Program-made: the position numbers and the translations under genes
NCBI RefSeq assembly: GCF_000003815.2
Contig: NC_049995.1
Location: 13,230,062 to 13,294,061, forward strand
Direction of reading: 5' to 3'
From: Branchiostoma floridae
Taxonomy: Eukaryota; Chordata; Leptocardii; Amphioxiformes; Branchiostomatidae
DNA: 64,000 nt
The notes under the pieces: model-generated
The model's input: only the letters and a program-made list of their open reading frames with translations
Database searches by the model: none
Told to the model about the DNA's origin: nothing
Shown: in pieces, positions 1 to 64,000 of the stretch
Numbering within the stretch: position 1 is the stretch's first letter
Layout of the letters: each line of letters starts with the position of its first letter

Positions 1-199
1 AAACTAAACATTAAACATGTACCTGTGCAATGGTGAGTATCAATTGTTAGCCTCAAACCTTATCCAACGTTGAAAAAAAACTATGCCGTTGTACTGCGGA
101 TTCAATAGACAGCTTTTTATGCAATTAAAGGGAGAAAACCCTTCTTGCATCTTAGTACAACTTTTTAAAGGATTGAGTTTGTGCTGCCGTACCCCTCAC

Positions 200-382
200 A
201 GCATGGCCGTCGAAGTAAAGACCAGTGTCGTTGTCGAATTCTTCGAACATTTCGATCAGGTGGTGGTGTTCCATGTGATTGGGGAACGTTACTGTGTGCA
301 CCACGTACAAGCTGCCATCGAAGAAGCGTGTGATAGCCAGGCTGAGTACTGCTACCAGATGATCCCTGTAGAATTTCCGAAT
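200..382 (-). CDS. Gene 0 SEA domain, second half
   Basis: Continues in phase 0 from 504-616 with IRKFYRDHLVAVL and FFDGSLYVVHTVTF. The Gly-Ser followed by alternating hydrophobic residues sits where SEA domains undergo autoproteolysis (G/S). The 3' limit is uncertain: GTGAGG after position 200 is my best donor, but the frame stays open to a TAA at 152-154. Confidence 0.6.
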
Positions 383-3300
383 CTGGAAACATTTTAAACA
401 GAAACGTGAGTAACATGATAACACGTATTTCCTGTGGCGGTAGTGCTTACTCTTATCGTAAAATGTGAAGAAATATTATATCTGAGAGAAAATATTGACT
501 CACCTCTTTATCGAATCTGTTTGCTAATGTCTGGAAATCCACAGAGGCGCAGTCATCCAGCCCTGGACGCCAGTTTTCGCCGATCACCAACAGCTCGACC
601 TCAAGGGTGTCAGACACTGCAAACCAAACCAGAATAAATTACGTCAATTTTAGAAAAATCTTAGACAATGTGATTTAAACTATTGACTACCTTGTATAAC
701 TATTCACAGGGCAATAAAGCACGATTTTAGGCCGCATTCGTATACTCCTGATCGGTTTAAATGTGTTTATTCTTATAACAGTTTACTGGTTCTCTTGAAG
801 CTGAAATACAGTGCTGCCACCGAGGCTGGTCTACGACAGTCCGCTACCAAACAAATGTCCCTCAGTGCTTTTGATATTTTCCAAAGGAGGATAGGTATAT
901 CATATGTTATATCATATGTATCCTATTGCATCCCCAATTGCGTGCCCAATATCTATTGGTATGTGGTAAACACCTTGTGAATAATACGTGGTGACCAGAA
1001 CAGAAAATGTCTAGTTATCAGTCTCAACAATTACTTTCAGAACTTCCAACAAAAGACATTGAGGAAGACCGAAACTACAAACTACAAAATGGTTCTCGAC
1101 CAGCTGGGGAAATTAGCCTTAAGTAAGCAAAATAAAAAAAACTGGGCCAGAATCACCCTCAGTGAGTTGTGAAGGCTTGCCACTTGGCACGGGAGGATCT
1201 AAGTCTAAGTAACTAGGAATCGAAATCTTAATCACTGACATGGTTCACAGAATGTGCCGTTCCCCCTCCAGCCTCTCCGGCATATGCACTGTCCTTGTCC
1301 TTGACCTTGGCCTTGGATGGAGTCTGCGTGACGACTGCACTGACAAGACACAGCTGTGAACGGTAAACCTGGTCAGTACATCCGTGTGCTGCAATTGTCT
1401 GTCATGACATGTATCATTCGGTATATCTAACACTATATCATCAACCAATAGGAATACAATACTTCGTGCCACTTTAACGAAAACTCATTAGTCCATATTG
1501 TAAAACATACCTTTGCCAAATAAACTAGGTTTGTTATGTAGAATGGTGTCTGTAGACAAATGCGTTACTCATTTCATTTTGTTTTATAATTATATGCTTG
1601 GAGTTGGTTTGTAAAATTTCGGCATTAATTGTGCAAATTTGGTCCCAATTTACAATTAATCAATATCAAATTGTATCAAGCATTGCTTAAGCTATCAGCA
1701 TACCAAGCTATCAGCATACCAAGAATCAATTTCTTGACTTATTCTCTTTCAAAGTCTTTAAATACACCCCTTATACTCTCTTTCCTCTTTCTCAGTTACA
1801 TATATACATGTGACAACGTTGAAACTACTATATAATAATGGAATGCCTCACAGGTCAGGCTGACAGACTGGGTCTCGTCCACGGGGTTGGGAGTAGCGGT
1901 CACTGTCAGCTCGGGGGGATCTGGGGAGAGAACTATACTTTAGGACCTTTGTTTATAGTATATCAAAATCTGGCCCAATATTTTAAAGTACGGTGACTGA
2001 CGTGAAAGCATTCATCCAAGAAAACGCCAAAAGACATTTGTGGACAAGGACATACATTTGTAAAGTACTCCAAACATTGTGTATTCAACTAATACAGTGA
2101 AATAAAATCAGTGTATATACTGATGAAACAAGATTGTTAGCAAGAATTTTACATAGTATGCAGTTTAACCTAGACTTGCATAACTATCATTTCATCTCCA
2201 ATATACAAGAATAGGTCAGAAACCTTTCAAGGTCATTAAAATAACTACCCATCAACTTCGAATAAAGTCAATAGAGAGAGAGGCTGAGGTGACAGCTGAT
2301 GATAATTGTATATCTCTCTACAACTGTAATTGTCAAACCTAATTTCATTGTCATGACATTCATCGCAAGAAACAAAATGGCTCTAAGAGGCAACTGTTGT
2401 GAACAATTTGTAAGGAGCAAGTTGATGACTCAGTTATTACACTACCAAAAATGATTTTGTCTTATTTTGCTTATCCCATGGACAATTCTTGTAGAAGGAA
2501 AAATATTCTTGCAGGAAGAAAATGTAGAAAAAAATTCAAGCAAAACGAGAAACTACAAAAATTATTTTAGACATTTAAGCAAAATCTTCTTATTTTTTCT
2601 TACAATGCAAGAAAAAAATTCTAGAAATTCTTGTTTTTTTCTAACCAGATTCAACTCTTAAGAAATACAAGAATTTTTTTTCTTCCAGGAAGATAAATTT
2701 TCTGTGAGGAAGCAAAACAAGATAAACAAGAAAAGGCATTTTGAGAAATACAAGAAAACAAATCTCAAATTTTCTCAAAAACTTAACAAGAAAAAATTTG
2801 CTTGCCCCATGGACAAGCACATTTTTCTAACATTTCTTAGGGACAGAATAATTTTCTTCCTGGAAGATAAATTTTCTGTGAGGAAGCCAAACAAGATAAA
2901 CAAGAAAAAGCATTTTTGGTAGTGTATACAAAGCAGGACAGCCAGTGATCAGCGTTTTAGTAGACTGCAAGAAGTAATTTAAAAGTTTCAGGAATATTGA
3001 TATTTGTGCAGCGCGAAGACACATGCGGCAGGCTTGTCTGTGTGTGGTAAACTGTCAAAGCTTACAATTCACGATGATCTCCAGTGTTACAGTTTTAGTC
3101 TCAGTTGTGCCCTTTTGATCGCTGAAAGCTTCACAGATGTAGGTGCCAGCACCGCTGCGGTTTACTTGTGGGAAAGTCAGGACATCGCTGTTCCATTCAT
3201 CAGAACTGTTCGTGTTCTGTTTGGTCCACTTGTAACCAGCAGTAGGGTTGGCAACAGCTGAACACATGATGCTGACAGAATCTCCGTCTAACACGGTCAC

Positions 3301-6300
3301 TGGTGAGGTTTGGTTCAGTGTTGGTGTGTCCAGATCTGAGCAGGTTTGTAGATTCCATTAAAGTTATAAATAAGGTTGAACTATAATGATATTTACCTTT
3401 GAATTTCATTTTTTATCTCAAACCTAGAGTCAAATCAAGATATGAATGTCAGTCAAAACCAAGTCCACAACTCACAGAGCACATCCACAGTGCTTGTAGC
3501 TGAGACAGATTGTCCAATGCCGTTGTCAGTTATACAGCTATATGTCCCTGAATGGCTCCTGTCCAGACTTGAGATCTGTAGAAGGTTTCCACTGATAGAA
3601 CCAGCCGGGACAGGACCTGGATGTTTGCTCCATGTGAAGGTGGGAGAGGGGATTGCATCAGCAGTGCAGGTCAGGGTGAGAGGGTCCCCTTCTTTCTCTT
3701 CAGCAGAGATTGGTGTCACAAGTGTGTCTGTTGGTCCATCTAATTGCAGGCAGCCAGAATGCTTATTGTTCATGTCATTGCCATTTCTTTGAAACATTAG
3801 TCTTTTTACATTAGATAGCCAAAAAGGTCATTGTAATAAACTGATCAGACTTCTGGAGATCCTTGCTCACGGACAAGTGTACAAATAATTATATTAGGCC
3901 ACAGCAAGTCAATTTTATGGATGACATCCTCTGCAGACTGCAAAAATAGTGCGATAGGGCAAAAAAAAAGATGGGGGAAAAACAAGGTGGCTACATTTTC
4001 AAAATAGGCACCATAAAGCTGTGATGACTGTTGTTAAAAGAATTAAAGGGACAAAACATGGTATCAGGACCAACAAGGATTTCATTCCTGTATTTAAGAC
4101 ATATACTGGTGTGGCAAAAGTGACACTAGTGTGGTAGACAGGCATCGCAAACAAAGTTGGTAACCACACTCATGGCTTCCATATTGGTGTCACTTTAACA
4201 ACTATCCAATAAGTTTCATTTCTACATCTATAGTCCTGGGTACCTCGCAAGTGTCAATTCTACGAGTACAATTATTAGGCTACAGCACAATATATTTGCT
4301 CATCTTGGTACTTTATCGTCATGTTGACCATCCCTGCAGAAGAAAAAAATTTTTTTTCTTCTGAAATCAGGCGAAAATTGATGCGCGCGCTGATGTTATC
4401 CATAAAGTTTAAAGTGTATTGCCAATCCTTTTCCAAAGCTTGCTTAAAGGCTAACTGTGTGTAAAGCAACCTTAGCTGAGTTTATGAAGCCAATTGGGAA
4501 GATAAGCTACTTATGGATGTGCATCCTACTAAAACCCATTTAATTATCTTTACTTGCATTAGGTATGAATTCAAACGCACAGGTACTAGGTGGCATCATG
4601 TGTATGGGACCGTGCTTCATATCTATCCCAATATGCAGTATTACCAAGAAAGTAAACATAAAACGAGTCTACTCACACTGTACCACCAGACTGAGAGAGT
4701 CCGATCCATCCCCGACCAGGTTTGTAGCCGTACAGGTGTAGTCTCCTGCATCAGTCTTCTCCACACCTGAGATGGTCAGGCTGGGCGTGGTCAGGGTCCC
4801 ACCTGTTGTCCTACCTGCCGTCACAGCTGGGCCGGTCCAGGTGAGCGCAGAGGCTGCTGGGACACCAGGTGAGTCCACAGTACAGGTGAGACTGTGGCTG
4901 GCTGTACCCAACAGTACTGTGGAGGTCGGCTGGGGGGACACGGTTACTGATGGGGCGGCTGGAATAAAGAATGAATCTACATTTGATTTAGCTTTTCTGT
5001 CTACTATAGGGATACTGTCAGCTACACTATTGTTAAACTTATGTTTGTATAACTGCCAAGTTCCGAATAGGAAAACGTTCCGTTTCATCTATAATAATTG
5101 TACAGACATTCTTCATACATTTGGCTGGTCAAAGATGCAAATTCAAACTTACCAAGAGTAGCTGAGCATGTTCTGCCCGGGTTCAGTGCCACACTTGTAG
5201 CTGTACAGGTGTAGGTTGTTCCCTCTGCTGTTACAGGTGCATTCACCTGGTTTACTGACTCCTGTGAAGTCCCAGCCGACTGACCATTCCCGTAAGTCCA
5301 GACCAGGTCCACAGCTGGGTTTCCCCCCTGCAGCTCACATCTCAAGACAACGTTGTTTCCTGACGTGGTCACTGTGCAAACGGGGTTTCCGTCTGGGGGG
5401 TCTGCAGAGGAGAGTTAATATAGCATGGAATTCATAAAATAAACTTTACCGTGGAGCTCTTGACCTTTACTTCTTAAGTATGTGAATTTAACTTAATTGA
5501 TAATTTGATAACTATCGTATTCTTCAGAACAGTTATTATTGTTATTGGTTATTGGGTGGGCCGACAACATACTCTTTGCAGCCAGGGGCTGAATTGCGAG
5601 GAGCTTACAATAGGCGGGGCTAAATCGCAAGGGTCTGGAGCAGCTGCCATTCCGCGCCACTCAGGTGACCTCAATACGACTGTCGTAAGTGTCTGGAGCG
5701 AGCTGCCATTCGGCGCCACTCATGTGACCTCTATACGACAGTAATTGCCCCAGGTGCGGCCAAGGTAACGTAGGTTCTGAACCACTCACAATGCACCATC
5801 GCACGTGTGGCGGGTTCTTTAACGTGCCCGGGGTATGGCTCTCCACAGACACGGGATCTCCATTTAACGTCTTAGCCGAGGGACGGCCTAGCTTCGGCTA
5901 GGTACTCATTTTTTATCTGAGTAAAGTGAGGAAAGTCGTGTAAAGTGCCTTTCCCAAGGGCACAAGATCGGTAGCACGGCAGCCGGATTTGAACCAACCA
6001 CCTCTCGGTCACGGGCCGAACACACTGTCGCTGCGCTACGTGGTCCCACTAACAGTGCCCACAAAAGGTTCAGACGGCCATTTACACCGTTACTATTAAC
6101 TGTAATGCTAATAAGTCTCTACCAGACCCTTTACAGAACTTACATTGAACATCCACCACCAGTTGTGCTGAAGTTGAACATGCATTTGTTGCCGTGCAAG
6201 TGTACGTCCCTGCATCGCTCTGTGTGACAGGGTTCTTCCTCAGTGTTGCTCCTGCTGGTTCCCTAGTTCCATCTTTACTCCACTGTAAGGTGGGGGAGGC

Positions 6301-8570
6301 TGGGTCAGAGGTCACACTACACACAACACTCAGGTCATCGCCCTCTACTATAGTCACTGGGCTGCTGGGGGTCAGCTGGGGGGTACCTAGGTCTGTGGGT
6401 AAGAGACAAAGTTGCTGATTAAACATCATTCAGAAATGATGTACCGGTATTATACTTAGTCTATTTGCAGCAGTTGGGGCATGTCAAGGTCTGTGGGCAG
6501 GAGGAAATTGAGCAGATTAAACATGATTTTAAGAACGGGGTGTTACAGTAGTATAGTATTTGGATAATTAGCCCCCAATTTCTTTGAAAGAATCTATTAA
6601 CTTGAAAATATTGAAATAAGGTCTTGAGTTGCGTTGCACCATCTATGTTATTGAGATAGCCTACAGTCTATGTTGCACTCACAGTTCACGCCCAGAGTCT
6701 CCCCACTGCTTGTCTGTGCATAGTCCGCACCCAGCACATTGGAGACAGTACAGGTGTAAGTCCCCGCTGGGTCCTGTCTACATCAGACAGAGTCAGCTGC
6801 GTACTGCCTGTTGCCAGCTGGGTGAACCACGTGGAAGGTGTAGGTGAAGGGTGTGGTTCCTGACGCCACACTACAGGTCAGCTGGACATCCTGGTTCTCG
6901 TTTTCACAGGTGGGGTTAGGGCTCATGGACAGGGTCGGGGTGCCGGGGGAATCTAGGGGGTGGGGTGTGTGTGGTCATATATAAGCGTCAAATTCACATT
7001 GTAATGACAACAGAAACTAACGGTAATATATTGATGTGCCTTCAACCTTTAAGCCACTAGATAGATACTGATTTGTTAAAAACACATGCAAGGAATGCAA
7101 AGCAAGCAGAAATTTTCCAAAGAAAACATGGTGAAGACTTAGAAAATGATTACCAACTACTTGCAGCTCAGGCTCCACCATTTCTGTAATACTGAAGTCA
7201 CTCAAAGTAGCCTGACAGCTGTACATCCCATCGTCAGCCTGTGTTACTCGCTCAAGCAGGAGGAACCCGGTATCGTTGACTGAAGCCCGTCCTGTGTAGG
7301 CTGGACCTGCCGTTGATGTTCCTATGAGGTATTCAGCAACAACGACAACAGGTGATCCCTGTTTCCTCCATGTTGCTGTCCTTAGAGTCAAACTTCCAGT
7401 CAGGGTGACTCCACAGGACAGAGCAGACGTGCTTCCTGTCTGGATGTACACCACGGAGGCTACAGTATTGCATAAAAATGTGGTTCATGGTTATGATGCA
7501 CTTTGATATTGTCTAACATCTGCCTAGATATAATTGTATTAGGATTTTGCGCATTGAAGAAAAAAAACAACCTTCCACCTAATCAACCTAAAGCTGAGGG
7601 TAAATGTTTTAGTTTAATCTATTTGCGATCATTCTTTACAGCCTATTCAACTTTCAATAGCATTTTTCAAATTGTAGAAAGATTTATCGCGCTGAAATAC
7701 ATTCCAAACTACTTATCTCAATAAGTAAAGATGAAATGATGATCATTTAGCTTTAAGGACACTAAAATAACAAAGATTGGGGACTTACAGTATCTACTTC
7801 TGAAGTTTTGCGTACATGACAGCAGTCAAAACTCTTAAATCTTACATCTTGAATTTCAAATTGTATGCTTAAATGAAACAATGCATGTTTTGCATTTCCC
7901 TTTATGTTTAACGATCTAACGAGCTACATTTGAAAAATACTATTTGAGTCAGACGTTTACGTGAAAATTTTAACATACAGCTTTATGTTGATTGCTAAAA
8001 TAATGACTATATCTAATACTGGTTTGAATATTTTTTGGGAATATGAAGGAAATGAGAACGACGTTTTTTTTGTAGAACTTAAGCAACTATTTGATATCAT
8101 GTTTCATCAACTATCTAACAAGCAGCAATGAGGATTGTGGGTAACTGATCTTGTTCAGGTCAACGTGACAAGTATCAAAGAAACGCAATATAACGTTACG
8201 TATAAACACACGAGTAGAAATGTATGCACAGAAATAACAACAACGTCGAAACCTTTGCCTTACCTGTTACCCAAATGCCAGGGGCACTTTTAACAACCCC
8301 TAAATTACATTTTTCTGCGTAGTTTCCAATCAATATTCAAAATATGATATATGCTAAGAATTTACTCATGCATGGTGTCGGTATGTCTTATTACATGTAC
8401 TTCCTGTATAGGTTTAGGTGGGTCTATTAATGCAGTAACCAATGTCTGTAAAAAGTTAACCTATGTTTTTGTTAAATCAATAGATGTGGCATACCTTGAA
8501 CAAGTCCTGTAGACAAAAGGAATCCACAAACAAGTCCAAAAAGTAACACGTCACCGTTTTGAGGTATCAT
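200..8570 (-). CDS. Gene 0: Ig-EGF-SEA membrane receptor, 3' end outside window
   Basis: Multi-exon gene read right to left. Coding exons I can join: 8495-8570 (signal peptide), 7154-7459, 6683-6952, 6144-6392, 5153-5401, 4677-4958, 3476-3739, 3066-3335 (Ig domains), 1852-1920 (Ig relic), 1240-1353 (EGF-like), 504-616 and about 200-382 (SEA). Every Ig exon starts with two codon bases and ends with one, so all junctions agree in phase. Gene A is its closest relative for the first five ectodomain exons, so an RTK-type 3' half beyond the left edge is likely but not visible. The membrane-proximal part differs: EGF plus SEA here, Ig-FN3-SEA in A. Exon 6683-6952 carries two frameshifts and 1852-1920 is truncated, so this may be a decaying gene or one relying on exon skipping. 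The joins are my inference from splice consensus and phase. Confidence 0.72.
504..616 (-). CDS. Gene 0 SEA domain, first half
   Basis: Encodes LEVELLVIGENWRPGL, then DD.ASVDFQTLANRFDKE, the pattern of the first strand and helix of SEA domains. Acceptor TTTGCAG, donor GTGAGT, and the exon ends on a full codon, as gene A and B SEA exon 1 also do. Confidence 0.7.
1240..1353 (-). CDS. Gene 0 EGF-like domain exon
   Basis: Reads VSCQCSRHADS, a Gly-Gln repeat, then CICRRGWRGNGTFC, the C.C..GW.G.G..C pattern of EGF-like domains. Five cysteines are visible; the one expected after HAD is Ser, so one disulphide may be missing. The exon starts with two codon bases after CACAG and ends with one before GTCAGT, matching its neighbours. 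Acceptor choice is uncertain. Confidence 0.6.
1852..1920 (-). pseudogene. Relic 5' end of an Ig exon
   Basis: After a normal acceptor the exon reads [13 protein letters not shown], then ETQSVSLTC, matching the start of gene A exon 18682-18957. Homology stops at the B-strand Cys codon; the rest of the domain (core Trp, F-strand Cys) is missing. The TGT of that Cys sits in TGTGAGG, so a cryptic GTGAGG donor there would give a 69-base phase-compatible mini-exon. Whether it is spliced is unknown. Confidence 0.7.
2440..2934. mobile_element. TA-flanked MITE with CACTACCAAAAATG terminal repeats
   Basis: Inverted ends CACTACCAAAAATG and CATTTTTGGTAGTG are each bordered by TA, the Tc1/mariner-type target duplication. 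The very AT-rich interior holds a direct repeat of about 55 bases (2692-2747 and 2861-2916). Lies in the gene 0 intron between exons 3066-3335 and 1852-1920. Confidence 0.75.
3066..3335 (-). CDS. Gene 0 C2-like Ig domain exon
   Basis: Ig core seen as SVSIMCSA, YKWTKQN and GAGTYICEA. Phase 1-1 exon, donor GTAAGC. No direct counterpart in gene A; gene B exon 37760-38047 shares the ending style (VTLEI.VNC). Confidence 0.86.
3476..3739 (-). CDS. Gene 0 C2-like Ig domain exon
   Basis: Encodes an Ig fold with LTLTCTA, FTWSKHPG and DRSHSGTYSC. Phase 1-1, acceptor CAATTAG, donor GTGAGT. Gene A has no counterpart in this position, so this domain was gained here or lost in A. Confidence 0.87.
4677..4958 (-). 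CDS. Gene 0 C2-like Ig domain exon, nearly identical to gene A copy
   Basis: Ig core Cys-Trp-Cys visible as HSLTCTV, LTWTGP and DAGDYTC. The 282-base exon matches gene A exon 19199-19480 with only a few amino-acid differences (for example VEKTD versus VLKTD), far closer than the other paired exons. Flanking introns do not look alike. Confidence 0.9.
5153..5401 (-). CDS. Gene 0 C2-like Ig domain exon
   Basis: Contains VLRCEL, DLVWTYG and TTYTCTATS, a complete Ig core. Same length (249 bases) and phase as gene A exon 19923-20171, with only scattered substitutions between the two. The acceptor follows CTCTGCAG and the donor is GTAAGT. Confidence 0.88.
5560..6052 (-). mobile_element. tRNA-derived SINE (minus copy)
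   Basis: On the minus strand it begins with a tRNA-like head: an A-box-like TAGCGCAGCGAC and a B-box GGTTCAAATCC, followed by TGCCCTTGGGAAAGGCAC. It shares head, body and tail (GATTTAGCCCCGCCT) with the plus-strand copy at 27017-27410. A roughly 65-base stretch near its tail (AGCTGCCATTC...ACGAC) is tandemly repeated only in this copy. Located in a gene 0 intron. Confidence 0.8.
6144..6392 (-). CDS. Gene 0 C2-like Ig domain exon
   Basis: Reads [19 protein letters not shown], then LQWSK and SDAGTYTC, the B-strand Cys, core Trp and F-strand Cys of an Ig fold. Phase 1-1 exon with AG acceptor and GTAAGT donor. Close paralogue of gene A exon 20410-20673, but lacks a short Gly/Ser-rich insert that A has before the last strand. 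Confidence 0.87.
6683..6952 (-). pseudogene. Gene 0 Ig exon with two internal frameshifts
   Basis: Clearly the counterpart of gene A exon 20972-21247 ([24 protein letters not shown]). After TFH, near 6825-6832, the homologous reading continues in a different frame (WFTQLATG, QLTLSDVDRT). Near 6766-6771 it returns to the first frame ([11 protein letters not shown]-like). The exon is six bases shorter than its paralogue, so the net frame is kept, but the original frame meets TGA at 6783-6785. Splice sites look intact. Two sequencing errors, a pseudoexon, or a skipped exon are all possible. Confidence 0.8.
7154..7459 (-). CDS. Gene 0 V-like Ig domain exon
   Basis: Single-domain exon with the B-strand Cys (ALSC), the core Trp (TATWRK) and the F-strand motif DDGMYSC. 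It is the orthologous position to gene A exon 27716-28009 and shares its segments TLTG.LTLRT and TGFLLL. Here the reading frame stays open through the donor (ELQVV), at the point where the gene A copy has a stop. Confidence 0.85.
8495..8570 (-). CDS. Gene 0 exon 1: start codon and signal peptide
   Basis: ATG at 8570 opens a 25-codon exon: a short polar start (MIPQNGD) followed by a hydrophobic run ending near STGLVQ, then a GT donor after one base of the next codon. The layout and sequence match gene A exon 1 at 28575-28650, which supports both the start choice and the shared origin. It targets the product to the secretory pathway. Confidence 0.85.
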
Positions 8571-8700
8571 GTTGGGTTGTTGACGGCGGAGTCAGCGATA
8601 ATCTTTATGTGATTACTTCCGGGTAGAGTATTTGTGGACGCCGATTACGTACAATCCTACGAGTAACATTCGTCCACGCCAAAAGTGGATGACAGGCGCT
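8571..8700 (-). promoter_or_regulatory. Gene 0 5' flank conserved with gene A
   Basis: Immediately upstream of the ATG, segments such as ATTTGTGGACGCC and GTAACATTCGTCCAC recur in the same order upstream of gene A (28651-28770). An ETS-type site (ACCCGGAAGT read on the gene strand, 8615-8624) is present. No TATA box is evident. Start-site position is unknown. Confidence 0.5.
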
Positions 8701-8736
8701 AACACAGGAAGGCACGTCTATCAGACCGTTTGGTTA

Positions 8737-9072
8737 ATGCCTAGGTTACACATAGCCGACTTTGGCTCCCGAACACTAGCCGACTCTTAGCCGACCCAAG
8801 TCGGCAGTAGTTCGGGAGTAGTCTGACCAGTTTAGGCCACGCCTATTATTTAGTGCCGAACATGTCCGAATGTTTTGAACATTTCAAAACATTCGGATGG
8901 AGCAGCCGAACACCAGCCGACTCAGCCGAACGCCAGCCGAACGCCAGCCGAACGCCAGCCGACTCAGCCGAACGCCAGCCGATTTAATACAGCCGACTAG
9001 CTCCCGAATCACTCCTAAACCATAGTCGGGAGAGAGTCGGGAGCCAAATTCGGCTATGTGTAACCTAGGCAT
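8737..9072. mobile_element. MITE with 20+ base inverted ends and internal 10-base repeats
   Basis: Ends are inverted copies of ATGCCTAGGTTACACATAGC with further matching into the element. The middle (about 8900-8990) is built from repeats of CAGCCGAACG/CAGCCGACT. It lies about 170 bases upstream of the gene 0 start codon. Confidence 0.75.
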
Positions 9073-9162
9073 GAGGAAGTCAGCGCACAGAAGGGCACAG
9101 CGTAAGTTTTGCCTCTGCGCAAAGCAGAGTTATTATTTGCGTATAAAATGACGGTATGCCTT

Positions 9163-9262
9163 NNNNNNNNNNNNNNNNNNNNNNNNNNNNNNNNNNNNNN
9201 NNNNNNNNNNNNNNNNNNNNNNNNNNNNNNNNNNNNNNNNNNNNNNNNNNNNNNNNNNNNNN
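9163..9262. other. Assembly gap (100 N)
   Basis: Run of exactly 100 N, the size often used for a gap of unknown length. It lies between gene 0 and the 3' end of gene A. Confidence 0.99.
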
Positions 9263-12200
9263 AAATGATCAGAAAGGCTAATAAAAAACAGAACGAATTA
9301 ACCTATCGTTACATATCAGATTATAGCAGACAAAATTTCAGTACTGCCTCTTAGCGACAACTTGACATACTGCGGTACACCACGCACCACAGAAATTGAA
9401 AAGAATGCCTCCCATGCATAACATGTCACGGTGCACTGAGCGGAGTGTTTGCATGGCCTTGAGAACTTACTCCCCTCTCAATATCCCCCTCAAGGTTTAC
9501 ACTGATGGTCCCCTATAGTAAACAGAAGGGTCGATTGGGGTCAAGGCCTAACGTGGTCTTTGCAGAAGAGCCCCCTACATTATGGACTGTAGCTGCACCT
9601 ACTATATGGTGGGATACACCTGCTAACGTGGCCTGAACTGTGGATATTACCAATTAGTGAAACATTGAACTATATTTGACCAGTATACGGATTAATCAAT
9701 GATGCATGGCTATTAAAACTATCTTATTTTGTTATCTGTGCACTAAGTGAAGAAAGAGATCCATAAAACGTTGCATGCACTAAACATTCGTTCTACAGCT
9801 TTTTCCGTGTGTAATTGGTCATGAAACAGATAGGATTGGATTTGTACCTTGACGTTACACTTGATTGACACTTGGCATTACACCATAGTTCCCTTTAGAC
9901 TGGAAAGAAATCTGTGACCATTACTTAAATTGCATAGCGATTTTAGAACCGTAAGTAACTTTTCCGTCACATCCTAGTCTTTTGTTGCGTGTATAACATC
10001 TGTGTCACCATTTGTATCCCCCATCCCTGCAGGGTATATATACCCGTCATAGCTTTGCACCTGACTTGACCTGCACCAAACACAAGCTGTGTGTAGGGAC
10101 AACATGATACTCTGACAGATATCTTGCTTGTCTCAAATATACTTTACATAATGCGAAATTTGCTACATAATCTAATAGATATCTTCAGTGTGTATGTATT
10201 TTTTCAGTGTGTTATTTTGGGATCAAAAATTAATATTTTGCAACATTTAAGCACATTACTTAATATGAACCTAAACACTTTCCTAACAGAATCGAGTTTG
10301 GAATGACGAACGGTCGTCTTCTGTTCCAAAGTCAATAGTCTGATGAGATCTCATCTCTTCTCAGAAGAATCAAGTACTACTTGAAAACTTACGTTTTGCC
10401 CAGTTGAAGACCTGTAAGATACATTAGATCTTGTGAGAGCACGTAAAAAAGAAGTTTGTTTAGAAAACTAAGTAAGTTCCTGAGTCAAATGCAAAAACAT
10501 CTACTCAAACTTTTTTTAACGAAAGTAAAGAAAATGTGGATTTTTTATGTTGATTTTATCATACATATACTTAAACACATTACTGTTTTTCAGTGTCAAT
10601 TTTATCATTGTTCCATACACTGAGGACCGTTTGCCAGTGTCAACGTTATCATAGTATTTTCGTCAAATGTTCATTCAATAAGATATTACACGGTTTATTA
10701 CACCGTACACATGGATGTTTCATGGGCTTCAAATATTCAAGGATTGACTCAAACGGGACTATAATGTAATCCAAAATATGTGCTTTACACATGTATACAA
10801 CAGACTGTTATTGCCCCCAACATTATACCCGTGACCTGCCCGACCTAAACGTCACCCTTTGAGGAAATGTCACGTAGCTCATTGAAGTGCTACGTGGCGT
10901 GTGCGTCAAAGATATGCAATCACTAACAAAATACGAGAAAGCTTTGCTTGGAAGATTACGAATAGATAAATTTTCTATGCTCCGGTAGAAATAGGATGCT
11001 ACCCTGCCCATTGCACATCTGTCTTATCAATGTTCAGCTTTAATGTATAAGACAGGTGAAAACGTGTTTACAGATATGAAACTTGAATATAGTCGTAAGT
11101 GCTGTATTGGTACTATCTATGGTTTAAATCAAACTGTTTTTGAAGAATATGATGAACGATAGTACATCAATATGCCATAATGCTTTTGCAGTTATACAAA
11201 TATATTCAAAAGTCAATCAATATGGCACCGATTTTGCTAGTACATCCAATTTTAGTTTTACATTAAAGAATTTGACATGATATTGGAGAAATTGTGACTT
11301 CAAATAGCCTATAAGCTATTAATTTATACTTGATTAGTAATGCATATTGCAATAATCTTATCAACTCTGACACTGCTAATCCTCTTGAATATTTGGATTG
11401 CAAACATAAGGGTATACGTGTGTTGTCGACGTGCAGTTTTTAGGAATATTATGTGAAGACATGTTTGTTTGCATATATATATATCAAGATTACATATAGT
11501 CTTAAAGACGGCTTCAGTTACATCTGAATTCGAAATTCTTTTGATAAGTTACGCCCATTCAACATCTTCATACTGTCTGTTGATACGTATCATTAATGAT
11601 ATTTATCATCATCCTGCATTTAACATCATCACGTACATCAGCAAAGTGCTATGTAAAAATGTTGACAGCTCTCAAAAGGCTATGTTTGTTGCTATAGCTA
11701 ATGATATTTCTCAACAAATTAGACAATTGAACGTCGGATTTACTGTGATAGTTATCAATGAAATGCTGTTGTGTCTGACATGTAATGAATTATTATATAT
11801 ATATATAATATTGTAGCAAATGTGTTTCTACTATTGTATTAAACATAATTGGCGTCTCATTATTGTGTGAAACATATATAACGTTATAGGAATGAAAACA
11901 GACAACTTCAAAACATTCTGAATCATCAAAACGCTCAGGTACTTGAAACTCTTTCACACGGTGTAAAGTGAAACTGTGCTCTAAATATTTCAACCACTAA
12001 GATATCTTTGGTATAGGGAAAACATCATGACAGCACAATGCATTGAATAACTTGTTGTCGCCCTCTTATAAGATGACCATGGATACAAACTTTCTCAACT
12101 TTCTCAACATAAACACATGTTTGTATACTTTTAGAGCTCTCCTACCCACAACGAACAAAAAACCGAACAGGCAAACGAACAACTGAACACAAAAATCAAG

Positions 12201-12281
12201 CAACTAAACAAAGAACTAGACAAATGTTGGAAAAACCAAAAGCTCCACGACAGAAGTGATGAACTCATCCCAGGTGCCTAG
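9263..12281. other. Intergenic DNA between gene 0 and gene A
   Basis: No convincing gene. The block 9335-9533 recurs at 29332-29524 upstream of gene A. From about 11620 rightwards the sequence matches 29920 onwards, as the 3' flank of gene A corresponds to that of gene B. The stretch 9.6-11.6 kb has no copy in the other spacer. A palindromic GGGTATATATACCC at 10032-10045 resembles a TATA box, but no open frame of note follows. Confidence 0.6.
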
Positions 12282-12356
12282 TTAGTACTTCTCGTCCGAG
12301 GCGGTTTGCAGACTTGTGTAGGTGTTCTCATCCAGACTAGCCAGGTTGATATAGTC
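12282..12356 (-). CDS. Gene A last exon: ITAM-like cytoplasmic tail and stop
   Basis: Begins after a TTGCCCAG acceptor with [16 protein letters not shown] and ends DEKY then TAA at 12282-12284. With Glu three residues before the first Tyr (from the previous exon), it fits (D/E)xxYxxL-x7-YxxL. YINL also fits the Grb2-type pYxN motif. The gene B tail differs by only one residue here (YSSL for YTSL). Confidence 0.9.
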   Translation of the reverse strand, partial: DYINLASLDENTYTSLQTASDEKY

Positions 12357-15300
12357 CTGGGCAAGGGGAAAAGGGGAAACCTAAGAAAGATATCTGAGTG
12401 AAATCAAACATGAAATATTCTAGGAAAGTTAGATTATTATGGCAGTGCACTCAATACATGATTTTGTATTATGACAAAAAATTGATTTTAATATATGACA
12501 ATTTTCAAAATGATTACCATTGGCTAAATTTCAATCTGTGTGGACTATCAGGTTACATACTGTCAATAGAGATTACTATTTCTAAAATTCTGTAGTAAAC
12601 CACTTTCTACAAAACTATTTCATTCACAGCCTTTGATATGGCCAATCTTTTACTGTCAAGGCAGTGGACACGAATGAGCGATTACACTCACATGTTCAGT
12701 CTCCATGAGTGAGTCCAGGGTCCGCTGGATCTTCCGGAACTCTGGTCTCCGGGAGGGATCAGCATCCCAGCAGTTCATCATCAGGGTGTAGCTAGAACAG
12801 TGTGATTCGTGTAACAAGTTTAAATCTTATGTTCATACACAGCATTTGACTAAGGAAAGCAGTACTAGTTTTGTCGCTATTTTGCCATGCACCTCATTCT
12901 ACATTAAGTATGAGATAAGTCCGCAAAGAATGAAGTGGTAATATTGTGTGTGTGGCTATATTTTCTCGCTAAAGAATATTATGAGAAAGAAGAAACCAAT
13001 CTCACTTTAACAAGTATTTCGACTTACAGTTTCTCATCACAGTGCTTTGGCTTGTCCATCCTGTATCCCTGCTGAACTCCGTCCATCACGCCTCGTTTGG
13101 ACATACCGGGGTACGGGGTGGCACCTAGGGGGAAACAAACATCATGAGTTGTATGTCCCTCCTGAATCGCACTTTTGCAAAGTGTAATGGCCAAAGTCTT
13201 TCAACAGAGACCAGGTTATTCTTTTTTAATTAATGTAAATATTAAGTAGGTAACCTACTTTGTTATTATGGTTGGCTTTGTATGAACAATAACTTTCAAT
13301 GGAATCATATGAACCCACCCAGTGTGACGATCTCCCAGAGCAGCACTCCAAAGGCCCAGACGTCCGTCTTGGTGGTGTACTTCCGGTGGAACAGCGACTC
13401 GGGGGCCATCCAGCGGATAGGCAGGCGGGTCTGGTGTAATATATACAATGGATAAATGCCAATATCGGCGAAGCTATACTTAACACTGGGTTTTCAAACA
13501 ATAAACAGAAACAAAAACTATCAAACCAAATCCTCATTAAAAATAAAGTACAGGTTTCCCGATCAATTGACTAAATTTGATTTTACACCTGCTCCTTGTA
13601 GACATAAATCATATCAACTGATGTCCACAGCATACTGTTGGATAGCTCTAAGACAAATGTTAAATTCTTGAAAAGTGAAGTCTGCAATAAAAACCTTAGT
13701 GGTCCTTTCGTACTCATCCCCCTCCCGTGAGAAGCCGAAGTCTGACACCTTACAGGTCCGGTCTGCAGACACAAGAACGTTCCGGGTCGCTAGGTCACGG
13801 TGGAGGATCTGTATAATAGTATGTATTAAAATGATAACAACTATTATACCGGGGATTGAAAAGTTAATTTTGTCTTACACGTCTTTCGCTTACATTAAAA
13901 ACATCAAAAAGAACTGAACAACAGTGAGTCATCATCGGGTATCTGGCCTATTTGCGACCAGAACGCGACATCTGTGTCAAAGGAGCTAAGAAGTCGGTAC
14001 CTTCCGCTGCCCTTATTCATATAGGGTTGGTTATATGTTATGTAGTCAGTGTGATCAAAGTAAGTATTTGTTGCAATCCACGTTTACCACTCACCTTCTT
14101 CGCTGACAGAAAGCTCATCCCCTTGGCCACGTCCCAGGCGAACTTGGTGAGGTCACGTGAGGAGAGGGACTTGCTGCCGCCGTGTAAGTTCCCGTATGTT
14201 TGCTGGGTGCGGCTGGTGCGGAGGTTGGACTGGAGACTCCCTCCGGAAACGTACTCAAGCAGCAGGTAGAACGGATCTGAGGATACAAGCAAACTGATTT
14301 AAATAATGTGTCAAGTACTTATTATGTAAAAGCAACGGTTTGTTTTAGGAAGGGTGGATCAAAAATTTCGTTTTTTTTCATTATTCCAGTATCAGGTTAC
14401 TTTACTGAAGGAGAATTTTTGGAACTAACCTGCATCTGTGCAGCAGCCCAGAAACAACACAACATTTGGATGCTCTCCAAGGAGCTTCAATACTGAGAGT
14501 TCCTTGAAGAAAGCAGGACTTGTCACAGCTGAAAATTAACAATCAACGCTGTAAGTAGGCGTCTCAGTTTTCTGCAAATGTAATCTTACTGTAGCCTGTG
14601 TTTACACAATCTCTCGCTGGCTGGGGTTAATGACCAATTGTAGGGCCGGCCGCTAGGGGCGCTATTTTAGTCAGACTAGATCTTACTGCATCAGTTAGAC
14701 AACGTGTCTATTCTCGCTACATCGCTTTGTATAAACAGAATGCACATCCCACACACTAGATATCAATAAGAAAGTAATAAAACGTAGGGGTATGTTTGTA
14801 AGTGAAATGTGCCGTAAATTAAAGCGACGATGACCGCATTTGTCGTAGGTGAATAATCGTGTGCACCATCAATGAAACCACGTGTCCGCAATTTGAAAAA
14901 AAAAAAAGTTCACCTTTCATTGACTTGACGGCGACCACTGTTACGCCTTCATGCCCGGACAAGTTCCAGGCTTCAGCTCTATGGACGCTTCCAAACTCTC
15001 CGTGTCCGAGTTCCTCTTTGATGGCTAGCTGGCTTCGAGGGAATTCCGATGTCTTCAAATCTTCGTAAGCAGATTCATCTGGAATCTGCATTTCATTCAA
15101 ATATATCAAATATAGTACATCCGGTTAGATCTGATATACTCAATCCAATACTGTTAACCTATATCGTGTCTTTTCAGCGAATGGAATTCACACTCACATA
15201 CAAACACGGGAACCCACACAAATATATGCTTGTGTGACTGCGTGTTGTGTGTGTGTGTTTGTGTGAGTGTGCGCACGTAAGTGCATAAAGTTATCAAAGG

Positions 15301-18300
15301 AAAATTGATCAGGAGAAATGAAGTGGTTACCTTATTTTCACCACGTGGCATTAAACCCTGATACGTGTGGTCAGACTGTAAAGGAAAACAAAACGTTATG
15401 CTGGAATGTATAGGTATAACTTGCAGAAAGGTTGAATTTGCCAATTACAGATGTATAAAAGTTACTGTTTACAGTAATAGATGTGAAAAGTGTCAAATAT
15501 CCTTTACACAAATAATTGCAACTTGAGTTGTTTATGCACTAGGTTATAACAGTTGCAAAATGACATCTGTTAAGATCTTGTAATAAACGGAATATAAGAA
15601 CAAAAAGCAGATTACAAAGCATGTTTATATGGAAATGCTGTAAATTTACCTTTCGCCTATGGGAAATCCTCAAACTTTGATACGCATCGCCAGAATCAGT
15701 CGTCTAGGAAAACAGAGCAGTACGTTTACGGTTGATTCTCATTGATTGCATATTTACTCTATTTGTTTAGCTGCTGTGCATGCAAATCCGATGGGATAGT
15801 CATGCTGATAAAATAAAGAAAACGTCAAAACAATGAAGATTTACACAAGGATGATTCAAACTGATCTATAAATCTCTAACTCGTACTATAACTTAGATAC
15901 ATGCATGGGTAATCACTTACAACATCTTCCAATTCCAGGCTTTTGGGAGTGTTGGTAGCAGCTTTATCTGAAACACAGGGTTAGATTATCATTATCATTA
16001 TCAGAATGTGATCACAAAATGAAAGTGGTACACAATTTTCATATAGAGTGCAAGGTTTCCACCAGACAAGGTCAGCACAGGGTTTCAGTAGATCTATAGC
16101 TATAGAAGCGTTGAATGATGTTACGGAGAGCTTTCATGCTTGCTTTTGTTATCCTTATCTCATTAAACAGCTATATACTCACCGCGGCTTGTTCGTCTTC
16201 TCACGAGAAATATGACGGCGACAATTACAGCTATCAGCACAACACTGACCACCACAGCTATGATGATGACAGTGGTTGAATCTCTCATGCCGACTAAGAA
16301 AAAAAGGCATTTGATAACAATCATTAAGCAACCCAAATGACAATTTGACCTGCCCTCACGGAGTAATTAAGGAGTAAATTGAAGTTCACTTCATGACTTC
16401 TTTTACGATAATTTTCATTTGTTTTTAGAGTGGGAAACAAATTACAACTAAAGGCTCGCCACTGACAGAAGTTAGAGAATTATATACAAGACCGATACAT
16501 ACGGGATATATACACATACTATTTCTAGGTCTTTTCAATCATGATAAGAAGTAACAAATCTCGCCTGTACTTTGGGTGTCACTGATCCTACTGCTCAAAA
16601 GATCCACAGTGAACTCCCCCAGCTGTCCATCTGCCAGTTCCTGAGTGTACGAAGTCTGGGCTGCAGCCGACTCAGACTGGGCCACAATGGCCTGAAAATC
16701 TGCAAGGACGCTGCCGGATCTGACAAAAGAAATGGGATATTACGACTTTGACCAAACATTTAACGAGATTCTTGTGACCCTCGATATATATTACTCTAAT
16801 GGCTGCAAGAAATGAAACAATTACAATGGGTATGACACCCAAATTAATCCAAAAGTACCCAGAGCTACAATCAATCTATCAATAGGCGATATTCTAAAGA
16901 AGGTTGAAGCATCCACCTGCATCCGGTGACTTCTGCCCCTTCATAGCCTTTGTAGCTGTCAAATATAGAGTCCAGCTAGAGAGAAAAAGAGAAATAAGAG
17001 ACATTAACAAATATGTACATGCGACTTTTTAGCACAACATTCATTGAGTCAGCTTAAAGATGTCCTTATATGCATGGTTTCGACATGTGTTTCAATAAGT
17101 TTTATGGGAATACTCAGACAAACCTGAGTCACTACACGGTTAGAAAGCTCTCCGTCACAAATCCCCTCGGTGTAATCAACACTGGCGATGGCTAAGGTTC
17201 CATACAGGATCTGGTTTTCTAAGGGAAAAATGAATGATAGTATAACCAAGAAAGTCCAACCCTATGAAAGCTCAGAGCAAAAGTGCCAAAAGAAAACGGA
17301 TGCCCAAAGCAAATGTTAAATGCTACAAAAATGCTTTTAGTTGAGTTCACAAGCGTCTTGAAGCCTATCGATACAAACAAGTCAAACAAGGATAAGCAAT
17401 GATTCCGGTGCGATAAAGATTTTCGACATCACAAAAGACATGACTTATTTGTTACACACCTTCCACGAGAACCTGGATGACATTTGACCCCACAGCTCCC
17501 TGGCTGTTCTGTGCCCGGATGCGGATTTCGTACTGTCCCTTCTCAGACAACTCCAGAGTCTGGGTAAACTCAGGTCTGTTCTGTGAAACCGCCTCCACTA
17601 CTGATGGCCCGCTGACCCAGTCTGTAGTGGCTTCCAGCCTGTACTGTACAGTGTGGGTCGTCTCCAGTCCACCGTTAAACCCCGCTGTCCATGTCAAGGT
17701 GACCACGCCTGCCGCTGTCTTTTTGGTGTAATCCAGATTATTGGGCGCCTCTGGTTGGGCTGAGTTTGTATCAACAGGTAAGCAGGTAACAATTAAAAGC
17801 TACATCGCTTAGATACTGCTTGTCAAGCTGGATTCTATGCAATTATAATGTAAATATCAAGCAATCAATTACAAATCAAGAAAGAATTTATACTGCACTT
17901 CGTGTGAACATAATCCACTTACATTCCTCCGCCAATTGAATAACAGTAGATCGTTGTCCATGTCCATTCCTGGCTTTACATGTGTAGTCCCCATAGTTTT
18001 CCCTCTCTACACTTGCTATGTACAGTGTGCTGACTCCATCCTGGCTGGTGGCATTACCAGTGATGTCATATCCACCCTTCATCCACGTGTAGACTATCTG
18101 TGGCGGGTAGGCGAAGGCAGAACACTCCAGTGTGACAGGCTGGGATGTTTGAATGACGTAAACTTCTCTTGTGTGGTTGAAGATTGGAACAACTGAAGGA
18201 ATAATGTGAAAAAGAAAAATGACTGAATTAAGAAGCTTAGCTGAAACTTATAACGGAATTGTACATGGAAGTAACGTAAATCAAGTTACTTGCGATTGTA

Positions 18301-21300
18301 TACTCCTACCATTACACGAGAAAGACTTTATCTAGCGCAACCTAGTTTATGTCGTCACAGGAAACCAGGCTAAGTAGAGAAGATGGCCCAATACTGGCTG
18401 AATATTATGCAAATGATGACATAATTTGGATGAATAATAATGGTCGTCAATAACACGGTAAATGTATTTCGGCGAAGGTAGTAGAACTGTAGTTATTGTT
18501 GAAAAACTATTTTTCAGCAAAAATGAATAGATAGATAACATTATTATGTATAAAGGTATTTTTCATGCTTAAATGCTCTGTGCATGGACTAGATTTATTG
18601 ACCTATCTAACCAGCATAGTGCCTTTTTAGTGGGTGACAAATGAAATTATTTGAAACTTAGTTGAAGATATATATACTTACAGTTGACATTAAGGGCCTG
18701 GTCTTTGTCCACGGGTGATCCCACCACACCATTGTCAACTGTACATCTGTAGACTCCTGCATTTTCATGGCTCACAGAACTGCTGGTGTAGGTGAGAGAG
18801 TTTCCTGTAGTCTGCTGTATCAGAGTTTCTCCTGTCTCCACAAACACCCACGTCATGGAGGTGACGCCAGGGTTACTGTCTGCTGTACAGGTCAGGCTGA
18901 CGGACTGGGTCTCGTTCACGGGGTTAGGGGTAGCGGTTACGGTCAGCTCTGGAGGGTCTAGGGGAATACATTCATTTTGAGGCTTCATTGCATAAGGATA
19001 AAAGGGCACAAAACTGAATGAAAATCAATAATAAGTATGGGTGAACGATTAGCTGTGGAATGGGATTAAATACCACTTGTTAATTGTTCACCTTTCATGA
19101 CAACACTTGACTGTATACTTGTTTGTCGCTTAAGGTATCAAGTCTTCTACTAAGTATTGATCGTCGCCAAAACAGTAACGGAAAACAAGCATACTCACAG
19201 TGCACCACCAGACTGAGAGAGTCCGATCCATCCCCGACCAGGTTCGTAGCAGTGCAGGTGTAGTCTCCTGCGTCAGTCTTCAGCACACCTGAGATGGTCA
19301 GACTGGGCGTGGTCAGGGTCCCACCTGTTGTCCTACCTGCCGTCACAGCTGGGCCGGTCCAGGTGAGCGCAGAGGCTGCTGGGACACCAGGTGAGTCCAC
19401 AGTACAAGTGAGACTGTGACTGGCCGTACCCAGCAGGACTGTGGAGGTCGGCTGGGGAGACACTGTCACTGATGGGGCGGCTGGGGTAGACAACAATACT
19501 GTAAATGTATTTAAGTTCGCGGGGATTTAATTTCGCGGTAGCGGGAAAAGGGACTTTTCGCGGTAACACCATAGACTGCAATCTAATACTATAATAGAAA
19601 AATGTTCGCGGTGGTTTTAAGTTCGCGGTGAAGTGGTTACCGCGAAAACCGCGAACATTAATCCACCGCGAACATTTCTGCATTTACAGTATACTTTTTT
19701 TCACCATAACATAATTATGTACAACATGTTCTAACTACGTTGTATGTATATTTTACATAAAGTATATATCTTGCAGCAGTAAAATTGAAAGACAGTAACA
19801 TGTATGAGAAAGTGATATCAAATATTACACACTTCCTGATAAAATGTAATGACAGAAGTGCAACAAACATCATTTCTTTCTACAACCGAGTAGTAGCCAT
19901 CAAACTAAAAAAAAAAACTTACTGAGGGTAACGGAGCAGGTCCCTCCCGGATTCAGTGCCACACTTGTAGCTGTACAGGTGTAAGTTGTTCCATCAGCTG
20001 TTACAGGTGCGTTCACCTGGTTCACAGACATTTGTGAGGTCCCAGCCTGCTGACCACTCCCGTATGTCCAGACCAGGTCCACAGCTGGGTTTCCCCCCTG
20101 TAGCTCACATCTCAGGACAATGTTGTTTCCTGATTCAGTCACTGTGCAGGTGGGGGTTTCGTCTGGGGGGTCTGAGAGTAGGTATAGGGAGGTAAAGTTG
20201 ATCTAATTTGATTTTCATAACCTGTACTTGTGTATCGCTTGACCTTCCTTTTCAAACTGAAGTACGAGAATTATTTTCCTATTATAAAACTCAGTATTAC
20301 ATGGTTGCACAGATTATCTTGAAATATACATAATGACTATCAAAATCTTAGATGAACTACTAAAATGTCTCTATAGGCAGCAGATTCAGCTACAAATATC
20401 CCTACTTACATTGTACCTCCACCACCACTTGTGCTGAAGATGACCTTGACCCTGTTCCACACGTGTTTGTTGCTGTACAAGTGTACGTCCCTGCATCACT
20501 CCGACTGACAGGGGTTTTCCTCAGTGTTGCTCCTGTTGGTTCATCATTTCCACCTCTACCCCACTGTAAGGTGGGCGAGGCTGGGTCAGAGGTCACACTA
20601 CACACAACACTCAGGTCATCGCCCTCTACTACAGTCACTGGGCTACTGGGGGTCAGATGGGGGGTGTCAAGATCTGAAGGCAAGACAAAAAGCGTTGGGA
20701 ACAAAATTAAAAGCATTATTTTGCAATTAGTCTGGATTTGTGACTTAGTAATGGTTTTTACTTAATTGTTTCCAATATGTGGCTGATACGTTGAATGTAG
20801 GATGCAGTGTAAGCTCTCCAAACTTCTATGCTTGCAGTTCTTTGCATATTTAAATAGTGCTTTACGAAAGTTTACAAGTCTATCAACAGCCATGCTTCTA
20901 TTCACAAAAGTAAATGAAAGCATGCATAAAAATCTTCTTGTGTTGTATTTTCGAGTCTGTGTTGTACTTACAATGTACCACCACTGACTGTTCACTGCTT
21001 GTCTGTGAATAGTCTGGACCCAGCACATTGGAGACAGTACAGGTGTACGTTCCTGCATGAACTCTGTCAACATTACGCAGAGTCAGGCTGGCGGAACCAT
21101 CTGATGCCAGTTGTGTGTCTTCGCGGTGGAAGGTGTAGGTGAAGGGTGTAGTTCCTGACGTCACAGTACAGGTCAGCTGGACATCCTGGTTTTGTGTCTC
21201 ACACACTTGGGTTGGGCTCAGAGACAGGGTTGGGGTACCGGGGGGATCTGTAAGATTGCGCAGAATAACAAGAGTCATACTTCCTTGAAATGGATTTAAT

Positions 21301-24300
21301 GAGAAATATATTTACATAATCTATGTTGTGATGGTGATGTTCTCTTTAAATAAACTTACACATGTCATGAGTATGAACTTTCATTTATTTGATAATTTGT
21401 AAATAAGAATCTTCACGGTGGCCCCTTCAGTTAAATCACCTAGTGCCTGATTTCCAAGGGGGCCCTTACAAAAACATAACTAATCAAAGTACGAGTAAAA
21501 ACGTTAATTGTTAACTTAAGTGGTTTTGCCATTTAGTATCAAATATTAAGATCAGTTCCTGATTAGCATGTTTGGTATCTATTTATGTTTTAACAACCAT
21601 GTATTACATAAGATACATTTATTGAAGCCCAGTGATGGAAAACAATATAGTAAACAAATTTCCTAATTGCTTATGAAAAAGTTCAGCTTTGCATAATATG
21701 TATCTAACTGAGTGCATCTTTGCCAAATCTAGTAGCAAACCCGAATGATGAAAATTGGACGTCCTTCATTTATTCTCTTTGGAACTTTTTACAAAATACC
21801 ACTGCAGTTCAAAAGGTAAATGAACGGAACCAAACCTTCCCCGTGTAATTGCATGGGAAAACATTTATGATAAATTCTTGTCGGGGAAAACTTAACGGCA
21901 AACATAATATATTATGACTTTGGGGAAAAACCTATCAGCGACGAAATTAAATGTCATGGTCTGTTCTGTGTAAATAGCCGGGCGTGAGGTAGAAATAAAG
22001 TGCACTGACGACTGCTCACCGAGCAAACAGACTGGTCAGAAAATAACACCCACTGACGGATTTAGAATGAATATATCTGTCTAATCTTAATCGCACGTAG
22101 CGATAAAAAGTAAACTTGTCAACGTTTTGTCCCGACAAAACTTATCAAGAGAAGATTGACCCAACGTTTCCTGAGCAGAAACCTGTACTGTAAGCAGTAA
22201 ACTTCAAGGCATATTCCATGTGAAGAGCCTGGCCGACTTCTCAACGAACATACGGACTCATTGGAGAATAGCTGATAAAGGTACATATCCCCGTGACAAC
22301 TAAAGGTCCCAATCATCTACTCAGACTTTTCTGAGCATTGATAGTCCATCAGAAAATCATTCTTCTAGATCTGACCCACTTTCATGTACAAATACTATAG
22401 GAATTTGAAATATTAATAAATATTAATGACAAAGCTTAAGGATCAATGTTAATACCTAACAGGGAGCTTGGATGGCGCGGGGTACAAAGTACAATGTGCG
22501 AAGCTGGAAATGACGTCACTCAGGTTATTGCCATATGACGTATATCCTTTTTTCGACCCAAGTACGAAGTCAATCCGTACGTAATTCTATGCGCACACAA
22601 AACATCCATAAACGCCCAAAAAGGCGGAGAATTATTCGCCGTATACAAGTCATGGCTTAGTGGAACATTACATGTTCTATCTTGATGATTTTGACAATAC
22701 TTCCTGGTCACTCATGATCATTTAAACATTAGCTTACAAGTATGAAGGGCAAACATTGACCTTTACGCATAATGTGATAGATTTTGTGTTACCTGTCAAT
22801 TTCTAAGACCTCTCAGCCTGCTTAATTTTGTAAAGTATATAATGCATTGACTTAGTCACCCATCCGTAATTAATGTGTTGGAAAAAGAAAGTTATTACAC
22901 TCTGTGCTACAAAAATTCAACGCAGATCAATGCTTAATAGGTAATTTTTGGAAACCATATTCAGGCAAAGATTAGAAAAATTAACTGAATAAATAACGAA
23001 TAGCTGTCCCGAACAAAAATCTGCAAATGCATTCATTAATTTCAAACATAGTCCTAGCCTTACCCAATTCTATCTAGATATCTAGTTCCATCCTCATTTT
23101 ATGATTATGCTTACCTAAAACAGAGATATCTGCATCACTGCTGGTAGCCCCATCCCCAAAGACGTTCACAAAGCAACTGTAAGTCCCAGTGTCAGCCATT
23201 GTCATGTTTGTCAGCTTCAGACTTGCATCTTGGTTACTGAAATCTCCTGCAAATGTAGCCCGTGTTTCATACCCGACACCAGGGTAGACTTGTGTATTAT
23301 CGGATCCATCGACCTGCATCTGGTAAACGGTCTGAACGTTCCCTCCTATTGGAGTGAATGACCAACCCGCCATAACAAATCCATCCGGCAGGCTTGTTTC
23401 ATAAGTACAGCTGAAGGTGTAATCACTGCCTGAGGCTACTGAGTCACTCGAGGGGCTGGTTGTAACTGTGACACGTTGGGCATCTGGGGTGCAGTAAAGC
23501 CATTAGCTATTGCTTGAAAATTATCCTTGTAATCACGTCTATATATTTCAAAAATTTGCTGCTACTAACACCTATCTTTACAACCAAACGAGGATTTACA
23601 TGTTAGAGGATACAGTATAGTGATAGGCAAAATAGATTACTTTGTATGGATATGAGCGAGGTAGTGTACGTTTTAACGTAGGTAACGACGACCCGATAGT
23701 AACAGTCATTTTCTAGGTGTCTTACAGATTACAGAAAACAAGCAAAAAGTAGAGTTCGAGGAACACATCCCTTTGCCAAATAATTATGCCTTTACTTAAG
23801 ACTTTAATGTCTTATTACTAAATAGTGCCTACCCCAATAGCAAATGACTGCGTGAAATTGTGTTCCCCACAAACCCACGAACGCTACCAAAAACATAAAC
23901 TTCTTGGCAAAGGTGACACTTGTGATACCTTCCAGTGCAACTTTCATAGTGCTATGATAAAATCATGTACAGTCAAACCTGTCTATAGTGGCCACTCAAG
24001 GGACCGGACAAACGTGGCCACCATAGACAGGTGGCCTCTGTATAGAGGTGGTAACTTGTAGATAAAATACCCAAGGGACCGACAAAAAGTGGCCACTATG
24101 GGCAGGTGGCCCCTCTGTAGGGGTGGCCCCTACTACAGGTTTGACTGTAGTCTCTACCAGATTCCGGCCTAGCCGAATAGTAAATGATGATAGGGAGCTT
24201 GGCCACCGCGTACTCAAAACCACCGCGAACATTTTTCCATGACAATAAGAGACTACAGTGCATGGAACTTAAAACCACCGTGAAAGTCCTTTTTCCCACG

Positions 24301-27300
24301 AAATTAAATCCCCGCGAACTTAAATGCATTTACATTAGTGCATTCTAATGTATCCTAAGTGGCAAAAAAATTAGTCACAGTAGAAGACTGTTACCACAGA
24401 TGACCTGGTAGCATCCCTGGTATGGTCAATCAGAATTTCATGCTTTTTAGCGGATTTTTTCCCCAGTATAAGGGCGTCCAGGTCACAAGGCTCGTGGAGC
24501 TAAATATATAAGAAGCAGCTGTGCCCTTAGATATAGGTCAAAATGAGATATATAGAAAACACACTGTTTCTGTTGATTGGCCACTGATTACAATTAAATG
24601 CATCTTTCCATGTAGATCATCATCTAAAGTACCTTTCAGCCAAAAACGTTCATTATTTATTATACAAATTAGCTGTCAATTTGCATAATTACTTTCAAAT
24701 AATGTTAGTCTACACTAAGGCTATCTACCACTCAAACATCACGACCACAGCATGTTCAGAACATAAGATGTCAAAAATTGAAGTTTTGCTGCAGTATCTT
24801 AGGCAGCCACTAGGGGACCCGTTATCGAATTCAACCTTTGTTTTTCTGACCGCTACATGCCTACCAAATTTTATCATGATCCATTCAAGGCTTCTCGAGT
24901 TATGGTGTACACAAGAAAGCGGACGCACACATTCGGCCCGCTTCCGCCCTGACGGAAAAAGGCTACTCCAACCATTTTCGAACACGACCTTCCTTTCTGC
25001 AACCGCTACTGAAATACCAAATATCATTAAAACCCATACACAGTTTCTATGCTGTTGACCTACATACAGGGACACAACATGAGGCCTTAATAGAGAATAT
25101 AACCTTCTTGGCGACCTCAACATCACAACAACCGAAAACTAATGACCAAATTCCGAAAACAAACAACAAATTAGAAATAAAAACTGAACCTAAAAAAGAC
25201 TAACTTAATACTGAAAACATCTCGAAAACAACGGAAAAATACCATAAACAGGAAATACCATAAACAGGCGAAAACAACCAAAAGCGACCGAAAACGGAGT
25301 GATAACAAAACAATGATCCCCTGGTTTGGCCCAACAACATTGCAAGTTTTAGTGTATGATATGTTACTGAAGACATTCACATACGCCATATGTCATTTCA
25401 CCTTTTGCTTGGAGACTACATCTTTCTACCAGTAGCAAGGGTGGTCAATAACAAGACCTTGTGATCACAGGATCTACTTCCTAAGTATGTCCTTGTTTAA
25501 TCTTATGTAGTGTTTTTGTGGCGCTGCCACTATGTCTATATCTCTGTCCATTGTATTTTCAATATAAAATCCACTTACCTAAAACTGAGATATCTGTTGT
25601 TTTCTGATCATCCCCATCACCAAATACAGACACATAGCAGTTGTAAGTCCCACTGTCATTCTCAGTCAAACCTGTCAGCTGCAGGCTGACATCCTGGTTA
25701 CTGATGCCTCCCATAAACGTGGTTCTTGTTTCATAGCCAGGGCCAAAGATTTCTCTGTTGTTAAAACCATATAACTGGTACATAGTTTTATAAGCAGAAC
25801 CATCTCCTGGGATAAATGTCCAGGTCACATCCGGAGGTTCATCAGGCAGACTTGTCACATAAGTACAGTTCAAGGTACAAGAACTTCTGGTGGCTGCTGT
25901 GGCACTGGATGGACTGACTGTCACTGTTACCCCATGAACGCCTGGGATACCATCAAAATGTACAGCAATAAATCATTTTGGGGACTCTCATTTGTGAAAT
26001 CTCATTTTATAATGTTCATATCAAGATGTACGCCAGACTACGTACGTTACTTGACAATTTTTCTTTCATGAAGAAACAAATTTCATAGGAATACTGTGAC
26101 AAGGAATCAGTTGAAGTTGGCATTGTCACCATCGAGTTATGATTACAAAATGATAAAATATGATTATAGATTCTTAAGATATGGTCGCTTAAGTTTCAAG
26201 TAAAGACCGGGAAGAAAAATTCTATAATGCTGATCCTTCGATCCCGCGCTGTGCATCACATAAATGTGATCTTGGCTCAACTATAAATAAACATTGCAGA
26301 CCATAGATGTCTCTGTGAGAAAAACACTCATGACATGTCACAGAAATTATTGACCTACGTTACCAAAGTCAAGACGTGTCAACATGTTGCTAACTTCCCC
26401 AATGGTTCACTAATATTAAACTCTACGAACGAAAACAAAGGCAACGCAAGATCATCAATAACAAGGGAATGGTAGTATACAAACAACAGCTCATTATGAT
26501 AATATATATCAGATGGAACCCCTCTCCCCCGTTACGCCATACTATCAATCTGACAAAAAGTGCTTACACACATTGCAATCGCTTGCACCCGAGGAATAAG
26601 GAAAAAAGAACAGAGGAAAACAACATGATTCGTCGAAAGAGCACGTTTTTTTTTGCGGAATGAAAGCCTGTTCCTAGTAGGTTTCAGCTTACTTCCTGGT
26701 CGACTACTTGCAGCCTCTGATTACAAGAGAGTATTACGCAATTGCGCAAACATAGTCCGAATGATTCGGAAAAAACCATGCCCACCATGGGGTGCCTGTA
26801 TACCGCCGTGCAAAGGTCAGACATGACGTTTGCATAATGTATGTGCATAGTCAACAACACTAACTCAAAAATGGATGATGTAGAAAATGACTAATCAACT
26901 GCTGGAATTATTGATCTCTAAGAACTTAGACAGCACCTGATTCCACATTTTATTCTTGTCGTCAAGTTTTGTCCCATTCATGTTACTTAGCAACTATCGT
27001 ATATACCTGTACATAAAGTGGGATCGTGTAGCACAGTCGGTAGGATTTTCTTATTACAACCCAGAAGTTCTATGTTCGAATCCGTTACTGTGCCACCAAT
27101 ATTGTGCCCTTGGGAAAGGCACCTTACACGCGTTTTCTCACTTCACTCAGGTAAAAATTAGTACTGTAGCTTCATTTAGAGCCGTTCCTCGGATAGGACG
27201 TTAAATGGAGGTTCCGTGTCTGAGGAGAGCCACACTACGAGCACGTTAAAGATCCCACCGCACTTATCGAAAAGAGTAGGGGTCCTTTTCGGTGTGAGTG

Positions 27301-28650
27301 GTTCAAAAGCTACTGTCCTTTGGCCGCACCTGGGGTAATTGCTGTCTTATTAAGGTCTCCAGACCCTTGAGATTTAGCCCCGCCTTTTGTAATGCAGAAT
27401 TCATATTCCAAGGTCTTATTGTTTTTCTTGCATGATTTTATCATAACTATCATCATTATATCATAAGGATAAAAAGGTAAGGAAGGGGGAAACGTGCAGG
27501 GACAAAGCTGTTGAGTGAGTCATGGGGTACTACTTATTTCTTACTTTTAGACTATGTGTACCTTTGGGAGTGACTTTGCAAATGTAACAACGATTTGATA
27601 TTACAGAAGTCTCTTTCATCTTACTCTACTCCCTCAAAACATGTTAGGCAGATCATTGTGTCATGCAAAGATTATCTAAAATCGTAGATAGAATTATATA
27701 CAACTGTAGACTTACTGGCAAGTTACAGCTCAGATTCCACGGATGATATTGACGAAAAGTCACTCAGACTTCCTACACATCTGTAGGTTCCCTCATCAGC
27801 TTGCTGCACATTGTCCAACAGCAGGAACCCTGTGGCATTGATTGATGTCCGTCCTGCATAGGCTGGAGCTGGTCCCAACAGGTCAGCAACAATTACATTA
27901 GGTGAACCAAGTTTTGACCATTCTGTGGTTCTTAGGGTCAGTCCTCCTGTCAGGGTCACTTCACAGGACAGGGCGGCTGTTTCTCCAATCGCGATGTATA
28001 ATACAGAAGCTGTGATAGAATAAGCATAATGAAAAGTGATTTTCGACAAGTACTTTACAATTTTCTTTATGTAAAGTGTACTGTAAAGCAAATGTTAGGA
28101 AGAAAACTTTCATTTTCATTTTCACACATTAATTTTTCACACATTCATTTTCACACCAGGGTAAAGCTAGATGCACAGTTATTTTATTCCTCGTTTCGAC
28201 AGGTATTCAACAAGCAACAGTGCGATACAATAATATCACTGCGAAAGTTGTGGACCACCGATTCTGTTTAGGTCAACGTGAACGCAATTTTATAATCACA
28301 CGTATACACAGGAAAAACGTTGTCTATCCCTTATAATACCTGTTACTAAAATGTCAGTGTACTTTTAGCAACCCAAAAATTGCATGTGGTCTTACCATAA
28401 ATTTTCAAAATATGATCTGTATTAAGAATTTACTCATGGTGACGGTATTCCTTATTACCTCCTGTATAGGTTTAGGTGGGTATATCATTGCAGTGACCAA
28501 ACGAAGCTTAAGGTTAAGAACGCATCTATCAAAAAGATAACCAATGATTTGTTAAATTATTAGATGTGACATACCTTGAGCAAGTCCTTTAGACAACAGG
28601 AATCCGCAGACAAGCCACACCAGTAGCACGTGACCGTTTCGAGGTATCAT
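12282..28650 (-). CDS. Gene A: Ig/FN3/SEA receptor tyrosine kinase, 26 exons
   Basis: Exons (5' to 3'): 28575-28650, 27716-28009, 25579-25941, 23115-23483, 20972-21247, 20410-20673, 19923-20171, 19199-19480, 18682-18957, 17923-18192, 17460-17759, 17124-17218, 16917-16975, 16571-16719, 16183-16293, 15921-15967, 15650-15703, 15331-15375, 14914-15085, 14430-14528, 14095-14276, 13695-13808, 13319-13430, 13028-13124, 12692-12791, 12282-12356. These sum to 4530 bases (1510 codons with stop) and all phases agree. Predicted order: signal peptide, nine Ig, FN3, SEA, one membrane helix, tyrosine-rich juxtamembrane segment, kinase with all catalytic residues, ITAM-like tail. It would act at the cell surface, phosphorylating tyrosines after ectodomain engagement; ligand unknown. 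Oddity: an in-frame TAA in the second exon, which a skip of that exon would avoid. Confidence 0.85.
12692..15085 (-). CDS. Gene A tyrosine kinase domain (7 exons)
   Basis: Exons 14914-15085, 14430-14528, 14095-14276, 13695-13808, 13319-13430, 13028-13124, 12692-12791. Visible in order: glycine loop [13 protein letters not shown] with the ATP-binding Lys, FFKELSVL with the alpha-C Glu, hinge [11 protein letters not shown], catalytic loop [11 protein letters not shown] in [10 protein letters not shown], activation-loop Tyr in [24 protein letters not shown], and [20 protein letters not shown] and PIRWMAPES mark it as tyrosine- rather than serine-specific. The layout resembles RTKs of the FGFR/VEGFR/Tie neighbourhood, but I cannot place it in a named family. 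The insert between the lobes is short ([15 protein letters not shown]). Confidence 0.95.
15331..15967 (-). CDS. Gene A juxtamembrane segment (3 small exons)
   Basis: Exons 15921-15967, 15650-15703 and 15331-15375 encode the stretch between membrane and kinase. They carry AYQSL and TYQGL; SAYEDL follows at the start of the first kinase exon. Spacing is YxxL-x11-YxxL-x13-YxxL. The same exons, lengths and spacing occur in gene B. SAYEDL fits the ITIM pattern (S/I/V/L)xYxx(L/I/V). Confidence 0.87.
16183..16293 (-). CDS. Gene A transmembrane exon
   Basis: Encodes a hydrophobic run ([16 protein letters not shown] and VAVIFL) followed by RRRTSR as a stop-transfer signal. It is preceded by GMRDSTT. 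Splice phases join the SEA domain on one side and the juxtamembrane exons on the other. Confidence 0.92.
16571..17218 (-). CDS. Gene A SEA domain (3 exons)
   Basis: Exons 17124-17218, 16917-16975 and 16571-16719. Reads [34 protein letters not shown], then [12 protein letters not shown]. The helix followed by Gly-Ser-Val-Leu and alternating hydrophobics fits SEA domains, where cleavage occurs between Gly and Ser. The middle exon aligns with gene B 35564-35622 (LDxxFxSxxGYEGA). The last exon uses a less usual donor, GTACAG. Confidence 0.75.
17460..17759 (-). CDS. Gene A fibronectin type III exon
   Basis: One exon, one FN3 domain: [12 protein letters not shown] (B strand Trp), HTVQYRLE, and [12 protein letters not shown] (the Y.i+v.A.N..G signature of FN3). 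Gene B exon 36216-36521 matches through FNGGL and ARNTQG. It sits between the last Ig and the SEA domain. Confidence 0.92.
17923..18192 (-). CDS. Gene A Ig domain 9
   Basis: Membrane-proximal Ig exon with [19 protein letters not shown] and [13 protein letters not shown]. Gene B exon 36663-36944 is its counterpart ([17 protein letters not shown]), so this Ig-FN3 pair is the conserved stalk of both receptors. Confidence 0.9.
18682..18957 (-). CDS. Gene A Ig domain 8
   Basis: [19 protein letters not shown], then [16 protein letters not shown] and NAGVYRC give a full Ig core. Gene 0 keeps only the first third of the equivalent exon (1852-1920). Confidence 0.9.
19199..19480 (-). CDS. Gene A Ig domain 7
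   Basis: Ig core as HSLTCTV, LTWTGP and DAGDYTC. Almost identical to gene 0 exon 4677-4958 at both nucleotide and protein level; see the gene-conversion finding. Confidence 0.92.
19497..19692. mobile_element. MITE with TACTGTAAATG terminal inverted repeats
   Basis: Ends TACTGTAAATG and CATTTACAGTA are inverted, and the interior repeats TTCGCGG/CCGCGAA in both orientations so that most of the element can fold back. A degraded copy of the same family lies at 24185-24340. Sits in the intron between Ig 6 and Ig 7. Confidence 0.8.
19923..20171 (-). CDS. Gene A Ig domain 6
   Basis: [17 protein letters not shown] and TTYTCTATS form the Ig core. A longer open frame leaves the exon at GTAAGT. Paired with gene 0 exon 5153-5401. 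Confidence 0.9.
20410..20673 (-). CDS. Gene A Ig domain 5
   Basis: [25 protein letters not shown] and SDAGTYTC. Compared with gene 0 exon 6144-6392 it has an extra Gly/Ser-rich run (TGSRSSSAQ) near its end. Confidence 0.9.
20972..21247 (-). CDS. Gene A Ig domain 4
   Basis: VQLTCTV and HAGTYTC supply the two Cys; the core Trp position reads TYTFHRE, so the usual Trp is replaced. The frame is open throughout, unlike the frameshifted gene 0 copy at 6683-6952. Confidence 0.9.
21248..23114. other. Gene A intron without recognised features
   Basis: 1.87 kb of AT-rich intron between Ig 3 and Ig 4. I see no exon, hairpin or inverted ends that I can support. Confidence 0.6.
23115..23483 (-). CDS. 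Gene A V-like Ig domain 3
   Basis: 369-base exon: [39 protein letters not shown] and [15 protein letters not shown]. Length, the long C-D region and the internal repeat with exon 25579-25941 indicate a V-like domain and an exon duplication. Gene 0 lacks both. Confidence 0.9.
23968..24149. mobile_element. TA-flanked MITE with CAGTCAAACCTGT ends
   Basis: Perfect inverted ends TACAGTCAAACCTGT / ACAGGTTTGACTGTA with TA at both borders suggest a Tc1/mariner-derived MITE. The interior repeats GTGGCC motifs. Located in the gene A intron between V-like exons 2 and 3. Confidence 0.85.
24185..24340. mobile_element. Degraded copy of the TACTGTAAATG MITE family
   Basis: Carries AAAACCACCGCGAACATTT and CCCGCGAACTTAAATGCA, matching the element at 19497-19692 in inverted orientation, with worn ends. 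Confidence 0.6.
25579..25941 (-). CDS. Gene A V-like Ig domain 2
   Basis: [44 protein letters not shown] and [15 protein letters not shown]. Paralogous to exon 23115-23483 through shared LPD, YETR.TF and FGDG blocks. Confidence 0.9.
27017..27410 (+). mobile_element. tRNA-derived SINE (plus copy)
   Basis: Head contains an A-box TAGCACAGTCGG and B-box GTTCGAATCC, then TGCCCTTGGGAAAGGCACC and a conserved body ending GATTTAGCCCCGCC. Opposite strand to the copy at 5560-6052. Lies in a gene A intron. Confidence 0.85.
27716..28009 (-). CDS. Gene A V-like Ig domain 1, with in-frame stop
   Basis: [14 protein letters not shown] and DEGTYRC give the Ig core. Four codons before the donor the frame meets TAA (27723-27725), where gene 0 has CAA (Gln). 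The rest of the exon and both splice sites are intact. The exon is phase 1-1, so omitting it joins the signal peptide to the next domain in frame. A read error or allele-specific null is also possible. Confidence 0.85.
28575..28650 (-). CDS. Gene A exon 1: start codon and signal peptide
   Basis: ATG at 28650, MIPRNGH then a hydrophobic core ([13 protein letters not shown]) and a likely cleavage region near KGLAQ. Donor GTATGT. Same length as gene 0 exon 1. Confidence 0.88.
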
Positions 28651-28770
28651 GTCGGGGAGTCGACGTTGGAATCAGACATAGTTTGCATGTGATTACTCAG
28701 TCCGGGTAGAATATTTGTGGACGCCAATTACGTACAGTCCTAATAGTAACATTCGTCCACTCCAAACATG
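28651..28770 (-). promoter_or_regulatory. Gene A 5' flank conserved with gene 0
   Basis: Shares ATTTGTGGACGCC and GTAACATTCGTCCAC blocks with gene 0. The ETS-type site is interrupted here: ACTCAGTCCGGGT (28695-28707) in place of ACTTCCGGGT. Confidence 0.45.
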
Positions 28771-30607
28771 TTAATGATTAAAGGAAGTGGATGACCTTTG
28801 TACTCATTTCGTAGTTCATTTATTGCACATGGGACTAATTTGCCTTATACTTTCTTCGCACATGCTTGTAATTTACTGCACATAACTTGTTGTATACTAG
28901 TTTAACTTTAATGTATGGTTATAGGTGCTGTGTTCAAATGTACTACTTTGCTGCCTGCGCAACATCTTACTAGAGAGAGATTTTAGTTTGCAAAAAGTCA
29001 TTACAAATAACGGTGATACTGATACGTTGCTTTTGATTTACTGCTTTAGACGCTCTTGAAAGAAATTTTCAAAAGACATAAAGTTCTAGCAGTTATAACA
29101 TTGATGATAAATCTCGTCATTATGGAGATAAGGTGATGTAGATTTAACAGTCTCACAGATTTATGATTATGAGCCCGCGTTGTTCGCTGAGCATCGAAGG
29201 TGAAAGTAGCATTGACAAAAACATCTCGTAAAAACCAAGATGATGTGAAATTTTCTTTTAAAGGGTCAGTAATACGAAACAGAGGTACATATGGTTACAT
29301 AATAGGTGATAATAACAGGCATGATACAATGGCATTTTCAGTACTGCCTCCTAGCGACAACTGGACAAAGTGCGGTACATTACGCACAACAGAAAAGGCA
29401 TGCCTCCCATGCACAACGGTGTCACGCTGCACTGAGCGGAGTGTTTGCATGGCCTTGAAAACTTACTCCCCTCTCGGTACCCCCCTCAACCTTCACACTG
29501 ATAGGCCCCTATAGTGAACAGAAGGGAGGCATGCCTTTTCTGATATCTACTTACGATCTGTAGTTATAAAGAATTAAATTTTTTTGATTAGATGAAAACA
29601 AACATTTTCTAATTAATACAGATCATTAGTAGATATCAGTTTGCGCAACACTACGTTTGTAGCTTTCATCATTATGCAACAAAAAACAAACTTTTTTTTA
29701 CAGTGGTATGTACCAATGTGCTGTATTTTGTCATAGAAAAAAATAATATCAGAGCCAATAAAAATGATGACGTCATCAATTTGGCCCCCAAAAAATCAGA
29801 TTTAGAATTCTTTAATGCCCATCTATCAACATTCGTTACGGCTCCATTCTTTCTTAATTCATTAATAAGAAAACAGTGGAAGGTCAAAATGCCAATTTAG
29901 CCAACCGAGATACCTTAACATCATCATGTACATCAGCAAAGTGCTATGTAAAGATGTTGACAGCTCTCAAAAGGCTATGTTTGTTGCTGTAGGTAATGAT
30001 ATTTCTCAAGAAATTAGACAATTGAACGTCGGATTTACTGTGATAGTTATCTATGAGATGCTGTTGTCTCTGACATGTACTGAATGACTAAATGTATATA
30101 TAATATTGTAGCAAACGTGTTTGTACTATTGTATTAAACAGAATTGGCGTCTCATTATTGTGTGAAATATATATATAACGTTATAGAATTGAAATAGACA
30201 ACTTCAAAACATTCTGAATCATCAAAACGCACAGGTACTTGAAACTCTTTCACACGGTGTAAAGTGAAACTGTGCTGTAAATATTTCAACCACTAAGATA
30301 TCTTTGGTATAGGGAAAACATCATGACAGCACGATGCATTGAATAACTTGTTGTCGCCCTCTAATAAGCTGACCATGGATACAAACTTTCTCTGCGTTCA
30401 ATCACCTCTTTGTCAATGAGGCACGATGGACAACATTAACACATGTTTGTATACTTTTAGAGCTCTCCTACCCACAACGAACAAAAAACCGAACAGGCAA
30501 ACGAACAACTGAACACAAAAATCAAGCAACCAAACAAAGAACTAGACAAATGTTGGAAAAAACAAAAGCTCCACGGCAGAAGTGATGAACTCATCCCAGG
30601 TGCCTGG
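28771..30607. other. Intergenic spacer between gene A and gene B
   Basis: Contains the block 29332-29524 shared with 9335-9533, and from about 29920 the 3' flank shared with gene A's (11620 onwards), including the region just past the stop codon. No gene recognised. A small hairpin element is listed separately. Confidence 0.6.
29541..29638. repeat. Small inverted-repeat element
   Basis: Ends TGATATCTACT and AGTAGATATCA are inverted and the match extends inwards (CGATCTGTA / TACAGATCA) around an AT-rich middle. Looks like a short MITE. Confidence 0.65.
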
Positions 30608-30682
30608 TTAGTACTTCTCGTCCGAGGCGGTTTGCAGACTTGAGTAGGTGTTCTCATCCAGACTAGCCAAGTTGATGTAGTC
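30608..30682 (-). CDS. Gene B last exon: ITAM-like tail and stop
   Basis: [16 protein letters not shown] then DEKY and TAA (30608-30610). With EDD before it, the motif E-x-x-Y-x-x-L-x7-Y-x-x-L is conserved with gene A. Confidence 0.9.
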   Translation of the reverse strand, partial: DYINLASLDENTYSSLQTASDEKY

Positions 30683-33600
30683 CTGGGCAAGGGGAAAAGG
30701 GGAAACCTAAGAAAGATATCTGAGTGAAATCAAACATGAAATATTCTAGGAAAGTTAGATTATTATGGTAGTGCACTCAATACATGATTTTGTATTATGA
30801 CAAAAAATTGATTTTCATATATGACAATTTTCAAAATGATTGCCATTGGCTAAATTTCAATCTGTGTGGACTATCAAGTTACATACTGTCAATAGAGATC
30901 ACTATTTCTAAAATTCTGCAGTAAACCACTTTCTACAAAACTATTTCATTCACAGCCTTTGATATGGCCAATCGATTACTGTCAAGGCAGTGGACACGAA
31001 TGATCGATTACACTCACATCTTCAGTCTCCATCAGTGAATCCAGAGTCCGGTGGATCTTCTGGAACTCTGGTCTCCGGGCGGGGTCAGCATCCCAGCAGT
31101 TCATCATCAGGGTGTAGCTATATGTAGAACAGTGTGATTCGTGCAACAAGCCTGAATCTTATGTTTGTATGTAGCATTTGGTTATCACAAAGCAGTGTAG
31201 TTATTATTTTGCAACTCATTCTATGAAAGAAGTCCGGCACCAATTGCCTAATTTTCTCGCTAGCTATTCTTCCTGTTTTTGCATGACTCATAAAACATTT
31301 CTTTCGTTTTATTATGCAAAAGAACCATGCATTAGAAAGCAACTAGACTCACAGTTTGCTATCGCAGTGTTTGGGTTTGTCCATCCTGTATCCCTGCTGA
31401 ACTCCGTCCATCACTTCTCGTTTGGACATGCCGGGGTACGGAGTCGCACCTGGTGGAAAAACATAAATATAAAAATAATTATTGTTCTTTATCATTCCTT
31501 GGTATACATTAGTCATCAAATTGATAAAGTCGCCAATGCTACCTTTGCTGATTTTCTCTTTATTTTCTATTGTCAACGGGTCGCACAACAATGAAACAAA
31601 CTGTCCCTCTCAATTAAATAATGGCTTAACTGGCGGTTATTTTTGTAAGGGGCTTCATTACAAGAATCAAACTCATGAACGCACCAAGTGTGACGATCTC
31701 CCAGAGCAGCACTCCGAAGGCCCAGACGTCCGTCTTTGTGGTGTACTTCCGGTGGAACAGCGACTCGGGGGCCATCCAGCGGATAGGTAGGCGGGTCTGT
31801 AGCAGGTTTATACAATGAAATAGTAATGACGAAGAAACTATATTGAAAACGGGATGAACGAACTTGTCATTTGAAAAATCATTTGACTAAACCTGATCTA
31901 AAGTTAAAGTCATTCTTTGTTAACAAGTATTAACTGAATTATCTATAACAGAAAAGCTTGATTTGGGGCAACTGAGAACTACCTTTGTGGTCCTCTCGTA
32001 CTCATCCCCCTCCCGTGAGAAGCCGAAGTCTGACACCTTACAGGTCCGGTTTGCAGAGACAAGCACGTTTCGGGTCGCCAGGTCACGGTGGATAATCTGA
32101 AATCACAATGAATAAAAAGATATCAATGTCAGTTAACCTGTATAGTACAGATTCATAGCTGAATAATTACAAGTAAAACTTATGGTTGTTGGTTAATCTT
32201 CATAAAATGACCTAACCCACTCACGTCTAGACCGTGACGTATAGAGTGGTTTGTAGAAGCCGAAACGCCGAAACAACCCGTCGTCGACGTCGTGGTTCAT
32301 GTGAGGCTAATTCATTCTAATGTAGTCAATACGACTGTGATTATTGTACGCCACTTCGCAATACGTAGTCCCTACTCACCTTCTTCGCTGACAGAAAGCT
32401 CATCCCCTTGGCCACGTCCCAGGCGAACTTGGTGAGGTCCCGTGATGAGAGGGACTTGCTGCCGCCGTGTAAGTTCCCGTATGTTTGCTGGGTGCGGCTG
32501 GTGCGGAGGTTGGACTGGAGACTTCCTCCGGACACGTACTCAAGCAGCAGGTAAAACGGGTCTAGAGACATTACTTACAAAAGTATGACACTATGAAGCA
32601 ATCCCAGGAATAGATTATCCAAAATACAGTGGAAGTTATAGCGGAACAAGTGTTCCTCATTAGAAGACGTCTTTTCAAGGACTATGAATGGATGAACAAT
32701 TTCTTCAACATAAACATGTTTATATGTCTGAGTTTACAAAGCTGTAAGACTTTCCCACCCACCTGCACCCGTACAGCATCCGAGAAACGACACAACGTTG
32801 GGGTGTGTCCCGAGGAGCTTCAGGACTGACAACTCCTTGAAGAAAGCAGTTGAAGAAGCAGGGCCTGTCATACCTGAGGAGTTAGTAATCGTTGATAGAA
32901 TGTAAATTAGACTATCTATAAGCAAAGGAATGTAAGAAAATACAAATTTAGATATTGAATGTAAATATTTAACATATTGCATGTGCTGTAATCAACATAA
33001 ATCACACAGTCTTTTAGAAAAAAATTCTTTTCAATAAAGTGCTAGGATTACCTTTCAACTCCTTCACAGCCACAGTTGTTACACCTGTGTTTCCTGATAT
33101 TTTCCAGGCTTCAGCCTTATAGACACTTCCGAACTCCCCTTGCCCAAGTTCCTCTTTGATGTCTAGTTGATTCCGCGGGAATTCCGACTGTGTCTTCACA
33201 TCTTCATATGTTGCATCTGGTGATGTCTGTATCAACAGCAAGATCTGTTAGTAAAATATATTCTTGTATACGTCATGCAATTCATGAAAATATAGATGAT
33301 ACATCGTACGCGTGTAATAGATAAGAATAGTATATGAAATACACTCCTTGTTAAACACTGACGAATATATAATACCTCATTCCCACTTCGTGCCATCAGC
33401 CCTTGGTACGTGTGATCAGACTAAATTGATACAGAAACAGAAAATATTAGAAATACAAACAAGGCTTGCTTCCAAAAGCCAAGAACAATCAACACTTCGA
33501 AAGCCTGACATAAGTAAATTTTACATTCAAAAACATTTGAAGCTATTATATATACACACATATATATATACCTTGTTAGAGTAAATAACAAAGCATATAT

Positions 33601-33836
33601 CTAGTACTGTGTATTGCTCTACCTACCGTCCGTCTATTAGGTATCTTTAAACTTTGGTATCCGCCATCCGTATCGTCGCGCTGGAAGACGAACACAATCA
33701 TCAAATAAATGCTGATTGATTTTTCATTCATTAGTAAAATACATGGCCATTCTCCAGTCCTATATGTATAGATGTGCCCTTGGATAAAGAAGTATGCAAT
33801 TTTTACTTCCTTGAAAGAAGTATGTATGTATGTATG

Positions 33837-33867
<31 letters not shown>

Positions 33868-36800
33868 GGAAGTAGATATGATAAAACATAAAATGATATT
33901 CGCTTACCACACGGTCCAGCTCTATGTTATTTTGATGATTTTGGCCAGGTTTTTCTGAAATAGCATTCATATGTAGTTGATTAGATTCTAGAAACAAATC
34001 TTGTGACATATATAAGAAACATTTGAACAAGAAAATCAAAGAAAAAATAGATTGTACACTCACTATTGGCTGATTTCCATCTCCTAAAAACAAACACTCC
34101 AACACCAATGATAGCTAGGAAGACAACCCCACACACTACTGCTGCGATGATGATGATGGTTGCGGTGCTGTCTCCATCTACTGTAAGGGAACAGGAAATC
34201 TTCGGATTAAAACAGCAATTGTGACAACTCTGTGATGACGATTACAGTGGTGTAATAAGGGCTGAAATACATTTTTCAGTTTCAATAAATATATACATTA
34301 AATGTTACAGTATCTTGTTATCAAATACTATTTTCTTAAAACTAATGAAATACTTAAGGGTTAATGACCCGCCCCGAGGTGTATATGGTGTCATAACGCC
34401 TGGTCCTTTACTATAACCACAGAAATTCGAATAAAACCACCGATGTGAGCGAAGCGAACGAGGTGGTTTTATGAGGTGGTTATAGCAAAGGACCAGGCGT
34501 TATGACACCATGTACACCGAGGAACAGGCGGGTCATTAACGTTATTATCATATAGCCTACCCAAACTTGCAATATCCTGTATGACGCATAGATCCCTTCT
34601 ATACGTGTGAATTCCTTTGTACTATACGTGTGAATTTCTGAAAATTCACATTTGTTCTTTGATACATGCATATGTAAGGAGATTACAGATTGCATTTTGA
34701 AAACAAAATTTCCACAGAAAATATTCGAAACATTGCAGGCTTTTTAGAACAACAAAACTCATTATCAGGAGCCATTCCCCCTTGCAGTCAGTACTTATTC
34801 CCTCGGCTCTGGCATGTTTCGCTCCTGTTTATTGGTCAATGCCTGCATATACCTCACTTTCTTGTGTGTATCACTACTTTTGATTGGTCAGAATGAATCG
34901 ACGGTGTCGATTTGCATAGACACTGGTGCCGGTGTCGATGCAAGTCGATTCATTCTGACCAATCAGAGGAGCGATACACACCTGCCTGGCCTGAATCTTT
35001 GTGTTACGGCGTCATAACTAACGTGGAACGGGGACATCTGATTGGTCCGCGGGGCCTTGCTATATGATAATATGTTTTAAAGCAAAGATTGTTAGTGGCA
35101 TTCATCAAATCGTAAACACTGAAAATGCATATTCTTATCACAAATGTCATATCATATTGAACTATGCAAGGGGTTGAAAACTCATATATTTTTCCTTTAT
35201 ATTTCATATGTTCCTTGGGGATGATACGATCCGTTCAAAACGATTTATAAAAGAAGAAAACATAATGTCTATTACCAGACGGCTGTTAATCACTAATACC
35301 GCTTACCAGGAGGCCTCGTGACAGAAATTTGTGAGCTCTCCTTGACCACAGTAAGATCTCCCACACTGCCTGTGTTGACCTGTGTCTCGAAAGCTTCTAT
35401 AGCTGCCTGCGTTTCTGACTCGGCCACCACTGCCTCAAAGTCTCCTACTACACTGCCCTGGCTGTGGATTGGAATCGGGACCCAGCTCATCATAGATTCA
35501 ATGGCATTTTACAAAATGATAATATATAATCAGGAAACAAGTGAATGCAAATTGCTACCTTACCTAAACTGTGTTATGGTCGCACCCTCATATCCAATTA
35601 GAGAGCTGAAAACTTTGTCCAACTGTTAAAAGAAAGAAAGAGTATCACCATTATTGCGTTCTTCCCCCGGATATGATACATGATATATCAGTTAATTATC
35701 ATATTTTCTTCATATATATGACAAAAGGCTTAATATATAGGGCATACATTATGTAAATATCCATTATATACAATAGGGAAAACAAAACAAAACCAAAGAA
35801 ATGTGTAACGGTATTTCAATATTAAGACAAGTCTTAAAAGCCTTTTTAAAATGAGACAAAAAAGGAAATAAAATAATAAAGCAGGAATAAAAAGTTTAAG
35901 CCTTCCGACTCACATTTCTCTCCCACAAGGCTTTCTTTTGTCGAAATTCAGTTGACTCGCTGTCTTTCAATGCCTCCACCCAGTTTTCATTCGTTGTCAT
36001 CCTTCCAGACAGGTGTTGGCTTGCTGTAAGAAACATCTAACTTGACTTTATATTGCAGTTTTGTCGCGTCGAATGTTACAATGCTTTGGCATCTTTTATA
36101 TTCAATAATAAAATGCAGAAACAATATAGAGCCAACGTGCTTGATAAGATCATTGTATATTTTCCTCTTGTGAACAAAAAGGTGACAAGAAATGTTTTCC
36201 ATGTATTCCATGTACCTTCCAGTTTCAGATCCACAGACTCAGACCATGCCTCCCCCTGTGTGTTCCTGGCATTTATTCTGATCTGATAGTCCCCAGCCTG
36301 CTGTGCCTTCAGGTCGAGTGTAATGTTGAACGTACGACGCTGCTCAGATGCAGTTTGTTGACGACTCCCCACATCTTCCCATTGATCTGCCCCTACCTCT
36401 CTCAGCTGCACTATGTGAGCTGTGTCCAGACCACCGTTAAAATCTGCTGTCCAGGCGATGCGAACTACAAACTGTGTATTCTTGGACAGGACTATAAGTC
36501 CACTGGGGGTTCCAGGGGGTCCTGGGGAAATACACGAGGTTTGAAATAAGTTGTGACAACAGGATGATGATGGAATTCATTTTTCATCAATACTGTTAAA
36601 GATAAAGTGTAATAACATAGAAGACGTTCCATAACTATGACCATTATTCAATGAAATCTTACCGAGTGGTTGAAGGGTCCTGGTAGTTGATGACGACCCT
36701 TTGATATTGGCTGCCGTACAGTTGTACGTCCCATAGTCTACTTGTTCCACACCAATGATGGTGAGGACCGAGGTTTCTCTTGAAGACTGGATGTTGAGCC

Positions 36801-39800
36801 TACTGGAGTTTGTCAGAGTTGTTCCATTCGTGGACCAGGTGAAAGCGATGCTATTGGGCACAGCGAAGGCTGAACACTGCATGGAGACGTCTGCACCAAT
36901 GGCTGCTGGGTAGGGGTCGGGGGGAGGGTAGAACTTGGGAGCATCTGGAGTAAAAGCAGGAGATCAATAGTAAGAACATCCTGTATAAGCCAGCTGAGAT
37001 GACGAAACGAAAAAGAAAAGAAAGTAATTAATGGCTCTCGGTTATCTATTTGGACTACTTAACATTTGAATTAAAAGTAGAGTGACAAGCCAACTGAGAC
37101 ATTTGACTTCATGTTCCAACTCACATTCGACTGTAACATTAGTCCCTTCAGAGTCGGCAGTACCGATCCCATTGCCAGCTGTACACGTGTACGTTCCCGC
37201 CTGTTGGTAGGTGATGGCTGTAATGGACGTGGTTAAGCTGAACCTATTCACACTTGTAGTGCCTGTTAAGGTTGTACCGTCCATGTAGGCCCAGCTAAAG
37301 TTATCTGGTGCAGGGTTGCTGTCAGCTGTACAGGTCATGTTGACATCATCATACTCATCAACCGCCACAGGGGGAGTGATGCATGTGATGCTGGCGGGGT
37401 CTGAAAAAAACTCAATGTCAGGTAAAAGCAACCATCTTGTCTGAAATAAAACAGTCGCTCGGGTTAAATAAAACAATACAGCATATTTTTACCCACACCA
37501 AAGTAGCCAGTTAGCTTCTCTATAATTGACTAATTCTGAGGTTAACCGGCAGGGAGAAGATTAAATTCCTTAACTTTCATAGTATAACCAAGTCTTTTAA
37601 AGTTTGGAGCTGCTTGCGACATTCTATGTAGAAACTAAATATTCACATTTTGACATTCTGTAATAAAATGAGAAGAAAGATACATTTTGGCACACAGCCG
37701 AGCAGAATTTAGGAGACTGTAACATTGCAGATAAAGGGCCATGCGCACGTCTTTCTTACAGTTGACAGTGATTTCCAGAGTAACTTCCTTTGACCGTGGT
37801 TCGCCCTTGATGCTGTTGCTTGCTTTACAAGTATGATTCCCGGCATGTGTCCGCTCGACATGGTTAAACTGAAGTTGTCCTTCATTGGTCACTTCTTCCT
37901 GAGGACCGGTCCACTTTATCTCGGCTGTAGGGTTGGCATCTGCCGTACAGGTGATTGATACATTTGTGTTCTCACCGACTGCAGCTTGTTGTAAGGTACC
38001 ATCAACAATGGAAACTTCATTGGACCTAACTATCGGTTGGTGCAGGTCTGGAAGAGTGAATGAAGTCTTTTATATGTTATTTTAAAGGTACAGAAATTGC
38101 ACAAAATGTCCAAAATATAAAGGGCATCAGATACAAAAACTATTTATAATCACACTTTCTTGCCGACTCACATAAGACAGTGAGGTTATAATCCTCAGCG
38201 GTTCCACCAGGCAGTACAACATTGCTGGCTGTACAGATGTATGTCCCGGAGTCGTCCTTAGTCAGACCGGGGATCACGAGAACTGATGTCTGTCCTATAG
38301 TTTCCTCTTTTGCATCACCAGGCAGGTCCCCTGACTGTTTGGTCCAGTTGTACAATGCTGGTGGGTTGCTGGTTGTTTGACAGGTCAGCTGAACGCTGTC
38401 TCCTTCCTCAACAGTTGTTGCATTTGATACTATTGTTGGTTCTATGGGTGCGTCTGTATAGCATGGCCATGTTATCATCGTACTCTAACATTGTACGCTC
38501 TAGGTCTATACAAAGATTATGATTATAATAATGCATCAATAAGCTTTCCAATATTTATAGTTTTGCTCACATAAGACTTACCAACAATTTATTTACACTG
38601 TGAATAAAAGAAAACATATGCATATGATGGTTATATTATGACAGTTAACAATAACAAGACAGATGTACGAAGAAATAAATGCATTTAAAGAAAAGACAAA
38701 AAATAAGCAGACATGTCACATGAGCTTTGTACAGCAAAGCATGCAAGTAAAACAGTAGGGCTGAGAGGGCAACCTTTGGTGAGGACAAGGACGACTAAGC
38801 CGCTAGCGTCTTTCCTCTAAAATACTGTGCATTTGACATCAATACACAATTATGCACCTGGAACAAAATCATCATCACAAGTCATATTCAACACCATCTC
38901 CAACTCCATAGCAATTGTCTCTTTGTGAACTAGAGAACTGCCAAGATTGTTTAAAGAAAACTTGTACTCACATTTGATATCTAAAGTGACGCCGCCGCTT
39001 GTTGCCTCAGGACTGATGCCACTGTTAGCTGTACAGCTGTACACCCCGCTGTGTGTCCTGTCTAGGGTACTGAAGGTAAGAGTTCCCACTGTGGTGTCCA
39101 ATACCACTCCTGTAGGAAGGGGACCTGCTGTGCTGTCCTTTATCCAGCTGTACTGGGCAGCTGGGTTACTGTCAGCTGTACATGTGCATTCAAGTCTGCG
39201 CCCCTCCCTCAAGTCACTAAGGTCACTGGGGTTACAGGACACCTGGACATTAGTCGGTGCATCTAGAATAAAGCACAACAGATATAAAAGCCAATTCATC
39301 AGTTTTCAAGCGCTTCACGTCTTGGCATTGGCAAGTCTGTATAATTTGCAACATAACAATTCAGCCATTGGAATACTCATAGAAGACAGGTATAAAGATT
39401 TTTCTATCAAAAGAGTTTTCTTAACGTATTTTATTTTACTTTGTGCAGTGTGTTCACAGCTTTTTATTAAGTATAAAATGTCTTACATTGTACATCAATA
39501 GTAACAGTCTTCTCTTCCCTCTGGCTGACAGCAGAGTTGGTGACTGTACACTTGAACTGTGCTCCGTTGTCCTGAGCCTGCAGGTTGGTGAGACTGATCT
39601 GTTGTGACGTGATTTTCCCGCCATGTTGTCCGTCTGTCTGTGGTTGGTCCGTTCCAGTTGGTGCCGCCCCTCCCACCCGGGTCCATGAGATGTTGGCAGG
39701 AGGGTTGCTGCTGCCTGAGGTGCAGGTCAGGGTCAGGGAACTGCCGCTTGTCACAGAGTTGGTGTGCCCGGTAATGCCAATTCCCCCAAGATAAACTGAA

Positions 39801-42800
39801 ATACAAAAACAGTGTTTGAAGGGACCATCATTTAGTAATTAAAAGGTCTAAACCTAATCAGGAAGGAAAGGTGGAAGTCAGTCAGTGAGATAGTCAATGC
39901 ATCAAGTGCACAGAAAGGTAAAATGAGTAGCAGAAAATGTCTTCTCTTGATATTTCTCTGTGTCTGATCTAACTGTTGCACGTACACCGTCTTAGTCTAA
40001 CGGTAACACATTTTGGTTACTGAATTTGGCGACAGGCATAAACCACCATACATGAACTACAAGAAGAGTGACAGTAGCTGTCCAACTTGATCTGTACTTT
40101 GTAGCCTGGCAAACTGGCTACACCAGCCAACTTACCTTCCTTGGAACTTAATTGTTATGTTTAGGCTAGCTTTTGAATTTTATGTTCTCTGAAATCACCC
40201 TACTTTTGGCTATATTTCTTCTGAGCCATTAACCGGTACTAAAATGTTGTGGTCCAATTTTTTCGTACAAAATAGTAAGTTTTTGTATGAATAAAAAGAA
40301 ACGCGGAAAAGTTGTCAAGACTGTCGGCAGCATTTTGCACCTTTTGATAAAAATGAGCCACAAATGAACATCAGATTCTACGATCGTACTTACATCTGAC
40401 ATTGATTGTGACAGTCGAACTGTCCATACTCTGTCCCAGCTCACTCTTTGTAGCTGTACACTTAATCTGTGACCCGTTATCCTGGGGCCGCTGGTTGGGA
40501 AGAATGGTTTGTTCTGAAGTGATTGTCCCGCCATATTGTCCTTCTGTGTCTGATGGGAAAGTTGCAGATGACGCTGACCCTCCCACCAATGTCCATGAGA
40601 TGGAGGCAGGAGGGTTGCTGCTGCCAGTGGTGCAGGTCAGGGTCAGGGAGCTGCCGGTGTTTATGGGACCCGAGTAGCCGGTCAGGGTTGGGGGTCCGGT
40701 CATAACTGTAACACAGTGAATGTTGAGTTGCTCCGGTGAAAAATGCCAGTTGTATGTTAGCCAAGTTTGGTCTGTGGACACTCAGAAATTATTCATTCAT
40801 TTGCAAAAGATGAAAACATCTTCCATTGTATGGTTCTAAGAAAACACGAAATAATGTAGAACTTACACATCTAATGGTGCTGTTTCAGTACATGTTCAAT
40901 ACATAGCGGCACCTTTTATGATCAATATCAAACCAATGTTAAAAGATATGGGCATTTTACTCTATACTTACATCTGACATTGAGCTGCACATTCTGCCGT
41001 TCCAGCTCTGTTTCCAGCTGACTGACCCTACACTGGTACGTCTCCTGGTTGTTGGCAGGTTGTACAGCTAATGTCAGCACACTCGTGGCGTCTCCCTGGT
41101 AAGTACTAGAATCAGGAGTACTGCTGTAGACGGCTTGCTGCTGCTCCACATCACCATTCCACCACGTGACGTGGGCGGGAGGTTTCCCCTGGGTGGATGT
41201 GCAGGTCAGTGGGAGGGACTGTCCTGCCGACACACCGGTGGTGTAGCCACTGATGGTGAGGACGGGGTCGGGGGGAACTGTGGAGAAATTATCGAACCTA
41301 AAATGATTCATTTTCATTTCACTGTTTCTATAAATCTTAAGGTGCGATTAGCATCGTGTTCTATAACCATTGATGATGAGGTTAGGGGTCAATTTTATGG
41401 AATGTTTATAACAAGGAAAGTCTATGCATCTACTAATATCCTGTATCTGTCCTACTTTACTAAATCATTTTCTAAGACATCCCTGGCCAAAAACTCATAC
41501 AATGCCACCTGATATTCCCAATTTACAGAACAAACAAAAAAATACAGAAACTATTCAATACCCATCAGCAGACCCAAAGGCCATAATTCAAACTCGGCAC
41601 CTGAACTAAATGAAATGAAAAGTACACATAAGCAAAATAGAAACTAACAAAATATTCCCTAACAGCAGCGACAGAGGTGATACTTTGAAATATTCCAGAA
41701 TTGCAATACAATTTACGTTAATTAAAAGGCCAAAGAGATTAATCAATTCTTTACCATATGTTGAAAATTGAAAGTTATATTATGATTTGTCTAACATTTA
41801 CAGTTATACAACAATCTTTATTGAGACCACAAAAGAACTTGCATAGAATCTAGATACAAGTGAGGTAGCTAACACACAGGTATATAATTTTATCACCGTG
41901 ATGAGCTTTTCAAAACATATTGTCTATGCTACTGGTTCTAAGGTTTGATCTTACGTTGACATGTTCATCTATACATGTACTTAAAAGAGATAAACTATAG
42001 ATAAACATTTTTCATGAATGGCTGGTATCCTTCATGTTTTCTTATTTAACATGAATCAGGAATATTCCAATACCAATATGTTGAAGGAAAGACAGTAGAT
42101 GCATACTGAATTATGCAGCATTATATTATTTATATATATTTCATTCTGAAAGAGAAAGAACAGTCTTGTATCATGTATTCCTTATCATCAAAGTTGCAAT
42201 TCTTAGTCTTAGATGCATATGCGTACATTTTCTAACTGACTACTCACCGGTTACAGCAATAAATGTGAAGCTTATTTCATTGATTGCCTCATCCACACCA
42301 CTGTAAGTAAATTCGGCTCATCATTAACAGCAAAGTTCTTCAGTGTAAAGTCTACCTGTGAGTCGGTTATAACAACCTCAACCCGACCACCATAATCTTG
42401 TCCTGTTAACAAATTAGGTGGTACCGTAGACGGAATATACTGAAACACTATTTGTGATCCCTTCAGCACTGTGATGAGTAACAATGTTGGGTTCCCCTCA
42501 GGAGGAGAGTAGGTCCATGTAGCTGTCACGTCCTGGCCAATCTGGGCTGCTGTGAACTCAGGTGAACTGACGGAACAGTGTACTGCAAATTCAGGAATGA
42601 TACAAAATATTAACATTTACGGCATGAATGACAAAGTATTAACTTTCTTTCCAAAAGGCATCACAGATACCTGTCTTTTTTTACCTTAATTCGTTGGAAG
42701 GTTTCCACAGCATTGGTGCTATTGTTGTTGCTGTTGTGTGGTGTTTGTGTGCGCATGTGTGCATGTTAGTACATGTATGCGTGTGTGCATTCATTCATTG

Positions 42801-43955
42801 AAGTTTTGGTAACTATGTGTGTAGTTATTGAAAAGACATCAAAACTGTAGTCTACTATCTCACACTTTTGCAAGGTAATTCTAACTCATTACGGTGTTCT
42901 TAACAATGCAAATGCCCCATTTGTATGGAATATTATTTACATGCTCGTTACCAGTGCATTTGTGCAGCCTTTGTTCATTACGCCAATTTACAGATAGGGA
43001 ATTAAGCCAAGGGCACAACCTGCCGTACGTACAAATACGTGCTGTCTACGTGCCAAGACGTGGGCAATGTTTTGGGATCCGTAAGTGGTAAGTACTGCCT
43101 CCGTACGAACTCGTAGGGAATCCGAATGATTTTGGAGCACGCAGACACGCCGTAGAACTTTACGTGCAGGCAAAACTTTGTGTGCCGTGTGTTGACGTAC
43201 TTCATCCCCTGCTATTGCCACGATTTCAGATATACGTGGCAAACGTAGCCTTCCCAAAAAACGTACGGACAAATTACAGCACGGGTTGTGCCCTTAGCTT
43301 TAAGCGTGCTCCTGTTTTGCTTTGAGTGCATCTCCTTGGTGCATCTCCTGGTTATACCGTGGGGAAATACAATTGGTAAAACAGAGAATTAGTTCGGTTA
43401 CTTCGTTATTTATAACAGTTGTCAACATTAGGGAATTTCTGCAACGTGGCGACGACTGTCACATAAAAGGGCAAAGGTTAATGGTCTTTCCATTTCAAAT
43501 AGAAGGCGGACAAATTATAACAGGGTACAAATCCATACGATCGAATATATATGCAACATTGTCAAACTTAACAATACATTGAAGTTGTGAAATAAGCATT
43601 CACCGGTCACCATTGCCCCAAATTGACATTTGTTAAAGGAAAATTGACGGCTGAAAAAGTTCTATCGTTAGTAAGTTACACATTATGTTTTCAGGCTGTA
43701 AATATCATTGTTATACGAACTTTGATGATGTTTGAAGATAACCTGCTTTACAGCATGAGCTACATTTACCAAAAAATACATAAGTGCATGAATGTCTTCA
43801 GTACTTACACGTACACGCACGATCATACCTGTTAGTATTGAGAGCTGTAAACATCCAAACAGCGCCACCAACCATCGGAGCCGTGCACCGGCGTTACTGT
43901 TTCCTGTCACTGACAGAAAACAAGCACCTCGAGCTGATCCCTGGCCGTTTGACAT
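30608..43955 (-). CDS. Gene B: Ig/FN3/SEA receptor tyrosine kinase, 26 exons
   Basis: Exons 5' to 3': 43829-43955, 42248-42582, 40972-41277, 40394-40705, 39487-39795, 38972-39262, 38172-38453, 37760-38047, 37125-37400, 36663-36944, 36216-36521, 35914-36023, 35564-35622, 35307-35461, 34064-34180, 33908-33954, 33627-33680, 33376-33420, 33052-33226, 32763-32873, 32380-32561, 31983-32096, 31685-31796, 31353-31449, 31018-31117, 30608-30682. Same plan as gene A from the last Ig onward, with a near-identical kinase. The more distal Ig exons are different and two (39487, 40394) are of the SNPPA..SW type seen in nectin/nephrin-like proteins. Exon 42248-42582 has a 13-base deletion and shifts frame to a stop. 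If the intact upstream pair 46492-46600 and 45614-45961 replaces the first two exons, the total is 4662 bases, a multiple of three. Confidence 0.83.
31018..33226 (-). CDS. Gene B tyrosine kinase domain (7 exons)
   Basis: Exons 33052-33226, 32763-32873, 32380-32561, 31983-32096, 31685-31796, 31353-31449, 31018-31117. Shows [69 protein letters not shown] and [12 protein letters not shown], so all catalytic residues are present. The 32380-32561 peptide is identical to that of gene A 14095-14276. The second exon is 12 bases longer than in A ([11 protein letters not shown]). Confidence 0.95.
33376..33954 (-). CDS. Gene B juxtamembrane segment (3 small exons)
   Basis: Exons 33908-33954, 33627-33680, 33376-33420 with GYQSL and TYQGL; TYEDV follows in the first kinase exon. 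Spacing of the three tyrosine motifs equals gene A. Confidence 0.87.
33820..33866. repeat. (GTAT)n microsatellite
   Basis: About a dozen uninterrupted GTAT units in a gene B intron. Confidence 0.95.
34064..34180 (-). CDS. Gene B transmembrane exon
   Basis: Hydrophobic run [20 protein letters not shown] and GVFVF, followed by RRWKS. Same position and phase as gene A 16183-16293, but a different sequence. Confidence 0.92.
34361..34539. mobile_element. Fold-back MITE, TTAATGACCCGCC family (copy 1)
   Basis: Ends TTAATGACCCGCC / GGCGGGTCATTAA. The two arms pair for most of their length (GTGTCATAACGCCTGGTCC with GGACCAGGCGTTATGACAC). A relative lies at 61388-61526. In a gene B intron. Confidence 0.85.
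34540..35075. mobile_element. Adjoining inverted-repeat DNA, partner of 34361-34539
   Basis: Begins with TTATCATATAGC and ends with its inverse GCTATATGATAA. It encloses a strong hairpin (34864-34981: TGATTGGTCAGAATGAATCG and its inverse). Related sequence also follows the second MITE copy (61527-61950: GAAACGGGGCCTTCTGATTGG), so the two parts probably belong to one larger element. Confidence 0.6.
35307..36023 (-). CDS. Gene B SEA domain (3 exons)
   Basis: Exons 35914-36023, 35564-35622, 35307-35461. Reads [35 protein letters not shown], then [15 protein letters not shown] matches the classic SEA autoproteolysis site (G/SVVV). Exon lengths and phases parallel gene A. Confidence 0.78.
36216..36521 (-). 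CDS. Gene B fibronectin type III exon
   Basis: [31 protein letters not shown] and [12 protein letters not shown]: a single FN3 domain, matching gene A 17460-17759. Confidence 0.92.
36663..36944 (-). CDS. Gene B membrane-proximal Ig domain
   Basis: [20 protein letters not shown] and [11 protein letters not shown]. Counterpart of gene A Ig 9. Confidence 0.9.
37125..37400 (-). CDS. Gene B Ig domain
   Basis: [21 protein letters not shown] and [14 protein letters not shown]. Phase 1-1, donor GTGAGT. Resembles the gene A Ig 8 type (CTADSNP). Confidence 0.9.
37760..38047 (-). CDS. Gene B Ig domain
   Basis: [23 protein letters not shown] and [13 protein letters not shown]; the F strand has NHTC in place of the usual YxC. 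Several N-glycosylation sequons. Confidence 0.88.
38172..38453 (-). CDS. Gene B Ig domain
   Basis: [21 protein letters not shown] and [12 protein letters not shown]. Phase 1-1. Confidence 0.9.
38972..39262 (-). CDS. Gene B Ig domain
   Basis: [20 protein letters not shown] and [14 protein letters not shown]. Phase 1-1, acceptor CTAG. Confidence 0.9.
39487..39795 (-). CDS. Gene B nectin/nephrin-like Ig domain
   Basis: [18 protein letters not shown], then [14 protein letters not shown]. The SNPPA.ISW and Q.KC pattern is that of C2-set domains in adhesion receptors. Tandem relative of the next exon, 40394-40705. Confidence 0.9.
40394..40705 (-). CDS. Gene B nectin/nephrin-like Ig domain
   Basis: [18 protein letters not shown] and [14 protein letters not shown]. 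It shares the HGG/YGG.ITS(Q/E)Q block with 39487-39795, indicating exon duplication. Confidence 0.9.
40972..41277 (-). CDS. Gene B Ig domain
   Basis: [19 protein letters not shown] and [11 protein letters not shown]. Receives the splice from whichever first-domain exon is used (42248-42582 or 45614-45961), since both end in the same phase. Confidence 0.9.
42248..42582 (-). pseudogene. Gene B first V-like Ig exon with 13-base deletion
   Basis: 335 bases versus 348 in the duplicate 45614-45961. The difference is a 13-base gap near 42316, which removes the codons for GSYR in the F strand and shifts frame, giving a stop at 42272. Splice sites are intact. The domain type has no Cys at the usual B-strand site (TATWTY) or F-strand site. 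Confidence 0.88.
43013..43303. mobile_element. MITE with AGGGCACAACC inverted ends
   Basis: Left end TTAAGCCAAGGGCACAACC and right end GGTTGTGCCCTTAGCTTTAA are inverted, with TTAA on both outer sides. Inserted in the first intron of gene B and absent from the duplicate module at 45.6-46.6 kb. Confidence 0.7.
43829..43955 (-). CDS. Gene B exon 1: start codon and signal peptide
   Basis: ATG at 43955, [15 protein letters not shown], a polar stretch, then the hydrophobic core [16 protein letters not shown]. Donor GTATGA. Duplicate at 46492-46600. Confidence 0.82.
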
Positions 43956-44190
43956 GCTAGCACATGTAGGGCCTGCGTTCGACTAGTGCTGGTTAATACC
44001 AAAAGACATCAGTTCCTGCTATAGATAATAGAATGTAAGAAATTGAGACATCCATGTCCAGTAAAAGTAAAGAAACGAACTTCCGGGTGGATGACTTACG
44101 AAACACTTTCCATAATATGGCCCCCTAGCGGAGGTCACAATATCACATTCTAATGTTGACAGCAAACTTTTCCTGATGTAAGGATTTTTC
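43956..44190 (-). promoter_or_regulatory. Gene B proximal 5' flank, duplicated upstream
   Basis: GGCCCCCTAGCGGAGGTCAC, ACTTACGAAACACTTTCC and an ETS-type site (ACCCGGAAGT on the gene strand, 44079-44088) recur upstream of the duplicate module (46601-46831) in the same order. Confidence 0.5.
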
Positions 44191-45613
44191 GCTGTCCATT
44201 TTTTTTAAGGATGCTTAACGGCTTTCTGTTGGTGAGGTGTCGGCTACGTAATGTGCTAAATTTCATTACCCTGTGCGCTGAATTACGAAGTGCCATTTTG
44301 CAAGTCTTTTAAGATTTGACGGAATTGTTACGTCAATGCTGGTGATTCTATGATTCCAGAAGATGACAATCGTCTTGTACTCCACGAGTAGGGATGATGA
44401 TAACTATCTCCACACTAGGGGAGGGGAGGTATACTCCCACCCATGCCTCAAGAAGAACTAGAAAGGCCGACATTTGCTTGAGAGCAAATACAGCATATTT
44501 CAGCCATCTACCTCCCCATGCAACAATAGACTGTTTCAGACTCACCCGAAATGAAACACTTCTACTTAAAAATCACCTCTACTTATCACACTTACGAGCC
44601 CCAAAATGAATTTTACAAAATTCCCTTATGCAAGAATGGCCTCTCGGTGCATCTCATGTGAATTCGCACAATAGACTAGTCCAGAAATAATCCAACTGAA
44701 ACATGACCTTTTGAATATTAAGAAACCCAGTCCAAAATATTTTTAAAAATTTTAAAAACGCCCGACGTCCGGTATTTGGCCACTCTACCCTTGTGCCAAA
44801 ATTCAGGTCATTTGGTCTAGGAACGTCAGGGATGAATCAATTTGAAGATATGACAGACGAAAAAAGAAGAAACATTTCGAATAGAATATATATTTTACCA
44901 TACCTGAAATATAAAAACAATATATTGCAATCCATACTGTAGTATGGATTGAAATATGACTAGAAAGGCCTTCATCCCTGTGTGAATATTTACTGTTCCA
45001 TATCTACCTTTTGAATGAGTTGACCTGTCCCACAACATCGTCCCACTCCCAGAACTTCCCAGAACATTAATAACTTGCATTTCCATTTACGTTACAGTTA
45101 GAAAGCCAAAGAGATTAATTGGATGTATACCCTATGTTGAAACTTTGAAGTCTTATCATGATTTGCCTATCATTTATAGTCATGCAACAATATTTCCTGG
45201 CACAAGAAAGAGTACCTGCATAAAAATTAGATATAAATGGTGTAAAAAACAGATATGAGAATATATCGACGTGTTGAGCTTTTTCGAAAAATATTACTTG
45301 TACTCCTGGATCTAGGGTTGAACCTTTCTTAGACATATTTACCTGCACATTTGCTTCAAAGAGAGAAGTAAGATGAATATTTCACAGTCATGCATGGCTG
45401 ATTTTTTTTTATTAATTCGCATGAATCCGGAAAATGCCAAGTTCAATATTCTAAGGAAAACACAGTAGATGCATGCAAACTTATATAGCATGACATATTT
45501 ATCAAACTCACTCTTAAAGAGCTAGAGCGGCCTTGTATCCTTTACATTTTAAACGTTGTAATTCTTAGTCTTTTGGAGATTCATGTACGTTCATTTCCCA
45601 ATTGACTACTCAC

Positions 45614-46600
45614 CGGTCACAGCAATAAATGTAAAGCTTTGTTCATCGATTGCCTCATCCACACCACTGTAAGTAAATTCGGCACGGTAAGATCCCTCAT
45701 CACTAGCTGCAAAGTTCTTCAGTGTACAGTCCACTTGTGATTCGGTTATAACAGCCTCAACCCGCTCAGCGTATCCTTGTCCTGGTAATAAATTAGGTGG
45801 GACCGAAGACGGAATATACTGGAACACTTGTTGTGATCCCTTCAGCACTATGATGAGTAACAATGTTGCATTCCCCCCAGGAGGAGAGTAGGTCCATGTA
45901 GCTGTCACGTCCTGGCCAATCTGGGCTGCTGTGAACTCAGGTGAACTGACGAAACAGTGAACTGCAAAATAAGGATCGGCGTCATTCGGTTCGAATTAAG
46001 GGATAATACAGAATATGAACATTTACGGTATGAACGACATATTGTAGGTTATTTAACTTTTATCACAGCTACCTGTATCTTTTTGCCTGCATTGGGTCTG
46101 CTCTTTCGTTATTTATAGCAATTGTCAACATTAGGGAACTTTTGCAACATTATAACAATAACAAAAGTATATTAAGTTAGACTACATCACGGTAAAAAAT
46201 CATACGATTGATGATACATGCAAATTTATCAAATTTACAATATAGTAAAGTCGTTAAAAAGCATTCCTCCGTCACCATTGCCCCAAGTCGACATTTGTTA
46301 AAGAAATGATAGACGGTTCAAAAGATCTATCGTTGGTACACATTATGTTTTCAGGCCGTAAATGTAGACTTTATCTGGGTTATACTTGGATCATACTATG
46401 AACAGCTTTACAGCATAAGCTGAGTCGCCTACATTTGCAAAAAAATATAAGTGAATGAATGTCTTCATTACTAAAACGTACAAGGTCATACCTGATGGTA
46501 TGGAGAGTTGGATACATCCGTACAGTACCATCAGACATCGGAGCCGTGCTGTCACTGACTGAAAAAAATCTACTCGAGCTGATCCGTGGCCGTTCGACAT
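45614..46600 (-). CDS. Duplicate gene B 5' module: signal peptide plus intact V-like Ig
   Basis: Two exons, 46492-46600 (ATG at 46600, MSNGHGSARVDFFQS then LRCLMVLYGCIQLSI) and 45614-45961 (348 bases, frame open, SDEGSYRAEF present). Splice phases equal those of gene B exons 1 and 2, so the pair could splice directly to 40972-41277 and make a full receptor. Introns and 5' flank (about 45.10-46.83 kb) resemble 41.70-44.19 kb, so this is a segmental duplication. No further exons follow before gene B, so it is either an alternative promoter or a truncated gene. Confidence 0.8.
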
Positions 46601-46831
46601 ACTAGCACACGTAGGGCTTGCGTTTGACTAGTGCTGGTTAATACCAAAAGACAACAGTTCCTGTTATATAAGCTATATGCAGCTAAGTAAGATGCCCATG
46701 CCCAGTAAACATACGAAGGGGACTTCCGGGTGGACGATTTACGAAACACTTTCCTTAATATTGCCGCCTAGCGGAGGTCACAATAAACACATTTAAATGT
46801 TGACAACAAATGAACTTTTCCTGTTGTCAAG
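46601..46831 (-). promoter_or_regulatory. Proximal 5' flank of the duplicate module
   Basis: Contains CTAGCGGAGGTCACAATA and the ETS-type site at 46722-46731, about 122 bases upstream of the ATG, the same distance as in gene B. Confidence 0.5.
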
Positions 46832-48548
46832 ATTTTTTCCTATTCATTAAGAATGCTTAGCAGTTTTATGTTTTTTGAGTAGAAAGAAGACGAGAAACGA
46901 ACTACATTCAGACTTATGTGTACTCTGAGGATTGCTACCCATGTTTATTAGGCCATGGAGTGACGTGGATGGGGTATTTTTTAGATAACGCTCTCAATAA
47001 GTGAGCCCATTGGCATATATATACGAAATTTTGTTCACAGTCTATAGAAATGTGTATTTCATTGAATTTCAATCTAGAAAATGTGTCACGCGCACTCCCT
47101 GGGGTTGTCGCCCTAGACAACCGAGAAAGGGGTAGGCCACACAGTTACAAAGGTGTCAACCAGATATAACGGGGCCGCCCTAAAATGCCCGCTTTTTTAC
47201 GTGCTCGAACTCACGGCGCTCCATCACTAGTTGCCAAAGAGTGGTCAAGTTTTGATCAAAGAATCTTTAACACATTTATCTAGAGACCATACTTGAATAA
47301 GGAAAGCATCCATACTGTTCATGAACCATTCACCCTCTGAGTTACAACTGGCAAACACCGGGGACATTATCGTGAATATAAATTCCGATTTTGAGCTGCG
47401 TTAAACAGTACGCCCTAACTTGCCCCCTTTTTGGAATTTGCTCTCTTCGGAAGCTGGTGACCAATTTAGACAAACATAAATAGAAATTCTAATTTTATTA
47501 TATATTAGCTTTCTTTTGACAGTAGAAAATTGTGATTGTGTGTGCTTCTTGTCTTCCGCGAGGAGGGCTAAATCTTTGATAATCCAGGTCGTGTTTTCAT
47601 GGGAAATGGGCGAAATGCAATAAATGTGGCGTCCCGACTAATAAAAGCATTACGAAAAACGACAGCGCCAAAATCACACAAAAAACTCTGTGTACGTATT
47701 GGGAAACGTATTTGACATCACTCTGTGAAGATTCATTTTTATAGACGGAACGAATCATTTGTTAGAGTAACAAATCTTTTGGGCGTTCGCTCGTCTGCCA
47801 CCTGCGGGGCCACACTCCCTGGGGAAAACAACAGCGGTGCACGTGATGGTTAGGTTTTTTTTTCTATGACCGGTCTTCTACTCATTAAACATTTGAAGAC
47901 CAATGTTTGTAGTGTTTTGTGAAGCTATATTTCTTATGTGTATGACAGTTGTGTGGCTGTTTTTTACTGGTTGTTTATTTATGGACACGAGCCACCAATA
48001 CCTAGTAACAGGTGACCACAGTGATTTGGCGCTACCAACATTATTCTGAAAATTCTGTCTTAAAAAAAGGGGAGTGAATATGTGTAAAAAGATTTTTAAT
48101 AGAAAATATTTACCTTTCTAATCATCATAGTCAGTGGAAACAAACACGGCATACGTATGCATAATAAGATCAGCAAAGAATTCGGGCATCTTAGGGCAGG
48201 GCAACCCGTTAGGTTAACCTGATCAGGGAAAACTAGACTGGTATCAAGCTGGGTCATGACTACTGCGGTACTTGTTCGTACAGGCAATAATTACATGACA
48301 CCAACCAGACCCTGGTTCCTATATTTAGCAGTATACCTGCCCAATGTAGATGTAGAAAAGAGCTTGTCATATGTGCAGCTACTACACTATTGAACACATG
48401 CTCAAAATCCCTTGAAGATACAGCTCAATTTACATTAAAAAACAAGTCAACTCAAGTTTCTTGCGCAACGATTCCATATCTGTCCACCTAGGCCAATATA
48501 TATATATAATGCTACGCAAAAGAGAAGTAGTGTTCTAACAATGTGAAA
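46832..48548. other. Intergenic, no gene recognised
   Basis: No open frame with recognisable motifs. CACTCCCTGGGG occurs near 47092 and again near 47812, which may mark an old repeat, but I cannot define its ends. Confidence 0.5.
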
Positions 48549-49736
48549 TACGAGGGGTGATCAACTAGTTCTCGGCCTCACCAAGAAATAACAAGCACAA
48601 CTCAGATTTTCAGGCACAACTTCATAGTATGAAGTCGCGTCGATGTAGGTTAGACATCCAGGTAATAAGATACGCCAAAAATAGTTACTCAAGCAACTGG
48701 ATATGGTTTTGAAACGGTCAGACGTTTCGGATAGAATCCACTATCCTTCGTCAGTGACACTGAAGAGATCTGGAAGAAACAAGTCTTTTATACTCTAACT
48801 ATGAATGAAGACAATTTCAGATGTCCAATAGGAAAGTTTGTAAGACAATTCAGACTGAAGACAATTTGGATTCCAAAGAAAACAAAGCTAAGCCAAAGTC
48901 AAGCTGAAGACAATTTGGATTTCAAAGGATAGTATGAAGTCTTTTATCAATATCCTCCACATTTCAAATCATTGGAGTCATTACTTTCCAGGCATTCGTT
49001 TTTGCTAAATTAGAAGGTAAGTGGCGAGAAAAAAGTGGTGTGAATTGTGATCAGACATGTGTGGGTCTAGTTCCCCGTGCCATAAATTTACAAAAGACAT
49101 TGTCAAAATGTTTGATAATGATTCTCTTCCTATTTCAAGCAAAAAGAATTGGGTTTCTAACTTCCAGCAGCGCAAATTGACCCACACACTCAGGTCAGGT
49201 CAATTGTCCACGTTTTTTCCTTCTCCCTCACCTAACGTTACTGGGTGTCGCCTGCAAAGTAATGATCACACTAATTTGAATTTTGGTACATATTTATACA
49301 AGAATTTATACTTGACATCTATGCTTCGAAATCTGAGCTGTGCTTATTATTTCTCGGTAAAGTCAAGGACTTATTGATAACCCCACGTACATGTATAAAG
49401 TCTTATATAAATGTGTACCAAAATTCAAATTATTGTGATCATTACGTTGCAGGCGACACCCAGTAACATTAGGTAAGGGATAACGAAAAAAAAGGTGGAC
49501 AATTGATCTGCAACCTGAGGTGTGAGGTCAAATTGTCTGATAACACTTCACCCTTGTTTTTCTCGCCACTTACCTTCTAATTTAGGTAAAACGAATGCCT
49601 GGAAAGTAATGACTCCAATGATTTGTAATTTGGAGGATATTGATAAAAGACTTCATACTATGAAGTTGTGCCTGAAAATCTGAGTTGTGCTTGTTATTTC
49701 TTCGTGAGGCCGAGAACTAATTGATCACCCCTCGTA
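48549..49736. mobile_element. 1.2-kb palindromic (fold-back) DNA element
   Basis: The ends are inverted copies of TACGAGGGGTGATCAA, and the arms stay complementary over hundreds of bases (for example GGCGACACCCAGTAACATTA at 49452 against TAACGTTACTGGGTGTCGCC at 49234). The centre is near 49.35 kb. TA borders suggest Tc1/mariner ancestry. The left arm is interrupted by a separate insertion, 48637-48930. Confidence 0.85.
48637..48930 (-). mobile_element. Nested retroposed insert with 11-base target duplication
   Basis: AGTATGAAGTC stands on both sides (48626-48636 and 48931-48941), and the opposite arm of the palindrome lacks the insert. Inside, the minus strand has CACTGACGA, the stem GGATAG/CTATCC, then GAAAC, resembling a hammerhead ribozyme core as found in Penelope-like elements. 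No coding frame is left. Confidence 0.7.
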
Positions 49737-52700
49737 CACTATGCCGCCATATTTTCTGTTATGTCAGATTAGTATACTGTTGCATACTGTTGTAGATGGT
49801 TTGTATTTGTTAATAATACATGTTACTTGCCATACATTTACTTAAGAGAACAAATGCAGAAAGGAGCATAAGGTATCGGGAGAAAGGGACTGTGTGGAAT
49901 TCACCAGAGAGACGGGCTCGTTCACTGGAGAGGAAGGCCATTGAAATGTTTTTTGTTGTTGTTGTTGTTGTTTTTGGCCTGGGGGGAAGCCATTGAAAAT
50001 GTTTTGAGCCGGGGGGAGGAGATAGAAAAAACATACTGCCCAAAGTTCTGACAATTTTGTCTTTTTTCATAGAAATGCCATTAAATTTAGCTTGATCTAC
50101 CAACCAAATTTTCCTCTCAAAATGCAGGAAATAGCATTTCATAACATAACATTTTAGAAGTTGATTGGTATAAATCACAAAATGTAGTTTCAAAATTATA
50201 TAAATACACGAGTCTAATACATAACTCTCACTATAGTGTTTATATCAACTTGATTAAATGATATGGTATTATCAATATAGTAGAAGTAGTAGTAGAAGTA
50301 GTAGACTGGTTTATTAAACAAGTATGACAAATTAAAAGCGGTCTTGCAGCCCGAGGGGCTGAATTGCACTGCTTGACAGTCTTTTTGTACATTATTTTAC
50401 ACAAACATGATTATTGGATAAACAAATTCGAAGTGTACAACTTATTACAATTTAAATGCAAATCATTAATACGTAACACCGTCATTAAAAGTAAATTAGA
50501 ACTATTTACAACAACTGTACACTGTTTGATACTAGATATAGAGAGTCTTTGGGACACAGTTCAGATATCAATTATAGTGCGTTCAGAATTAACCTTTATC
50601 TCCCAATACGAGGTCTTTTTTCTTCGCCCTGCAATTGTCCTTTAAAATGGGTCAAGTTTCATGATTTTGATAATTTGTCATTTATGCTATTTTGCATCTA
50701 TTATAAGGCCCAAAGTAAAATCATTCTGACGTTGAAATTTATATTAAATATAAACCACTATCTTACCTTTGAAGTACATACTTGCAAAGTTTGGGTTCTT
50801 GTGATACAGGTTGCCCAACTGGTATCAACATTTTATGACGTCATTTCGAAGTCAATGATACTGCTGTTGGCAACACAAGCCGTAACGAATATTATTATTC
50901 TGTTATCTGCACTTGCTGTTGTATTTTTGTCGCATACTTTGAAGTTAACTGGGAATACCCTTTGTTCACGGTTCCAGCCAATCAAGGAGGTTAAAAAAAG
51001 TTTTTAAAGACTTTTTTAAATAACATACATCTATTTGAAATGTATGATTTCTGTTACTATATATCTATAAACAGTACAGTCCTGCCCAGGACAATATATG
51101 TCTGAAAAGTATAAATCAACAGCTAGCCTGACCTTTTCGGATTATTGATACAAATAGTCACCCAAGTAGTTTAAAAATAAATCATATACTATTCACATTT
51201 ACTACACACGGATTTATCATACGTGACATCTTTATTCTACATTTAAATACATACGAAATGTATGTAACAGTGCCTAGTACAAATCAGAGTGAGAGTGGAA
51301 AAATTACAGAGCATTTTCTTTATGATACCTTTCTCAATTTCTAATCCTGTTCGGATTTTTTTTTGCGAAACCCAACACAACCAAAAGATTCGACAGAAAA
51401 GAAAACATCAGATTGTCTTTAACACTTAGGACTAAACGTTGTAAATTACATAGCTGTCATTTTTTAAACACAAATCATATCCATAAGTAAAATAAAAACA
51501 AACAAAAATGCATGCGTACATTTAAAACAAAGAGTAATCATTAAAGAGTATTATGCTTGCCGTGTTTGACACGACATTATATGTATAATTAATTTCGCTT
51601 TAACTTTTACTGTACATTAACATTGACAAACTCTTAGACTACTACAAAAGTCACGATCTGAAACACAATCAAACAGCATTTCTACATGCGATTCTAAGAC
51701 TGACAAACTAAGAAGGAACACTTTCTGACATTCACATCGCTGGACTATCAATACATTCGATATAATTTGTATAATTCAAAGATAAGCAAACGGGCGATAG
51801 ATTCTGTTACATATAGCAACGCATGTGTTTAAAAGTAATCGAATTCATTGATAACATATATCTGTACATTTTCTATTCAAGTACAATTTCAATTTATTTG
51901 AAGATGATGATGATACAATTACATTTTCGCCACATTGTTTTGTTGTACATGCATTAGTTGAATTTCTTGTGTAGTATGACTATATGTATGTTTACAGTTC
52001 ACACGTAAGTTAAAACAAGATTCTTCTTCTAATATTCAAACTCAGGAAACTAAAGAGAAGGCAGGAGGTCTTTTTCCGCTGATGAACCTCGTGCTTAGGG
52101 ACGCCGATCATACAAAACAGCCTTTCCCCTAATATTTTAAATAGTATGACAAGCTGGTGTATCTCTAAGACCTACTGAAGCCACCAGTACTGTTCATCCA
52201 AATTCACATATGGTCGTAACTGATGTCAGTATGCATAAGGCAGGCTAAGACGGGTTGCCAGTTGGGTCAAAATTCTTCTTTTTAAGCTTCATTCTTTCTG
52301 TGGAAAACAATATAGATCATGGTCAAACTCAGATACAAAATGATACCAGCAGAACCATTATGAAAATAAAGGCATCTTCAACAAGCATCGAAAAATATCT
52401 GAAGAACAGGAAGAGATACCATGCATGCCTATTGCCACCATTGCATTGTTGAAAATTCCCTTATATCACACATTTCTGGCACAGCAACAAGTAAGTCTTG
52501 CATTTATGACACATGTCAGTTTAGACTAAATGTTTTTTTTCCCTTTTCATTTATACGCACATATATAATGCCGTATGTCAAGTCGTCGACATTGGCAGAG
52601 GACTTGATCTGCATACTAGGTTGTCTAGGATTCTACGTGTAGTAGAAGGCAAACCTTTTAAGAGTGCCAGGAAGACATTATTAGCAAAGACAATGTCAGA

Positions 52701-52922
52701 TAGATGCCAAATATTTTGAGATAGGAATCGTTTTAGTTCTTGTTCTTGTTGATCATGTTGTATAGTTGTACATGCGCACTTGTACTTTTGAAGCACCTGT
52801 TTTATGTGACTGTACAGATAAAAACATGACAGTGTTAGGAAGGGAAATCACACAACTAAAAAAGGAAGACATTTTAAAGGGTCAAATCTATTTTGTTTCA
52901 TTTTTAATTTCGTTTAAAAGAG
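49737..52922. other. Intergenic, no gene recognised
   Basis: AT-rich. Around 50280-50400 (GTAGTAGAAGTAGTAG, then AAAAGCGGTCTTGCAGCCCG) it looks like the 3' end of an old retroelement on the minus strand, but I see no RT motifs. Open frames here have no recognisable domains. Confidence 0.5.
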
Positions 52923-53058
52923 TCAAGCAATAGGACCATTTCCGTTCAGTGGCTTTGAGAGACTATCCGGAATCGTCACCTCATTATTAGCCGCGGAATG
53001 TGCAGGTCGGTACGCATCTTCCAACGACTGCTGTTGAAGCTCAACCTGGTGTTGTGAC
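52923..53058 (-). CDS. Gene C last exon: cytoplasmic tail
   Basis: Reads SQHQVELQQQSLEDAYRPA, then NNEVTIPDSLSKPLNGNG, stop TGA. Acceptor ATGTAG. The small exon 53449-53473 (SQDLSEI) joins it in phase. Assigned to gene C because the phase matches the fourth-helix exon and the strand is the same; the distance (6.5 kb) makes this less certain. Confidence 0.6.
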
Positions 53059-56000
53059 CTACATAACAGTACACAACGTAGTTGCATCTTTTTCTGTATC
53101 ACCTATTCAACATCCACTTAGACCTTTTAGGATTATTTAGGATTGTAGATATTTCCTTTTAACACGGCCAAACCTATAGGTTTATTATTTCTGAATATGC
53201 GTGGTATATATTGAGGGATTTTTATGTTACCACATATAAAAGAAGACATTAATACAACACAGGGTCACACAATGCATTTCTAAACAGCATAATTGACTGG
53301 TCAGTTTGCATGTAGGTACACATATTATGACAAAAACACTATCGTATTCATAAACATTTCACATACATATCAAATAATTTCGAAATATTATTATTTCCGT
53401 TGCTGCAAATTTTAATGTATTCTGATTCGAAATTGTTTGGTGACTTACCTGATTTCACTCAAATCTTGGGAAACTGAAAAAAGAAAAGGGCAAATGAAGG
53501 CCTAATACGCAAAGTACAATATTGTTTTAAAAAATGCAATAAGATGTGCCACTGTACACTTTCATTTTACGACAGTTCTAAAATTTTACTTTTTTCTAGT
53601 TTCTACCTTATAGCCGCTGTTTTTAAAGCCACTCGTGCTGTATACAATGTCCCTGCCCAGTGAACATTTGGATTTTGTGCTGGAAGAGAGTTACTTAGAA
53701 AAACATTGATACTTGTCTTTCGCAAATAATTGTAGAATTTTAGATATAAACAATTCCTTGTACGTGTAACAGAAATACATAAATGTACATAGTTTTGTAA
53801 TATGGAACAACTATTGCAATATGTCTAGTCACAGTAATGACACATAGGCAATAAACGTACAAATTGAGTAGAGTTAACCTAAAAGGTATATACATACAAT
53901 ATAGTGTTTACAAATACTTTAATTTCTTTATTTTGCTCTCTGCCACCAATGGGCCACAGCAATTGACATAGATATACACTCAACAAAACAATGAAATCAT
54001 AAATAACTAGACACAAGTTACAAATGAAATCAATAAAACAAAGGCCAATTGTACATCAGTTAAAATGAAATGAAAATATGATAAGGGCAGAACCAAAACC
54101 ATAATTATATTAAACTTCATGAACAAAAGAGAAATCATAAAACTTAACAAGGACATGAGCTTATGTGGAACAAATCACAATTTTTCAAATGAATAAATAA
54201 ATCAGAAGAAACAAAACCATGTAAGGGTTAGTCCTCAGACTCCTCACAATTAGTTATATCAAATTAAAATAATTGCACATCAACACAAAATAAATCATCA
54301 ATCAAACATATGGAGGACAAAGGTTAAGCGGACAAGGACGACAGACAGAGTGGATGAACATGTTTGTTTCTTAAATTGAAGGCATTGTAAATAAACTTTC
54401 CTAACTGTCTTATTAATGTTGTAGTAGGGCCTGACATTAATTCCTTGAACTTGTGTGGGTCTGGTCGCGTGGCATAGTATTTTGGCAGGTGTTGTGTTCT
54501 TAAACTATGTAAATATGGGCATTCCATTACAAAGTGATACTCGCTTTCAATGACACCTTCTAAACAGAGAGGACATAATCTATCTTGTCTGTCCACATTT
54601 GTATGTCTACCTGTTTCTATACTTAGCTCGTGTGATGCACATCTCAGCTGTGCTAGTGCTTTTCTGTGGTTAAAAACATTGATTACACTCAGATACTTTT
54701 CTGTCACAAATCTGTCCTTGATTATGCAATATGTTTCTAGCCTATTAGTGTTTTCTATTTCATGGTTCCATATTTGAGTTGCCTGTAGTTTAGACCTTTT
54801 TTTAAAGACCTCAAAAAATACTTCTTTATTACTTACCCCCTGGCCATACCATGCTTCTTGCAGACCATGTGAAAACAGCAACTGCTTTACCTGGCTTAAC
54901 CAGGACTTCCTGTCCACCTGGTCAAGCTCGTATAGTAATTTGTAGCATTTCCTTGAATACCTGTTCTCATTCATCTCTAACACTTTTACCTAAAATTTAA
55001 TTATTCTAATTTGTCTCTGTACATAAAGAGGATGTCTCCCTAATTCTCCTCTAACTGCTGTATTTGATGCATTATGTCTGACTCCTAGGTAATACTTACA
55101 AAATTTATTGTGTACTATTTCTAGTTGTTTACACGGATGGAACCCCCAAATTTCGCACCCGTACATCATAATAGGCAAAATCATAGTATCAAACAATTTA
55201 AAGACTAACTCTGGGGATAATACACCAAACTTTTGAATCCTCTTCTTGATTATGAAAATTGCTTTGGATGCCTGTGATGCAAGAGTGTCCTAAGCCCTAT
55301 ACCAGTTTCCCCTGGAAGAGATGGTTTTACCTAGGTACTTGTAAGTGCTTACAACTTCAACTTTCTTTCCACCATAAAACCATCTCTCTGACCGCCTTAA
55401 CTTACCTCCATTCCGAAAAACTATCACTTTCGTCTTCACTAAATTTACTGTCATCTGCCATTTTTCACAATATTTGTTAAGTGCATTAAGGACCCTTTGC
55501 AGACCTACTATTGAGTCGGCACACAAGGCTAGGTCATCCGCGAACATTAAGCTTAAAATTTCAACATCATCCACTTGTATACCTCTACAACCACTTTGTG
55601 TCAAATAATCATCTAAGTCACTTAAAAAGAAGGCAAATAAGAAGGGGGATAATATACACCCCTGTCTTACCCTCTATTACATGTAAACACCTCACTCATA
55701 TCACTCTTCAGTCTGACACAGGATTTTACATCGGAATATAGTGATTGAACTAGTTTAACCATTTTACTACTTACTCCCCCATTTATTAATTTTTAAGGCC
55801 TTGGAAAAATCTACAAATGCGCAATAGAATCGTCCACCTGGTCTTGATAAATATTTATGCACCATAGCATTTAGACAGAACAAATTATCTAAAACACCAT
55901 AACCCTTCCTAAACCCCATTTGTGATTCCACTAGTTTTTCTTCAGCCTGACCCCAATTATTCAATCTTTTCCCCAGGATTGCAAGAAACAATTTGCCAAA

Positions 56001-59000
56001 TACTGATAATAGGGTAATACTTCTATAATTCCCCACATCATCTTTGTTTCCAGATTTGAATAATGGTTGAATAACACCTACTGTCCATTGTTTTGGTATT
56101 ACAACGAGCGTGAAACATTTATTGAACAACATTTTTAGGTATGGTAACAGAATTGAAATACTCTCATGAAAAAACTCTGGTAATAATTTGTCCATGCCAG
56201 GTGCTTTGCCTGCTTGAGATTCTTGACACTGTCTAAAATTTCCTCCTCAGAAATTTCTTTATCTAGGCTGTCAACCTCAGTATTACCATCGTTTTTACTT
56301 TGCAATGCACGTTCCCTTGTAAACAAACTCGATGATTTGTCTGATACTATGACCGGTCATAATATCGATGTAGGTGTTGTAACAGAAACATGGTTTACAC
56401 CTAGTCACCCTGTAGAATGCACTAATATAGAAGGGTACACACTCTTTTCCCGTTGTCGCACTACTGGCAGCCGCGGCGGGGGCATTGCCATTTATGTACG
56501 AGAGAGTATACCCGCTGAAATTATTGATTTTATCGTAACACCAACAGAGCTTGAGTGTCTATGGGTACTAGCTAAACCATATTGGACACCAAGGCACATT
56601 ACAAACTTAGCTATCTGTGTTGTTTATAACCCCCCAAGTAGTCCGTACCAGGATATGTTAGGTGATTATCTTCTCCACAGTATTGACAAGATTACCACCA
56701 AATATCCGCACGGGGGAATATGTATTATGGGAGATTTTAACAGGTTCGAAATCAAACCCGTTCTTCATGGAAGCAAGCTCGACCAAGTCGTGAAACACCC
56801 CACTAGGGGAGGGGCAGTACTCGACCTGATAATTACTAACTTGAAGTCATCCTACCAAAACCCTTGTATTGAAGAGCCATTGGGCCAGAGCGACCACAAC
56901 ACTGTGCTTTGGTACCCAGTAGACCACAAACCCACCAACACTACAACTAAAGTAACTTTTCGGCAAATGAAAGATTCTAATATACGCTCATTTGGACAAT
57001 GGATTTCACAACACCCATGGACCTGAGTCATGGACGCCGCAGATACCCCAACTAAAGGTGACAATTTTTACGACACTCTAAATGCTNNNNNNNNNNNNNN
57101 NNNNNNNNNNNNNNNNNNNNNNNNNNNNNNNNNNNNNNNNNNNNNNNNNNNNNNNNNNNNNNNNNNNNNNNNNNNNNNNNNNNNNNNNNNNNNNNNNNNN
57201 NNNNNNNNNNNNNNNNNNNNNNNNNNNNNAAACCAGGTAATTCGTTTATGTGCAAAAGCTAAAAAACGCCATTATGTTTCCAGGGTAAAATCCCTTAAGA
57301 AAGATAACCCAGCTAAATGGCACCAATGTTTGCGCAAGATTTTAAACTCTTCTAGATCCCCTGTCTCGGTTTGTCTCCCTGACAATGCGCACTTACATGA
57401 CAAAGACATTGCCAAACTAATCAATGATCACTTCTCATCAATAGTGAATGAATTGCCCCGTTTAGATCTTGACTTGTTACCCACTTACCTACCATCACCG
57501 TCCAGGCCACCACGTATTTTCCCATGGGAGGTCTACGAAACGTTAAGACGCCTTAACTCTAATAAGAGTAACGGTCCGGATAACGTGCCCCCTAAAATAG
57601 TCAAACAGTATGCGGTTGAATTCAGCGAAGTCCTCGCTCATATCTTCAACTCCTCTTTAGAGGAAGGCTATGTTCCAAAACCAAGGAAGCAGGCCATTAT
57701 CTCACCAATTCCCAAAAAGTCGCCAGCCTCACTTAACAACCTACGGCCAATCTCTTTAACTTCAGTCCTTATCAAAGCTTTTGAATCATTTGTAACGAAA
57801 TGGGTCCTTCAGGACGTGGCAAATGTACTTGACCCCAACCAGTTTGGCTGTAGAAGAGGAATGTCCACTGTTCACTACTTAACTGCAATGGTCAACTCGA
57901 TCCTCCTTGGTGCAGAAAGCCCAAAAAGTATCCAAACGATTCTTTTAACAAATTTTAATTAACAAAATGTTACAGTATAATGTACGTCCCTCAATTTTGC
58001 CATGGCTCTGCAATTTTCTTAGTAACCGATTACAATGTGTCCGCTACCACGGTAACCGATTACAATGTGTCCGCTACCACGGTGTAACTTCAAGTTGGAG
58101 AGAAATTTCGTCTGGCGTCCCCCAAGGCACAAAATTAGGTCCTATACTCTTCTTAATTTATATTAATGACGCCCTTAGAGAAGACGTTTTAGACCGTTAT
58201 AAATTTGTCGACGACTTAACAATATGTGAAAGTAGAATGTTCTATGAACCCAGCCAAGTACAAATTAAATGGCTGGGCGTCAAAAAACGACATGATCCTA
58301 AACGGTGAAAAATTTAAACTACTAATGATTTCGTTTATGAAAGACTGCCCCCCTCCTCCGACAATCTCACTTAACGATACGCCCCTTGAATACACGGAAG
58401 ACGCATGTATACTTGGCCTATGGTTCTCCAAAGATCTTAGTTGGAGCAAACATGTTGACATCATTACACAAAAGGCAAGTTCACGCCTTTTTTGGCTGAA
58501 AAAATTAAAACGATTTGGACTCCCCACACAAGATCTCATCGAATTCTATCAGGGTTACATACGGCCTACTTTAGAGTACGCTGCTCCAGTTTGGAGCCCG
58601 AGTATCACGGCGCTGCAATCCATGAAGATCGAGCGAGTACAAAAACGTGCCCTAAGAATTATCCTTGGCCTCCATTATACATGTTATGATGAAGCCCTAG
58701 CCCATTTTTGTCTCCCCTCCTTAGAAAACAGGAGGAAAAACCTTAGCCTTAAGTTTGCCAAATCTCTGTTTAGTTCCCCTATGTTTAGAAGCTGGCTACC
58801 CCCAACACGTTCGGAAGTTCATGGTAGAGACCTAAAAAGTGCGAACAAACTTTGCATTCCATCGACCAAAACAAATCGTTACAAAAACAGCCCCATCCCA
58901 TACTTCACCCACCTTTTAAATACATGTACCTGAAAAGATCTCCCATGTCTCTCAATCCACCGCCACAGTCTTCATTTATACTTTGTATAACAATTTGTTT

Positions 59001-62000
59001 TGTTTCCCTTTGTTTTATTCCTATAATACGACTTCTTGTAATTGTATATTTTCATAGATTTTACACATGTATGAAGTACAATGTCTAAAATGCGCAATTC
59101 AGCCTCTTCTACTGTGTAGAAGTAGCTGCGATGTATTTTATTGTTCACTGACTGAACTAATAATAAACCAATCTTATTACAGTGATCAGAATTTTCCCAC
59201 ATACTATTGGCATTGCTCTCGGCTGTATGTTCCTCTTCTGACTTATTGAAAAGTTCTTCAAAATAATTAGCAAAACCCTGTACACTAATATTTCCAATGT
59301 TAATCACTTTCTTTCCTTTTACTAAATTCCAAAAATAATTGACCCCGTAAGCTAAATTAAGATTATTTATTGGTACATGAAAATAAAAAAGGGGCTGCCT
59401 GTCAGAGTCTAGTATACACTTTAAGTTAGAATATAAAAGATTCAAGAATATTTGCCAACAAGATCAAAGACTAAATTGAAAATCAATTTAAGAGTAATTG
59501 CAGCAATGTAACAAAATGTAAGTTAAAGGCTGTCAGCTACATCCTGTTTTCCTCTCCTAGCCTTACTGTTGAACAATGTCAATATAAAATTCAAAGAAAG
59601 GAAATTGAAAATGAGGACATTGTGGAGAAATAAGTTTTGAAATTCAATTAATTGATAAAAGGATGCTTCGTCCTGCTTCTAAATGAGATGTTAAACTAGA
59701 TGCTATTTACAATGATACTAACCTCTGCGTGTGGCGATGTTTCTTTTGATTGTGTATTGTCACTTTACACCCACCGTAGATTTTGATTGTTATTATGTAT
59801 GATAATGCAAGTTGCAACAATGGTACATCTTATTGAATCTTCACTGAGAAACGAAGTTACAGTTTGTATTGAATGTGTCACCTACACCGAAGTATAAACG
59901 AAAAGCCAGTGACTTGTCTTAATTTACCTTTGCTTGACTGTTTCCTGACACAACACATGAACCAAATGAAGGCTGCAGCCAAGATAACAATACAGACACT
60001 TCCGATGGCAATGACGGCTACTCCTGAAAAAGCACGGTCTGTCAATGGTACATCTACGGTTATAACTTGCATATGGCAATTGAACACTGGTCCTATTGAA
60101 GAAGCATATGTTACCGAAGCGCCATTTCCTTTTAGGTATGTGTTGCATGTTTTGACACTTTAAAGGCATACTACGGAGTTTTTTTGCGCTCAAATTTGAT
60201 ATATTCTAGAATTAAGAAATATCAGATTTACTACCACTTTTTGTCACTTTTTGACACTTTTGTGTCGTTATTTCACGTTTGCAACATAAGGATTAGCCTA
60301 CAAAACATTCTGCTCTAGGCACGCTGTAACCTGTTGACCTCCCTAGTTAGACCCTCCTGTTTCTAAATAACAGCATTCTTGCCACCGGTAGGTCCCCCGG
60401 GGTGGGGTAATCAGTTAGCACATGAATGGCAGACTGCAGATAAAGAACACAATGGAGATCTTCTTTGCAAACACCCATATCTAATCATTCTAAAATAGCA
60501 TATAATAATGAACTTTTAGTCTATTTCGTAGGATATCATCAAGCTGAGGTCATATTCCCTTCAAAACTGCAGGAAACCTTGAACAGAAAGCTAGTCTACT
60601 GTACTCAGAGGAACTGTCAACTGGCCCCCCACTGGGAAGCCAGGCTGATTAGCAAGAAACAACAACACACAGCGGCAGTAACCAGCCTGTGCCCATCTGT
60701 TTCTTGGAAGATCACAATTTTTATACATCATGATTATGTGGTGCATTGATGTCGCAGCATCTCTCCCTGAACATTGGTATGCAATGCTATAGGGTTGATT
60801 GAACTAACAATGTAAAGAAAAAATAGGAAAAGCTACTTTTTGTTTTGTTCAAAAACAACGTAGTATGCCTTTAAAACTCTTTCAATTCAGTTACTACAAG
60901 ATTTTGCACAATCCTTACCACAATGTCAAACTACGGTGTTAAATGACTTTATCACCTTCATCGCCTTGTAAATAGACTGCAGACACCACAATCCCAGCAA
61001 TAGCAATCGTCAAACCCAGAGAGAACTCAAGTAACATGGTTGAAACAGGTAAGTTCATACCGTTGTCTAAAAAAAACAGAACAGTAAATGGTAACAGAAT
61101 GAAACAAATCTTTGGTCAAACAATTACTGTAACTATGTTTTAATCATTATTCATGAAATAGCTAAATTACAATTTGCTAATTTAATTCGTACTTCTTTAT
61201 ACACCCTGACACAGGCAAAAGCTTCAGTAATGTAAACATGCAACATCAACTCTCATGATTTCCAAAACCGCTAACAATCATATATAAAATGGCTGAGACT
61301 TGTTGATAAATACTCCACATAGTATGCACACTTATGTTCAAAACATTCTGGAGAAGGCCTTGATGACACTGTTCTATGAATAGATGGTTAATGACCTGCC
61401 TTGTTGTGTATATTTTGTCATAAGACCTGGTCATTTTCTATAACCACCAAATACATTATGATGTGGTTATAGCAAAGGAGCAGGCGTTATGACACCATGT
61501 ACACCGTGGAATTGGCGGGTCATTAACGTTATTATTATGTAGCACATCCAAAACAATCCGTTTGATTCCTTTGATACTTTACATATTGATAGATGTTTTG
61601 AATTTCTGAGAAATACATTTTGAAAAAATACATTTGTCCTTTTTGATGTAAAAGTGATTGCAGATTTCATTTTGAAACCAAAAATTTCGTAGACAAATAT
61701 TCGTAACTTTGCGATCTTGACATCTCAAATCTTTTAAAATCATATCTACTGTACTGCATTGATGAAAATTTCTCCCTGTTGGATTTGATTCTGATTCATC
61801 ACTGTTCTATGAACTTCTTCTGATTTGATCCAGTGTTGAAACAAAAATAATACCAGTGTTAAATCCTTTTCTATATGTTACGACGTCATAACCAATATGA
61901 AACGGGGCCTTCTGATTGGTCAAAGTCGCCTGGCTATATGGTAATATCTTGTAATCAGCTGAATTAATGTTACCTGCTGCTAAGTTAAATTGACCGACAA

Positions 62001-62739
62001 TATGCAATACTGATTTCAAGTACTTGAATTTGGTGGCTTAAGTTATGAAATGCGCGCTATACCTGTCATTGTATGTCTAAGAAACTTACCAAACGATTTG
62101 AACAGAAATCCACCAATTGCTGCTGCGATGCTCATTACGGCTGCACCAGCAGATAATAAGACGATTGCGAGAAATCCCTGTTGACGTTCTGTAAATAGAT
62201 CAAGTAAACATTTTGAAGCAAATAATTGTATACTGATAAAGGTCATTCATCGTTAGCCCTGAGTTTCCAAAGAAAAGCTGAATGCATGACTGGACAAAAG
62301 GAATTACATTGTATACATACAAGAAAATTATATTTCTCTTAGCAAGTAACGTCTTTTTGAACACAACAAGTGTGTGAGGAAAGAAAACAACAAAAAAAGT
62401 TAACATTTGTAAGCAAGGCCAATCGTTGCAACTTCATTACTAATATTTTGCTCCTTTGGTGTAATGCATTTTGCCATCTTATGTCAACGTTGTCACAAAT
62501 AGAGAAAAAAGTCCACCTTTCGCGTAACACCATTATAAATCAAAATGTAGTATGCTAGCAGACATGAAAACTTTTCTTACCATTTCCACCGTCAACAACA
62601 GCCATTATGATCACAGCAATTGCCAACAAGACTCCAACCAGAGGTCCCATACATGCCAAGAGATTCATCGCCCCACATGTACATGTACATGTACAACAAC
62701 AACAACATGTCTCTGTGCAAATACAACAAGTCCATGTAC
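52923..62739 (-). CDS. Gene C: putative four-transmembrane protein, 6 exons seen
   Basis: Exons 62581-62739, 62090-62188, 60956-61066, 59928-60023, 53449-53473, 52923-53058, all in compatible phase. The first four each hold one hydrophobic helix: MGPLVGVLLAIAVIIMAVV; LAIVLLSAGAAVMSIAAAIG; SLGLTIAIAGIVVSAVYL; VAVIAIGSVCIVILAAAFIW. The last two give a cytoplasmic tail with a Gln/Glu stretch (HQVELQQQSLEDAY), ending GNGPIA then TGA at 52923-52925. Before the first helix the frame is Cys-rich and reaches a good acceptor (TTTTTCCACAG) at 62740, so a further 5' exon probably lies to the right. I do not recognise the family; a tetraspan of MS4A-like or similar layout is possible. The 6.5-kb intron before the tail holds nested LINEs. 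Confidence 0.68.
53930..56305 (-). mobile_element. LINE 1, 3' part: degenerate reverse transcriptase
   Basis: Non-LTR RT on the minus strand in several broken frames: KDDVGNYRSITLLSVFGKLF and ESQMGFRKGYG (55767-56195), MFADDLALCAD with the FADD catalytic box (55290-55604), IMMYGCEIWG (54990-55196), and a C-terminal zinc-knuckle-like CPLC...HFVMECP (54324-54983). Frameshifts and stops between pieces show it is dead. Its 5' half continues at about 59090-59460 beyond an inserted second LINE. Confidence 0.85.
56305..59085 (+). mobile_element. LINE 2 (CR1/L2-like), inserted into LINE 1
   Basis: Plus-strand element. It starts within the endonuclease (CNARSLVNKLDDL, TETWF, GGGIAIYV, GDFN, SDHNTVLW; 56310-57020) and, after the gap 57087-57229, has the RT (KSNGPDNVPPKIV, LRPISLTSVLIKAFE, GVPQGTKLGPILF, FVDDLTI) and the C-terminal part (GYIRPTLEYAAPVWSP), ending at a stop near 58933. 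It is 5'-truncated and inactive: the segment with the first catalytic Asp is missing near 57955 and a 25-base tandem duplication lies at 58030-58082. Confidence 0.88.
57087..57229. other. Assembly gap (143 N)
   Basis: Run of N inside LINE 2, between the endonuclease and reverse transcriptase portions. Confidence 0.99.
59090..59460 (-). mobile_element. LINE 1, 5' part separated by the LINE 2 insertion
   Basis: Minus-strand frame with FWNLVKGKKV, ANYFEELFNKSEEEH and similar linker text that precedes the RT in non-LTR ORF2 proteins. It would join the piece starting at 56305. The upstream remainder of LINE 1 is missing (5' truncation near 59460). Confidence 0.7.
60161..60875. mobile_element. DNA element with AGGCATACTACG inverted ends
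   Basis: TTTAAAGGCATACTACG at the left and CGTAGTATGCCTTTAAA at the right form matching inverted ends, about 710 bases apart. The interior shows no transposase motif. In the gene C intron between helix exons 3 and 4. Confidence 0.75.
61388..61526. mobile_element. Fold-back MITE, TTAATGACC family (copy 2)
   Basis: Related to 34361-34539: TTAATGACCTGCC at the left, GGCGGGTCATTAA at the right, and AGGCGTTATGACACCATGTA inside. Related flanking DNA continues to about 61950. In a gene C intron. Confidence 0.8.
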
Positions 62740-64000
62740 CTGTGGAAAAATGTCAGGAAGAAGATTATATACAGTCATATGCATAGCGACCACCTGGCCA
62801 TTGCGGTCACTTTTTGTCTGTCCCTTGCATTTTTCCATCGACCTAAGCATTAAGAAATAGTCTATAGCAGGCACCTTTCCAACGTGACCACGGCCACACA
62901 ACTTCCGGTCCCGCAGATACAGATACAGACCCAATGCCTATTGCGGCCACACAGCGGCCGTATGTCACCCTGCGTCGGGGTTATAATCGTAGATTGCGAG
63001 AATTTGGAGTTACCAATAGGGTCATTCTGACGGTAGCGGAAGGTACGAGACAGTGCATTAAACGTTAGAGCACACGTCTTTGTCGGCGAATTTACCAACA
63101 TTAGGCGTGCCAATATCACTCATTTCCGGTAGATTTAACTTTGGCAGGGTCAGTTGAATTTTTTGACGATCGAGACAATGCTACTTGGCGAGAAATATCA
63201 CTGGGTACAGATCATGTTTAAATTATTGCTTGTTGTCAATGGACCGATCCTGAAGCCCGTCCCCTGTTCGATCATATTCTGTTTCGAACACCTCCGGACA
63301 AAACTGGTCGCCGCCGCTATTTACCTGATACAAAACGACAGACTTCTGTTCAGCTTTTTGGGCCCTGAAATCATCTCAGACCGGGCCGAAAAAAATGCTG
63401 CCTTTTTTTATGAAGGCTACATCCACTGGGCCGGGTACATTCGTTTGGGGAGGGGGGCGGATAAATAGCTGCGGTAAGCTTAAGGGCGTTATAATTTCAG
63501 TCAAAGCGGAAGCAAGAGACACTCAATAGCATTGCAATGTTGGTGGGCAGGAGTGCCCGGTTTCTGACGCACGGTCGATGCACGTAAAAACCGGGGTACT
63601 TATTTCTGTGACGGGGCTTCTACTGCGTTTGTTCTATGCATAAAAGCTGCATGCGTGCTCATGACAAAAACAAAACTAAGAAAAAAGCAGTTCGGGCACT
63701 AGTGGAGAGGGGGCTTGTATTGCACGCCAACTAATAAGACCCTGCTACAAAGTATGCTATTGCAGAGTCCCGTGTCTTATACATGCCCTGCTCTACACGT
63801 GCACCCTGCCCACCAACAAAGTAATGCTATGTCTCTCCCTCCCAAAAAGCTATACTCAGTGGGTGTATTATTCAACAAAGAATAGCATAGCATGTCTCCT
63901 TTAGCTATTTCTGTCTCACTGGGGCTGTTTTTGACGGAGGTGTTCGAAATAGAATAAGGGGTTCTACCTGATTCTATTTGTTCGATATGGCGTTCGATCA
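62740..64000. other. Right-edge region, no gene assigned
   Basis: More GC-rich than the rest. GAACACCTCCG near 63288 and CGGAGGTGTTCGAAA near 63936 are inverted copies, which suggests a repeat element continuing past the window. An open frame at 63181-63468 (+) has no recognisable domain. The 5' exon of gene C may lie here or beyond. Confidence 0.4.

Follow-up and report, generated by a model that had tools for sequence, protein, structure and literature searches.

Paired YxxL tyrosines in an expanded lancelet family of Ig-domain receptor tyrosine kinases, and their possible coupling to SYK

CD3, Ig-alpha/beta, FcR-gamma and DAP12 are ITAM receptors or adaptors, and to our knowledge such classical ITAM chains have no kinase domain. 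Tyrosine kinases are said to have undergone an expansion in the lancelet (reportedly D'Aniello et al., 2008), and our guess is that the receptor family described here is probably part of it. Fly Draper and mouse Megf10 are also counted among ITAM receptors (PMC8092387), and the hemITAM of CLEC-2, Dectin-1 and DNGR-1 has the consensus DGYxxL (PMC3819593). Invertebrate SYK/ZAP-70 homologues are described as co-occurring with CARD-CC/Bcl10, and ancient ITAM receptors upstream of SYK have been proposed on the basis of that co-evolution (PMC5978004). Among the literature titles and abstract openings listed there was no description of a lancelet or other invertebrate receptor tyrosine kinase with an ITAM, which is not proof of novelty. 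In amphioxus a CEACAM homologue was looked for and not found (PMC3628338), a point without bearing on kinases.

We analysed a stretch of 64,000 nucleotides of Branchiostoma floridae DNA (C17:13230062-13294061 of a 513-Mb assembly; the window) containing two receptor tyrosine kinase genes, A and B. With the ITAM receptors and adaptors they share paired YxxL/I tyrosines at x6-8, in most members an acidic residue at -3, a single-pass receptor and a SYK-type partner in the genome; they differ in that a single chain carries motif and kinase together, the motif lying directly behind the kinase. With the hemITAM receptors six of the eight family members scored, though not A and B themselves, share a juxtamembrane DGYxxL; the family differs in that its members are not C-type lectins, the chain bears a kinase and a second YxxL follows. 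FGFR- and RET-type kinases resemble the family in the kinase domain itself (FGFR1 and RET chains rank near the top of its PDB matches), in the Ig ectodomain and in a tail tyrosine at the position of FGFR1 EYLDLS. Unlike them, the chain ends about two dozen residues past the kinase with YxxL-x7-YxxL, has a cluster of YxxL sites in the juxtamembrane region and carries six Ig domains and a weak FN3 next to the membrane. The two genes are members of an expanded group of such Ig-domain kinases with conserved paired YxxL tyrosines, and we regard it as about an even prospect that these tyrosines serve as SYK-coupled paired docking sites.

Exon anatomy of genes A and B

The exons of gene A, in window coordinates, are as follows.

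12282..12356, minus strand: last coding exon (Tyr codons 12351-12353 and 12318-12320; Leu codons 12342-12344 and 12309-12311)
12692..12791, minus strand: penultimate exon, end of the kinase C-lobe, ...LMETEH (Glu at -3, codon 12695-12697)
13028..14276, minus strand: kinase exons 14095-14276 (insert), 13695-13808 (HRD/DFG), 13319-13430 (APE) and 13028-13124; Pfam PF07714
14430..14528, minus strand: kinase N-lobe exon
14914..15085, minus strand: juxtamembrane YEDL and kinase start (glycine loop, VAVK)
15331..15375, minus strand: juxtamembrane exon SDHTYQGL
15650..15703, minus strand: juxtamembrane exon DSGDAYQSL (hemITAM-like position)
16183..16293, minus strand: transmembrane exon
17460..21250 (approximate limits), minus strand: membrane-near ectodomain exons, six Ig and one sub-threshold FN3 (open segments, Pfam)

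Gene B has the same layout, its tail lying 18 kb from that of gene A.

30608..30682, minus strand: last coding exon
31018..31117, minus strand: penultimate exon, ...LMETED
31353..32873, minus strand: kinase exons
33052..33226, minus strand: juxtamembrane YEDV and kinase start
33376..33420, minus strand: juxtamembrane SDHTYQGL
33627..33680, minus strand: juxtamembrane DGGYQSL
34064..34180, minus strand: transmembrane exon

When the exon at 12692-12791 (donor gtgagt) is spliced to that at 12282-12356 (acceptor ccag), the tail of gene A reads E-H-D-Y-I-N-L, then seven residues, then Y-T-S-L. This satisfies (D/E)xxYxx(L/I)-x6-8-Yxx(L/I), with the acid at -3, YINL, x7 and YTSL. Gene B carries the same motif with the acid at -3 present and YSSL as its second half. 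Since scanning all six frames of the window without splicing gave no match to the strict rule, the motif of gene A exists solely across the exon junction. The junction itself is likely to be the correct one. Both genes have another AG in frame, 24 bases upstream of the last exon; splicing there would add eight residues and cost the motif its acid at -3. However, in six other copies (L039, L040, L041, L042, L059 and L061) the acceptor stands exactly at this GAC codon, and L009 and L010, the intronless copies on C16, read straight through with no such insert, for which reasons the upstream acceptor was set aside.

The kinase of gene A scores 295.6 bits against Pfam PK_Tyr_Ser-Thr (PF07714) and has the usual catalytic motifs, including APE, so that the usual ITAM-chain trait of being without a kinase of its own, which is not strictly defining, is absent. 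At the sequence level, A and B each encode a transmembrane segment and a tyrosine kinase with catalytic motifs, as expected of receptor tyrosine kinases. The membrane-near ectodomain of gene A represents open segments joined by hand rather than base-by-base splicing, and more Ig exons lie upstream. The sequence-only reading had placed an ITAM with x7 spacing across the last junction of gene A, on one chain with a complete kinase under Ig domains; the exon anatomy and the Pfam matches bear it out on both counts.

The distal ectodomain exons are less regular. Set against the exon of the neighbouring gene, the V-set exon of gene A (~27726-28016) shows an in-frame stop close to its end, and to judge by the neighbouring phases its skipping might keep the frame. 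In gene B comparison with a nearby copy reveals a 13-base deletion in the V-set exon (~42275-42589). Upstream of it (window 45609-46600) is a copy without the deletion, which has a signal-peptide-like exon to itself, perhaps an alternative first-exon pair. The broken-looking distal exons of A and B may be skipped, or may mark alleles without a full-length protein; despite them, kinases and tails are conserved across the family.

Elsewhere in the window, positions 54800-58900 hold what by eye look like broken fragments of LINE-type reverse transcriptase on both strands. Positions 59900-62750 hold open segments with several hydrophobic stretches, suggesting a gene for a small multi-pass membrane protein.

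Paired tyrosines across the family

Searching the genome with the kinase insert exon gave 18 matches: 14 close copies at 77-100% identity and four distant ones at 37-53%. Tails were read in 12 of the 14 close copies, the other two being those at C10:3.13 Mb, where no tail was found within a further 1000 bases, and at C17:12.26 Mb. YI[ND]L-x7-YxxL is kept in all 12, so the conservation of both tyrosines and of their spacing that had been proposed as a check holds among the paralogues of this one genome. In the alignment of these tails eight of 24 columns are invariant, and the four of the motif are all among them (treating the columns as interchangeable gives p = 0.0066, a rough value only since Tyr and Leu tend to be conserved anyway). 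A third tyrosine near the C-terminus is Cys in the two C16 copies, the most diverged. The residue at +2 of the first tail tyrosine is Asn in seven tails and Asp in five, a variation that led us to reject docking of Grb2 alone as the conserved constraint. Of the 11 members in which the junction could be read, 10 have the acid at -3, L009 being the exception; this tally joins seven of the eight members first scored to three further junctions (L059, L061 and L062/L068) and leaves out L069, for which a search did not turn up the exon before the last.

Comparing the C16 copies with the other members gives a tail pS of 0.62-0.76 and a pN of 0.19-0.27 (seven of the eight members; L041, called member E, was omitted, as was the first block of the juxtamembrane region). 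Since this synonymous change is large, the motif has outlasted strong divergence. L009 and L010, at C16:16614139-16620060, have open frames and no introns in the cytoplasmic part and are apparently retrocopies of the multi-exon family.

Ig exons are also present at the left end of the window (1-8577), next to kinase exons at C17:13224500-13227311 (L059, L051), and are probably part of a third gene of the family, with its kinase and ITAM tail just outside the window. The 24 tail residues encoded at C17:13224500-13227311 are identical to those of gene A. In the gene at C17:13.35 Mb (L040 6600-9000, L046) several kb separate the juxtamembrane exons, resembling an inserted mobile element.

Three juxtamembrane tyrosines, spread over three small exons, are present in all eight members scored (the exons of member E were taken from L043, which adjoins L041). 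The sites are YQSL (YESL in the gene of L040), YQGL and YED[LV] (YDYV in L010). The first fits DGYxxL in six of the eight, the others being gene A (DAYQSL) and gene B (GGYQSL); the juxtamembrane exons of L051 and L055 read DDGYQSL and NDGYQSL. A hemITAM has a single YxxL, on a dimeric receptor that SYK bridges, but here a second follows, at x11 in seven members (outside x6-8) and at x7 in the intronless L010. Because its spacing is seven, the juxtamembrane region of L010 is a strict ITAM (EDGYQSL-x7-YQGL) in addition to the tail motif. These hemITAM-like tyrosines, missed by the sequence-only reading, are arguably as telling as the tail.

Shuffling the 28-residue tail gave the strict motif in 0.13% and a relaxed motif in 0.6% of shuffles, and all three juxtamembrane tyrosines of gene A fell within YxxL/I in 0.13%, these being tests picked after the motif had been seen. 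None of the 28 non-family kinase ORFs scored in this genome has a tandem YxxL in the part of its juxtamembrane region or tail that was examined, a contrast that is neither independent nor random since 21 of the 26 non-family rows of the kinase tree form one clade. In all 30 kinase ORFs were scored, the other two being the family members L002 and L003; L039-L042 and repeated ORFs were omitted, and no ORF was found in L001 or L013. The tail cut used clipped the family motif itself in L002 and L003, and among the 28 non-family tails left 5-13 residues in 26 and 0 in two (L004 and L007). Where an ORF is short (e.g. L004, L038), its juxtamembrane stretch may fall outside it. In the tree (33 rows, seven family and 26 other ORFs, all from this genome, with L001, L004, L013, L036 and L038 dropped) the family groups apart, subject to a long-branch warning.

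A SYK-type partner and competing explanations

The Arg of the FLVR-type strand is the phosphotyrosine-binding residue of SH2 domains. A SYK tandem-SH2 query matched C15:6243570-6243917 with E 7.9e-21 (N-SH2 and linker, residues 3-118 of the query). A second match, at C15:6245073-6245231 (C-SH2; E 5.7e-4), lies 1.2 kb further on. Four other SH2 exons (on C12, C2, C5 and C8) outscored the C15 C-SH2 exon but fell below the N-SH2 exon. The C15 pair was chosen because its halves are in order, on one strand and 1.2 kb apart, and because against the PDB both find SYK first and ZAP-70 next (1.9e-42 and 7.8e-39 for the first exon, 1.9e-11 and 4.9e-8 for the second). Both retain the Arg (YLLRES, YSIRERD). 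The host Syk/ZAP-70-like partner that the earlier reading presupposed has a candidate counterpart in a SYK-type tandem SH2 coding sequence of the same genome, and SYK-coupled signalling by the tail ITAM is plausible.

It is possible, though in our view somewhat doubtful, that the tyrosines are ordinary receptor tyrosine kinase docks, the first tail tyrosine being an FGFR-type PLC-gamma site (or a Grb2 site, YxN), the second unrelated, the ITAM spacing incidental and a tandem-SH2 partner unnecessary. In the PDB search the query aligned past the kinase end into FGFR1 ..NQEYLDLS, at a low-confidence alignment end, with ..EHDYINLA opposite, so that EYLDLS and YINL occupy the same post-kinase place. 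Among the best 60 of 810 PDB matches, the first row was an EGFR entry counted over two stretches, and FGFR1, RET and other FGFRs came next. We take the aligned FGFR1 tyrosine to be Y766. FGFR1 Y766 is described as a dock for PLC-gamma (PMC8156822), and the YINL-type site fits pYxN in the seven tails with Asn at +2. Since the first tail tyrosine aligns with the FGFR1 tail tyrosine, half of the motif may be an inherited receptor tyrosine kinase dock, and its history may have been one of an inherited docking tyrosine joined later by a second YxxL at fixed spacing. Ordinary docking does not account, however, for the Asp that replaces Asn in the other five tails, for the invariance of the second YxxL at x7 or for the further YxxL pair in the juxtamembrane region.

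Sorting signals of the YxxPhi type are common in cytoplasmic tails, and by inspection the tail and juxtamembrane tetrapeptides of A and B match them. Yet it is improbable that these tetrapeptides serve, unphosphorylated, in adaptor-mediated endocytosis, which predicts neither the invariant x7 pair nor the acids before the tyrosines, and the sites flank an active-looking tyrosine kinase.

Very improbable is an ITIM-like inhibitory receptor that recruits SHP-type phosphatases. The juxtamembrane YED[LV]-type site fits (I/V/L/S)xYxx(L/V/I) in A, C, L009 and L010 because S or V stands at -2, but by inspection the tail tyrosines do not: in all 12 tails the -2 residue of the second is N, D or T, and that of the first is H, D, N, G or Y wherever the preceding residues were read (11 tails, L069 excepted). 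Finally, it is scarcely credible that the motif arose by chance in a tail that was then duplicated and has no docking function, for although the motif is short and recent copies are nearly identical, the strict motif is rare in shuffles (just 0.13%) and its four columns are invariant in 12 copies that include highly diverged ones.

A proposed one-chain ITAM receptor

In the SYK-coupled reading, the Ig ectodomains would be clustered by ligand, and the receptor's own kinase, perhaps together with Src-type kinases, would phosphorylate the paired tyrosines. A SYK-type tandem-SH2 kinase, putatively encoded in the same genome, would then dock on the doubly phosphorylated pair. Such a receptor would be an ITAM receptor on one chain, for which a kinase-less adaptor would be unnecessary. 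We further propose, tentatively and as something short of an even prospect, that the copies constitute a multigene family of self-contained ITAM receptors, in which an Ig sensor, a kinase, a tail ITAM and a juxtamembrane hemITAM or ITAM on one chain feed the invertebrate SYK pathway. The receptors of this family may have an immune role.

Vertebrate antigen and Fc receptors divide sensing, ITAM and kinase among several proteins, and a receptor tyrosine kinase with an ITAM would be a different solution. The ITAM and the hemITAM-like site have been retained through extensive gene duplication. The family also offers candidates for the ancient receptors proposed to act above invertebrate SYK (PMC5978004). 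If the copies are indeed self-contained ITAM receptors, they would show that a receptor tyrosine kinase can incorporate the switch of immune receptors, with the Src-family kinases bypassed.
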